Assembly (NCBI GenBank): GCA_950295325.1
Contig: OX485806.1
Coordinates: 186,001-250,000 of the forward strand
Source of the DNA: Polytrichum commune
Lineage: Eukaryota; Streptophyta; Polytrichopsida; Polytrichales; Polytrichaceae
DNA length: 64,000 bases
Reading direction: 5' to 3'
This document shows, in pieces, positions 1 through 64,000 of this stretch (positions are counted from its first letter, which is position 1; each line of letters starts with the position of its first letter). A program made the translations under genes and the position numbers. The notes beneath the pieces were generated by a model. The model was not told where the DNA came from, searched no databases, and worked only from the letters and a program-made list of their open reading frames with translations.

Positions 1-44
1 GACCGGCCAACATTCCCCTACACCTTGTACCGAACTCACATTCA

Positions 45-1496
45 ATGGCCACACCCGACATTACCACCGCCATTCGCATTGTACTAGCATGCATTGATAT
101 ATGTGTGGTTATGATTTCAATGTACATAACATCAACGGAGGCAAGTGAGGATCATTTTGCACATAGAAATAAATTGAGGAGGAGGAGGAATGAAGACGAT
201 GTGTATATGTCATTACACAAGCAATTGGGATATGACCACGAAGACGATGCATTAGAACACCCACATGTGAAGCAAGTTTTTGACCTCTTTGCTTGGCACA
301 TTGGGGTTATAGATGCAAAATGGTATGTGAAGCCTAGATCGACATGTTGGTTCGAAGAATATTTTTTCAACATCTATACGCCCGACATGTTCTACGATAT
401 CCTGCGAATGCGAAGGAGGACTTTCGCCAGGCTGGTCCGCGACCTACGACCTTTCATACAAGGCCAACATACCCACTGGAGACAGCCTATCGGAGTGGAG
501 AAGAAAGTAGTGGTTACACTATTCAAGCTCATGCATGGTGTCTCTATACCTTTGGTCGCCGACAAGGCCGCACTTGGCAAATCCACTGTGCATGGTATAT
601 TACGGCAAGTTTGCTCGGCCATAAGCAACCACTTTGGACACTTAATTGCATGGCGGGCTGGCCGTAGGTTGATGCGAATCGCGTCTGCCTTCCAGTCTAA
701 GCAATGGTTTCCAAACTGTATTGGTGTTATAGATGGTTCGCATATTTATGTTGCGGCGCCATCAAATACTATTGTGGCGGCTGACCATCGCAACCGAAAC
801 AAGTCATTTTCTATCTTACTCCAAGGTGTTGTGGATAGCAAGTGCTATTTCACCTCCATCAACACCGGCCCGCTAGGATCCCTACACGACAGTGCGCACT
901 TCAAGAGCACGAAGCTTTACCGCAAAGTGGAAGAAGGAACAATGGGTGGGTTTCACGACGATCCATTGACTTGGGAAACTGGACTTCCATTTCCTCCCTA
1001 TATTGTGGCGGACCGGGGGTACCCGCTCTTGAGTTGGTGCATTACACCATTCAAGATGGGCCCCATGGGGCGGCCTCTTTCAAAAGAGGAGGCTTGGTTC
1101 AATCGAAAACATTCCTCCACGCGAATGAGCGTTGAGAGAGGATTTGGCATATTGAAAGCAAGGTTTAAAGAGATTGAAACTAAATCATCACTGAAACTTG
1201 ATTTTTTACCTACGGTTGTGTATTGTTGTTGTGTCTTGCACAACATATTGCTTGCCAGCAAAGACCGGACGTTGGATCAAATTCTAATGGATTGCCATCT
1301 TCCACCAATGCACGAGAACGACTTGCTACGTAGAGACGAAGAAGAGTGTTTTCAACCTCCAAGACCAATGGGTCTTGTGAGCGAAGAAAGAGCTTTACTA
1401 GAAGGACAAATGACGAGGGAGGACATTTTGGACTATCTAGTACGTGTTCAAAACTCCAAGCATATAGCAAGCCACCCGAGTATACAAAGAACTTGA
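45..1496 (+). CDS. PIF/Harbinger transposase (HARBI1-like, DDE_Tnp_4), copy 1
   Basis: This protein of 483 residues cuts and rejoins the element ends in the nucleus. The DDE catalytic triad is visible: D230 in IDGSH, D323 in VADRGYP and E364 in MSVERGFG, with the spacing usual for Harbinger transposases. An N-terminal helical segment holding the MRRRTF motif and the HDSAHF motif between the catalytic residues also fit. The ATG at 45 matches an internal methionine of copy 2 (10008), and the frame is open upstream to base 1, so the true start may lie outside the window. No internal stop is present, so the catalytic domain looks intact. It converges on the accessory gene, with only about 40 bp between the two original stops. 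Confidence 0.9.
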   Translation: MATPDITTAIRIVLACIDICVVMISMYITSTEASEDHFAHRNKLRRRRNEDDVYMSLHKQLGYDHEDDALEHPHVKQVFDLFAWHIGVIDAKWYVKPRSTCWFEEYFFNIYTPDMFYDILRMRRRTFARLVRDLRPFIQGQHTHWRQPIGVEKKVVVTLFKLMHGVSIPLVADKAALGKSTVHGILRQVCSAISNHFGHLIAWRAGRRLMRIASAFQSKQWFPNCIGVIDGSHIYVAAPSNTIVAADHRNRNKSFSILLQGVVDSKCYFTSINTGPLGSLHDSAHFKSTKLYRKVEEGTMGGFHDDPLTWETGLPFPPYIVADRGYPLLSWCITPFKMGPMGRPLSKEEAWFNRKHSSTRMSVERGFGILKARFKEIETKSSLKLDFLPTVVYCCCVLHNILLASKDRTLDQILMDCHLPPMHENDLLRRDEEECFQPPRPMGLVSEERALLEGQMTREDILDYLVRVQNSKHIASHPSIQRT

Positions 1497-1536
1497 AGAG
1501 AAACCACAATTCAAGAGAGGAGGGTAGAATACAAAA

Positions 1537-2616
1537 CCTTGTAAGAGCATCCATGGATGATGCCAACATCAACAAGGCGGTAGTCATGTTGCCCAAATTT
1601 TTGGTCCTCTCCACTCCCAATTCGTACAATTTTTTGTCCATGTTTGTGGCTTCCGTCTCTTTTTGTGCAATTCTTGTCTCCCTCGCAGTGTCAAATGCCA
1701 ACACTTCACTCCTCCAAGCCCGTTTGTCCTTGTCTTGGGCCTCCACACGTGCAAGATACTCGAAATTAAAATCCTTCACAAAGTCGACCAAATTGTCAGT
1801 GCCCACGACTTTCCTCTTGCGGCCCGTCGATCCAGGTGTGTCGTCTCCGGGTGTTTCATGGGTGGGAGACTCGGATGCGGTCGTGGCGCTGGCAATGGGG
1901 CTCCCCACCCCAACAACAGAACGAGGACGTGAAGTTGGAGGGGAGCGGACATAATCTCTCGCCACTGGCGGAGCCACGCGGTCGGAATCCACCACATCCG
2001 TGGCACGGCCAAAAATTTGTCTCTTTTCAACGAACCCTTCCATTTCGATGTACATGGATTCACTAAATTCCAACGACATTTTCCTGATTTTGGACAACAG
2101 TTTCTTCTCCTCCCTACTCATTCCCCACCAATTAGCTGAACCCGAGCCCTCTATATATTCTTTAAGTTTCTTGTAATCCTTAATCAAGCCATCCCACTTG
2201 TTGGTGATTTGGTCCGTATCCCTGGCCCGGAAACCCACCACACCCATACAGCCGGCCAACACCAACTTCCATGCCGTGGTTCCATACACGAACTTGGCAA
2301 GAGACGGTTGATTACAATTATATCTCCCGTCCCATTCAATTCGTTTCTGTCCGATGAGGACAAGCATTTCCGACTCGGTCCAGTTCGGCCCATGAACCTT
2401 GTGAGGATGTGCAGATTGCGATTGCGAAGGAGCCGATGATGATCTTGCAGAGTTTGGTCCACTCGTAGCATGCACATCACCTCTTGCACTCGGCGGCCCA
2501 AAAGAAAGAGGAGGTTGATCGTCCACATACTCAGACACAAAGTCACCATCCACGTCGACGGGCACTTGGGTGGATGGACATTGTGAGCTCTCTCCCAAAT
2601 GTACAATGTCATCCAT
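1537..2616 (-). CDS. PIF/Harbinger Myb/SANT-like accessory protein, copy 1 (stop lost)
   Basis: In PIF/Harbinger elements this second protein binds the terminal DNA and helps bring the transposase into the nucleus. The ATG at 2616 begins MDDIVHLGESS, matching copy 2. A trihelix-type Myb/SANT-like segment (NWTESEMLVLIGQKRIEWD, then the WDGLIKDYKKLKEY region) occupies roughly residues 80-180. A basic GRKRK motif and a C-terminal helix follow. In copy 2 the protein ends after 360 residues with TLTR and a stop. Here the matching codon is TTT, so the frame runs on to 1210 (468 residues) and overlaps the end of the transposase gene on the other strand. I give the homologous end as the boundary. Confidence 0.85.
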
Positions 2617-2800
2617 AATTCGTCAAACAACCCAATCCGCGCATATGGGAGATGAACAATCCAAATTTCTGCACTACTACAGGCACAAACATGCAGACAA
2701 TTATTGAATGCGTATTGAAAGGGACTTCCCCTCCTGAGTAGAAGCATAATCTCCAAAAAATTGTGCAGAAACTCTCGAAAGTGAAAGCGAGACATGGCAT

Positions 2801-5800
2801 GTGTGTTCTCTTATACCTCAAATTCAATGTACTTACTAATTCGTACTTTGTGGATCATTCATATAGCTCAGTTAATTTTTCCAAGATCAAGTACAAGGAG
2901 AATATGAATTTGGCCAGCACACCTTACTTTCTCCTTTACAATTCACACACGGCCTTCTGCTTCCCTGCGTCCTACAACTGCAACGAGAGTCCCTTCTTGT
3001 ACTGCATCTGCATCATCGAATGCAATATCCAGCTACAAGAAGTGTCAGGCGATTCAACATTCACAAAAGTGTTCGAATAAACACACTCACAATGCAACAT
3101 CTAAGAAATAAAACGTATCTCCTCTGGATGATCCTCTTACATCCGAACTTTCTTTTCCACGTTTATGTACTCCAAATACTCCAAATGAACAATTTTACCT
3201 TCTTGTATTGAATTCCAGTGACAAGATTTTCTTGGATATTAGAGTTCCATCATGTTTGGTCCAATAGTTGTCAAACCTCTTGTGCACTCTATTCATCGAG
3301 GACTCTTGAATGGTAACAGGCGTGATTACAACCCTGATGTGTGGGAACTCCCTGACGCGACAAAACTGAACGAAACAAAGACCTTTCCTGATACTAATTT
3401 GCAACATTTGCAACTAATACCCATATTAAAGAGAGTCCATTGATCCATTTGGGTGGACATGACAGCAGGTGGCGAAGCGATGCAGATTTTAAAATTTCCA
3501 AGCCAATATCTCATGGAGGTCACCTAAGAATGTCAAGCTCTCATTCCAGCTCTGCTTTATGTCCGGCACACCAGTAGGCTAATTTCAAACATTCCTGAGC
3601 TTGTCATGGAACACTGATTTGTTCAGTCCCATTTTCATTCCTCCCTTGATAGCTATCTCACTATGGACACGGCCACTTTATTCTTGCCCAAATCATAAAC
3701 AGCTTTCAAGAGGATTGGTGAAGCTCTCCACAGTTTAAGCTTTGGATTAAACCTTGACAACTCCAAATATAGAACTCCCAAAAATTGCACGTTCAGGCGC
3801 TCAACTCCATCAAAAAGTTGTAAGGGTTGATCACGCACCTCTCACGAAGCTTGAATCCGTCGTCGTCTATGAAGGGGATTCTCTGCATGGGGTTGATTTC
3901 TGTCATCACCAATAACTTTGTGTTATACTATCAACAATCAAAAGCACCGAAACTGGAACTGAAACCAGAACCATACGCGGCTATGTCGGATTCTGAACCT
4001 GAAGTAACCAAATGTGAAGCCACGCTGTACATATGCAACTTTCAATTCCACTCGCTAACTTGCAAACTTCGCCCTATATTGCTATCAAGATTAAAAAGTA
4101 CCGAAACAGACATATGTAGCGGCTATGCCGGATTGTGAACCCAAAAGACCGAATTTGAAGAGCTAAATCCCTCACACGTATCTATGCAAGCTGTGGCTAC
4201 ACTTACTCACCTGCAAACTCGGGCGCTCTAGTTTCCCGTTTCACGCAGTCAATGCGGATACACCCATGCTCAATGCCATTCACCCTGCACCCCCAATCAA
4301 TCAGCCCACATACTCCAACTCATAAAAGTCCACCAACATAATTAATTTCTCCCCATTCGAGAGGGTTTCTGCCAATGTTTGATCTGGCACACAGGCGAAT
4401 GCATGGTATCAATAATCAACATCAATAACGGCATCAAAGAAGCTATCTGTGCGTATTAAAATAGTAATACCAGTCAAATATTGAAATTTGGTGGTATATC
4501 ACAGTGAGAATATCTGTGTATACCCAATTAATTATTTGGGTCAGTCCATTCCCTAAACAGAAGCTATATCCGAGTCCCATAGCATTCTTAATCATCACGT
4601 GTAGGGACGTCCTCTTTCTATTCCAGCTGCAACAATAGATTCCCAACAACCAAATCAAGTCCCTCGATTTCATACATGAACAATCAAGTGGCATTAACCT
4701 CTCATCAATCGATACCCACGTTGTATAAATCTCGGACAAAGCCTTCAACTCCCATCCACCAAGATCGAGACAACCAGATAAAGATTTTGCCAAGAAGAAT
4801 AATCTCAGAAAGTGTAAACTCTCGAAGATTCTTATCAATCTGGGGAGAACCATCCACTGCACCACTTAACCAAGAATGCTGTGCTCCAAATGCAAACCCA
4901 TCTCCCACATTCCAATTGCGAATTACAGTCAGGCAGAATTTCTTTACCATGAAGTTTCGATGACATCAAACTTTTGTTTTCAGGTGCACACCTGCAAAAT
5001 AAGATAACAGCTCTCGCAAATGGTGAATTGAAGTCGGTGTGCAACTTCAACCTTCCTCCTCCTCCTGCTGCTGCCGCCTCCACCTCTTCCAAACTCTCCT
5101 GTTCAATCGGGCAAACCTCACTAGAAGATGATGATTCAATTCCTCCAATCTTTGATGAATCTCAAGGACTGCTCAGATTGATAGTGCGCCGATTCTTGTG
5201 ATGATCAATGGAAGGGAATAACCGGTTGAAGTTCAAAACTGCAGGAAAATTCACCAATCCTTTTACAGGAATCTGCAGAATAAACCTCAAAATTAATGAG
5301 GGAAGGCTGAAAGACCACAACATGTAAGCAGCTGGACTTGGGAACACACGAGCGGTGCAAGATGCTCAGCAATCCAATTGATGCGCATCAATGTGGGTTG
5401 TAGGAATCGGGTAAAGTGGAAGCAGCGCAGGCAACAACAGCTAAAAGCAGCACAAGAAGAGGAGAACAGGCGTGAAATATCACTACAAACACGTAGCGGA
5501 AGAAAGTTAGGCCATCACATTGGTTTTGACGCACAGGCACACTCAAAAAACACACAGACTAGAGAAGCTGCTGCAATTTGGAGGGCTATTGGTAGCAGAG
5601 TTTAGGGCAAGGAGGAGCATGTGTCGAGGATCTGTACGGACATATCTCATATTGCTTGTTGAGGATATGAAATTTCAGGGTTTCAAGTTCTGTGCTTCCT
5701 GGTGTGGGGTTTTTGTGTTGGGTTTAAGTGAGGGCAATGCCTTTGCAGGCATGGATGTGTCATGTTTGATAGAGTCCATGGAGAACTACCACATGCCTAC

Positions 5801-6064
5801 AAAAGAGTGTGTTCTTCACAATCACAAAGATCTGTGGCACCTTGAGAAGCATTGAGGCAGACACTAATGCAGTAGCCTAACACGATTTTGTCCACAGATA
5901 TGCATGGTTCTCGCACCTGCGCTGTCGCCGTTGCCAATTCCACCTGAGACAGTGGAAGCTCTCCGAGAAGACAGACACCCCGGCCTTGTTTCAATCCCAC
6001 TAGTCCTCCAAACCCCTGTCTTCCGCTCCGCGCCCAAGGCTCCCAGCATTGTGAGCATCTGCCG
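2801..6064. other. No gene recognised between PIF copy 1 and the 280-bp repeat
   Basis: Only short open frames occur on both strands and none has a recognisable domain. Composition is close to random apart from a run of GCT/CTC-type codons near 5060. This may be the right flank or tail of PIF copy 1, or unrelated filler. Confidence 0.5.
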
Positions 6065-6349
6065 GAGCGGATGAACTTCATCGCAGATTGCTGGTTTTCA
6101 TTCGGATCATCCAGGGACTAAGCAAAACGTTGGTATTTACCAACGGCGAGAAAGCAAGGGAAAGAGCAGCTTTGTAATTCTTTCCGGCAGGACACACTAG
6201 CCGACAAGCTCTGACAGCTACCACACTCCACCGTTCTAGCACCCCCATGTGTGGTGCCAGTTAAGCCCCAAACACCGGGTCCGGCACCGTAACCGGCATG
6301 AACACCCCGGGTGTGGCCCCCCCCCCTTAGACTCCGAGGTTCTTGAACT
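6065..6349 (+). repeat. 280-bp direct repeat, copy R1
   Basis: R1 aligns with 14767-15048 in the same orientation. Shared blocks include TTTCATTCGGATCATCCA near the start, ACGTTGGTATTT, TTTCCGGCAGG, and ACACCCCGGGTGTGGCCCCC near the end. Each copy lies downstream of the accessory-gene side of a PIF copy. The pair could be the shared right-end regions of two tandem PIF elements or LTR-like repeats of an unrelated element. No reverse transcriptase is seen between them, so the first reading is slightly favoured. Confidence 0.7.
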
Positions 6350-9300
6350 GCATATAATTTCCTCAAATCCCTTAGGGCCTGGCCGCACCAAGCGGTGTTG
6401 GGCCAGGACTGCGGTTAAGCGTGGCCTAACTGGAGGCCCCCGGGCCGGGTAGCGAAGTTTCCCGGTGAAGGATCCGGGTCCATGACCTTGGTCCGCACCA
6501 GGTGGATATGTGCCGGAGTTCTCCGGCACATTCATCCATGCAACCTCTGTCCGTCCGCACGCTCCGAAGGCCTGTCGCCCCGCACGGCTCCTCACCACTC
6601 ACGCTCCAGCCGTGTCCGACCTCCCCCGCTGTGGTGAAACTCTGCCTCCCACGCTCCACGATCCTGGGATAGCGCAATGGAGGAAGCGACTGCAATTGAC
6701 AGTGAGCTCCGGGAGATGCATTTCAGGTGCGCCCTCCACGCTTCTGTTTTTGACCTTGTTCTTTGTCTGCGAAGTTTTCTTGTTGTTGTGGTGCTTTTGC
6801 AGCTGCGCGTAGGAGGTTTTAGGTGGTTGTCTGTCGGGCAATGTGTGCCCCCTCGCAAATTGGCTGCTTCGCGCTGAGTCCGGCCAGCGGCCTCCCCGCT
6901 GGAATGGCCTGTGAGAGCCACTCCTTCGGGCGTCTGGTAGACACTCCCGCTCCCCTCCCAGACACTGTGCTGCGGGGTTAGGGTTCGGTCCCTGCGCCTG
7001 TTGCCCGAGCATGCTTTCCCTCTTCTGTGGGGAGGCTGCACACGTTTGTTTGTTGTGCACAGTGCGCCATTCTGGGATCGCCCCTGCCATCTCCGAGGAC
7101 AGCGTTGCCTCGGCAGGTGTCGCAGCTGGGTTGAACACCCAGGTGTCGCATTTTGGCTCCACCGTCGTGGGTGGGTGGCTGGTTGCGCTGCGGCACTGCC
7201 TTCGCAGTCCCCGTGTTGCAGACGCCGCCCATCCCGGCCACGTGCGGCGGCCCTGCCGCCGCACTCGCCAATTCACACAGGTTTCTGAGGTTGCCTCGTT
7301 CGGCAGTAGCGTCTGCAGGTCCCTGGAGCAGTGACGCAGCGGGTTGACAGCGGGTTGAATTCGGTGGGCACAACGACGCCGCAGAAAATGAGACAGAAGT
7401 GTTGTGGAGTTCACATCCTTGGCGGCATTCGATGCCTGGCACCGTAGCGGTCTGCGGAGCCCCAGCCCGACAACGTTTCGCAGGTCGCGTTGTTGACGCC
7501 TACTGCTCCCCGTTTGCCCGACTCTGTGGACATCCTTAGCAATGACGGTGTCACCACGTCGCTGGCCATCTCCGAATCACAAGGCCGCTGATGCTCGTCC
7601 AATTTTGTTGTTTTTGCTTCTAGTGCGGGGATGTAGGCTTCACCCCCTTGCCCTCTTATGGAGGTCTCCTTGTATTCATGTTATTTTAATAAGAGCACAA
7701 TATCTGTGCGTCTCCGGTGGTGGCTCCCATCCATTTCTCGCTGCATTTGGTGTTTGCTCTGTGTCCGAGGGAGTCTATGGGCTTCCATCTGCCCCTGTCG
7801 TAACTCAATATTTGTCTCCGTGTGCTCTGGGGCAATTTGCATGCCTCGCTTGCCCGGGTGTGCCCAGTAGCCTGCGACAATCGCAATTGTGGTCCTCCTG
7901 TTGTTTTGCTCCGCGTCTCATGTCTCGCAAACGTTTGTGATGTCTCGTCCATGGTTGCCGTTTGGTGTGTGTTGTGCAATATATTGGCCCCGCTTGTGGA
8001 CACGACGAGCTGTGTGTGTGTTGCAATCGCGAACCCACTGCAGCATACTTGGTTGCTTTCTGTGACATTGACACGCAAGAATCCTTCACTGACTGGTCTT
8101 CTACCGTTTATTGGAATACATCCCGTTGTGCTGTCGCGCGAATGCTTTTTCCATCCACCCAGGTTGCGGTCTCTGCACCCTCCACCATCTGCATGGACTG
8201 TGTGTTTGAGCTCGCTGCCGATATCGTGTCGTTGCTGTGGCCGACTCCCGTTCTGTTTGAAACCATGAATACTGCACATTCCAGGGCCGAGATGCTTGTG
8301 CGGGATGGGTGCTCGCCTTCTCTCCCTCGCATGCGTTGCCTCGGTTCGGTGTGTCTGGGACTTTTGTCATTGAATTGGCTTCTGCCCAGATATACATAAC
8401 GTATGTGTACCTTGGCAGTTGCCAACAAACACTGTCAGCCTCCGCTTCCAGCCTTCACACTCTATGCTGCTGGTTGGCATCGACTATGAATATACCAACC
8501 TCTGTGTTGGTTCTGCATACATAGTAGGCCGCCAACCAAGCCAATATGTGATCGACGACGACATCTATGGACCCAAGCTGGTTGGCTAGCCTTCTCAAGC
8601 TGCCTTGCGTGCGCCAAACGAATCCAGACTTCCCGTCCACCATATCGCCTGTTCGTTTGTGTTCATCCTTCGACAATGCTTGCTACTAGGCACATTGACA
8701 GTTCCAAGGTATATTGACTGCCACCCATGTGTGTGTAGGGTGGAGGATTATTGGCTCGGCTACAAGTTGTTTTGCTACGCCTATTATTCGCACTCGGTGC
8801 GGCACGAGTCCGAATTCAAACTGTCCAAACTGGGTTGGTGGATTTTGCCCTTCTTTGGTTTGTCGCGCTTCTTTGTTAATTTTGGGCATGCGTTTCCTTT
8901 AGTGTATGCATGTTTTGTGTGGTCTTCCAAGGTCTCCGAATTGATCTTTGTGCACAGGGAGGCTTGTGTGGCGCCGACATGTTCATTCCCCTTTTCCTTC
9001 CCAGTATGCTGTACGCGCCACATGTACGCAACTTCTCCCTCTCGTGGAGATGTACTGCAAGTGGGTCTTGCAGGAGGATTGCAGCAGTCTCCGTGGTTTG
9101 ATGCTTCGGTTCGATTCCGAAGTGGAGTTGGAATCGCATGAGCTCGGGCGCTCACTTTTGGACATGGTTAGGCATGATGATGTTGGCTTCGTCAGTGTTC
9201 CTCAGCCCGTGCCCTTCATCGCCACTGCCAGCCCTTTTGATGCCATTCGAGATCGGCTTGCGGCAGCTGCCACAGCGATTCGTGGGCTTCGAGAACAGGT

Positions 9301-9656
9301 TATCCTGCCTCCCGGTTTCTTATGGTTGTGTGCGGTTCTCTCGCAACAGTCATTGCCATTACAGTTGCCGACCGCTAACATTTCTTATTGACAACGGTGC
9401 TGGATTTTTGGCTGCCTTCCTTGACCATACTCCTGGCTGCCATGAGCTGTACTCCAGGAAACCCAAAATCAAATTGTGTGTGCCAATGGTTTTCATACTG
9501 TGTGCCACATCATATTAATTTTCAAACTCAAAATTCACATATAGACCTTGCAGTCATTTCTTTACAGCTATGGTTCTTGCTCCCATTTCTGTTCGCACTT
9601 ACTGCAGTATCTATGTGTCTCTGTCATGCTACGGCACATCAGAATGAATCTACAGC
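6350..9656. other. GC- and T-rich left flank of PIF copy 2, no gene
   Basis: Many overlapping short frames exist here but none has a recognised domain. The top strand is T/G-rich. The right flank of copy 2 (12.6-14.6 kb) has the same bias on the bottom strand, which fits one element with mirror-symmetric flanks. A candidate left end is TTA followed by GGGCCTGGCCGCACC at 6372-6389, since TTA is the usual PIF target duplication. It starts a hairpin (CCTGGCC 6378-6384 with GGCCAGG 6401-6407). A second perfect hairpin is TGTGCCGGAG (6509-6518) with CTCCGGCACA (6521-6530). I could not find a convincing partner for the end on the right side. Confidence 0.4.
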
Positions 9657-11456
9657 ATGTCCATTGTGCACTCGGTGCATGCTAACTCTAAAATTTCCTT
9701 CACATTGTTGCCTGATCATGCCCACAATCTCTCCTCCGCCCAGGTTCATTCACCAATCGGTGCAGCCTTGCATCAACTCCCCTCCGGACTGGAATCCCCC
9801 TCTGCCATCCGCCCACCTCCAGATCCTCGTCGCCTGGATGTCCCAGCTCCATCCACATTGCAGACATTTTCTGCGCCTCCAAAAACCGGCCTTCCCGGGA
9901 TGCGGTCTCCACCTCCGCCACCGTCTGGGACTCCCTGCACTCCACCTGTACTACCTTCCCCAGAGCCTGCAACCATGCCTCTGCACCATCCAACACCACC
10001 AAATCCAATGGGCACACTGGATGTTACATCCGTTATCCGCATCTTGCTGCCATGTATCAACATGTGCGTGGCTATGGTAGCCATGCACACGACATCAACG
10101 GATGCATCCAATGCCCAACATGCACAAAGAAAAAAATTGAGGAGAGAGGAAGATGATGGTTATGATCCGCCTCGCATTACATGTGCACGACATGGACACG
10201 AGGAAGAGGAAATGGAGCACCCACATGTGAAGCAAATACTTGACATCATTACTTGGCACATAGGGGTCTTGGATGCAAGATGGTATGTGAAACCCAGATC
10301 AACGTGTTGGTTCGAGGAGTACCTTTTCAACATCTATACTCCCGACATGTTTTATGATATATTACGGATGAGAAGGCGCACATTTGACAGACTGGTTGAT
10401 GGCCTTCGCCCATTCATACAGGGCCAACACACACATTGGAGACAACCTATTGGAGTTGAGAAGAAAGTGGTGGTGACATTGTTCAAACTCATGCACGGTG
10501 TTGCGATACCCTTGGTCGCGGATAGGGCTGCACTAGGTAAATCCACGGTGGGCGAGATTTTACGCCAGGTGTGTGCAGCCATATGCAACAACTTTGGACA
10601 CCTTATAGCATGGCCTACCGGTCCGAGGCTGGCACGGATTGCGGGAGCCTTCCAGTCCAAGCAGTGGCTCCCGAATTGTATCGGTGCCATTGACGGGTCG
10701 CACATCTACATAGCATCGCCATCAAACACGATTGTTGCGGCCGATCATCGCAACCGCAACAAGTCATTCTCTATATTGTTGCAAGGTGTTGTGGATAGCA
10801 AATGCTACTTCACCTCCATCAACACCGGCCCGCCTGGATCGTTACATGACAGTGCACACTTCAAGAGCACTGATCTATACCGGAAGGTGGAGGAGGGCAC
10901 AATGGGAGGTTTCCATGATGACCCCCTAGCCTGGCCGGCTGGGCTTCCTTTCCCTCCCTACATTGTGGCGGACCGCGGGTACCCTCTATTGAGCTGGTGC
11001 ATCACACCATTCAAGATGGGCCCGATGGGGGTGCCTCTTTCGAACGAAGAGGCATGGTTCAACCGCAAGCACTCGTCCACGAGAATGAGCGTGGAGAGAG
11101 CTTTTGGCATCCTAAAGGCCAGGTTCAAGGAGATCGGGACCAAATCATCAATGAAACTTGAGTTCCTACCTACAGTTGTGCACTGCTGCTGTGTCCTGCA
11201 CAACATCCTACTTGCCAGCAAAGATCGTACATTGGAACAAATTTTAATAGACTGCGACCTTCTGCCAATGGATGCCATTCAAACCGGACAAGAAGAGGAG
11301 GAGGATCATTTCCAACCTCCGAGACCTATGGGCTTAGTGAGCGAAGACCGAGCATTGCTAGAAGGCCAAATGGCCAGGGAGGACCTCCTAGACTACCTTG
11401 TGCGCATTCAAAATGCCAACCACACAAGAATTCATGGAGGAAGACGTGTGACATGA
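9657..11456 (+). CDS. PIF/Harbinger transposase (HARBI1-like), copy 2
   Basis: The frame is open for 599 residues. The part homologous to copy 1 begins at the ATG at 10008, giving 482 residues. The upstream 117 residues are rich in proline and serine and may be non-coding or a spliced N-terminus. The catalytic residues of copy 1 are all kept: D in IDGSH (codon at 10692), D in VADRGYP and E in MSVERAFG. No internal stop or frameshift is seen, so the enzyme may be functional. It converges on its accessory gene, with stops about 35 bp apart. Only this copy has both frames with their expected ends. Confidence 0.9.
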   Translation: MSIVHSVHANSKISFTLLPDHAHNLSSAQVHSPIGAALHQLPSGLESPSAIRPPPDPRRLDVPAPSTLQTFSAPPKTGLPGMRSPPPPPSGTPCTPPVLPSPEPATMPLHHPTPPNPMGTLDVTSVIRILLPCINMCVAMVAMHTTSTDASNAQHAQRKKLRREEDDGYDPPRITCARHGHEEEEMEHPHVKQILDIITWHIGVLDARWYVKPRSTCWFEEYLFNIYTPDMFYDILRMRRRTFDRLVDGLRPFIQGQHTHWRQPIGVEKKVVVTLFKLMHGVAIPLVADRAALGKSTVGEILRQVCAAICNNFGHLIAWPTGPRLARIAGAFQSKQWLPNCIGAIDGSHIYIASPSNTIVAADHRNRNKSFSILLQGVVDSKCYFTSINTGPPGSLHDSAHFKSTDLYRKVEEGTMGGFHDDPLAWPAGLPFPPYIVADRGYPLLSWCITPFKMGPMGVPLSNEEAWFNRKHSSTRMSVERAFGILKARFKEIGTKSSMKLEFLPTVVHCCCVLHNILLASKDRTLEQILIDCDLLPMDAIQTGQEEEEDHFQPPRPMGLVSEDRALLEGQMAREDLLDYLVRIQNANHTRIHGGRRVT

Positions 11457-11491
11457 GGAAAAGACTAAATCAAAAGAGGATTCCAAGAACA

Positions 11492-12574
11492 CTACCTTGT
11501 TAGAGTAGCCATAGAGGTCGCCAACATGAGCAAGGCGGTAGTCATGCTCCCCAAATTTTTTGTTCTTTCGACCTCCAAATCAAAATATTTCTGGTCCATG
11601 CTTGCAGCCTGCAATTCTTTTTGTGCAATCCTTGCCTCCCTTGCGGTGTCAAATGCCAATGCATCTGTCCTCCATGTGCGTTTCTCAATCTCTTGAGCCT
11701 CCACATGCGCAAGATATTCATGGTTGAAATCTTTAACGAAATCCACCAAGCTGTCAGTTCCAATGGATTTCCGCTTGCGGCCGGTCGAACCTGGTGTGTC
11801 GTCCCCAGGGGTGGCCGTGGATGGAGTGTCGGATGCACCCGAGGCACTGCCAATGGGACTATCCAATCTAGTTGCGGACGCACCATGTGCCGCAAGAGTC
11901 AAGCGTCCAAAATGTCGTGGTGCCAGCGTAGCCAACCTGTCGGAATCAACCACATCCGTGGCGCGCGCAAAAATCCGTCTCCTACCCACAAAACCCTCCA
12001 TCTCCATATACATGGCCTCACTGAACTCCAAAGACATTTTTCTGGTCTTCGACAAGTGTTTTTTCTCCTCCCTACTCATGCCCCACCAGTTGGCCGAGCC
12101 CGTTCCCTCTATGTAGTCCTTCAGTTTCTTGTAATCCTTGATGAGTCCATCCCATTTGTTGGTAATTTGGTCCGTGTCCCTAGCCCGGAAACCAACGACA
12201 CTCATGCAACCAGCCAACACCAATTTCCACGCAGTGGTTCCGTACACGAACTTCGCAAGGGAAGGCTGGTTACAATTATGTCGGCCATCCCATTCGATCC
12301 GCTTCTGGCCGATGAGAACAAGCATCTCTGCCTCCGTCCAGTTGGACCCCCGGACTTTGTGGGCTAGTGGAGCCTCTGATTGTGATGAAACGGGCGTGGA
12401 ACGCCCGGAGCTCGATCTGCCCCTTGAACGCAGACCCCCTCTTGTTAGCACTGGAGCAGACCTCGTCGGGACCTGGCTGTCCAGGAACTCGGACTGGAAG
12501 TTGCAGTCAAGGTCTATGGGCACGTCAGCGGCCGGATATTGTGAACTATCTCCCAAATGCACAGTGTCTTCCAT
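11492..12574 (-). CDS. PIF/Harbinger Myb/SANT-like accessory protein, copy 2
   Basis: This 360-residue protein starts at the ATG at 12574 (MEDTVHLGDSS), chosen because it aligns with the start in copy 1; the frame is open further upstream to 12907. The Myb/SANT-like DNA-binding segment (NWTEAEMLVLIGQKRIEWD and the following lysine-rich helix) covers roughly residues 80-180. A GRKRK basic patch, possibly a nuclear localisation signal, and a glutamate/glutamine-rich helical C-terminus ending TLTR follow. By analogy with the family it binds element ends and partners the transposase encoded opposite. Confidence 0.87.
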   Translation of the reverse strand: MEDTVHLGDSSQYPAADVPIDLDCNFQSEFLDSQVPTRSAPVLTRGGLRSRGRSSSGRSTPVSSQSEAPLAHKVRGSNWTEAEMLVLIGQKRIEWDGRHNCNQPSLAKFVYGTTAWKLVLAGCMSVVGFRARDTDQITNKWDGLIKDYKKLKDYIEGTGSANWWGMSREEKKHLSKTRKMSLEFSEAMYMEMEGFVGRRRIFARATDVVDSDRLATLAPRHFGRLTLAAHGASATRLDSPIGSASGASDTPSTATPGDDTPGSTGRKRKSIGTDSLVDFVKDFNHEYLAHVEAQEIEKRTWRTDALAFDTAREARIAQKELQAASMDQKYFDLEVERTKNLGSMTTALLMLATSMATLTR

Positions 12575-14766
12575 CGCTCGACAAACAATGCAACCCACGC
12601 ACATGTAACAGGAAGTGTGCCAAATATCTACAAAAGTATTCCATAAATGACACACGGAAAAACTGAACGGACATCCAAATGTTGTTGTCAATCTGCATGC
12701 ATACAGAGTCACGGAAAGAATGCACCCAACATAAACCACGATGGCCACACACACTGGGAGGAGAGGCAGAGCTATGTGTTGGATCAACAAAGGAAAACCA
12801 TATGGAAAAGGCAAAAACTCCAAGTGTTGGGAACAGGCCACATGCAAACCATACATGCCAGCACGGAATTCAGCACACGCCAACAGAGGTCCGCCGAAGT
12901 GGAGCATGCAGGTGGTCAGGATCTGGAGGTAGTTCTCAGACTAGCGCCAATGGAAGCTCAAATGAAACAATAAAATGCGCGAAAAGAAGGCTACTTTAAG
13001 TTGAAACGACAGAGTCCACTGAATGACCGACACAAGATGAAGACTGCTGGCAAATCTGCTAAAACCCAAACATGAGGCCGCAACAAACATACAGGAAAAA
13101 TTACAACATTGCTGAGAGATGTCGACATGCAAAGAAGCTGAGGTCGGTCCACGATGATGACGACCACAAGCGAACAGACACCACAGTGCGTAACAACAAA
13201 CATATATATTTCTGTATGCAACTCGGCACAGAAGGAGGAACATCGCAGACAGTAAAGAGCGATCGGTACAACTGAAGTGTTGAATGAACACGGATTTGCT
13301 GGGACGCAGCGTTTGTCCTATGCTGAACCATGTTCGGCCATGGTGTGGCAATGGGAGACCTCTTCAAAACTGCAAGCAATGCCTACCAGCACCAAACTTT
13401 CACGGCCCCCAATTCCAGACACCGTCTCTAAAAAACCAGGGCCCCTAAACTACGCAGAGCATCTCCCAGCACACGGAAACGCTGCCGGCCTCCTGCAGAC
13501 TCGCCAACTGTTGGTCTGCGAACAACACGTCCTGCATGTGGTCTGCCGCAATGCAAGAAATGAATACACCCCTGGGTTGAGTCGAGCTTCAAGGATTGCG
13601 GTCGTGGCTGTGGCCCGCAGTAGCAGGGCGAGGATTGAGGCAAACCTGCACAACACATTCCGATAACCTCTCAGAAATATGGCGGAGTCTCCAACATAAA
13701 TGGACGGGAAAAAACACCAATGAATGGGGGTGGCCTCTAATACATGCCACCTTCAGAGGCCTATCTACGTTTCCCGTGCATTACATTCGAGGAACACACC
13801 ACGTGCAGAACAACAGACGTCGAACCCTAACCCGATTGTAGACGAACAGTCGTTGAACCCCAGAGGAAAACCTAATTCACAGCAGTGAAACTTCAATGCT
13901 CGGCCGGAAAGAGCTGGTTTCAGTCAACTACCGGTGAAATCCGTTATCCCTGTGTGTCGGAGCCAGCGAGCGACAACATGGAAGACAACAGGCATGCAAC
14001 TACAATACTTGAACCACTACACCTCTCCGGCGTGCACACAAAGCTCTCGCACGACCTCGCAAACCCTACAGCGGTTGCGCACAGCGCGAATGGCGCGCCG
14101 TGCGACCGCTGGAGAACACCGCCGCAGGCGACATAGCAACGGCCACCCGGAACCGAAGTACTGCAACGACACAGAACAGAACTATATGCGGACAAGGGTT
14201 GGCCTTGAAGTACCTTGCATTCGCGGCGACCTCCCAGGCGCAACGGATCATGGCGATTGGAGAACCTTAGGCGCCACCCAACCCACAGCTGTGGGACCAA
14301 AACATGGCGCCAAAACTCGCTCCGCGGAAGCGTGTGGAGACGATAGCGACCCCCGAAAAAGGTGCTCCAACACACCCTAAACGCACACCGCACTGGAAGA
14401 GAAATGCAGGGCAGAGGGGGAGAAACGACGGCAACAATCCGCGACACAGATTGTTGCGACGAAATACCTCGGATTGATGCGCCCGATTCTTGGCAGCCTC
14501 TCCCTATGCGCTCCACATGCCCCAAAGCCAAACGCCCATCACTCCCTCCCCTCACCTCCCTTCCCTCCCGCCCATGTTAGCTATCCCATCCTAGCGACCG
14601 CATCAAACCCCAAAGCCCCGGTGCGACCAGGTGCGGCAGCCGATTGGCAAGCTCATCGATCCGCCGAAGACGCACCAGCTTGCCGCAGTCCACCTCCGCG
14701 CAGCGTCGCCCCAACCCCAGACCTGCTTCAGCATGGTCCACCGGCACTGTCTCGCGGATCTCGTGA
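12575..14766. other. Right flank of PIF copy 2, no gene
   Basis: GC-rich sequence with many short shadow frames and no recognised domain. The bottom strand is T/G-rich, mirroring the left flank. It probably belongs to the same element. Confidence 0.4.
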
Positions 14767-15048
14767 CGGATGACCTTCATCGTAACTTTCAGAGTTTCAT
14801 TCGGATCATCCATCGGGATGCTCCAAACGTTGGTATTTGGCTACGTTAAGAAAGCGGTGCTGTGGGCAGCTGTGGACCCATTTCCGGCAGGGAGCACTAA
14901 GCGACAACCTCTGACACCATGCTCTAAGGTCCGTTTTGGGCACACCATGTGCGGTGCCCATTAGGTGTTCCCCACCGGAGCCGGCACCATATCCGGCATG
15001 GACACCCCGGGTGTGGCCCCCTCTTTTAGTCTCCCAAGGGTCTTGAAG
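14767..15048 (+). repeat. 280-bp direct repeat, copy R2
   Basis: R2 aligns with R1 (6065-6349) in the same orientation, with the shared blocks listed there. After it the two sites diverge. Confidence 0.7.
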
Positions 15049-17302
15049 CCGGCTGAGTCTAAGTTTTCTAAGTTTTACAAGTCCTTTGGTTTTCCAAAGG
15101 TTTCTCGTTTGGCCTCAAAGGTATCCGAAAGCTCTTCAAGAGTTTTTTCAACGTCCTCCGGCCTTCAAAAGTCTTCAAATAAGCTTTCAAAAAGTCTTTG
15201 AGAAAACGCTCCCGATAAATCTTCACAACGCTCACGTAGAATTGCTCATGGTTGAATGAGGTGCCTTAGGGGCCTTAAGTGCCCTCGTATGTAGGGTTCA
15301 AAATCTAGGAAATTCTTGCTAGGGCGGTTACACTACCTACCCCTATTACCCAATATTTCAATTGCCTAATTTTTAGCCTTATATGTTCTTATTTTCTACT
15401 TTTGTCATTGTATATTCATTTTTAGCAATAAGCACATGCCTAATTTCCATGTCTTTGTGAGGAACATATGCTTCATTTCACCCATGTGCCTAGATGTGCC
15501 ATGGTCCAAAGTTAAGTCTTTTAAAATATTTTCCATTGCATTCATTGAAAATAAGTTAATATGGTTATGATTGTCCCGAAGGATGGGCATTCTTCTTGCC
15601 TATCTATCCATCCACTAGTTTTTCATCTAATGTTAATTATGTTTAACTATCCCAAGCACAGCTTCTTGCTACTCTTTTAACCTAAGATTTTGCGTTTGGC
15701 CTTAGAGCCCGCAACTTCCGTCCTAGGCTCCCAGTCGGTTCTCAAAGCTTGATGGTCTGTTCTCAAGGCTAACTAGTCCGCTCCCCGTTTCATCCCCGTT
15801 GGCTATCCCCTAGTCGGTGTGTGATACTTGTTGGTTCTCTGGTCCGTTCCCGAGGCATAGTGGCCTGTTTTTGGGGCTTGATGGCATGTTCACCATTGCG
15901 TTCCTGCTGGCTTCACGTTCCCAATCTTGCGGCTTTGTTCGTGGCCACGTTCCCATGGCTTCGCTCCCATTCCCGCTACTTCCACCCCTAAGGCTACCAT
16001 CCCCAAGGCCCTATTCATTTCACAACTTCTCCTCCAACTTCACAATTCCTCTTTCATGCCGTTCACTTGGCTTGAGGGTCTACAAATGTATGTTGTCAAA
16101 ATCAGTTTTAAAAGTACACATACTTTGGATCACAATGCAAGTGGTGTGCAAGTAGGTGATGTTGAACAAGTCATTGTTTAATATCTACATAAACTATGAT
16201 AAAGTTGCATTAAATGAATAGTTTTATATTCTACATGATGTCGTCAAGGTTATAAAGAATTCAACAAACATGAAACAACATTCCAACATTCCAACATTCC
16301 AACATTCCAACATTCCATTGAATTTTGTCATTCCAACATTCCAAAATTCATGTCATAAAATTTACATCCAAACCCAAAATTTAGTCATTTGCTTTTGAGC
16401 ATTACTTTTGATGATAAGTTTTGAAAATCTCATCTTGATATTTTGTGTTTAAGTACTTAACAAAAGAATAGAGGACACCATGAAAAACACTCCAACTTAA
16501 ACAACATTTTACTAATATTTTTAGACATTTGACCAAAATAGTTATGGTTGTAGTATACCAACGCACTATTTTGGTCCACTTCACCATGCTTGCACCAAAA
16601 CTTATATCACTGAATGTTAAGTAATGAGAAATAGAACTAATTCAATTGATATACTATTATAATGATAAACTTTGAATATTATATCAATGGATCCTACTAT
16701 AAAATCCAACACGTTGTAATTTAAACTTGAACTTAGTCCGATTTTACTTAAATAGTGGCTTCAACTCATAGCATCTTCTTCAACTCTTAAATCAAGATCA
16801 GGCTATAAGAGGTTTTCCACATTAATTTTTTGGTCAACTACAACAACAAAAACTGGGAACTTGAGGTGATTTGCACTTCATAGGTGTTGGAGCCTCGAGT
16901 CTAATACTAACATGATTCACGTGTTGTAAGCGTGGGAGAGCTGGCCCTGAATTTGGTCTTCCCAAACCAGTTGTGTCAAACATCATAATATACCTTATGA
17001 TGTTGAATGAAAAACATAGTTTTCTTTCACAGTAAAATAGTCAATACTAAACAATGTGATTGTAGGAACAGTATTCCCTTATTGCCAGTGCAACTTACAG
17101 ACAGAAACGTGTGCAGACAGTGGGCGGCAATTTCGAGGGGTTGGTGGTAACCCTAACCTCTACACTCGGCCTACATATATAATGCAAATGTGGAGCAGGA
17201 GACCTGCACTTGGACCTGGACCCAAGGAAGGTGTAATTGTTGGTAATTGTTGAGCTTCATCTAATTAGGCTTGGGATCTGGGTCCCATAGTTCACTTAGA
17301 AT
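15049..17302. other. AT-rich non-coding stretch
   Basis: No gene is seen. It begins with degenerate CTTCAAA/AGTTTT-type motifs (15050-15200), then a C/T-rich stretch with imperfect repeats around CGGTTCTCAAAGCTTGATGG (15720-15900), then plain AT-rich sequence. Confidence 0.5.
16278..16317. repeat. Microsatellite-like (ACATTCCA)5
   Basis: Five perfect head-to-tail copies of the 8-bp unit ACATTCCA, with degenerate copies up to about 16345. Confidence 0.95.
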
Positions 17303-17669
17303 GAGTTTTCATGTAGGCCGTTCGTCCACTAGATTCTATAAAATAATGGGTCGGAGGTAATCTCATGTATTTAAGCGCAATCATATTATGGCAATCCGTT
17401 AGATTGTAGAGGGTTGTGGACATTGGCCGTCAGACTTTCATGCGACCACTAAAGAATCTTTCACCTACAAGTTTTGGTCACTGAATGTTTTGAGGACTGG
17501 TTTTAGGAGGAGGAGAAGGTTAGTAGGTGGGCTTGGATTTGAGAAGATGGGAGTAGCTAGTTGGTGCATGTGAACCCAACCCCACCCCACTAGATTCCCT
17601 TACAGTTGGATGGGTTTGTCCTTATGCACACTAGAATATGATGGGCGAGTGGCCTACATGAGAACTCAC
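17303..17669. mobile_element. Non-autonomous TIR element, unit A
   Basis: The left end GAGTTTTCATGTAGGCC is mirrored by GGCCTACATGAGAACTC at the right end, and the inverted similarity continues inward for about 35 bp. No coding capacity. A second unit of the same family follows 9 bp later. Confidence 0.7.
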
Positions 17670-17678
17670 CCTTAGGGT

Positions 17679-18529
17679 GAGTTTTCCATGTAGGCCACTT
17701 GCCCACTATATTCTAGGAATAGTGGGTCGGAGGTGTTCACATGTAGTTAAGCACAAGCCGCCATCCAACCACATTATAATGGTATGCTAGAATATGGAGG
17801 GTCATGAAGACGGGCATGTAGACTTCCATGTGTTCAGTAAAGAATATTCAACCTACAAGTGTCGGTCACCAAAGGATTAAGACCGATTGAAGACTCAAAA
17901 GAACCAAAGTTGGTCTAGAACTCCTCCTTTAATAACCTAGATGAGGAGGTTAGTAGATGGGCCTGGATTTGAGAAGATGAGAAGTAACTACACTAAATAT
18001 GATATTAAGTGTTTGATTGTATTTAGTGTTGTTACCACCCTATCATGTTCAACACTAAATTTCAAATTTTTGATATTTAGTGTTAGACATGAATGCGCCG
18101 CCACCTTCCCTACTGCCACCTCCTCTCCTACGAAACAATCCTCTTCAATAGCTTCTAGGTTTCTACCTACTCCACGGGGAGTCATAAAAAAATATCAAGA
18201 TGATAGGTTGGAATGCTAGAAGATATGTTGGAATTCTTCTTTTATCATTGTAAATTTTTTCTCATATCTAACACTAAATTCGTGCATGTAACTTCCACAT
18301 ATTACTATAGTTGAAATTTAGTGTTTGAATTCACGGTTAATGTTACTTACTTTCATAGGGTTAGTGATGTTTAGTGTATGCGTTCTAATTTAGTGTATCT
18401 AACACTAAATATCATATTTAGTGTAGTTGGCACATACGAACCCTACACCACCATATTCCCTCTACATTTGGGTGGGTTTGTCCTAACTCACACTAAAATT
18501 TGATGGGCGACCGGCCTACATGCAAACTC
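17679..18529. mobile_element. Non-autonomous TIR element, unit B, split by a MITE
   Basis: Same family as unit A. The ends are GAGTTTTCCATGTAGGCC and GGCCTACATGCAAACTC. Without the 439-bp MITE nested at 17988-18426, the unit is about 410 bp, close to unit A. Unit A therefore supplies the empty-site sequence for the MITE insertion. Confidence 0.7.
17988..18426. mobile_element. MITE (CTACACTAAATATGATAT family), copy 1
   Basis: It has near-perfect inverted ends of about 25 bp starting CTACACTAAATATGATAT, and many internal copies of ACACTAAAT in both directions. It lies within unit B; the matching place in unit A reads GTAGCTAGTTGG without it. Two more copies of the end sequence occur at about 22.98-23.33 kb and 44.94-46.25 kb. 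Confidence 0.8.
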
Positions 18530-18599
18530 ACCCTTGGCTGACCCATTTGGCATCTGGAGACTGGAATCCAGTTTTGTCGATGGCATGCAGTTTACGTCA

Positions 18600-18778
18600 C
18601 CATAGCCACAGTATTCTGTTGGCATCACTTAACTTAGTTGCCAGTGTGTCCTCTCGCCATCGCCAAAGTACTTTGTCGGCATTGCTTAGCAGTGAGTGTG
18701 ATCTCTCGCCATAGTCAAAGTGCTTTGTCGCCATAACTTAGTAGTAGCCAGTGTGTTCCGTCGCCATAGTCAAAGCCC
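18600..18778. repeat. Tandem repeat, about 54-bp unit, 3.3 copies
   Basis: Units start with CCATAGYCAAAG-like sequence at 18600, 18657, 18709 and 18763. Each contains a TTTGTCGSCAT-like block and ends near CTCTCG. Copies are moderately diverged. Confidence 0.75.
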
Positions 18779-19051
18779 TATACACTAACCCAAACTCTAA
18801 GCTGTCAGTGTTTCCCCTCTCTTTCTCCGTCCCTCGCTTGCTTCTTCCTCCCACTTTGCTACTCGCCGTTGTCGTGGTTTGGCTCCCGACCACAATCGCA
18901 GGCGGATCCCTGGCCTCGCCAGCTTTGTATCGGTGTGTCGATCGGGCGCTAAGATGCCTGTAGCCTCCGGGAGCTTTGATCGCATGAGCGCGGTTGATCG
19001 AGGAAGAAGAGAAGCGGTACTAAGTTAGTCGAAGGGTGAACGAGCTCCGGC

Positions 19052-20027
19052 AGGACGTAGGCTTGGTGTGAGGTACGTTTAGGAATGTCTGAGACCTTCT
19101 TGGTGGGCTTGTTATGCGGTTCAGGGTGGTGTGTTGTGGTGTTAGAGATGATCGTTATGTCCGTGTCCTGTGATTGTTGAATTGGAAATTGGTTCGTAAG
19201 GGTGAAGTGTTGTAGCAGCAATGGCTTGGCGTAGATGTAAGCCTGCGCACTGATATACAAACACTTCCTAACAAGATAGAGATGTGCCAGAGGCTTGTGG
19301 ACTGAATGAACCATCCCACCATCTATTGGATTCTTGCGTGGGAAGTGGAAATGAAGTCAAATTTCCTTCGACGTGCCAAACAGACAGATAGATACACAGA
19401 AATTTTTGTTTAGGGATTAGGATCGAGATCTGTTGAGGAGTACTGTATCCACTAGTACCGACATCAGTACGTTTTATTCCGATCTGTGTACGAATGAGCT
19501 AGTCACAAAAATGGATACAGGTTGTGTAAGAAACTCTCAGCCCATGCGCAAGGACGTGGGCTTGTTGTGAGGTACGTTTAGAAATGTTTGAGACCTTCTC
19601 GGTGGGCTTGTTATGCGGTTCAGGGTGGTGTGTTGTGGTGTTAGAAATGATCGTTATCTGCGTGTCCTGTGATTGTTGAATTGGAAATTGGTTCGTAAGG
19701 GTGAAGTGTTGTAGCAGCAATGGCTTGGCGTAGATGTAAGCCTGTGCACTGATATACAATCACTTCCTAACAAGATAGAGATGTGCCAGAGCTTTGTGGA
19801 CTGATAGCAACCATCCCGTAGTAAGTGGAAATTAAGTCAAATTTCCTTCGACGTGCCAAACAGACAGTTGGATAGACAGAAGTTTTTGTGTAGGGATTAG
19901 GATCGAGGTCTGTTGAGGACTATTGTATTCACTAGTACCGACATCAGTACGTTTGATTCCGATCTGTGTACAATTGAGCTAGTGACAATTATTGACACAG
20001 GTTGTGTAAGAAACCCTCAGCCCATGC
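19052..20027. repeat. 499-bp direct tandem duplication
   Basis: Copy 1 (19052-19547) and copy 2 (19551-20027) are nearly identical. Both begin near AGGACGT(A/G)GGCTTG and end AACYCTCAGCCCATGC. Copy 2 has lost about 22 bp in the middle. The bottom strand is open for 80-120 codons in both copies, but the frame shows no known domain and is probably incidental. Confidence 0.9.
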
Positions 20028-20439
20028 TCCTATGGTTACATAGGGCTACACTAGAAGGAATGGGGGTCCTTTCTAACACAAAAAGGACACATAAATGACA
20101 GTGTGTTTGGGTCATGACATGTGTCATGAAGTAAAGCAGCCCTGTGGGGTACTGTCATCCTGGACCAGTCCTATTTTTTACCAAGTGAGTGTTAGAAATG
20201 TTTAAGGCCTTTGACTGCGACCGTAATTAATGATTTTAACGGCCGTGGCAATTAATGACCTTGATCGCCGCGATAATTAATGATTATGTGGAAATTGCAG
20301 AGGTACATTAATTTAATCTCATATAATATGTCTCCTTAAAAGAAATCTCCATTAATAAATGCAATCCTTACCCTCCACCCAACCCACCCCTTTAATAGGC
20401 ACATACATCCAAGTGCCTAGCCATATACCTACCAAGGAA

Positions 20440-20525
20440 GGATAAGCCAAGGGCGGGGGGGCCAAGGGATTTGATCCTTGAACCACTTGGCTCCCACATG
20501 GAGGCCTTAGCCACTAAGCCACCAC
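20440..20525 (-). mobile_element. tRNA-derived SINE head
   Basis: On the bottom strand an internal RNA polymerase III promoter is visible. The A box is TGGCTTAGTGG (complement of about 20505-20521) and the B box is GGATCAAATCC (complement of 20466-20477), with tRNA-like spacing. The acceptor stem and anticodon arm do not make a functional tRNA, so this is a SINE remnant. Its tail, to the left, was not delimited. Confidence 0.6.
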
Positions 20526-20586
20526 TCCGCACATGATACATGAGGAGTTTTCAAAACCTTTGTATGTAGAGACCCCAAGTTACTTT

Positions 20587-21130
20587 TTATTTATTTACTG
20601 TCTATTATTTACTGTCTACTATTTACTGTCTATTATTTACTGTCCAGTATTTACTGTCTACTATTTACTGGTTATTATTTACTGCCCAGTATTTGTTTTT
20701 ACTGTGTATTATTTACTATTAACTGTCTGGTATTTTCTATTTACTGCCTCGTATTTACTGTTTATATTCTAATATTTACTATGTACTACCTAATATTCAA
20801 TGTTTATAGTTTAATTTTTAATTTTTAATTTTTTTATTTTCAGAATTTTTTATTATCTATTTTTTATAGTATACTATTTACTATTTATGGTCTGGTATTT
20901 AATATTTAATATTTAATGTATATTATTACTATTAATGGTATGATATTCGTTATTTTCATAGTTATATTATTATATACTGTATATAGTATATTATTTACTA
21001 TGTATGTCCGATGTTTACTATTTACTATTTATAGTATACTGTTTTACTATTAACGGTATTTTATTTATTATATACTATAAATTGTCTACTATTTACTGTG
21101 AAATATTTATTGTTTAGTATTTACTATGTA
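20587..21130. repeat. AT-rich minisatellite (TTTACTGTCTATTA-like unit)
   Basis: Degenerate head-to-tail units of about 14-15 bp around TATTTACTGTCTA, clear in 20587-20760 and progressively decayed to about 21130. Confidence 0.85.
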
Positions 21131-21223
21131 CTATCTTAATGCTTTGATGTCGGATGAATGAAAGATACACTTGTATGCGGTAATTTCCTCTCTCCTACCT
21201 TAGTACTTAATGAAGTAGGTGAG

Positions 21224-21409
21224 TCACATTTAGGTAGTTAATGAAGTAGGTGACTTACATCTACGTCAAAGTCTAGCTAGAAGATCTATGAAACGCCTTA
21301 ATTATAGAACATTCCTTCACATTTAGGTAGTTAATGAAGTAGGTGACTTACATCTAGGTCAAAGTCTAGTTAGAAGATCTATGAAACGCCTTAATTATAG
21401 AACATTCCT
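21224..21409. repeat. 93-bp direct tandem duplication
   Basis: Copies at 21224-21316 and 21317-21409 start TCACATTTAGGTAGTTAATG and differ at only two positions or so. Confidence 0.92.
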
Positions 21410-21517
21410 TCATGGACCAAACTAATGACATTAGAATGACACAACTTCCACACATGTTGAAATTATATGTCGCGGAGCTCAAAATTCAAGCTCAAAATTC
21501 AAGCGTGTGGAAACTTG

Positions 21518-21541
21518 CGACACGGAGGGCCCTCCGTGTCG
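21518..21541. repeat. Perfect 24-bp palindrome
   Basis: CGACACGGAGGG is followed immediately by its reverse complement. It lies about 40 bp inside the right end of CACTA element A, so it is a candidate subterminal transposase-binding or hairpin site. Confidence 0.9.
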
Positions 21542-21581
21542 AAGGGGGTATGTCGAAGGGGACCCATTCCTTCTAGTGCTA

Positions 21582-22974
21582 CCTTTGCCCAGATGCAGAC
21601 TTTACAGATTGTTGCTTAAACCGATCGTGCTTTCAACACGAGGGCCTAGGGTCAGATTAGGAAACACCTATATTTAATAACTTCATAAATCAGAATTCAT
21701 TCATGTAGTGTCCAGAAAGTACATGCTAAGATGCGGTGTGGAAATCAGCTGTCAATTTTCAACATGTCTTAACTAAAGTTACTTTGCCCTTGAAGGCATG
21801 GTGTACGGTCTATGACCCATGTGGCAGTCCCTCGGACATATATTGAAGTCAAAGTTGCTTGATCGCATAGATTGAAAATGCATTTAACACTATGTTGGGC
21901 AATGTGATGAACCCTGGGGCAGTGGAAATTGTGGCATCTTATGAAGGCCAATACAGTAATGAGCACCGTCCTTGTCATGTAGCCTTGCTTTGTGACCTTC
22001 TTGATCATGTCGCTTCGGATATCGGATGAACGATACTAGAACGAGATAGTCAAGGAGTGCAACCTGGTGGGCAACATCGTCTTTCTCGGTTTCTGGGGCG
22101 CACAGGACATGGCTATTTCTTGTTTGTTGTGCAAATGGGAGTTAGGGCTTCTTAAGTACTGAATTGCTTGCCATACTAGCACAAAGGGCAATGTGATTCA
22201 TGAGGACTGAATACCCCTCCCCATTCGATTTCCCTTTCAGGATGAAGAAGCAAACCTTGTACCTGTAGTGGATACCCTTGAAATACGCCTAGAAGCTTTG
22301 GGTGGAAAGGGGTGATTAAGAAGTGTTTTGTTTAATGATTCTTTTGGATGGATGTGGAAGTGGGATGCAATATTCTCTGCAAAGAGGAAATAGTTCTTAT
22401 TGCTCTTCTGGCCCCTTTCCTCGTGCCGAAAAAGGATGAAAAATCACTGTTTGCAATTCTGTAATTTCAGGACTCCTACTACATTTGGGGGTTAGAGAAG
22501 TTTGAGAATTGTATAGAGGATAACCTCTTAAAACCCAAGTGACCTCCTTTTTTTCCAAATTCCTTGTTGTGGTCTTCTTCCATTTTCAACTCCCAGCTTA
22601 GTAATTGGGAGCCAAACATAGGGAATTTGCTGCAGTCAAAGTGTGAGTTGCCATGGATCATTTGGTGAATTAAATCTGAGCATATTGTATATCTTGGAGT
22701 TTTTTTCTAAATGGTCTCCATTTTTGAAGTTACATATGTTCAGTTTATAGTTTATGTGCATACGAGTAAAATGTATATATATGTCTTTTCATGGTAATCC
22801 TTTTGTTGTTGTGAGCCTTGGACGGCACAAGTCCAATATAGTAGTAATACATGTAGTAATGTAAACTGTTGCTGATTGCAGGGAATAATGGTTGAAGGCG
22901 AAGGTGAATGTTTGTGTAGAACTGTGGTCGATTTTGGGACAGTGTTGGAGAGGGGATGAATAGTACAGTAAGTC
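21582..22974. other. No gene recognised
   Basis: Moderately AT-rich sequence with short frames only and no repeat structure noticed. Confidence 0.5.
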
Positions 22975-23332
22975 TTATATTTAGTGTCACCAATTCTAAT
23001 TGTCATACTCAAAACTAATTGTAAACCGCAGTGTAGTGTCAGCACGACGGAATGCTATACGAAGATTATTTTGTCGATCCTTGTAAAACATTTGGGGGGT
23101 CATAGATTTACAATTATAGTCGCTTACCAAGTAATTTTACATCCTAATTTCAATCATCCATGACTCTATTTTATCACAGGTTGCGGACATGAGAAGGTAG
23201 GGATTTGGCCAATGGATGAACTCATCCATCATCCATAACAATATTTGGTCACTTGTTCACAAGAAGCACCATCCGAAAGTTACCATAGTGACATTGAACA
23301 CCATATGACACTAAATGTCATATTTAGTGTAG
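22975..23332. mobile_element. MITE (CTACACTAAATATGATAT family), copy 2
   Basis: The right end, CACTAAATGTCATATTTAGTGTAG, is clear. The left end is worn (TATATTTAGTGTCACCAA). The interior aligns along most of its length with copy 3 (44940-46252), including GGATGAACTCATCCATCATCC. It lies about 750 bp upstream of the TIR-NB-LRR start codon. Confidence 0.75.
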
Positions 23333-23490
23333 CTCTGCAGTTGCGATCTCTGGGGGCAGGCAAGGTAGCCTTGTCGTGGGACATATTATTTCCTTTGTGC
23401 CCAGTGATTTTCCTTGGTGTCAACAATGGTATTCCCTTCAATTATTGATTTTTTCATACAAAAGACTCGTGTGCAACGCATCTCACATAG

Positions 23491-23872
23491 GTTGTGGATG
23501 TGAAGTTTTATGGTTCTTGGAGTAACACTCTGATCAGTGTAGCACGAAGAACACACGTTCCAGTTACAAGAAAGCGCTTGGTCTTCCATTTCGAGTGCGA
23601 AGATGACATGAAGAATTGTCGTGGCAATGCTATGGTCAGTGATATGAGCTTTTAAATCACCCTGAGAGAGTGGATGTGTAAGGACTTCCTGTTCAAATGT
23701 AGTGAAATGGATGGTAATTGGCCTGGAAGACTTATGTGTTTCGAACTTTCTGGCTCCAAATGATCCAGTGGCAGCTGAGGGCAGTGTAGATTTGGAGGTG
23801 CAACACAGTGAGGAGGAAGTATTGAAGGAGTTTGTGCAGCCTGGTGTACCTAGGACATGGCCAGGGCTCTAA
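23491..23872 (+). pseudogene. Exon-like open island, unknown protein
   Basis: Following an acceptor-like ...CACATAG, a frame runs from 23491 (beginning VVDVKFYGSWSN) to a TAA at 23653. A second frame, overlapping it within a T-run, continues to a TAA at 23870-23872 and ends EFVQPGVPRTWPGL. Its amino-acid texture looks coding (RKRLVFHFECEDD; EEEVLKEF), and the two frames would join by a single-base shift or a very short intron. I do not recognise the protein. It may be the last exon of a decayed gene. Confidence 0.35.
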
Positions 23873-24081
23873 ACATGTAATGTCCGAAAGAGTTAGGAAT
23901 TTTGGCTTGTACTATACCATTGCACATGGGGACGTTATTAGTGTAGTTAGAGAATGGTGTAAGCTAGTGTAACCTGCTTATTGTGCAGAAAGTTTTTTCA
24001 CACCACTGTATGTAGTTTGATTCAAACAGGAATCGAAGACAGCTACCTACTCATTCTGAAGACTGTAGGAATCTATATCTA

Positions 24082-27000
24082 ATGGAAATGTCTGCTGCTC
24101 CTGTCGGTGGAGTAGCAACATGGAAGACTCGTGGATATGACGTGTTTATAAATCACCGGGGGCCGGACGTGAAGAAGACATTTGTGGCTCATCTCTATGC
24201 TGCTCTGAGCAGTTGGGGAATTCGACCATTTCTGGATGCAAAGGACATTGGGTATGCGGTGCCGGTTTTTGAAGAAATTGACAAAGCACTGAAAGGTGCT
24301 TGTGTTCACGTGGCCATCTTTTCCAAGGGGTATGCAGAGTCTATACATTGTCTGGACGAGTTGTGTGCGATGTTGAATGGTAAGGGACGGATAATTCCCG
24401 TATTTTATGAAGTGGAGGCAAGAAACCTGCGAAGACCCGAGGATGGGCCATACAAGGAGGCCTTTGAAAAGCACCGAAAGCGTGGGAGGACAGAGAAGAT
24501 CCCGATATGGAAGGAAGCTCTTCACAAAGTTGCTGATTACAGGGCTTTTCGAATGGATGAAGTGAATGGGTGAGAGTCTCTCTGTTGTTGATGTTTCTTC
24601 AGTATGTGCTCATATTAATTACCACAAGTGATGAAAAGTTTCATGTTGTCGTCCAGGACCTCCCCTTCAGAAGAGTAGAACTTAAACTGCCTTCCACGAT
24701 TACAGGGTAGAATTTACGCAACGGTTAGCCCCAATAAGTTGCATATATTGACACAAATTCATAATGTATATGTTGCTGCAACTTATCTTATGGCCACTTG
24801 CCTTGATTCCACAGGCTGATGAGGCATCAGATTGTGTTTGTTGGTGTTTGTGGACTCCAGAAATGAGCACGAACTGATAAGTAGGATCGTGGTGGAAGTT
24901 CGAAATGCACTGCCCCCTGATTTGCTACCAGGAAGACGAATCGGGTTGGAGAAGTCCATAAAGGATGTGGTGGAGACACTTGAGAGTGTGAGTGTTATAG
25001 GTCTAGTTGGGATGGGCGGTGTTGGCAAGACGACCCTTGGCATGGAAGTATATAACTACTTTGTGTCATGTCAACGTTTTGATCGTTATTGTTTTGTAAA
25101 GGATGTGCGGTCAAGTCAGACTTCCGTGTTGCAGAATAATGTTCTACGTGATTTAGGCATTGGGTTGGAGTCGCACTGTAACGATCAGCGTGATTATACA
25201 CGCAGATTACGTGGTGCTTTGAAGGATTGGAGTGTGTTGGTCATTGTTGATGATATAAGTGACGCAGATCAATTCAAAGCTCTTATCCCTGAGATTAATG
25301 AGCTTGGATTGAAGTCTCGGATTGTGATCACATCACGGGCACGGGATGTGTTGAAGGATGCGATGAAAACTCTACCTGCGTCCTCCAAGGCTGTGTATGA
25401 CGTGAAAACGTTGGACAAATCTTACTCACGGCGTCTTTTCAACATCCATGCATTTAGGAGTGAGACACCAAGCGAAGGCTTTGTTGAATTGGCAGAGACC
25501 ATTTCAGACGCTTGTGAGGGACTTCCATTGGCTCTTACAGTGACGGGCAGTTACTTGTTTGAGGAGATGGATAAGGAAATATGGTTGGAATCAGTGAAAA
25601 TGCTAAAAGAGAATGGGGACATTATGGACAAGCTGCGAATCTGTTATGATGGGTTGCCCACAGATGGGGACAGGGCAATGTTCCGAGATATTGCATGCAT
25701 GCTAATCGGCGTGAAGCGAGAAGTAGCAATGAGAATTTGGAAATCGTGTAGAAATTGTGGTTGCAGTTGTTTGAAAACTCCAGCCTCATCGTTACGGAAT
25801 CTGATAGACAGGTCACTGGTAAAATTGGACAAGGATGACAAATTGAGAATGCATGATGTGCTTCGTGACATGGGAAGAGAAATAGTAGAGACGGATGGTA
25901 AGAAGGAAGGGCGACAACCAGCAAAAAAGTGGACACACTTGTGGGATCCGGCGATAGCCGAGAAAGAATTGAGGCGTGGGAAGGTAAGTGTCAAGGTATC
26001 ATGATTTCTGACTGCAGATTTGACTTGGTAGTTTACGGACAAGTGAGGGAGGATTATGTGAGACCAGCCTACCACAAATTTAGATCAAAAGAGACAAAAG
26101 TATTCAGGATCTTGTGCTCGACATACAGATACGACAGGCATCTGCTTTCTTGTTGGTTTGTTTGGAGTTTAGTCTAGTCCTGCAATGTAGAGAAGCTCTC
26201 CAATGAGTACTGTGGGGCCTGTAGGAGGGTATATTTGTCGTGGATTGATTTCTACATTGTTGAGGGATTTTGATGTTATGTTTTGACATTCTGTGTGGGA
26301 AATGAATAAGATGTGGAATGAAGTTGATTGATGTGCATTATATCGTGTGTAGGTGAATACCAAGACTCGGGGGATCTGTTTAACAGTATATGATCAAGGT
26401 TTTGATTATTTCTTTCAGAAATCTAGTCTATCTTGTGAAGCCAGTAAATTGGGAGGAATGCAGGAGTTGCACTTGCTTAGACTGGATGGTTGCAATGTGG
26501 TGCACGATGACTTCTCTAGTTGGTCCCAACAACTAAGATGGCTCCAATGGAGGCGCAGCCGATTGACAAGTCTTCCTCCGCAGTGGAATTTGCCACACCT
26601 GGTTGTCCTGGATCTCAGCTTGAGTTGGGAACTCATATGTCTTTGGGAGAAGAATGTCTATGTCATGGTAAGTCTTACTGAATTTTTTCCAACTAAAATG
26701 ATTGGATGAAGTTAAAATTGAAATTTAGCATTTAGCATTTTTGTTGTAATGGTTATCATTCTTAGTAGGCCGAGTTTGATTCTAGTTGTTATCATCCACC
26801 CACCAAGGCAGTTGCCCAAGAGATATCGGTGTTCACATTGATTTCATTTTTACCTTCCCAGGTGAATTTGACACACCTCGTTGTATTGGACCTGGAGGGT
26901 TGTCAAAACCTGAATTGTCTTTGGGAGAATGATGCCAATATTCAGGTAAAAGAGTTTTTTTTGTTTTGTAATGGATTAGTGACACATAAATATAAATCCT

Positions 27001-30000
27001 TATTTATTTTGAAACTTTCTACTTTGTAGACAAGTTTAAATATTGTGGTCAATATTGATTTCCAATTGTTATGGAATAATGGGGTGCCACATCTTGAAAG
27101 TAGACATGCCAAGCTGCCATGGTGCGTGACTTGGCGACTTGCCATGACGTATACATGGCATGGTGTGATGGGCATTTGATGACCATGTTTATAGGTCCAC
27201 ACGTTCATAAGACCAAATTATGGAAAATGTCAAAATAACATTGTTGTAGGAGTTGGAGTATGTATGGCATATGGTACATAATGATCAATTAACAACCAAA
27301 AGAGTGGGTTTTATCAAATGTGGACTAGTTTATTATGGACTGTGGACTCATTTACATTGGGAAGAGGACCATGGTATGTTTGCATACTTTTAAGGATGAT
27401 GGTTTCAGGTCTAAACAATTGCTTGTTATTGTGGCTTCTGAGGAATAGACAACTTGGAAATAAATAATAAGATTTATAGGAATTAAAGCTTCAAAGACCA
27501 TTGATGGCATAAAACATATGAGTCAAAGAATAAACAAATTTTCTCTAGTTACTTGAACTAGTATTTAATTAAGGTAATGTTTCACAAATGGAGAATATGC
27601 TTACATTTTGATTATGACATGTGTTCTTGTAGCTCCCGCGGCTCGAAGTGTTGAAATTGAAGTCGTGCAACAACTTGTTTGGACTTCCGAATAATTTTGG
27701 CATGAGTCTTCCAAAATTGAAGAGATTGGAAATGAATAGGTGTCAGAATTTGAAGACGCTACCGAACTCTATTGGTCTCTTGACGGAATTAGAACACTTG
27801 GATCTAAGTCATTGTTACGAAATGATTACCTTACCAAATACCTTTGGGGGTTTGGTAGGCCTAGAAACAATGGATTTATATTACTGCTATAAGCTAAAGG
27901 AAATGCCAATGGAATCGGGAAGATTGGTCAACCGTGAAGAACCTGATGTTGGGCTCAAGAAGTTGAAGAAGTTAGGAATGGTACGAGTAGGAGTGTGGCC
28001 CCTTCCAACGGACCTTGGGTTGCTCACATCCCTCACCTCATTATCCATGAAAATTCCTAGAGATGGTGTCCCTGCGGGATTTTACAGACTAAAATCATTG
28101 ACTCATCTATCTGTACGTTGTGGTGGAGATTTCTCCATGCGATTAAGGGATTCTTTAGGAGCGTTTACCGCTTTACAATCTCTTCTGATAAATGGGGTGG
28201 AGGCGATGTCCTACATCCCCCAAAGTCTGGGGGAGCTGAAGTGTTTGCGGCAAGTGCAAATCCAACTTTGCTGTGATTTGTTGATTATTGAAGCATTGCC
28301 ACAGTGCTTGGAGCACCTAGACCTAGAGGGTTGTTGTAATCTCATTGAGATTCCATTCTTAATGCCAATGAAATCATTGGTGCACTTGAACTTGGAGGAT
28401 TGCAAACAATTGAGGCATATACACGGCTTGGAACGCCTCACCACCTTGGTGTTCATCAATCTGGTTGGTTGTGTTTCCATAGTGGATCATGGAGTTAATG
28501 TTAATAAGGACAATAAAGCATTGCGCATATGTGATTTGAGGGATAGCAAACTTGGCGTGGCATACAACAATGGATGGTTGGAGGTAAGGCTTCTATCCCT
28601 TAAGTTTTGTTTTGGTGTTTTTCTTGATATTGAACCCCTAAATAGGATGGTGGCAGGTCTTGGGTGCCAATTCCATTAAGTGTGTTGATTTTCTAGTTTT
28701 ATGTAGACAAGAAATAATTAGAATTGTTACATTCACCGGAACCCACCGTGGCCAAATGATAAATATTGTCTCCTCTTCTTCTATAGCAATCCATAATTGC
28801 TATGAATATAGTACTTATTTTCCTTAAATTTAAGGTTTGGGTGTCAACCTATTTTATGGAAATATATTTGTTTATAAAGAGATTGGACCAAATCTCATGG
28901 ATTTGTGGAGAATTCCCATCTTATGGTATAAATGTAGAGTTTTATAATTCATAATGGTTTAACTCTTGAACATACAAAAGGGGTTGCCTACTAACTTGGG
29001 AAGGTTTTATGCAATATGTAGTACCCATTAATTGCACATGTGATTGTATTTTTGTTTCTTTTGAAGTATGTTGGGAAGTTTGTAGGCAATTTTAGTAAGT
29101 AAAAATGTGCTATGAATTGTTTATAAATACATGTGATCAAGAACATATAGGTGGATATTTGGTGAGTCAAGATATTAGTTCTTAAGAATAACTAAAGGTG
29201 TGATCATTATTCATCTTTATTTGATGAGTAGGCTCATGAAATAACATTCCTCATCTTTTGTTGAACTTGTAATGTAGTGAGAATATGATCAATTGGACTT
29301 CAATATTTTGAGTTTTAAATTTCTATCTTTTTTTGTGGAAAATAACATTTTCAATAAGGATACAATATGCGTTGTTGTACTTAACATCCCAAACCTCTAG
29401 AGACCCCAGTTGACATAGAGGTGGATTTGAAATATTCAAACACAACCATGGATCTCTCACTTCATCATGGATTATTAATATGTGAAGGAGACATGTGTAG
29501 TCACATACATGTAGTGCATACGTCTTATAGTAATTGGCCATGATATTTGAGGCTTGCTACATACAATATTCTTGTTGTGGAGAGATTCATGAAAGCGTAT
29601 GATAAATAAGGGAATGAAGAACATATGAGAAATGGAAGTTTTTGCAGGATGAACCTTATGCACAAGTGATCATCTGTGAGGGGGATAGATTTCCATCATT
29701 CCTTCCAAATGGTGTAATGGCCAGGTGTTCTGCTAGAGACCAACTCCTGGTAGCAGAGGCAACCATTTCGAGGAAGGCAGAGTGCATTGTCATCACGTGC
29801 TGCGCAACATCCGCATTCATAAACTCCATTGATCGTCCACCTACCATGAGGTTGTGTGTATTTAGGGGTGGCGAGTTGGTTGAGGAATCTAATTTTTTTC
29901 TCAGATCTCCTAAATCTTTGACAAGTCAACGGGTTACATATTGCGTTACATTGAGGAGGAAGCACCGTGTTGTGAAGGCAATACAACCCGGAGACAGACT

Positions 30001-30199
30001 TCTTGCGTTCCTTGATTGGGGTAAGTTATTACCGTTGGCTATCTCTATGTCGGAGGCAAATGTTTGTGTTGTCACTATAAGAAACCCGCGTTTTTGGGGT
30101 CGTTTTGGGGAAACGAGTGATGTCTTCCGAGATGTCACTATGTTCGGCAATAAACGCCCACAAAATTGCAGATTTTATTGGACGTTGCGTGAAACATGA
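24082..30199 (+). CDS. TIR-NB-LRR immune receptor, interrupted in its last exon by a CACTA transposon
   Basis: Intracellular immune receptor whose TIR domain is expected to cleave NAD+ when the receptor oligomerises. Exons: 24082-24569, 24831-25983, 26353-26667, 26862-26945, 27633-28583 and 29648 onward. All have GT-AG ends and their phases agree. Exon 1 holds the TIR domain (YDVFINHRG; catalytic Glu93 in CLDELC). Exon 2 holds NB-ARC: P-loop GMGGVGKTT about residue 223, LVIVDDI, SRIVITSRA, GLPLAL and MHD about residue 503. Exons 3-5 hold leucine-rich repeats (residues 548-997). Exon 6 encodes a beta-rich post-LRR domain. At 30072 a CACTA element splits codon 1139. The current frame continues 41 residues into the element and stops at 30199 (1180 residues). 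No other lesion is seen. The original 3' end is at 42471-42737. Confidence 0.92.
30070..30072. repeat. Left TGT target-site duplication of CACTA element B
   Basis: TGT directly precedes CACTATAAGAAA and is repeated directly after the right end at 42470-42472. Three-base duplications are characteristic of CACTA elements. Confidence 0.93.
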
Positions 30200-31166
30200 C
30201 AGATCATGGGCCAGGACATGGCGATGTCAGGAAGGATAGCCATGTTCTTGTGGATGTCATTTAAAACATGCTGACGTCCTGCGTCGGGCCGTTTGTAAGG
30301 CCGCTAACGCCACGTCATCCCCACAGGTCTATCCACGGCATGTATAAAGTTGCAGCGGGCAGACTTAAAGTGCTGCCCGGGAAAAAAAGGTTGGAGAATG
30401 TTCAACTATGTGTGGTTGGCTATAAAAGACAAACTTGTTCCCAAAAATTTGAGGGAATGCCACATAAATTTCTCATAGTGCATCAATATGGTTATTGGCA
30501 TGCATGTTATTCTCCCGAATTCCGTTCAAATATTTGTAGCGGATGAGCCAAAAAACACGGGGGTGGTTGAGTCATTCTCTAATTGCCATAAGGTAGACAT
30601 GCGGGACCACAATTGCATACCGTAGGTTCATATATAGCTGGTTCAACACATGTTAGCCGAATAATTAATTAAAGTGGAAAAATGCCCTTTGGATTAAAAT
30701 AGAAAAATTATGAAATTTCAAGTTTTGCTACAAAAGGAATGTTTTCTCATTCACTTGTTTATAATTTAGTTTGTCATATGTTGATTTTGATTTCAAAGGA
30801 TTTCAAAGGTTATATATTTGTACATTTAGACACGAGGAAATCAAGGGAAGACTTTTGCAAGCAAAATATGGCACTTCATTGCTCTCACAATTCCAAAAAT
30901 ACATGCGCCAAACGTGGGAGTGGCCACGTTGGATCTCGTGGCCACATTCCACATATAGACGAGCAACTGCTACTGGAAAATCTTAGTGCCTAGAAAATTA
31001 TGACCATCCGTCTGTTTGAACACAAAGGACGTCTCCGCGGACACCCGAGTAGACATCAGCCTTGACAGTCGGTTCCTCTCCAGCAAGGCGTCCCTTGTGA
31101 CGCAACCTTATACATTGCATGCCATGTGTGATGTGACGTTGCTGTAGGTGCTTTGGGTTGTAACCA
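30200..31166. promoter_or_regulatory. Left subterminal region of CACTA element B
   Basis: No gene. It contains several GACGTC/GATGTC motifs (about 30128-30320) and a hairpin-prone GGGCAGACTTAAAGTGCTGCCC near 30360. It is the likely site of transposase-complex binding and contains the 3' end of tnp2. Confidence 0.5.
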
Positions 31167-34100
31167 CTAATACTGTGTTCCTTCGTTTTCTTCTTCCCCA
31201 CGAACATCCAATGAGGCTGGGATGTGCATGCCGCCGTCCGTTGCGGGCTCTCTAGTGGGCTCTACATCTTGCATTTGTGGTTGTAAACCCACAAAGTCAG
31301 CATCGTGGCCGACATCGATTATGCGTGGTAAGGTCTGGTTGGTTTGTAGTTGCCCACGTCTACCCCTCACGTCCGTGCGACATACAACCTTCCATCCTGG
31401 CCTCGTCGGGTCATTGGAGAAAAAAACTTGTTGACAATGCAATGGAAATGCAAAAAAGTTTGAGTGCACTTTGCCATCCATGCGGTTGAAGTTTGCAACG
31501 GTGAAACCATATTGATCCCGTGTGATGTTAGGGTGTCGAGGATCTGCACTTGGGCGAACCCAATCGCACACTAGCACAGTGGTGCAATGATTTCGGTAGT
31601 CTAGCTCCAAGATCTCTTCGATGTAGCCCACATACTCCTCGGTTGTCTCTATGGGTCGCCCATTTCTCAAGCCCCATGGTATTTGTCGTGTAAATGAGGC
31701 CACCACACATGAATCGCGCGTGACGAGGCCACCCTCAGCACCTCGTACTCGGAAGTGCATGCCAAATGCATACATTTTCCGGTGTGAGATTGCATATCGC
31801 TCGGGAGATTGCGCGTATTGCGCAACATCGACGTCCACAACTTCGCCGGAGGAACGCTGACGTGACAGACGCGACGTCAACCATGTTGCAAAGGGAGGAA
31901 GATCGTGTAGTTCCAACGGATACCGCACTGCCAAAGTTGGATGCCGGCGGCGACACATTTTCCGAAAGGCCTCCCTCTCTTTCCAACGCGAAACTCTAGC
32001 TGCCATAAACTCCCTGCACAAGGTTGTGTGCCATTAAATTGTGGTTAGAAATGGCCCTTGCATGTATATAAAGGTGATGCAAAAGTGTGATGGCCATCAT
32101 CTGCAATATCACATGTGACGCGTATATCTCAAAAAGAATGTCATTTGGGACATCATGTCCAACACATCCTCATGCACTGCTGCATGTCACAGTTGACATG
32201 ACACATGTATTTTGCATTGGGTGACAGTATATATCATCGAGGCTTGAAGTAAAGTAAGTATGGGTTCCACTAACTCTCTGCAACGCTCCAATGACGACGC
32301 ATTGTCCAAAACAAAAGCGTGCGCATAGTTGCGGAATTCGTCGGACATCTTTCGCTTTTGTTGTGAGTTGCAACGGAGAATCTCATCGTTCATGGTTACA
32401 TCCTCTTCAGCGTCCCATACACGATGTGTAGTTCCTCTGTACTTATGCATGTACTCCGTGCAAAAACCAAGCGTGTCGTCCATTTGATAACCTTCCGCTA
32501 TGCTACCCTCCGGATGTGCAAATGTTCGAACGTAATCTTTCAACGTTTTCATGTACCGTTCTATGGGATATATCCATCGACAATGCACTGGACCGCACGT
32601 GTACAACTGCTCCACCAAATGGACGGGAAGATGCGTCATGACATTCATAAATGTGGGAGGGAACTCCTTCTCCATGACGCACGTCACCATCACCACATCC
32701 AACATTGTGCCCTCCTTGTCGCCTCTCTTCACCTCCTTGGCGCATAGTCTCTGAAACACTCTACTCAGTTTGATAATAGCTACGTGCACGCTTTCATCCA
32801 ATATGTTGCGTATAGCCACTGGAAGAATCTGGAAGACATGTATTTAGAAAGTCAGAGAACGATTGTGTCGCGCCCCCCTGGACATCAGACAGAACATCTA
32901 GGAGCGTCATGAAGAACATGGAGTGCGAGAACAGTTTGAAGATAACGTCCCCCAGGATGTTGACGCGTCAACCATGTTTTGAATGAGGTCTCAGTAGACA
33001 TCATGCGGTGTGTGCCTATACTCCTATGACACATTGATACATTGTATTACAACATTGACATCCCCGAGGGTGTCCTTCTTGACTTGCCTGTTGCATGAGA
33101 ACATGGTAGTCGTGCGTTTTCATGTACTGCAATTTCCCATCCGCTAGGCGCTTGTGAATGCTACCCACGTAGTTTGTGGGAGTGCGAATATTGGAGACGA
33201 TTCCAACAAACTCCGCGCGTTCATGTGGCCTAAAAACATAGGGAGCGTGCGGCATATAGTACCCATCCTGTGGCCGCCGTGGGGGTTGCAACCATATCTC
33301 TTCGCGTATTCCCAGGTCCTCCGCGTCGACCCTGCTTCCAAGACTATCATTCATTCCAAACAATGTCTTCAACAAGTTCTCGCACAAATTCTTCTCACAA
33401 TGCATAACATCGAGGATGTGACGCTCTAGCAGGTGATGCACAAGACACATGGGCAATTTCAGACACATTGCCAGCACTTTCATGGACACATGCATGCCTC
33501 GTCTATCCGTATGAGCAAAGCTGGTAATCATCATGGCCTGAAGCGTCAGGTCAGATGTCTTGGTGGACATCATTACAAACTACGTGACTAAGACGGACGT
33601 CGCGATGTCCACTTCAACATCTGTGGACAGGATGTGCAAACATTAATTGTTATACGGGAATCACCTACCAGTATTCCAGCTCGAACAACGCACTAAGTCT
33701 TTTGACGCCTGTGACATGCATAGGATCGTTGGGTCCGTTCTCTCTCCCTCCCATCTGTAGGTATGAATCGCGCCAAGCTGCGTATCGAATGATATCATCC
33801 CCCGACATCGGTTTTGGCCTAGGACGTTCCTCTTCCTCCCCATTGAATCTCCTATTCCGGCGATACGGGTGGTGACGGGGTAAATAACGACGAATGCCGC
33901 CGTAAACAATTTTGGTGCCCCTAATGCTCCGATTTGGAAGCATGTCTCCGGTTTTTGCCATCCTCGCATCGGTGTTTGGTCCACAACAAGGGCACCCTTT
34001 GTAGCCCTTACAAGTAAGACCAGAAATGAGGCCGAAAGCGGAAAAATCGGAAATGGTTCACATAAGTATGGCACGCAAAGTAAAAGTGCGACTCCCTTGT

Positions 34101-35422
34101 GGTTGGGAGAAATCTAAAGCCTCAACACCATACCAAAGCTCTTGTAGCTCGTTCAAAAGCGGTCGTATAAACACATCAATGTTTGAAGAGGACGGCGACT
34201 TCTTCCCGGAAATCAATATACACAACGAGATAAAAAACTTTTTGGTCACCAACCATGGCTCGAAATTATAAATCAAAATCAATACCGGCCACGTCGACCA
34301 GTTGGTGTTGTTTAGTTTAAAAGGATTCACTCCGTCCAAAGCGAGAGCCAGTCTCATGTTCCTATCGTCACGCCCAAAGTTGCCAAACGCGACGTCATTG
34401 TTGATATGCTTCCATGCATGGCTGTCAACCACAGAACGCATGATGTCATCACTGCTGACGTGTTTGGTGTGACCTGTCAATAGACGCGCTATCTCAGACG
34501 AGCGCCACATCCATCTCAACCTAGGAATTAGGGGAAAGTGACGGATTACTCTTGCAGGAATGTTGTTGCTGCCATCCAGCCATCGTCGCGCCGTGCACTT
34601 GGGACATAAATCATGATTTGCATATTCTTCGTCATATAGAATACAACCATTGGGGCATGCATGGATATTGTTGTAGGTCAATCCAAGTCGACGGATGCTC
34701 TTCCGAGCCGCATAATGAGTTTTGGGCAACTTGTTGGGCATTGGTAATAAGTCTCCAGACAAAAATCGGAACAACTCATCGGTAAATGTATTGCTCACAC
34801 GGAACACCGAGCACATGTTCATTATGATGATCGTGGCGGACACAACACTCATTTTTGAATCCGGGTACACTGGAGTCGTGGCTTCCGTATACAAACCATC
34901 CAATTCATCTTCGATGTCGCCGTCTTCCTCGTTCTCCATATGCAAACGTCCTTCAGCTACGGCCTCTTCGTGGAGTGCATCCCCTCTGCCCAGTGCCTCC
35001 AGCACCTGACGTTCAACTTCATGGAATTCATCCAGGAGGGGTGGGGGAAGTGCCCCGTTGTCGGCGTCCACGGGTTCAGGTAATGTGTTCGAAGGGATGT
35101 CTTCTACAACGTCGTTGTCACAACAGACGTCTTCCACCCACATTCCAGACGGTGGATATCCATCGACGGGGTCACCGCCTAGTAAAGACGTGGTTAGAAA
35201 TGGATCACGGCCAACTGCCGCGTGGTGTTGCCGTATAACTTGTATGGTTTTTCTGCGTCCACCCTTGCAGTCTTTGCAAGGACATCTAAATGTGTGCACA
35301 TTGTTCTCTGTCGCCACGCGGAGCTCCGTGTGAAGTATAAAATCCCCTATTGGCACGTGACGAAGTGTGCGTCCATCGTCCGTCAAACGAATGGTTGCAC
35401 CACGACGCACAGCCGAACCCAT
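31167..35422 (-). pseudogene. CACTA tnp2 (TNPD-like) transposase with a premature stop
   Basis: Catalytic transposase of element B. From the ATG at 35422, the N-terminal Cys/His segment (CPCKDCK...H) is followed by a tnp2 core in which GCILY, CPKC and RFPLIPRL-like motifs can be read. The core continues through TCKGYKGCPCCG and HILDVMHCEKN (about 33.4 kb). A DUF4218-like exon (32828 to about 32280; FPPTFMNVMTHLPVHLVEQ) and a DUF4216-like exon (about 32011-31167; YIEEILELDY) end it. At 34058-34060, where the family has Trp (ILM-W-TISDF), the codon is TGA, and the frame is open in phase on both sides. That limits the product to 454 residues. The 32829-33087 intron starts with GC. Two other junctions were not resolved. 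Confidence 0.88.
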
Positions 35423-36140
35423 GTTGCGTGTCCCGAATTGGAAGATGTTACCTCACCGGGCCGATGTTACACACCCTGCAGCGCTTCCGCAAGGTCTCCG
35501 CGTGGTCGTGTTGCGCATGAGCATTGATATAAACAGAGGACACCATTCGTTGACACTATGCGGAGTGTCTCTTCCAGGGTGGATGTCACTGAGAATGTCC
35601 ATGGGGACATTGCTGTTGATCTGTCGGCGTCAATTGTGACATCTTCCTGGACACCATTCGTTGACACTATGCGGAGTGTCTCTTCCAGGGTGGATGTCAC
35701 TGAGAATGTCCATGGGGACATTGCTGTTGATCTGTCGGTGTCAATTGTGACATCTTCCTGGACACCAAAATGAAGGTCACACACTACACGGCAGTGTGTT
35801 CCATACACACCCACGTGAGGGATTTGACTGCTGCAGAACATCGAAACCACAATGGTCACGTCGATGACCTGGATCTTTCATTCCCGCACACAATGGGGAG
35901 CGCACAGTGTTCGAATTAAGCACATGTCGCATTGGGTGTCTTACATGACGTCCAAGAAAACACTGGTATCTACGACGCCAGTAAAAAAACAATGTAACTG
36001 ACATTTTCCCACGTGTCCCAGAGGGTATTCCAGGCAGTGGATGCCCCAGAGGACCCTGAGAAGGCTCGCCGACATTCTCTAAACCCTAAGTGTTGCGGCT
36101 TCACCTTTGTACGCTCATTGCTTGAACATCCCTTAGCAGC
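35423..36140. promoter_or_regulatory. Divergent promoter region between tnp2 and tnpA-like genes
   Basis: The 718 bp between the two start codons must hold both promoters. It includes a 110-bp tandem duplication (35540-35759) and many GTGTCC/GGACAT-type words. No clear TATA box was assigned. Confidence 0.55.
35540..35759. repeat. 110-bp tandem duplication in the CACTA divergent promoter
   Basis: Copies at 35540-35649 and 35650-35759 start GACACCATTCGTTGACACTA and differ at about one base (CGGCGTC against CGGTGTC). A third copy starts (GACACCA) and then diverges. The near identity shows the duplication is recent. Confidence 0.95.
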
Positions 36141-37335
36141 ATGGCGGTGTCGCGTTCAGCACGAAAGCCTGGTAGGGTTGTCCGTTTTATAGACACATCA
36201 CAACATCTGCAAAGGGTGGATGTGGATGACTCCGAGGCCGCTGCAGTGTTGTCCACTTTGGTGTTTGAATGCGAAGAGAAGAATGCAATGATGCCATCCC
36301 AAAAACCCAACACAATTCAAAGAACCCAACGTGCACACCGCCGCCGCCGCTCACGCTTGCTCAACTTCTTTGGGAGTGAAAATTTCACAACACCCACTGA
36401 GTCATCGAGCATCGCTATCAACCCAGTTCCAAAACAGGTAAATCTTCCATCTCATATGCATGCATCACAATTTAGGTCACGGTCAAGTTCAAATTTTGCT
36501 GTGCGGCGAAATTTTTCGCCGCTCTCGGCCACTGGAAGCCGAACTCCGACAATGGCACTGGGAAGCCCGCATGCGGACACGCGGCAGCCCCCGGTTTTAG
36601 GTGCATGTACGGCCTCCAGTGGGTTGGGCATAGGGTCACAGTCGGCCATAGGTCTTCTCCAATGCCGAGGTGCATAGATCCTCTTACCTACGTCCGCTAG
36701 TCTCCATTGTGGTGTCTGCTGCAACGCCGATGTGTTGCTTTCCCTACGGCGTTGCGCTGCCTTCCCACGCCCTTGTGTTGCTTTTTCGACGCGCTGTGTT
36801 GCTTTTGGGTGTCCAAGATGTTGCGGACACGGGATCGCACTGGGAAGCGCAAGGAGATGTCTCCAGCAACATTGGTAGAACACAGGCGCGCAGCTGGAGA
36901 GCGGCGATCCAAGGCCAGAGAGGACCCGCGGCATGTGGCTGGGAGGCGTGGCTCACCCCCGGCAAGACGCCGCCGCATAATCGAGGTATCATCGGAGGAG
37001 GAGGATGCGGCTGAGGACGTGCCGGAGCAATCCTGGAGGTAAGTGGGTCTTTCTCCTCCTTTCCTAACCTCTTCCTGGTGTTGATGCTAGCGTAGAGCAC
37101 AACCAGTCTTCATCGTCGCGATGTCCGCGCCTGCTCGACCAGTTCAATTGAGCCGCGTCTAGGCCCATGTGTCACAGTGGATGTCGGTTAGACATCTGGT
37201 TGTCCAAGTGGACGTCCAATTTGAAAAGTGACATTTCGATCTCTGCTGGAATCATAGTCGGGGCGTGGGCATAATCGGTATTGCAGTCTGCGCAATTAGT
37301 AGACGTCACCTGTAGTTGTCTCTAGCATGTCCTTA

Positions 37336-38159
37336 GAGCGTCCCCACCAGCGGAGGTACAAGTCAGTTGAATGGCACTCCTGGAAATCCGGTGCCCAGGA
37401 GGGATAGGGCAAAAGAATGCACAATTTTGGATCAATGTAGCACAGACACAGACACAGACACAAACCACGCCACGCTCCAACTCCCTGGAGCTCCATGAAT
37501 TTTTTCCTTTATACCTGCAACTTGGGGTTTTGACGACGGTTATGGGACCATGAGCTTTTGACCACCCTGATCTGCAGTCACTAAAAGACTGCAGATTTGT
37601 TTTGTGGGTTTTACAGCTGAAATTTTAAGAATTTGGGGGCATGTTATATACCGTTGGAAAGGTATTGAAAATATCTTCCCAACGGTATATAACATGCCCC
37701 CAAAGTCTTGAAATTACAGCTGGAAAACCAAGAAAACAAATCTGCAGTCTTTAAGAACCCATTTCAAGATGGTTTAGGTAGGACGACTCAAACATTAGAC
37801 CATGTTGTTGTGGTCCATATATTAATGGGTGACAATAGAAAGTCTCAAATTAACTCATATAGTGATATTAGTGTAATGTTTTATTTCGTGATTGATGAAA
37901 ATCTAGTATGATTAGTGAATTAGTTAATTAGTGAATTAGTTAACGAGGGATTTTAGTATATTTCCGGGCGGAGAACCGAAAGGGATCGGGTAGGGAATCG
38001 GGCAAGGGCGTAATACCGGGCGGGGGCCGGCCTCGAAGAGGGGCATGCATGTACCCGAGCTAGTGGGCTCCAACAATATGTCGGGTAAACCCACACTATG
38101 CCCGGGGTGCCACCGGTGCAATTATGCCCGGGGCGGTGCCCGGTCTAGTGGGGATGCTC
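37336..38159. mobile_element. Tourist/PIF-type non-autonomous element nested in the CACTA tnpA-like intron
   Basis: The left end GAGCGTCCCCACCAG (37336) matches the inverse right end CTAGTGGGGATGCTC (ending 38159) with two differences. TTA flanks both sides (37333-37335 and 38160-38162), the usual PIF/Harbinger target duplication. It lies wholly within the 1.9-kb second intron of the tnpA-like gene, so it need not disrupt the protein. It holds a strong foldback at 37583-37752 and no gene. Confidence 0.85.
37583..37752. repeat. 170-bp foldback hairpin
   Basis: Arms of about 72-75 bp pair across a loop of about 25 bp. The inner part (GGGGGCATGTTATATACCGT) is a perfect inverse match and the outer part (AAAGACTGCAGATTTGTTTT) nearly so. 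If transcribed with the host intron, it could form a small-RNA precursor. Confidence 0.88.
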
Positions 38160-41100
38160 TTATGGCTTAGCTCCTATGGCGCACAACCCCCAATTAGTTG
38201 ATGGAGCCGACATTAGGGTTGATCCTTCACACGGGTCAATGTAATTGGCCGCTTTCGACCTCTCAGCAGTGAATTGGTTATCTCTTAAACTCAACCAGTT
38301 CATGTCTATGGGTAATCTTCCTGGACCCTAAACCTATCGAATGGATATACCCTCTTGGACAACCAGGTCATCTATGATGGGTACTCTTCCTGAATTCTCA
38401 ACCCTCAATTGGCTATTTCTCAAACTCATCTAGCTCAACTGTAATGGTTCATCTTCCTGAACTCTAAACCTTCCATTACATCTTTCTCACACGTAACCAG
38501 TGCATCGTGACTCGTAATATTCCTGCACTCTGTGACGGCCATTATCCCCTACAATGTCGGGTAATATTCCTGCACTCTAAACCTTCAATTGGTTATTTCT
38601 CGCACTATTTCAGTTTCGCGTGATGGGTAATCTTCCCGGGCTCTCAACATCCAGGTTGTTATTTCTTTCACTCAACCAATTCACGTGTGACGGGTAGTTT
38701 TTTTGTACTCTGAACCCTCAGATGGCCATTTCTCACACTCAACCAGCTTGAACATCATGATTGGTAATCTTCCTGAACTCTGAAGTTGCTCGACCATGCT
38801 CTTGACTGCGTGTATGATTCATAGGGGCAGTAACTGGTTGCAATGTGGCTGCTCAAGCTCAGTGGGTAGTCGCATATGTGTGCACCTGGAGATTCCTTGA
38901 TTGTGGAATGTGGTTGTTGTAGCCGAGGATACGCAACCAACTCGGGCACGGAATCAGACGACGATCAGGAGAACAATGATGGGATTGAAACATCACATCC
39001 ACTACCAACACGTAAGGGAGGGGGGAGCACTGCCTTGAAGAAACGTGTAGAGCTGGATGCGCAAGGGCAGCCTTTTGGCGCCATGAAGGCTGTCCTGTGC
39101 GCCGACATCAAGAAGTATGCAAAGGACCTAGATCCCACGACGGGATGGGAAGGCCAGCCACGGCACGAGAGGAAGCGATTATTCAAACGCCTATACACAG
39201 GTAAGGTTTGCACATCAATTTTTTGGCATGCATGTGTCGCGTTAATTTGCGATGTGAAACCCGAATCTGACATTTTAAGTGCAACCAAACATCATTCTGG
39301 ACATGAGCAACAGGGTGTATGTCTATGTAGGCAGGCATGACATTCTCGCTGACGTCAGGGTGGACATGTATTTAGCACAGAGTGTCATGCTGACAATCTG
39401 TGAGTGGATGCCGAACAGGACGTCCGTGCGTTTTTGTGGACATGTGTACTGAAACGCTCGACAATCGCTATCGACGTCCATAAAGACGTCGATGATATCA
39501 ATTTTCTCTCTTGTGGTGACATACTGGTTTGTACCCTTTCTAACGTGGGTGTAGTGTGGGCACCCAGTGTTGGTCGCTTGTGAAGTGAATGTGATGGCAT
39601 TGACGTGTGTGTCCGGCATGCAGACTGGGAGATGTGCGGGCATTGTGACAAAGTGTGCGAGAAGTGGATGCGGCCTATTATAACAAAGGTACTCATCAAC
39701 ACCCGGTGGAGGTTAAACCAGCTCATAGACAACAATGCGGGTAAACCAGCCGATGTGGATGCAGAGCATTGGAAAACACTTGTAGGTATGCGCGCCACCG
39801 AGGCTGCGCATTTGAAATCTCAGCACATGCGCTCAATTTCAAAAGGGAAAGGATCGACCACAGCTCAACTGAAAGCTATTGAAAGGGAGGTCGTCTCCCG
39901 TCTGGTAAGAGTGCCACTATGTCTATGTTGACATGGCTGACAATGTTGCAATTCTCTTTATAAATCTGTGATGGCCCTTATCCCCTACAATGTCAATGTC
40001 GACAACAGATGTCATCCAACACGTTTACTTAGACGTCCGATGAGCCGGCAATGTAATTCTAGTTGTTTGAGTTGATGTTCGATGTTAATCATGGCACTTC
40101 CAAAGGCGTCACGGGACCTGCACCTGTTGGAACGCATTGTTGTCGACGTCCCCTTTCATCCGTAATGACTTTAATATGCCATGTAGGCGATGTTGAAGAA
40201 CAAGGCACCGTACGATGCGGAGGTTGACGCCGAGGTTGCCAAAGAGTACCAACGCATACAGGAGGAAAAGCGCCGAGCGCGTCCCGATCATAGCTCGGAA
40301 ATGGAGTCGATGCGCACTCGAGTGACGGATTTGGAGGGCAGCGTCACACGCCTTGGAGAGAATGTGGCAGCCTCAAACAAGCGCATGGAGGACATGATGC
40401 GAATGATTCTTCAGAATCAGAGTCAGAAACATCCGACTAACATTGATAGCATGACGGAGCCTTCATCGTCTGCGAAGATGCTCGATATTTCGGCATTGAC
40501 GTCAACGACGGAGGATCTGGTGATGGTGGCACAGAAACAAGCTCCCACCCCAGTTATCAGCGCGGTGGGCGGTGCGGACATGCGTATGGCGTCCGCGATT
40601 CCTGTCCCGAGCGACGTCTCCGAGGATGCTGCGACTGATGCAGTCACAGACGTAGAAGCAGTGCCTCCCAGCTCTGAAACCATTATCGCGTCTATAATTG
40701 AGGACATTCTCGAAGTGCCGGAAAAAACGACATAGACACCTGTAATTGATGACCCTGTAGAACCCACCAACGAGGAAGTGCCAGTGCAAGCTATGGAGGA
40801 CGTCGAGGAAGGACACCCTGAGATATCCGGCAATGCGGACGTGCCTGAAGAGATTGCATCTCTGGATCAGGTAACATCAAGTAACACCCACCCATATTAG
40901 ACATACTGGAAACCCTCTCATTGTCGTTTAAAAAATTATACCTTCATGTATTTGTCTGGCATGTTCTTCGTGGTGTCATTGAGGATATCAACATGTACAT
41001 TAGGCTGGACGTTTGCCTTGACAGTTTGAATTATCGCAGAACAAAACGACCATAATTTGAAACCTCCGAGTACTAATGCGGAATGCTATTACATGATGAG

Positions 41101-41322
41101 GTGCCCGTACCGGAGGAGTCAGGTGGCCGACCCCGCCGTGCGGGTAGAAGCGCACAAGCGAAATCCTCAATGGCCAAACTCGGTGCACCAAAAGCGGTTG
41201 GTTTACCTAAACCTCCCCAAAATCTTGCGAAGGTGATGGAACTAGTGTTTGCATGCCTACATTGCTTGCATGATTGCAGGAGGAGTGTGGAGCACTCGAA
41301 TATAGTCACGTCGTTCGTGTGA

Positions 41323-42469
41323 GTTCATTTCATGTTCGGATGACCACTAATGTAATTCATGTGGTTTTGTGAATGGTGGTGGAATGGGGCAGGTGGGGAC
41401 TAGTACGAAGGTACAGACACAAAAGAAGAAATGAGTGGACGTTCTCAATAACGACGCGGCTCTCCATTCGAGTGCTCATGAATTATCCACTTAGTCGTGG
41501 AGGTGTAGACTTGCGACTATAGACATGGATGCCTCGATCATGGATAATGTTTAAGTTTTTGGGCAACTAGCGATTGATGTGTAAATGCAGCCTCTTGGTT
41601 GCAATATGTTGTATCAATGAAAACGTTGCATTTACGGAATTGGAAAGCATTGGTGTACATTTGTTTCACACGTTCTTTGTGTCTGTTCCGACTGTCTGGT
41701 GGAACAGTTGACGTCGGTGTTTGTTCTCATAGATGGCATAAGTGACGTGCATCTGACATTTGGTCCTGCTAATAGCCAAACAACTTGATGTCAGTAATGT
41801 GTTTGAGAATTTGAGGCAATCAGCCACGTCAAGGCGGGCTAAGCTTGAAAACGGCATCATCACTCCCAAACAAGCTGTGGTTTTGGCCAGAGGACATCCC
41901 CATAATTTGTAATGCCCCATTTGATGTCACACATAACATCCCACTGTCAAAAAGGATGTCCAAGAAAACTAAAAGTCACCCCGAAAACACCCAAAAAATA
42001 CATGCATACGTCGAGGAAAATGTCTCATGTGACATTTTCGTGTCGCAGAGGACGTCGGTAACAGCACACATCGCCACGTAATGCAATGTCCACGTCAGCA
42101 ACAGCGAATGCCACGTCAGTTTTTAATCGCATTCCACGTCATCTCAAGAGGGTCCACGAGGCCATCCACGTCACCGAGGGGGCGGAAAAAAAAGCGTGCC
42201 GACGTGGCACTACCCGCAAAAAACATGCTTGCGTGGCATGCCGGTGGCGTCCACGTGTCTTCACGTGGACACTATGGAACACCATGTTTTATGTGACGTC
42301 ACATAAAAACGTGCTGAAATTCCCCATGTTTTCGCATGTCCACGACGCGTTTTTCTCCTGTCTGACATGACGGATTTTAGGTGACGTCCAAGAGAAGAAC
42401 CTCCATGTCAAAGTGAACGCGCACTCCCGTTTTTTTTGACGTCACAAAAAACAAGATTTTCTTATAGTG
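41323..42469. promoter_or_regulatory. Right subterminal region of CACTA element B
   Basis: No gene is supported. From about 41.9 kb to the end there is a dense set of CACGTCA, GACGTC, CCACGT and TGACGTCA-type motifs in both directions, the expected layout of En/Spm subterminal binding sites. It ends with the inverted CACTATAAGAAA. Confidence 0.6.
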
Positions 42470-42472
42470 TGT
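42470..42472. repeat. Right TGT target-site duplication of CACTA element B
   Basis: TGT directly follows ...TTCTTATAGTG and matches 30070-30072. Confidence 0.93.
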
Positions 42473-42737
42473 GTATAATGGAGACGGGCACTTGCTTTTG
42501 GAGGTAAACTCGGAGTTGTTAAGCGAGGACGCATCCCGAGAATTGGAAAAGCAATTTGGAGAATTGGTATTGAAGGACGAAGATCAAGGCGAAAATGAAG
42601 ACGACAGTGAATACAAAATTTATTACGAAAGTGAAGACGAAAATGTAGACGAAAATAACGGAGAATCGAATAGAAAAAGAGGTGTATGTCGCACTTTGGG
42701 TTTCACTTTCCAACAAGAAAAAGAAGTGCAAATATGA
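42471..42737 (+). pseudogene. Severed 3' end of the TIR-NB-LRR last exon
   Basis: This is the remainder of exon 6, displaced 12.4 kb by the transposon. Joining 30072 to 42473 (one TGT copy removed) keeps the frame: the split codon becomes GTG and the next residues are YNGDGHLLLE. The fragment adds 87 residues after the split codon and ends with a TGA at 42735. It is strongly acidic in the middle (ENEDDSEY, YESEDENVDENNGE), followed by a basic NRKRG and a short hydrophobic end. It has no ATG or promoter of its own that I can see, so it is unlikely to be translated alone. Confidence 0.85.
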
Positions 42738-43760
42738 GGAGGGCACTTCCAACAAATAATTAGAAGAAATTTATCTGCAAAATTTTGTTGACAGATGTGG
42801 GCATGTTATTTCAAAATCTTTCCGACCATTGTTTATTTTTATTTTTTACACTTAAATAACACGATATTAAGTTCAATAACCTCATCATACAACATTCAAA
42901 AAATATGTATGAGAGATAACCTCTTTTGGACTTGCATACGAGTATTGGATGACCCAAAGGAGTAGAATTTGAAGATGTTGGAGTACGCTAGAGTTCATTT
43001 AGGAACATGTATTTTTATTTTATTGTTTTGTTTGCATGTTCAACTATTTTAGCAAGTTTTGCCATGTTTATACAATGTGATTTATTTTGAGATGCCACCA
43101 AGACTTGGAGGTGTGAGCTACACAATCAAAGTGTTTTTTTTATTTGAATGTATGTTTTGGTTTTTCATTGGACTACTTACCTATTGTATGCCTCGCGTAC
43201 ATTATTTTTACAGGGAAACTCATTGAATACTTTGTAATCAACTACTATATACTCTAAACTTTAAATCCATAACCCTTGCATTTGCCCAGAACCTTGATGT
43301 CTTGTGCCAATTGTGATGTATGAATGTATATGTTAGTTTGATTATTTCCAATGCTATGTTATCTTACTTGACAAACATTAACAAACAATAATCTCCACTT
43401 TAATGCCATGCGGAGAAAAAATAATGAACTCAATTCTTTTATAAATAAGATAAAACCTATAATAAATAAAACCTTTATTTTATCATACATCATCATTGGT
43501 TTATGCTTATTATAAGCTAACAATATCTCATTTATTTTGACATTTATCAATTGTGACCAATATGTTAAATTGAAGATGATATTCTTTAATTATATCCACA
43601 GAATTTTAATGTAAAAATTGAGTATTCAGGGACTGCACAATCTTTGAGGTGTTTAAGGATGGGGAAACTTAACTCATATTTAGCTATTCGTTGTAGTATT
43701 TCCATTTTATTGACCTCCAATTTGTCAAACTTGAAAGGGTTGATATATGCATATATATAT
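42738..43760. other. Original 3' flank of the TIR-NB-LRR gene
   Basis: AT-rich and without a gene. It would have held the 3' UTR and poly(A) site of the receptor before the insertion. No sure poly(A) signal was assigned. Confidence 0.5.
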
Positions 43761-44302
43761 AGGGGATCACTATTTCCACACCTTTTTTGGCTAGATTCAC
43801 ACCTTTTTGCCGGTTCGGTTGCCGTGTCACTGAGGTGCTATACATGAGATTCTTCATGGTGCATCCGGACCGTTGATCCACCAAGGCCCATCCAAGGGCC
43901 TCAATGATCCTAGGTGGCGGTGGGGTGGGGGGCGGGGATGGTGCTTGCCACCCAGGCGGGGTGGGGCCGTGGGCCTCATGTCTTAGTAAGTAGAGTAAGG
44001 CTAACCAACTAGTTATATAATAAGTAGGCCTAGCCACTGGGCCCGCCTAGCCACTAGGCCCGACACCACCCTAAATCCGGCCTCCCCAAAAAAGACATGA
44101 GGCCCACGGCCCCACCCCGCCTTGGTGGCAAGCACCACCCCCGCCCCCCACCCCACCGCCACCTAGGATCATTGAGGCCCTTGGATGGGCCTTGGTGGAT
44201 CAACGGTCCGGATGCACCATGAAGAATCTCATGTATAGCGCCTCAATGACACGGCAACTGAACCGGCAAAAAGGTGTGAATCTAGCCAAATAGCGATCCC
44301 CT
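43761..44302. mobile_element. 542-bp foldback element
   Basis: Long inverted arms: 43761-43984 and 44092-44302, with a 107-bp loop. The ends are AGGGGATCACTATTT and its near-inverse AAATAGCGATCCCCT. The arms are GC-rich and nearly complementary throughout, apart from a short indel near the left end. Runs of TA flank both sides, so a TA or TATA target is likely. No coding capacity. Confidence 0.9.
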
Positions 44303-44365
44303 ATATATATATATATATATACATACACGAATATGTATGTATATATATATATATGTATATGTATA
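44303..44365. repeat. AT-rich microsatellite (TA/TATG)n
   Basis: TATATATATA runs interrupted by ACATACACGAATATGTATG directly next to the foldback element. Confidence 0.85.
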
Positions 44366-44939
44366 TGTATTTTTAAGTATACAATTTTTGTTTTATTGAG
44401 TCAATGCAAAAAAAAACCAAATTCTTTGGTGTTCGGATCCTACATAATACATCAATTCGAGATAAATTAATGTGGTTTAATTGAATCAAAAAGAAAATCA
44501 CCAACCTCAGAGTGATAACCAACCATTCGTTGTACTAGTGAGTTTCGTAATGTTTCATCTCCTAATTCACGTGAAGAATTCATAATTATATAAATTTAAA
44601 CATCTATAAATGTTTTATAACATATTTAATTCTATAAACATATATTCTACTTAAAATATACAATTTCAATTTAACCAACTCAATGTGGCTTGTTATGATA
44701 TGTTTAAAGGGAATTAGATTTCTCAACTAATAAATATATCATACCTATATTCAAACGTAAAAATCAACTCTAATATATTTCAACAAAAAAAAAACACCAA
44801 AAAATCACCATATAAGTTTACCATGTATCCACCAAAACTTCACCAAAAGCATATATATATATATATATGTTTCCATAAAATGATTTGTCCACCAACATCA
44901 TATGGTATGAAATATAAGCACTAGACCTCTTGTCCCAAA
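44366..44939. other. AT-rich, no gene
   Basis: Low-complexity AT-rich sequence with a short (AT)n at about 44850. Confidence 0.5.
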
Positions 44940-46252
44940 CTACACCAAATATGATGTTTAGTGTGACCAACTCTAATTATCTTGCTCAATACTGTAGTTT
45001 AATAGCAGGTTTGGCACACAATAGTTCTAGAAATAGATGCCTAAAATTGTGGAATATTATTGACATTTTTTGCCGAATATAAAATTAATTATTTTTCAAA
45101 ATTTCCGAAAAGTAATAAATTTTTACTTCTCACTACTGTAGAGTTTTACTTACAGTGGAAACATATGTGAATTTTGAAAAAGATAAGGTGGTCCTTTTGT
45201 AATCAAGCTCATTTACATTAGTCCACAAAGAATATGGGTTAAGAAGTAGCAAGACTCTAGGTGAGGCTTTTCAAATGTGTTGTACACAAATTTTTGGAGT
45301 CCAATTGAGCATAGAAGATGAAGTTTTATAGAATTTTGTCCAACTAACAAAAGTTGAGAAATCAATCCTTCTTCCACCTCAAAATAAGTCTTTATGCAAA
45401 AGATATGGACAAAACATTGTAGCTGTGTAAAGATCAAAAAATTAAAATGTGTTCATAACAGTTTTTCGGAGCTCATTTAGGCATAGAAGATCAACTTTTT
45501 TGGAATTTTGTTGGTGTAAGAAAAGTTTAGAAATCAAGTAATCTTTCACCTCCAACAAATTTTATGTCATTTGAAGAGTATATGCAAAAGTTATGCGTTT
45601 ATAAAAATGAAGTCTAACTATGTGCTTCACCTCAAAGTTTACATATCCCATATGCATTGTTGAACACAACTCCACTCTACTTGCATAAAGCACAGAGCAT
45701 TCTCAACTCTTCACTCACATCTTACTTGTTATTCAATGTAAGAGAGATATACAGGATATAAGCTTAAATAGAAAATTAAAAATGAATTTAAGCCGAATTT
45801 TTTAAAATTAAAAGAGAAAATTACCGAAAATATGAATATACTATTTTAAGGTGCCGAACCTATTTTTTGAACTTTAATTAAATATTAGGCAGCAAGTTGC
45901 CGAACCTGCTAGTAAACTACGATACTAATAGTAAGCCGCAGTATAGTGTCGCCAACACTAAATGTTGACTCAACATTATTTGTCAATCTTGTAATTTGTT
46001 TAGGGGGGGCTTATAGGTTTACAGTGATGGAATTACTGTCACGTACCAATTGATTTTTTATCCAATTTTCAATTATCCATGGCCTTATTTCATTACACGT
46101 TGCTGACAAGGGAAAGTAGGGTTTTGGCAAATGGATGAACTCATCCATCATCCATGACAATATTTATTCACTTATTCACAAGAAGTGTCATCTGAAAAGT
46201 TACCATAGTGCCATTAAATACCATATGACACCCAATATTATATGTATTGTAC
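44940..46252. mobile_element. MITE (CTACACTAAATATGATAT family), copy 3, split by another element
   Basis: The left end, CTACACCAAATATGATGTTTAGTGT, and the interior (from GTAAGCCGCAGTATAGTGTC onward) align with copy 2 at 22975-23332. The copy is split at 44993 by a 927-bp insertion. Without it, the length is about 385 bp. Confidence 0.78.
44994..45920. mobile_element. 927-bp TIR element inside MITE copy 3
   Basis: The left end GTAGTTTAATAGCAGGTT and the inverse of the right end (GTAGTTTACTAGCAGGTT) match over about 23 bp with three differences. ATACT precedes the left end and recurs one base after the right end, suggesting a target duplication of 4-5 bp. The undisturbed MITE copy 2 reads CTCAAAACTAATTG at this point. 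No transposase frame is present. Superfamily not assigned. Confidence 0.75.
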
Positions 46253-46778
46253 TTCCTACCATCCTAACCTAGAGTCTTCAACATCCCCGCTTGCATGGAT
46301 ATGAATCTTCAACATAACTTACTTCTTAAACTTAAGGTTATCGCTTCTTCTAGCCTTAAGGTTGTGTAAACCCAAGTAAAGCGTAGTCCTGGCATTAAGG
46401 CATGGCGCAAAAAATCTTATGCATGACTTCTGGGCGCACACGTCAAGATGTTACATTTAGCTCTTAACCAACTAGATGCAACCTTTTCATGATTTGTACA
46501 TGTAATTTTCTTTTAGTTTAATTTACATTCGGGAATTTTAGAGGGCCTTTCATCTTATTAAGCCAACTTAATTTTTAAAGACCACCCTTTCATCTTTAAG
46601 GGTGAAGTGACCACACAAATCGAAGGTGAATTGTGGTAATTATTGAACCCATAATGATGTCTAGATTTGGAACACATAAACCAATCTCACCGTGATTATT
46701 ATCTTCTTAGAATTCATTCGTCACTACAAACCTTGCGATACACTCAAACATCGGTGTCCAATTAAGATGAGTGCCACA
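46253..46778. other. No gene recognised
   Basis: Unremarkable AT-rich sequence between MITE copy 3 and CACTA element C. Confidence 0.5.
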
Positions 46779-48951
46779 CTACACTACTACAAAACACGTC
46801 TTTTACAACTGGGTTTTCCAACTCATACAAGTGAGAAAACCAGGACTTTACTGACGTGGAAAATGACCAGTCGCTCCGGACAAGCAGTAAAGGAATATCG
46901 GACAGGACGTTCCCAATGGATACGTTCCCAATGGCAGTGAAGTTGGACTTGTGACGCGTGCCTTACTTCATAGAGTCATGTCCTATTTCACTATGTTTTG
47001 GCAATATAAGTAAGATACGACACACGTCCATATAACTCAACGAAGTGATACAATATCACGGGCACTAGTCATGTAAGGTTTGTTTACTTCACTGAACAAA
47101 GTAATACAATGAAAAATGCGTATACATACATTCCAAATTACTAGTAAACGATAAGAACGTGGTTGAAACAAATATATAACCACGTGGCTAAGATTAATTG
47201 AATTAATTTTCACATATTACTTATTCCAGTAATCGCGGACAACCAAGTGGGTAGTCAATAACGTTGCGTAGTTAGCTTCTTTGACTTTAGGCAGTAAATA
47301 CATACAACAACTGCATATTTTCTTACTTCACGTCGTCATGTAAGCATCACTGTCTGGAGTGATATTTACCTCAACCAGTGGTTTATGATCTACGTTGTTA
47401 GGTCATGTGGTTCACGAATGTTTTTTTTGTGTATTACTAGCAGTGAAGTATACATGATATTGCCAAGTGTATGTGTAACTGTACGTAGTAAGTGTCTGTG
47501 ACTACCAAGAGTGAATACATATTTAGATGGCATATATTTCTTACTTGAAGTCGTGATATCTATATTACTATGTAACGTAATGTAGACAACAAATTCTGGT
47601 ATTTTGTTGTACGTTGTGAGGTTATGTGGTCTTCACATGTCTTTAGTGTATATAACTGGTACTGCAGTGAATATCGACTGCGCTAAGTGACATGATTAGG
47701 CTGCAACTGTGCGCGTTTACTGCAACTAGTAACATGCGGCTGATTTAACATAGTCATAAATTTATGGCATTAACAATATATTGATATTTATCATACGAGG
47801 ATCATCGCAAACATGATCATTTAGTTCAAAAACCAAATCATATTCATCCAATAGTGTCATGAATGTTTCACAAATTGCTTCTAACAATGGTAAACATTGA
47901 ATTCCAAATGTCTGCAAATCAACCTAGGTCTACAAATCCACTCCACACTCACGTAGCCGCACATAAATTTACACATTCGCTTGACCAAAGAATGTAATGG
48001 CCCTTCGCTTTGCCAATAGTAGTCACTAGAGGGTCGTCTCCAGTGAGAGGTTCGAGCAAATGATAGTTGTCTTCAAGTGACTCCGTGACGGCCAATGATA
48101 CATAACCATTGTCAATCACCTTCCCGTGAATCATAGCCACGCAGGTAAACCAAGTCCCCCGTAGTCTGCATAATTCTCACGTACATATGTTACTGTTCCA
48201 AATTTTGAGCACGAATCACACTATTTTGCTGGTGTTGATATTTGCAGATTAAATAAATATTCAATCCAAAGTACTAAAATTACATTGTCGTTATATCTAC
48301 TTTGTTATGTCAGTTTTTCTTTACTATGTCAAGTAATGTTTACTATGACATGTCCAGTAGTGTTTACTATGTCCAGTAATGTTTACTATGTGCAGTAATG
48401 TTTTTGATGGCTAGACCTCAATTTCTATGCAATGTTTATTCAACCATTTTAGCCTTACATTGATTAATGCATTGTAAACTAATGTAGAGAAGGACATTAA
48501 TGTTAGTTCTACTGAACATGGCCGAAAGTTTTAGAATTTCCTAGTTTTAGAATTTCTTACAGCTGGTTCTTAGTATACACCACTTCTTACATAAATGTAT
48601 ATCTTTTGAAATCCATCTCTAATGTCTAAACACTTCACGGCTTTATGGCTATTACATTACTGCTTCTAGTAATATAGGACAACTATGTTGCAGGCCAATA
48701 ACTATACGTAGTAAGCGTTAGTGACTACGGGTAGTAAAAAAATACGACAATGACCATTATTGTATACTGGCTACAGTGATACTTCACCATGTGGAGTTAT
48801 GTTTACATAAAAATATAACTTAGTATAAACACTCAGAATAATGCAACCCCCCTTCGTGAGAACGTAACCTTTCTGCAGCATTGCACCGGCCTCCAAAGTT
48901 AATTTTTCGTCTTTATTCAAACGTATACGCTTTGGTTTAGGTCCCCTCTCA

Positions 48952-49870
<919 letters not shown>

Positions 49871-51387
49871 ACACTTGTTGAGTAACAACATTATAAGAGA
49901 GAAAAGAGGCACAATGGAGAAGCCAACGACAACATACATCACCAAGAGGAGAAAAGAATCACCACCGAAACGAAGAATGAGCACCGAAGACAAGAGGAAC
50001 TCGGAGAGCCCTCGGCCACGGTTTTAGGCCTCCTTTCCACGGATATACAAGGAAGTCGCGCGGTTATAGGGCCCCTTACCCACGGCAATGGGTCCCCAAC
50101 GGCCTAGTGAAGGAAACTTAGAACTTAGAGATAGAAGATCACTATGTAAGTATGAAAGGTCTTATATGAGGAATATATAGGAGTATATAGGAGTATATAG
50201 GGATATTAGAAAGTGTATAGGACTAGGATTACATTCCATTAGTATGAGTATACGAGATTTTGTTTAAGGACAATTATGAAAGAAGAATATTTAAGCAATT
50301 ACGAGGAGTATATAAGTATTAAGGAGTATATAGAAATATGGTACATTCTACTAGTATGATCATTGGAATTTAAATCAATCAATATGAAGATTTGATGGAT
50401 TCTAAAAAATGATTTGGAATGTAGCCACGACAAAGATATAGTGGAATCTTAGAAAGACAAACATTAGAGTGGTAAAACGGTTATAACCGTTCATAATAGA
50501 TATCATCTACCTATGTCGGAGATAGGTAGTTATCTAGGAAAGTGGAGTTAACAACCATTTTAAATATAGATTTTGGGTTAGGAAGAAAAGACTATATAAA
50601 GGGAATACTTTTAGGAGACTACACCTCATTTTCAATACGACGAAGCTATCTTAAATTTGAATGTCAAAAACACTTGAGTTCCTTTTGTATCTCTCTTCTC
50701 GGAGTACTTTTGCAATATACTATCTTTTCCACAAATATGTGTGATCTATCTCTCTCTCTCAATTGGACTTACAAGTTGTTAAGCGGTACTTGGAACTTAA
50801 GTGATTAAGCAACCGAGAGAAGAGTAGATTCTTTTGAGCAAGAACTCAAAAGATTAGTGTGTGAGGGTGAGAACAAAGCGCTCAAGGATATTCGGAGAAT
50901 CAATGGAACTTTGAGAGATGTTGTTATGATGAAGCAAACGTCAATTCATACAACGTGAATGAAGGAAACAAGATTGCCTCTTAAAAGTGGAAGTTATCAT
51001 TGAACTCCTCAAAAGAGAATTATCCAAATATAAAGTGATAGAGTGATTAAAATTGAGTTGATAAGTCTTGCATGCATATTTCAATTAAATTGAGAGTAAG
51101 ACTTCTTAAATATTACTAAGAAAGAGATACAATTAATTGAGAGAAACTTCTCAATATAAACTACCTATATATATTATGTGACTTATGGATGATAGTTGAA
51201 CTTACTCATATTCAATTCTTTAAATAAATTGTAAGGATAGTAACAAATATTTTATTGATACTAACAAAGATTGATTGATTAACTACTCATAACAATTGTT
51301 ATTGAAACTTCTTACCTTTAAGATTCTTGTGAGTTGTTGGATGTCATTACAAGTGAACGATTAACTATCAAAGAGAAGAGTTCTCTC
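49871..51387. other. No gene recognised (inside CACTA element C)
   Basis: AT-rich sequence with one purine-rich stretch at 49,890-50,010 and short repeats of AGGAGTATATAG (50170-50330). No domain recognised. Confidence 0.5.
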
Positions 51388-51883
51388 CCCAGGGAGTGCA
51401 CTGTTCAAGTACTGTATTTATACACGTGGGTGCACAAAAGGGGTATTATTTAAAACAAACATGTACAAAATGTACATACAAGAGACATATTGCTATTAAG
51501 CAAGAAGTAGATATACATGAGGCTATAGAAAAATATATGTAAAGTACGCATTTACACGTTTACGCGTTCAAGTCAGACCTGGACCAAGAATCATGTGTTT
51601 TTTCATCCACTAAGTAACGACTTTATAATTAAAAATCCATGATTTGATATTATACATATAATAGGGCCATATTTTTGCATTTCCAAACATTTGTACACAT
51701 GTTATATACAATTTCTGTATTTGTTTTTGGACCCTTGTGTACGTATGGAAATGTATTTTGAAGCAATGAGATTTGTAAGTATATTGCTTGATTTTAGCAA
51801 AAATAAAATATATACAGGGGTATTTTAATAAGGGGCATGCACGCACGTGATGCTTGGTTTTAATGAATAGTGCACTCCCTGAG
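51388..51883. mobile_element. hAT-like non-autonomous element (496 bp)
   Basis: The left end CCCAGGGAGTGCACTGTTCA and the inverse of the right end (CTCAGGGAGTGCACTATTCA) differ at two bases. An exact 8-bp duplication GTTCTCTC flanks it (51380-51387 and 51884-51891), typical of the hAT superfamily. No coding capacity. It is nested in CACTA element C. Confidence 0.88.
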
Positions 51884-52479
51884 GTTCTCTCTCTTGAGCA
51901 AAACTCAAGAGAGTTATAATTACTCTCGTCATCAAAAAATACTTTGAAGTAAAAACGTGACATTGCAAAACAATCAATGGTGTTTTGAATATAAGGTTAT
52001 AACCACTATATGTTACACATATCAAAGTTACAATACTATAAGTAGTAACACTTGAGCTTAAAAACGAAGATTCAATAACACAATATCTTTCTTATTATTA
52101 TAAGTTATGGAGCAATATTATAAAGTATGTGATTGACGTTTATGAACTATGAACTTAACTCCTTGAAGACTTATATAACCTATTGAAAATTATATTGTTA
52201 TCAACGATATTGTTATACCTCTTGAAACCTTCTCTAATCTAATTGTTCTTATTATCAATGATGCCTTACATTGAGAGTGAGAATATATGATAATGAGAAT
52301 GTGTTCACTCCAATAATTATATTCATATCACAAGGAGAAGAGAGAGATTACTAATTCGAGACCGAGCATATTAATGAGACACGGTAGTTCTCAAGCGAAT
52401 ATAAATTTACATGATGTCTCATCGTGAGTCTTCTTACCTAATTACAAAGGAACGACCCACGGTGTCCATCAACACTTCC

Positions 52480-52700
52480 ATTCTCACACTCACAACTACA
52501 TTTTCACTCCTACCCACATACACATTCTTATTCACATTCTTACACTAACACACATATTATCACATATTCTCATTCACACTCTCACACTCTCATACTCACA
52601 CACATACATTGTCATTCACACTCTCAAACACATTCTCATTCATACTTTCACATACTCCTTCACACTCACACACACTCACACTCACACACTCATACACACT
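52480..52700. repeat. CA-rich low-complexity tract
   Basis: Irregular CACACTC/CATTCTCA repeats, related in texture to the satellite at 49.2-49.8 kb. Confidence 0.8.
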
Positions 52701-53018
52701 AACGGGTCATTTTTTGTGAGTATTCTGTCTAAAACCCTGAAACACATGACAATTGGACTTAACATTCTCTCCATGCATATGTGGACCACTTCACTACCCA
52801 CAGTCATGCACGTTCTACTGGATGTTCCCAAACACGTTTACAAGAGCGTTCCCAACTGAATTGTTGTCCCACTTCACTACTATGACTCCGCAAAGTTAAT
52901 TCGGACATCAAATGAGCCCATGTGGATTTCTATAATTCCTCCAATCACTGTTTATAGTAGTAAAAGACATGTAGTGAAGTAGGTGTTGGAATAAAAGACG
53001 TGTTTTGTAGTAGTGCTA

Positions 53019-55419
53019 GGCCCACATCGTGCCTTGACACACAACCTGAAATAACGATCCTTTCACACTTGTCAAGTATTTTGTGGACACTTATTCAATT
53101 GTGGGCTACACATAAATGTACAGATTGCAACTTGATAATGAAAAATGAAAAAAAAAAAAAGATCATCTGAAAAATACCCATCTCCACATGCTTTCGGTAA
53201 CCTTGCTGACCATCAAGGTCACTAACCATAAACACTAGTACCCAATGTTAGTCTTGGTTTCGAACTCGGTTAAATATCCATCGTCACTTCTCCAGATTAT
53301 CTAGAAATCATTATTGAATGGGGTGCTCCAAATGCTCGTCACCTTATGCATGATGTTCGTGTTTCATGTTATACAATCCTACCGAGTGACATCGCCTCAA
53401 TCTTCTCGGCTTTCAGGACGCATTGAAATCTTCTTCTGTAGTTGTAGCTTGTACGGATCTTTCATCTTCATATCAAGTATCAACCACAATTATACATCTG
53501 GGGACTTCAAATGTAAGACAATGACATCGTTTTGAAGATCACATCCATAGAATTCGTGTCTTCAAAAAACATCGTGAGCTCCATGTAAGCATTTTCAAAT
53601 TTGAATTGAAATAAACCCTTGATAAATCTAGATTGCATACGTTTGAGTTGGTGATGTTTTCAACACATGTAGGTTTTTGATGTATCCTCCTCTAGGCCCC
53701 CATTATGAAAAAATGAACCATCTCACATTTGGAACCCCTATCGATTCCTTAACAATGCCTTGTATATATGAACAACTTGCCCTTGTTTTTGGACCTAGTG
53801 ATTCTTTCAATTTGAAATTGTAGTAATTCAAAGAATTAAATGACATTCATTGTAACGACGCTTGTCAGTTGTTCTTGTAATTGTCAATGCCATTTTGAAA
53901 GACAACCGTGGAATCTGGTTCATGTAAGTAGCATGCAAGAATCTGGGGGTGACAACTCAATTTGTTGGTTGTGAAATTTGGTGGCTTATTTGAACCCCGA
54001 CGTAGCCCTGGTGGCCTTCATTAACAAGGAGTGTAACAAAGACCACTCATTGGTATGTCTTATAAATCGTGGGCATAGCTCGTCTCCCGCACCTCAAGAA
54101 AGTGTTGAGATTTGTTCTTTTTTTGTTTTCATTCTATTTTTTGTCATCAATTTCTTAGATGATTCTAACTTGTCATGATTTATCATGTTGTAATTTATCA
54201 GTTAGAACTTCATGATGACAATTTAACTTGTTCCTAGAGTTATACTTTGGAATTATCTCAAAGTCATATTACGTCAAGTCTTGATTCTACCTGGAAAGTT
54301 CTAATTCTGTGTAATAACCTGAAATAATTGGTGGATTCATGCTAAGTAGGGGAGGGTTTTGTCCAGGTCTAAGGCTTTTGACTCCATATCTGAAGCCGAA
54401 GTCAATTTGAACTTCTTTTTCTGGAGTTAGCACTTCACAGAATTACTCAATCTCATGTTACTCGTAACTTGCTTCTACCTTCAAATTGCTTATCCTACGT
54501 AACCTGGGTAGATTGTGAGATATATTCAATGTCCATTCATTCATTATAGCTGCCGTTGCTCTCCAGCACCCGATTAAACACCATTCAATTGTGTTTGCTT
54601 TCTCTAATTTTCGTAAATAACACCTTGCCTTTGTCAATCTCATTTCACTCTTACCTTCTGCTAAAATGATGGATGCATTAATATGGCAATTTGTGTGTCT
54701 GTTTCTTCAGGTATGCATCGGCAGGTTGCGAGGGATCAACACAAGCAGAGTTCACTCGCTAAAGTTCAACCTGAAGAAGCAGAGCACCTCATGGCCTTAC
54801 TTTGGCATAACCTCAAGAGCAAGTACAAAAGCAGCCACTTAACCAGTATTAGTTTCATAGATTGCGATTTTAATGATCTGTCATGCTGTTGCTTTCTTCA
54901 TGCAGAGTAGAAAAATTTCATCTCCAACTATTTGCAAGAACTCCCTAACACATTGGTCAGCACAGTCCTGAATGAGTTGCAAGCAGTATACGCAACAAAA
55001 AAACCAATCGTTCTGTTTCTGTTAATCACATTGTGGTCTGTGTGTACATTGACCTTGGAAACTCAGCAGGGTGGGCATTGTGGGTTATTTGTGCAGCTTG
55101 TGCAAACTACTCAATGCTCAGATTTAAAGACAACATCGATATCCAACCATGACGATTCTTGTATAAGTTGTACCAAGCCAGGGTGAGTCAGTTCTCACAT
55201 ACGGAGCCTTGTCAATCTCGGGTTGCAGCATCTCCGCACCTGGGATGCCAAAGTCTCCTGAAGCAGGACTTTACAAGGAGGGCCTCGAGCCTCATTCTCA
55301 TTGGCTTACTTGCTTTTGCGTAAGTCCATGATCTCTCGCTCTCACATGGTGGACGCTACCGACATCTCGACTTGCTTTTACTTATCCGGGAATGCATTAA
55401 GTTCTGATTGTTCTGGTTT
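53019..55419. other. No gene recognised
   Basis: Short frames only. A stretch near 54710-54830, after an acceptor-like TTTCTTCAG, looks slightly exon-like but carries no known domain. One diverged unit of the 175-bp repeat lies near 53161-53330. Confidence 0.4.
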
Positions 55420-55870
55420 CGAACTCGGTTAAACATCAATAAGATGTGCCTCGTTGAAGAATACAAAAAGAACGCCATCTAAAATACCCATATTTATATG
55501 TTTTTGGTAACCTTGCTGCTCATCAAGATTCCTAACCAGAAACAACTCCAACTTGTGTATGTCTAGGTTTGAAACTCTTTTAAATGTCCATCAGTTTTGT
55601 CTTACGCATATCCGAAACACAGCGTCCTGAAGGTCATTGAATGAACTTCATCCGGAAAATTGATACCCTATTTCGCACGTTTTCGGTACCCTTGCTGCTC
55701 ATCAAGGTTACTAGCCAGAGAAGACATTAAATACTGTTTGTCTCAGCTTCTACTTCACAAAATGTTCGTCGGATGTACTTTCACAACTCCAGAACACAGA
55801 TCGTTCTAGAAATTTGAAAGAATGTCATCAGAAACAACGAAAACTCCCATGTTTGCGGTGATCTTGCAGA
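55420..55870. repeat. Diverged tandem repeat, about 175-bp unit
   Basis: The marker TTTTYGGTAACCTTGCTG recurs at about 55501, 55680 and 55851, and once at about 53191. The neighbouring words CATCAAGRTTAC and GAACTCGGTTAAA recur in the same order in most units. Confidence 0.7.
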
Positions 55871-58800
55871 GCCGCCTCATTTGCGGGGATGCATTTTCTA
55901 GGAAAGTAAATGTAAGACCTAATTTTTGAGAAGCATGGAACTGTGTTTGTGCAGGCTCGTACTTTGCGGAGGCACAACGACTGGACGTGCATTAAATCCG
56001 GCACGCAATTTATCACCTCGTTCCCAAAACACATAATATTTTGCCAAGTTTCAAAATTAGTGAGGGCTGAAATTTATTTTGAGTGATATTAAATTCATGA
56101 ATGCATGCTTATTTGCCATACATTTCAAGAAAATTTGTGTGTGCTCTAAGGGGCTTGTAGAGTGAGAAAAAGGTTATATGCAAACACATGCTTGTCAATA
56201 AATAATGTCAAGATGAATAATGCCGTTACTTTTAATGAATAGTGTCACTATGCATTGTATTTTTAGTGGATAGTCCCGAGTTGAACAATGCTTCCTAGGT
56301 TTTTTTGGTGGAACTAATATCCTAGTGTAAAGAATTTTGTATCACCTTCACTAATTTCGCAGATGCACTATTAGCCCTCTCTTAGTAATTGGGATAATCA
56401 ATGTGCACCGTTTAGGTGTTTAGTCTCACATACACTATTTACAAAGGTCCTAAACTAGATCCCTAGAGGTCTCAAAGCGTCACATCCACTAACTACCAAT
56501 ACAATATTATTTGTCATCTTAGGTAAATTTCTTGAAGTCAAATATTATTTACATTATGACATTTAACGTAGCGCATTGGGATACTCGAGATATTTTTGGG
56601 AAAATACTTTTGGGCAAGTGTTTTGTGTCTGCATTTTAGTATGCGGAGGAATACATTCTTGATCATACAAATGTCAAGTGTCCTTTATGTACACTTTAGT
56701 CAACTTGTACACCATTGTGTAACATAGGGACCATACACCTCATACCCTATTGAGCATACTCATGCCAAGATATTAGTAAGTGCACTTGAACTCCAAGTAT
56801 GATGGGGTGACACTAATTGTGAAATTGTTGATCATTAGTGTAACCTAACATATGCATAAAAATAGGGCGAGTGACACCATTACTCACGTGAAACTAAATG
56901 CCATAAATGGTGTAAGACTACAAAATCATTGTTTTGGACATCTCAACCAAAAAGTAAGAAGGTAAACAAGTAAATACACTAGATACCTTATAAACCACAA
57001 GGAGATAAATGCCAACTCCAATGCCATGTAACAAGGAGGTAACCCAAACTAGGTATACACCTCCATGAATATAACAACACCACCACCAACAACAACAACA
57101 ACAATGACGCTCACAGATGCCACGACTCTCACAATATATACCGGGAAGAAGATGGACGGGATGGCACGAATGCGACAAGAGGAGATGTGGACACCAATGC
57201 ATACACCATGGCGCCATCATAACTAGGTAAGCCGGTCACATCTCAAACCTTCACCTCAGTGTTTATGTCAAGTAACTAGTACCATTCAAGGCAAGTTAGC
57301 GCATGCAACCGGTACCAACCTGGTCACATGCGGTAACCAATTGACTTCAAACACCATCTGCTCACATGCTAAGGGCCATTCACATGCGAGCCGATCGCTG
57401 CGACCATGAAATTGTGAGAGCCCAAAAGAAAATGTCCAAAGGCCGTCCCAGGACACCTCCAAAATCATGTAGTGTGGTCACGGATCCTCAAGTGTAGTGT
57501 GAAGTCATGTGTGACCGGGCCCTCAACTGATTGCTATTTCAATGAATTTCTATTCACACGGATTCTCACACATGATAACATAAAATAATTCAACGGTTGT
57601 GAGCGTTTGGAGTGCCTTTATCTCCCAGTTTTGTGTTAGACCTACCTCCAAGAAATGGTTTTCGAAAATAGTCCAAGTGATCATTAAACATGATCTATTC
57701 GATGCCATGTAGAAATCCATGTAGACTTTACATCCATCCTGCATTCACATACTCCCTCAAGCGTAATGTGAAGCGAACTTGGACCGGCTCCGCCTTTTCC
57801 AGCAATGAGAGTGCTTGAAGTGTAATGGTCATGGGCATTCAGTCTCGTGTGTGAAGTGGCCCTAAGTACAACAAAATATGATTAGTCTTAATTTCTTGCA
57901 TAATCCAACCTTAAATCTTTTAATCCAGGTTTATTACAATACCTGGTCCATAATCCCCGTCTTCCGGTGGTGCCCGTCACGGCCGTCATCGCGAATCTTG
58001 TGCTCTCCTCGCTCCGTCTACCTTCGAAGCCGAAGGAGCCTTCCTTATTGTCGCACGAGGATCAGTAAGTTGCTTGGGTCTCTGGATTTTGCCCTCCGTT
58101 TGGGTGGCGGAAGAATAGAATGGTATGAGGGTAGTGGAGAGTTGGTGCCAGGAACCTCGTTCGCGGTTGTGGGTGTCACAATTGCCAAAAAATCGACTCC
58201 TGGTCAATTCCGTGTGCAAGACTTGGGCGAACATGGGCGCTAGGGTTTTGGGTTTGGGTTTGTGAGGTGCGTGCTTTGTAATTTTCTTGTCTTTCGCTCT
58301 CTTTATTTCAAGCTTTTTGGCCTCTTCCCTGGCTAGGTGTGTAGAGGTGTGGAACATGCGTTTGTGTGTGTGCATCTCTGGTTCTCGCAACACTTTGTAT
58401 CTTGGAATTTCGATTTCGGGGAAAAGGTAGCATCGGCTTGATGCTCGTGATGATCGGCCAAATTCGACGCGGCCCTGATGAGGAGTTGCCCTTGGATGTT
58501 GTTCCGCTTGCAGTGACACACATAGTGTTCAGTTGTGAAGGATTGTATTTGTGGATTACCAGATTGGCACATTTTTGTTCCTGATCGTACTTTTTGTTTC
58601 TACTATTCTTTTTATATATGGAGTGGGTGTTTTCTTAAAGAAGTCAAGCTTTCATTCTTTTTAGAGTATTTACTTAGTGGATTGACTTAGCTCTCTCGAT
58701 TTGTTTTGCGGAAATTGAGGATTTTGTACACATTCTAGACGACAATTTGCTTGAGTCCTCCCTTACCTCCGGAGATTTTAACAGAAACTGAAGCCTTCGA

Positions 58801-59287
58801 TCCACTTATTGGGAAGTGATAGAGTTATGGGGGATGTCGTGGAAGGTGGCTTCTACGATGCAAATGATTGTTATGGATGGCCTCTGGTCAAATGGCACGT
58901 TAGGGTGTAGAGTTTTGAAAGCACGTTTTCCCTCAAAATCTGGAGACTATTTAATTCCACGTTTTGAATTTACTTCTCAAATAGAGTGAGTACCTCATCA
59001 AGTCTATCTTTTTTCGTGGTCAGTACGTTGAGTCCTGATTCTGAAAAACGACGAAGAATTTAGTCTATAGTCACAAAATCCAGGGTCCCTATTGTTGTTT
59101 TATTTTCTTCGTGTTCCTGCTGTGTGCTTCTTTACATTTTCCAATTCCTCTTTGATGTGACTCTTGAGTGGGCTTGACAAGCAGAATTCAGCCTTTCCTC
59201 TTTATCGCTGCCCCCCGTCGATTATCTAGCTGCGAATGCGTTCTCAGAAACCTCATCTTTCAATTCAATAGACTCAAGGATAAATCT
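55871..59287. other. Upstream region of the guanine deaminase gene
   Basis: No gene supported. A (CAA/CCA)-type microsatellite lies at about 57065-57105. GC content rises at 57950-58530, where frames are open on both strands. This may be the promoter and 5' UTR of the guanine deaminase gene, but no TATA box or splice sites were confirmed. Confidence 0.4.
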
Positions 59288-61144
59288 ATGGCGCATTCGA
59301 CAGAAACCATGGCCGTCCGGGGACGTCTACTGACCTTCCTCCATGCGCCAAAGGGACCAGAGGACTCGGCGAGCTATCTTTATGTAAAGGATGGCATTCT
59401 TCTGACGCAGGGCGGGCGCATCACGGCTATCGGTCGAGCCGAGGAATTGGAGGGAAGGTTGCCGGTTGGCACAACCATCACGCATTATGAGCGCGAGTTG
59501 ATTGTGCCGGGCTTCATCGACACGCATATCCATTTCCCTCAGACGCAGGTCATCGCCTCATATGGATCACAACTCATGGAGTGGCTTGAAACCTACACAT
59601 TTGTGGAAGAGCTCAAGTATGTCGATCCCGCTCACAGCAATCGTCAGGCGGCCTTTTTTGTGGAGGAGCTCCTCCGCAACGGTACCACGACAGCGGCTGT
59701 CTATGGCTCGGTCCATCCAGAATCCGTGGAGGCTTTCTTTACGGAATCGCAGAGGCGAGGCACTTGCATGATCGCCGGGAAGGTGATGATGGACCGGAAT
59801 GCCCCGCCTGGTCTCACAGACACAGCGGAGTCGAGTTATTCCGAAAGCAAGGTACTAACATCACACGGGCTTGCTAAGGGAGAGGGAGACAGGGAAAACA
59901 CGTGTAACGTGTGCACTTATAACAAAGTTTCAAGATTTTGTAATATGGTCGCAGACTTATGTCATTTTGCGTTTTAGAACTTTATATTGGAAGCCTATTA
60001 TGCCTAGTACTTCACTTAAAGGTAACACTACTTTGATGTAGTTTTCTCATATTGGTATGAATGATTGCATAAAGTTCTGAAGACAATTTACACTATTAGT
60101 GTCTTAGACACAGCGGAGTTGAGTTATTCCGAAAGCACGGTCTTAACTGAACCCTGGCATCCTAAGGGAGAGGGAGACAGGGAAATATAGTTACACTACT
60201 TTGATGTAATTTTCTCATATTGGTATGAATTATTGCATAAATTTCTTAAGAAAATCTACTCTAATAGAGTGTCATGCATTGTTAGAATTGAATTGTGATT
60301 TTATAGAGTGTCATGCATTGTGTTGCGTTGATGATGAGATTGACAAAAGTATTTGTTTGAAATCAAGTTGCTGATCGAACGCTGGCATAAGAAGGGCAGG
60401 CAACTGTACGCTGTGACTCCACGGTTTGCGCCAACATCGACTCCAGAGCAGCTCGAAAAGGCTGGGGCTCTGATACGCGAGTTTCCAGACGTGTATATGC
60501 AGACTCACCTTTCAGAGAATGTGGACGAGATTGAGTTTGTGCACAAGCTTTTCCCGGAGGCCAAGAATTACCTCGACGTTTATGACAAGGCGGGCTTGCT
60601 CGGCCCCCGCTCACTGTTCGGCCACTGCGTCCATCTACAGGAGGATGAACTGGTGCGCATGGCGGAGAGCAAATCTGTTGCTGTGTTCTGCCCGACGTCC
60701 AACTTGTTCCTCGGCAGCGGGCTCTTCAACATGGCCTCCACCACGTCCAGCGAACGGCCCGTCCGTGTAGGTCTGGCCACCGACGTTGGGGGTGGCACTA
60801 GTTACTCGATGTTGCAAACTGCAGGGGACGCCTACAAGGTGCTTCAGCTGAAGAGTCAGAACTTCCCAGCTTTGGCTGCGTTTCACTTGATGACTCGTGG
60901 GAATGCGGAGGCCCTGAGCTTGGCTGCTGAGATCGGGTCACTGCAGGAGGGGTGTTTTGCCGACTTCGTCGTCCTGGACTCGCAGGCAACACCGGCCATG
61001 AGCCACCGCATGGAGACCATTGGCGATGGAGTTGGCGAGCTTGAGAAGGAACTGTTTGTCCTCATGACGCTCGGTGACGACCGTGCAGTGCGTGCCACCT
61101 TTGTACAGGGCCACAAGGTGTTCGATCGGACAGCCATGGCTTAG
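59288..61144 (+). CDS. Guanine deaminase (amidohydrolase type, GuaD-like), two exons
   Basis: This enzyme hydrolyses guanine to xanthine and ammonia in purine breakdown and binds zinc. Exon 1 is 59288-59851 and exon 2 is 60368-61144. The GT-AG intron is in phase 0 (AAG before GT; AG before TTGCTG), giving 446 residues, close to bacterial GuaD (about 440). Visible metal ligands: H80 and H82 in DTHIH, H235 in QTHLSE, H274 in GHCVH and D327 in ATDVGGG. The family words VMMDRNAP, SSYSESK, LLIERWHKKG, PRFAPTS, FCPTSNLFLGSGLF and VLQLK all point to the bacterial GuaD branch. The ATG at 59288 is the first in frame; one at 59309 (ACCATGGCC) has a better context. No signal or transit peptide is evident, so it is probably cytosolic. 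Confidence 0.95.
59819..60260. repeat. Duplicated exon-intron boundary inside the guanine deaminase intron
   Basis: The end of exon 1 and the start of the intron (from 59819, GACACAGCGGAGTCGAGTTA) recur inside the intron from 60107 (GACACAGCGGAGTTGAGTTA), including AAGGGAGAGGGAGACAGGGAAA. A second shared block, ACTACTTTGATGTARTTTTC, is at 60027 and 60194. Copy 2 has AGCACGGTCTT where the real donor reads AGCAAGGTACT, so its splice site is damaged. Confidence 0.88.
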
Positions 61145-61455
61145 CACTCCTACACATTTCAGCAGGAGATTAACGTGCAGGAAATGATGGACCTGTGTAT
61201 TGTTACCACTCACTTCAGAGGGGTGGGTGAAGTGGCGTGGATTTCACGATAGCAGATATGTGGATTACTTTGGCTGGATTTTTGTCACAAGGATGTTTTT
61301 ATCACAAATCTGTTGGGAGTAATTTTCGACCAGACAGCCATGGTCTAGCACTGATCGATATTTCTTTAGAAGATGAACTGGGGGAAAACTGTATTGTTAA
61401 AAAGTGGGAGGTGAAGTAGCGTGGATTCCACGATGGAAGATATCTGGATTTCTTG
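61118..61455. repeat. Duplicated 3' end of the guanine deaminase gene
   Basis: The last codons and 3' UTR (61118-61270; GTTCGATCGGACAGCCATGG and TGAAGTGGCGTGGATTTCAC) recur, diverged, at about 61321-61455 (TTCGACCAGACAGCCATGG and TGAAGTAGCGTGGATTCCAC). The offset is about 200 bp. Confidence 0.85.
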
Positions 61456-64000
61456 GGCTACAGTTCTAGCACAGGGTCGCACTGAACGGACTGGTGGGGG
61501 AAGATGACGTTCCTCTTAATAATCAGCAGCGCTTCTGGTTCTTTTATGGGCGCATCATGTCAGTGTGGGATTGAGGTAAATGTTGAATTTTTCTTACTGA
61601 TGAGAATTGTGAGCAATGATTGGTTTTTTAACAAGGTTATGTACTGCAGCAGCAACGCAAGTAAGGAGGATAGTGAATGTGATGTTGCGGAGCAAGATGT
61701 CTAAATTCACTGTTTCTGCAGAAGGGAAAAGGGATGTCCTTCCTTAAAACGTCTTTCATCTTCAACAAGATTTCTGACATTGACAATGGGTGGTAATGCA
61801 TGCAGGATCCGTGGAAGTAGTAAGTGGACCTGCACGTTCAAGTCTATTGGCAAATGCTTGAAGCCATCTTGCTATTTGATTGTGTATTATAGTGCCAAGT
61901 CATGTGTCCTCTTTCCTCATGTTCATGATGGTGCTCAAGCAGCCAAGAAAATGGTAGTCTGTGAACAGCATTGCTGATTCCAAGCTTTGCAACCTGATGA
62001 GTATTGGATTTGCCTAGTATGTGCTACTTGCAAGTAAGCGTTTGCATTGCAAAGTTTCAGATGTTACATATGTTTCCCTGTTTTCCTCTCCCAAGAACTG
62101 TATATTTACTCTGGTATGTGTCAGCTATCTCAGTGACCAGTAATTAATATCTGAAAGAATTTTAAAACCTCATGATTGAAGTCAGACGCTGAGAATTCTA
62201 GTTCAAATTTGGAGATATTTTACTTGGAGAGGTCAGTTACAGTATTTATGTAGTGTACCCCGCCCATGGTCTTATCCAAGGACTGCTCTCTATGAGATGT
62301 ACTACACCCTTGTGTGTGTTCAGGTGTTGATTGTTTTTATATTTGCAGGTTCCTCATTGAACATGATTACCTTGAAGCTGTCCTCTTTCAAGACTCAGGT
62401 ATCTGTGATTGACAAAAACAAATATTTTTCACTTTGATATGATACAGTAGCTCAACAGGTCATGGATATCAGGTTTGATATTCAGGCAAGAGTAAAGAGA
62501 AAATGAGCATCCAATGTGGAGAGAGAACAACATTCATATCATCTTACAATGTTGATGTCATTGACAAGTTGCTGAGAAGCATGAAGGTTGAATCTGTCTG
62601 ACACACTTTTTCTGCAAGGTCTCATTGTTGTAAGCAGGGAAGAATTGCCTCTCTGACCATTGTGCATACTCATATGCATTTTTCATTGCTTGTTTATTTC
62701 AATCCAAACAGTTTGAATTTTTCCCTGAAACCCACCATACATCTGAATCTGTTTCTTAAGGAGTTGTGTGCATGTTTTAAAGATCTGGCATATTCCATAA
62801 ATAGAAAGTGAAGGTGGTGTTGATGGAAGGGATATCAGGCCACATGCTGTGTTGGATGGAGGATGTGTAGAATGCGCTTATTGAGAGTTTTGCAGGAGAT
62901 GACAAACCCTCTTGGTGATGCTTTTAGCTACTCAACAAACAGTGAACAATAGACGTGGCGTTCTGTGTATTGCCCAAAGCGGGCTTGTAATAGTGTTCTT
63001 GAAGAACGAGTTGATGTTGCAGTGGTGGAGTAAAGATCATTGATACCTGTTGATGAGAAAGTGCATGGTATTGAGGTTGAAGTATTTTGACAGAATGCAG
63101 TGCATTTTTAGGTTGCCGTATTTTCCTAAACATTGGCAGGTTTTGAAATATTCAGCAGTCTAGCTCAACGAAAGTGGTCCAAAGTTTCAGGGTTGTTGCA
63201 AGGTCCTACTTTTCTAGGTAGATTTCAGATATAATGAATGAGGGAAGTCCTCATGAGTGAGTGGGTTGATAATATAGGATCATGTCATATTGTGTGTGCC
63301 GAAGTCTAGCAATCACGGTTTTGGAAGAGCTTCCTCAAATTCAAAGAAGTTGCTTGCAATATTATCCTTTCCTTGTGTGAACCATTTGTATCACAACATG
63401 TGAAGAAGCTAAGATGCATGTATGAGTTTGAGGAGTGTAGTTTCTTGAATGGCAATGCACCTTTTGTTGGTATGGCTACCATTCATATATGATTTTTGTC
63501 TCAATTGTCTCACTCATTTGACAAGGAAACATTTCACACCTTGGAGAACTGCCAAAATAACTGTAGTTAAATAGATTTTTTTTTCAAAACATTTTAGGGA
63601 ACAATTGTAGTTAACTAGAAAAATTCAGTCAACTATAATTGAGAGTCCCAAAATATGTAAGGAGCCAACTGGCGAGTACTTTCATTTATCTCAAAAAATG
63701 AAATGAAATATATTATAATATATTTTAATGTTAGAATCAATGCTTGTCATCCATGTTGGCCCATCCCAAGAAGGAATGGAACCCACCGTTCCTTGCAATA
63801 GTTGAACCCATTATACTTTAAGTTACTTATAGATAATGAGGTCATATTCATTTGGTGTTGATCGAGTCCGAGTCATAAATGGAATTAGGTCCCAATTTTA
63901 AAATTATAAAGAAAAGAAAAAGGAAAAGATATAGATGCTTTGATCTATTTTGGTACAACACTGCAAGTTATGCTCAACTGTAGCTAATTGGATATAACTA
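61456..64000. other. No gene recognised downstream of guanine deaminase
   Basis: Several short exon-like pieces flanked by AG and GT occur (for example 62350-62398), but no domain or long frame supports a gene. This may be a long 3' UTR or a decayed neighbour. Confidence 0.4.

Follow-up and report, generated by a model that had tools for sequence, protein, structure and literature searches.

The window, a stretch of 64,000 nucleotides from the moss Polytrichum commune, holds a TIR-NB-ARC-LRR (TNL) receptor gene whose last exon is interrupted by a CACTA (EnSpm) element of 12,397 bp, lying on the plus strand at 30073-42469. In keeping with a moss origin, which they make probable, the bit scores of a light-harvesting protein (L073) are highest against 9vfj_2, a chain of 620 residues (548 bits), followed by 8htu and 7xqp (482 and 480), 8c29 (447) and others at 443 or below; 8htu and 7xqp are from the moss Physcomitrium, 8c29 is from spruce, and those after it are mostly angiosperm chains. 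The domain search places TIR, NB-ARC and LRR in that order, as in a TIR-NB-LRR receptor. The features of the gene and of the element, in order of position, are as follows.

24082..24569, plus strand: TNL exon 1, TIR domain (PF01582, residues 19-180), with a GT donor next
24861..25983, plus strand: TNL exon 2, NB-ARC (PF00931, 193-412) and WHD_ROQ1 (PF23282, 433-506)
26353..26667, plus strand: TNL exon 3, LRR, from gene model and domain search
26862..26945, plus strand: TNL exon 4, LRR, from the gene model
27633..28583, plus strand: TNL exon 5, LRR, with LRR_14 at 778-980
29648..30072, plus strand: TNL exon 6 up to the insertion, encoding the post-LRR domain (codons 988-1128)
30070..30072, plus strand: left target-site duplication, TGT
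30071..30199, plus strand: host frame entering the element, with a valine and 41 foreign residues before the stop at 30197-30199, within the open reading frame 29618-30199
30073..30084, plus strand: left terminal inverted repeat, 12 bp perfect, 77% over 31 nt
31167..32033, minus strand: DUF4216-like part, 26.5 bits, below the 30.6 cut-off
32187..32843, minus strand: DUF4218 part of the transposase region, E 6.2e-32
33665..35452, minus strand: transposase (Transposase_21), a single frame broken by TGA at 34058-34060
42458..42469, minus strand: right terminal inverted repeat, 12 bp perfect
42470..42472, plus strand: right target-site duplication, TGT
42473..42737, plus strand: rest of TNL exon 6, with a conserved stretch and the acidic tail, ending in the stop at 42735-42737
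42709..42710, plus strand: one-base deficit against four of four paralogues, from the paralogue alignment

The host gene has six exons and five GT-AG introns with matching phases, as the sequence-only reading had proposed, and the splice pairs were also compared in the paralogues. With the flanks joined, the ATG at 24082 begins an open frame of 1216 codons; the insertion point is codon 1129, and beyond it the frame continues for the 87 residues claimed earlier, to the TGA at 42735-42737. The earlier figures of codon 1139 and 1226 codons are corrected by counting from this ATG. It had also been claimed that no other lesion is seen, which is true of the 1128 codons upstream, where every splice site is intact, but not of the tail, which near 42710 has one base fewer than paralogues A-D and altered last 8 residues. 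This difference might be older than the insertion.

At the boundaries of the element, CACTATAAGAAA starts at 30073 and its inverse orientation ends at 42469, with identical TGT on both sides (30070-30072 and 42470-42472). The sequence-only reading had inferred from such marks a 12.4-kb CACTA transposon splitting the last exon of the gene, and had named paralogues that fail to join at 30072/42473 as evidence against it. All four paralogues (A, B, C and D) align through this junction with one TGT, and because they are same-genome copies that cross it with a single TGT, the empty site is known to the base. The paralogues represent the former look of the site, not the empty allele itself. The junction itself is uninterrupted in four of four; exon 6 of A and B is cut elsewhere.

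The element resembles other CACTA (EnSpm) transposons in its terminal inverted repeats starting with CACTA, its 3-bp target-site duplication, its Transposase_21 coding region and DUF4218, and in a weak DUF4216 match; it differs in the stop within its transposase frame. Transposase_21 (tnp2) is matched at E 1.4e-35 and 6.8e-18 in two open reading frames of one frame with one stop between them, so that the intact transposase frame of an autonomous CACTA element is missing in the window copy, the TGA lying inside the Transposase_21 domain. Four other copies allowed a comparison at this site: L058 has the same TGA, and L062, L064 and L066 have TGG instead. Since the window copy's own transposase has a stop whereas the frame of L062 has none, self-excision is unlikely and mobilisation in trans is possible, which weakens the earlier suggestion of a revertible allele.

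The left end of the element has 32 further genomic copies at 98-99% identity, and CACTATAAGAAACCC opens all 20 left ends examined; judged by its sequences, the family is young and high-copy. Over 928 positions of the left end, the window copy departs from the majority of 20 copies at 6, of which 5 are private to it, and the insertion is therefore fairly recent. Right ends were sought for five other copies and found for three, each with a 3-bp duplication (TCT, TCA and AAT). The family does not look exon-specific. Exon targeting was considered and rejected: among 19 other left flanks, two of which (L054 and L055) are one shared flank, only that of L041 has a frame of more than 110 codons abutting the junction, a test that short exons, and introns, would escape. 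By eye, the L041 frame resembles a retrotransposon polyprotein. Matches to the receptor protein were found in 0 of the 19 flanks, and the GC content of left flanks of CACTA copies is 0.34-0.47.

The receptor subfamily as found consists of five genes, namely the window gene and paralogues A, B, C and D. An NB-ARC search of the genome returned five members at 87-100% identity, the next match being at 59%, and the eight matches of a post-LRR search of the genome all lie within the same five genes. None of the five members found in the genome is intact. Three of the paralogues, A, C and D, have decayed. A, B and C retain all five splice pairs; in D one acceptor is gone. The otherwise open members, the window gene and B, are both broken by an element in exon 6.

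Exon 6 carries a different element in three of the five members, within about 283 bp. The insert of paralogue A is 16.4 kb long, has ATTG on either side and contains an open reading frame with DUF7869 (E 9.6e-43), a domain that we take to be linked to Sola-type transposons. The insert of paralogue B, at C4:472.1-474.0 kb, is a solo LTR of 1907 bp, a single TG..CA LTR between 5-bp CACAT duplications; two-LTR elements of its family exist elsewhere, and the one pair that was read, at C2:39.77 Mb, lies between two copies of CTACA. For three insertions placed uniformly over the 6,256-bp gene, the probability that all fall in exon 6 is 0.0013 and that they fall within 283 bp is 0.0058; for the coding sequence only, the values are 0.0068 and 0.017. 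Because they were chosen post hoc and n = 3, these values are suggestive only. A tentative and rather unlikely reading is that insertions truly concentrate in the post-LRR exon of this subfamily as a hotspot, or that repeated truncation there has been selected. The 283-bp stretch that the three kinds of element independently cut is also the fastest-evolving part of the gene by dN. A separate origin of exon 6 was also entertained, and dropped when an abrupt drop in BLAST identity proved milder in gapped alignment.

The post-LRR domain encoded by exon 6 is about 140 residues long and shows a dN/dS of 2.8-5.2 among four paralogues. It matched no Pfam family at E up to 0.1 and no chain among PDB sequences at E up to 1. 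Structure prediction from the single sequence gave a mostly beta model of low confidence (mean pLDDT 54), with eight strands and a pair of short helices, and a PDB fold search returned 0 matches at E <= 0.001. While the gene shares with plant TIR-NB-LRR receptors of the RPP1 and ROQ1 type the order of TIR, NB-ARC, Roq1-like winged helix and LRR, and has six exons, its post-LRR domain is unlike theirs in having no Pfam or PDB sequence match at the thresholds used. The domain resembles the C-JID in its length and position after the LRR, its fast evolution and its predicted, low-confidence beta structure. It has no profile match to the C-JID, and the comparison is one of analogy. By eye, the domain has no exact match to the first C-JID motif, P-X-[Y/E/W]-F, as quoted in the cited part of PMC8813719, where C-JIDs are called unique to flowering plants. 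Its fast evolution also recalls the high-entropy post-LRR residues described in the cited part of PMC8226289. With a dN/dS near 3-5 among close paralogues, the moss domain is a candidate for a recognition surface in a plant other than a flowering one.

Taken together, we consider it very probable that a recent CACTA insertion into an open TNL truncated the receptor, most likely with loss of recognition, in a subfamily with no intact member found. A member of the young, high-copy family would have inserted into exon 6 of a gene open until then, probably moved by the transposase of another copy, as the stop in its own transposase is shared with another copy. Host translation would run 42 codons beyond codon 1128 (the valine and 41 foreign residues) and stop inside the element, and the product, with about 1170 residues, would retain TIR, NB-ARC and LRR, whereas the acidic tail and the last part of the post-LRR region would be missing from it. 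By analogy to angiosperm TNLs that are cut there, it would most likely be without recognition, and it may still signal. The cited part of PMC8813719 reports that flax P2 lost resistance when the domain was truncated, and that N and RPS4 with C-JID sequences deleted or mutated triggered no cell death. Exon 6 of two sister genes has likewise been cut, by two further elements, and the remaining two genes have decayed via point lesions.

The earlier view that the receptor was functional until a recent insertion stands as far as the insertion is recent and the gene was open up to the site; function is plausible, not proved. We rejected the absence of lesions as proof of function, as zero lesions are unsurprising for so young an insertion: under neutrality, their probability is 0.71, 0.32, 0.16 and 0.03 at 0.1, 0.33, 0.54 and 1% divergence.

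On the other hand, the truncated TNL might have been retained as useful, with a new element-derived C-terminus (42 codons and a stop), for example as a sensor whose C-terminal domain is loosened or retargeted. We find this improbable. The host frame does enter the element and reach a clean stop, the 1128 upstream codons are free of lesions, and sister gene B is in the same state, with exon 6 cut by the solo LTR and the rest open; however, both insertions are young, so that intact frames are expected without selection, A, C and D have decayed, and in angiosperms loss of the region is reported, in the cited part of PMC8813719, to abolish function. It is quite improbable, too, that the gene was already inactive and the element is neutral debris in a dying subfamily, as the tail one base short against all four paralogues and the breakage of five of five members could suggest, since the one-base change affects no more than 8 residues at the end of a variable tail and the 1128 codons before the insertion are lesion-free with all splice sites intact. 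Many near-identical family copies can mislead assemblers, but a CACTA copy set by misassembly between halves of different genes is scarcely credible given the exact 3-bp duplication, flanks that continue one exon as in four paralogues, to the base, and the private differences of the window copy.

The most likely course is that receptors were recently lost through truncation in a recognition domain that evolves fast. Mobile elements are well known to cause losses of immune receptors. The cited part of PMC6668482 reports that plant elements insert preferentially into environment-responsive genes, ATCOPIA93 preferring exons and ATENSPM3 being spread over genes; our case is similar in that an immune-gene exon was struck by elements, and differs in that three element kinds lie in one exon of sister genes, in a small retrospective sample. 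If the reading of a hotspot or of selected truncation were true, the post-LRR domain would be a recognition module comparable to the C-JID outside flowering plants. The locus is unusually clean, as four sister genes give the empty site to the base and young elements have broken the same exon of two otherwise open receptors. It is well suited to asking whether insertions are drawn to such exons or truncation there is favoured, and at what rate a receptor subfamily turns over in a non-flowering plant.

The CACTA insertion in the last exon of the TIR-NB-ARC-LRR (TNL) gene is well supported. The element ends, the 3-bp duplication and exon sequence on both flanks were all seen as the sequence-only reading described them, as were GT-AG borders with matching phases at all five introns. 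A Pfam search of the gene finds TIR, NB-ARC, Roq1-like winged helix and LRRs.

Exons of the TNL gene, in window positions
24082-24569, exon 1, followed by a GT-AG intron
24861-25983, exon 2, followed by a GT-AG intron
26353-26667, exon 3, followed by a GT-AG intron
26862-26945, exon 4, followed by a GT-AG intron
27633-28583, exon 5, followed by a GT-AG intron
29648-30072 plus 42473-42737, exon 6, split by the CACTA element

With the flanks joined by script, the frame is open throughout, as had been proposed, and comprises 1216 codons; the earlier codon numbers were 10 too high. The statement that there is no other lesion fails in the tail beyond the insertion, where near 42710 the gene is one base short of all four paralogues, altering its final 8 residues. 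The acidic stretch before this point varies in length: relative to the window gene, paralogue A has 48 more bases, and B, C and D are 47-49 shorter.

The genome searched comprises 407.8 Mb in 64 contigs (the window being C4:186001-250000), and holds four sister genes.

Paralogues of the TNL gene
C4:138-162 kb, paralogue A
C4:471-481 kb, paralogue B
C4:522-529 kb, paralogue C
C4:4.07-4.08 Mb, paralogue D

The empty site was compared in these sister genes, not in alleles. Flanks failing to join in paralogues had been named as the result that would speak against the insertion; the joined flank aligns unbroken to A, B, C and D, each of the four carrying a single TGT at the junction.

A protein search with the exon-6 domain (codons 988-1128, after the LRRs) gave 8 matches, all within the five genes (8 of 8 candidates scored). 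An NB-ARC search gave at least 110 (best 110 of 429 candidates); among the matches listed, six rows are the five genes, at 87-100% identity, and the next is partial, at 59%. The window gene and B are open but for their inserts, with 1216 and 1213 codons when the flanks are joined. Paralogue A has its insert and, in addition, two 1-bp frameshifts; C is interrupted by a stop at codon 398 and two more in the tail, and most of its intron 5 is missing; D lacks an ATG at the start position and has several stops and frameshifts. The uninterrupted last exon suggested as a search target thus exists in C and D, yet both are decayed, so that the subfamily has no intact member.

Sister genes A and B carry inserts of their own in exon 6. 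That in A (L029-L031) is 16,439 bp long (C4:145355-161793), is flanked on each side by ATTG, has near-perfect inverted ends starting AACACTATATTCG and contains a DUF7869 ORF. Its family is 92-99% alike among the matches listed, the nearest others at 99% (best 40 of 849 candidates). Long tandem repeats also lie within it, and one ORF piece matches an NLI-interacting-factor-like phosphatase (E 5.5e-6). In B the insert is one LTR of 1,907 bp (C4:472103-474009) with CACAT at each flank. It has at least 39 other matches covering all 901 query bases (best 40 of 1,378 candidates); those listed score 1621 bits vs 1626 for identity, about one mismatch, and several form same-strand pairs ~9-10 kb apart. 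This LTR family was probably active very recently. At C2:39.77 Mb, a pair of LTRs is flanked by a 5-bp duplication of its own; these LTRs are 99.4% identical to the B LTR over 1,412 bp, the 5' part matching in pieces only.

In window coordinates, the insertion points are 29789 (A), about 29820 (B) and 30072 (CACTA). Computed post hoc and with n=3, the chance that exon 6 would receive all three is 0.0013 for the whole gene and 0.0068 for coding sequence only, and the chance of three within 283 bp is 0.0058 and 0.017, respectively. In Arabidopsis, ATCOPIA93 is reported to prefer exons and ATENSPM3 to be spread broadly over genes (PMC6668482). Left flanks of 19 other copies of the CACTA family show no sign of exon preference.

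The exon that was struck is evolving fast. Over codons 988-1128, pairwise comparison of the window gene, A, B and C (six pairs of 141 codons) gives dN of 0.156-0.200, dS of 0.030-0.064 and dN/dS of 2.8-5.2; Fisher tests of nonsynonymous vs synonymous differences give p of 0.001-0.014, for non-independent pairs and uncorrected. Pairing D with each of the other four genes (134 codons after removal of those with gaps or stops) gives no support for a dN excess, with ratios of 1.07-1.31 and p of 0.20-0.50. In all ten (non-independent) pairs, this domain is more diverged at nonsynonymous sites than the introns are. Over the same ten pairs, dN/dS is 0.42-2.63 in the TIR, 0.66-1.13 in the NB-ARC exon, 0.91-1.22 in the LRRs and 0.31-1.41 in the tail past the insertion. 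The LRR exons also exceed introns in divergence, but with synonymous and nonsynonymous sites both raised.

The CACTA family is young. A genome search with the left end found at least 32 further copies at 98-99% over the whole query (best 40 of 322 candidates), and across 20 copies, including ours, each shows 1-9 departures from the majority over 928 positions; the copy in the window shows 6, of which 5 are private. At a moss substitution rate of ~9e-9 per site and year, 0.5% divergence corresponds to some half a million years, as an order of magnitude. Two minus-strand ORFs in one frame, separated by a TGA (34058-34060), encode the Transposase_21 domain. For comparison we used pieces from five other copies, 4 of which aligned here: the TGA is common to the window copy and L058 (C5:13.89 Mb), and the remaining 3 have TGG. 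A second stop (33665-33667), at a position that may or may not be coding, is absent from all 4. The frame 33665-35452 is free of stops in L062, and is interrupted by stops at other positions in L064 and L066. Over ~2.1 kb of transposase, 21 differences are private to the window copy vs up to four copies, a count inflated by small sampling; 14 of the 21 are C-to-T or G-to-A changes, as deamination would produce. In profile searches the DUF4218 match is clear and the DUF4216 match sub-threshold. The element also contains a 111-bp tandem duplication, 99% alike (35538-35759), an 86-nt inverted repeat with a 3-nt loop (37581-37755) and an array of ~67-bp repeats (38258-38790).

Elsewhere in the window, two copies of one element, which we take to be Harbinger-like, are 74% identical (9648-12940 and 37-2647); the former has a DDE_Tnp_4 transposase and a Myb/SANT-like ORF just under cut-off. 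On the plus strand, 59168-61144 encodes an amidohydrolase-type guanine deaminase (PRK09228, TIGR02967) in at least 2 exons, the second piece having 6ohb, presumably the E. coli enzyme, as its top-scoring solved structure. Plants generally use an unrelated guanosine deaminase, and the gene may therefore derive from bacteria. Outside the window, at C5:1.75-1.85 Mb, 14 light-harvesting protein matches of equal top score span ~94 kb as a large tandem array.

The host frame runs into the element and stops at 30197-30199, so that the expected product, if transcribed, is a truncated receptor of ~1170 residues. Such truncation would probably entail loss of its function. Truncated flax P2 is reported to lose resistance, and RPS4 and N to lose cell death when C-JID sequences are deleted or mutated (PMC8813719); the same source describes C-JIDs as unique to flowering plants. 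The post-LRR domain of the window gene may or may not be a C-JID: its model is mostly beta, at low confidence, and Pfam and PDB searches gave no match. Among the titles and abstract openings listed from the openly licensed literature, no account of a CACTA in a TNL, a mobile element in the final exon of an NLR gene or a moss TNL matches this locus. Biologically, events of this kind are familiar; the added interest of this locus lies in the convergent damage to sister genes and in the fast-evolving exon that was struck.
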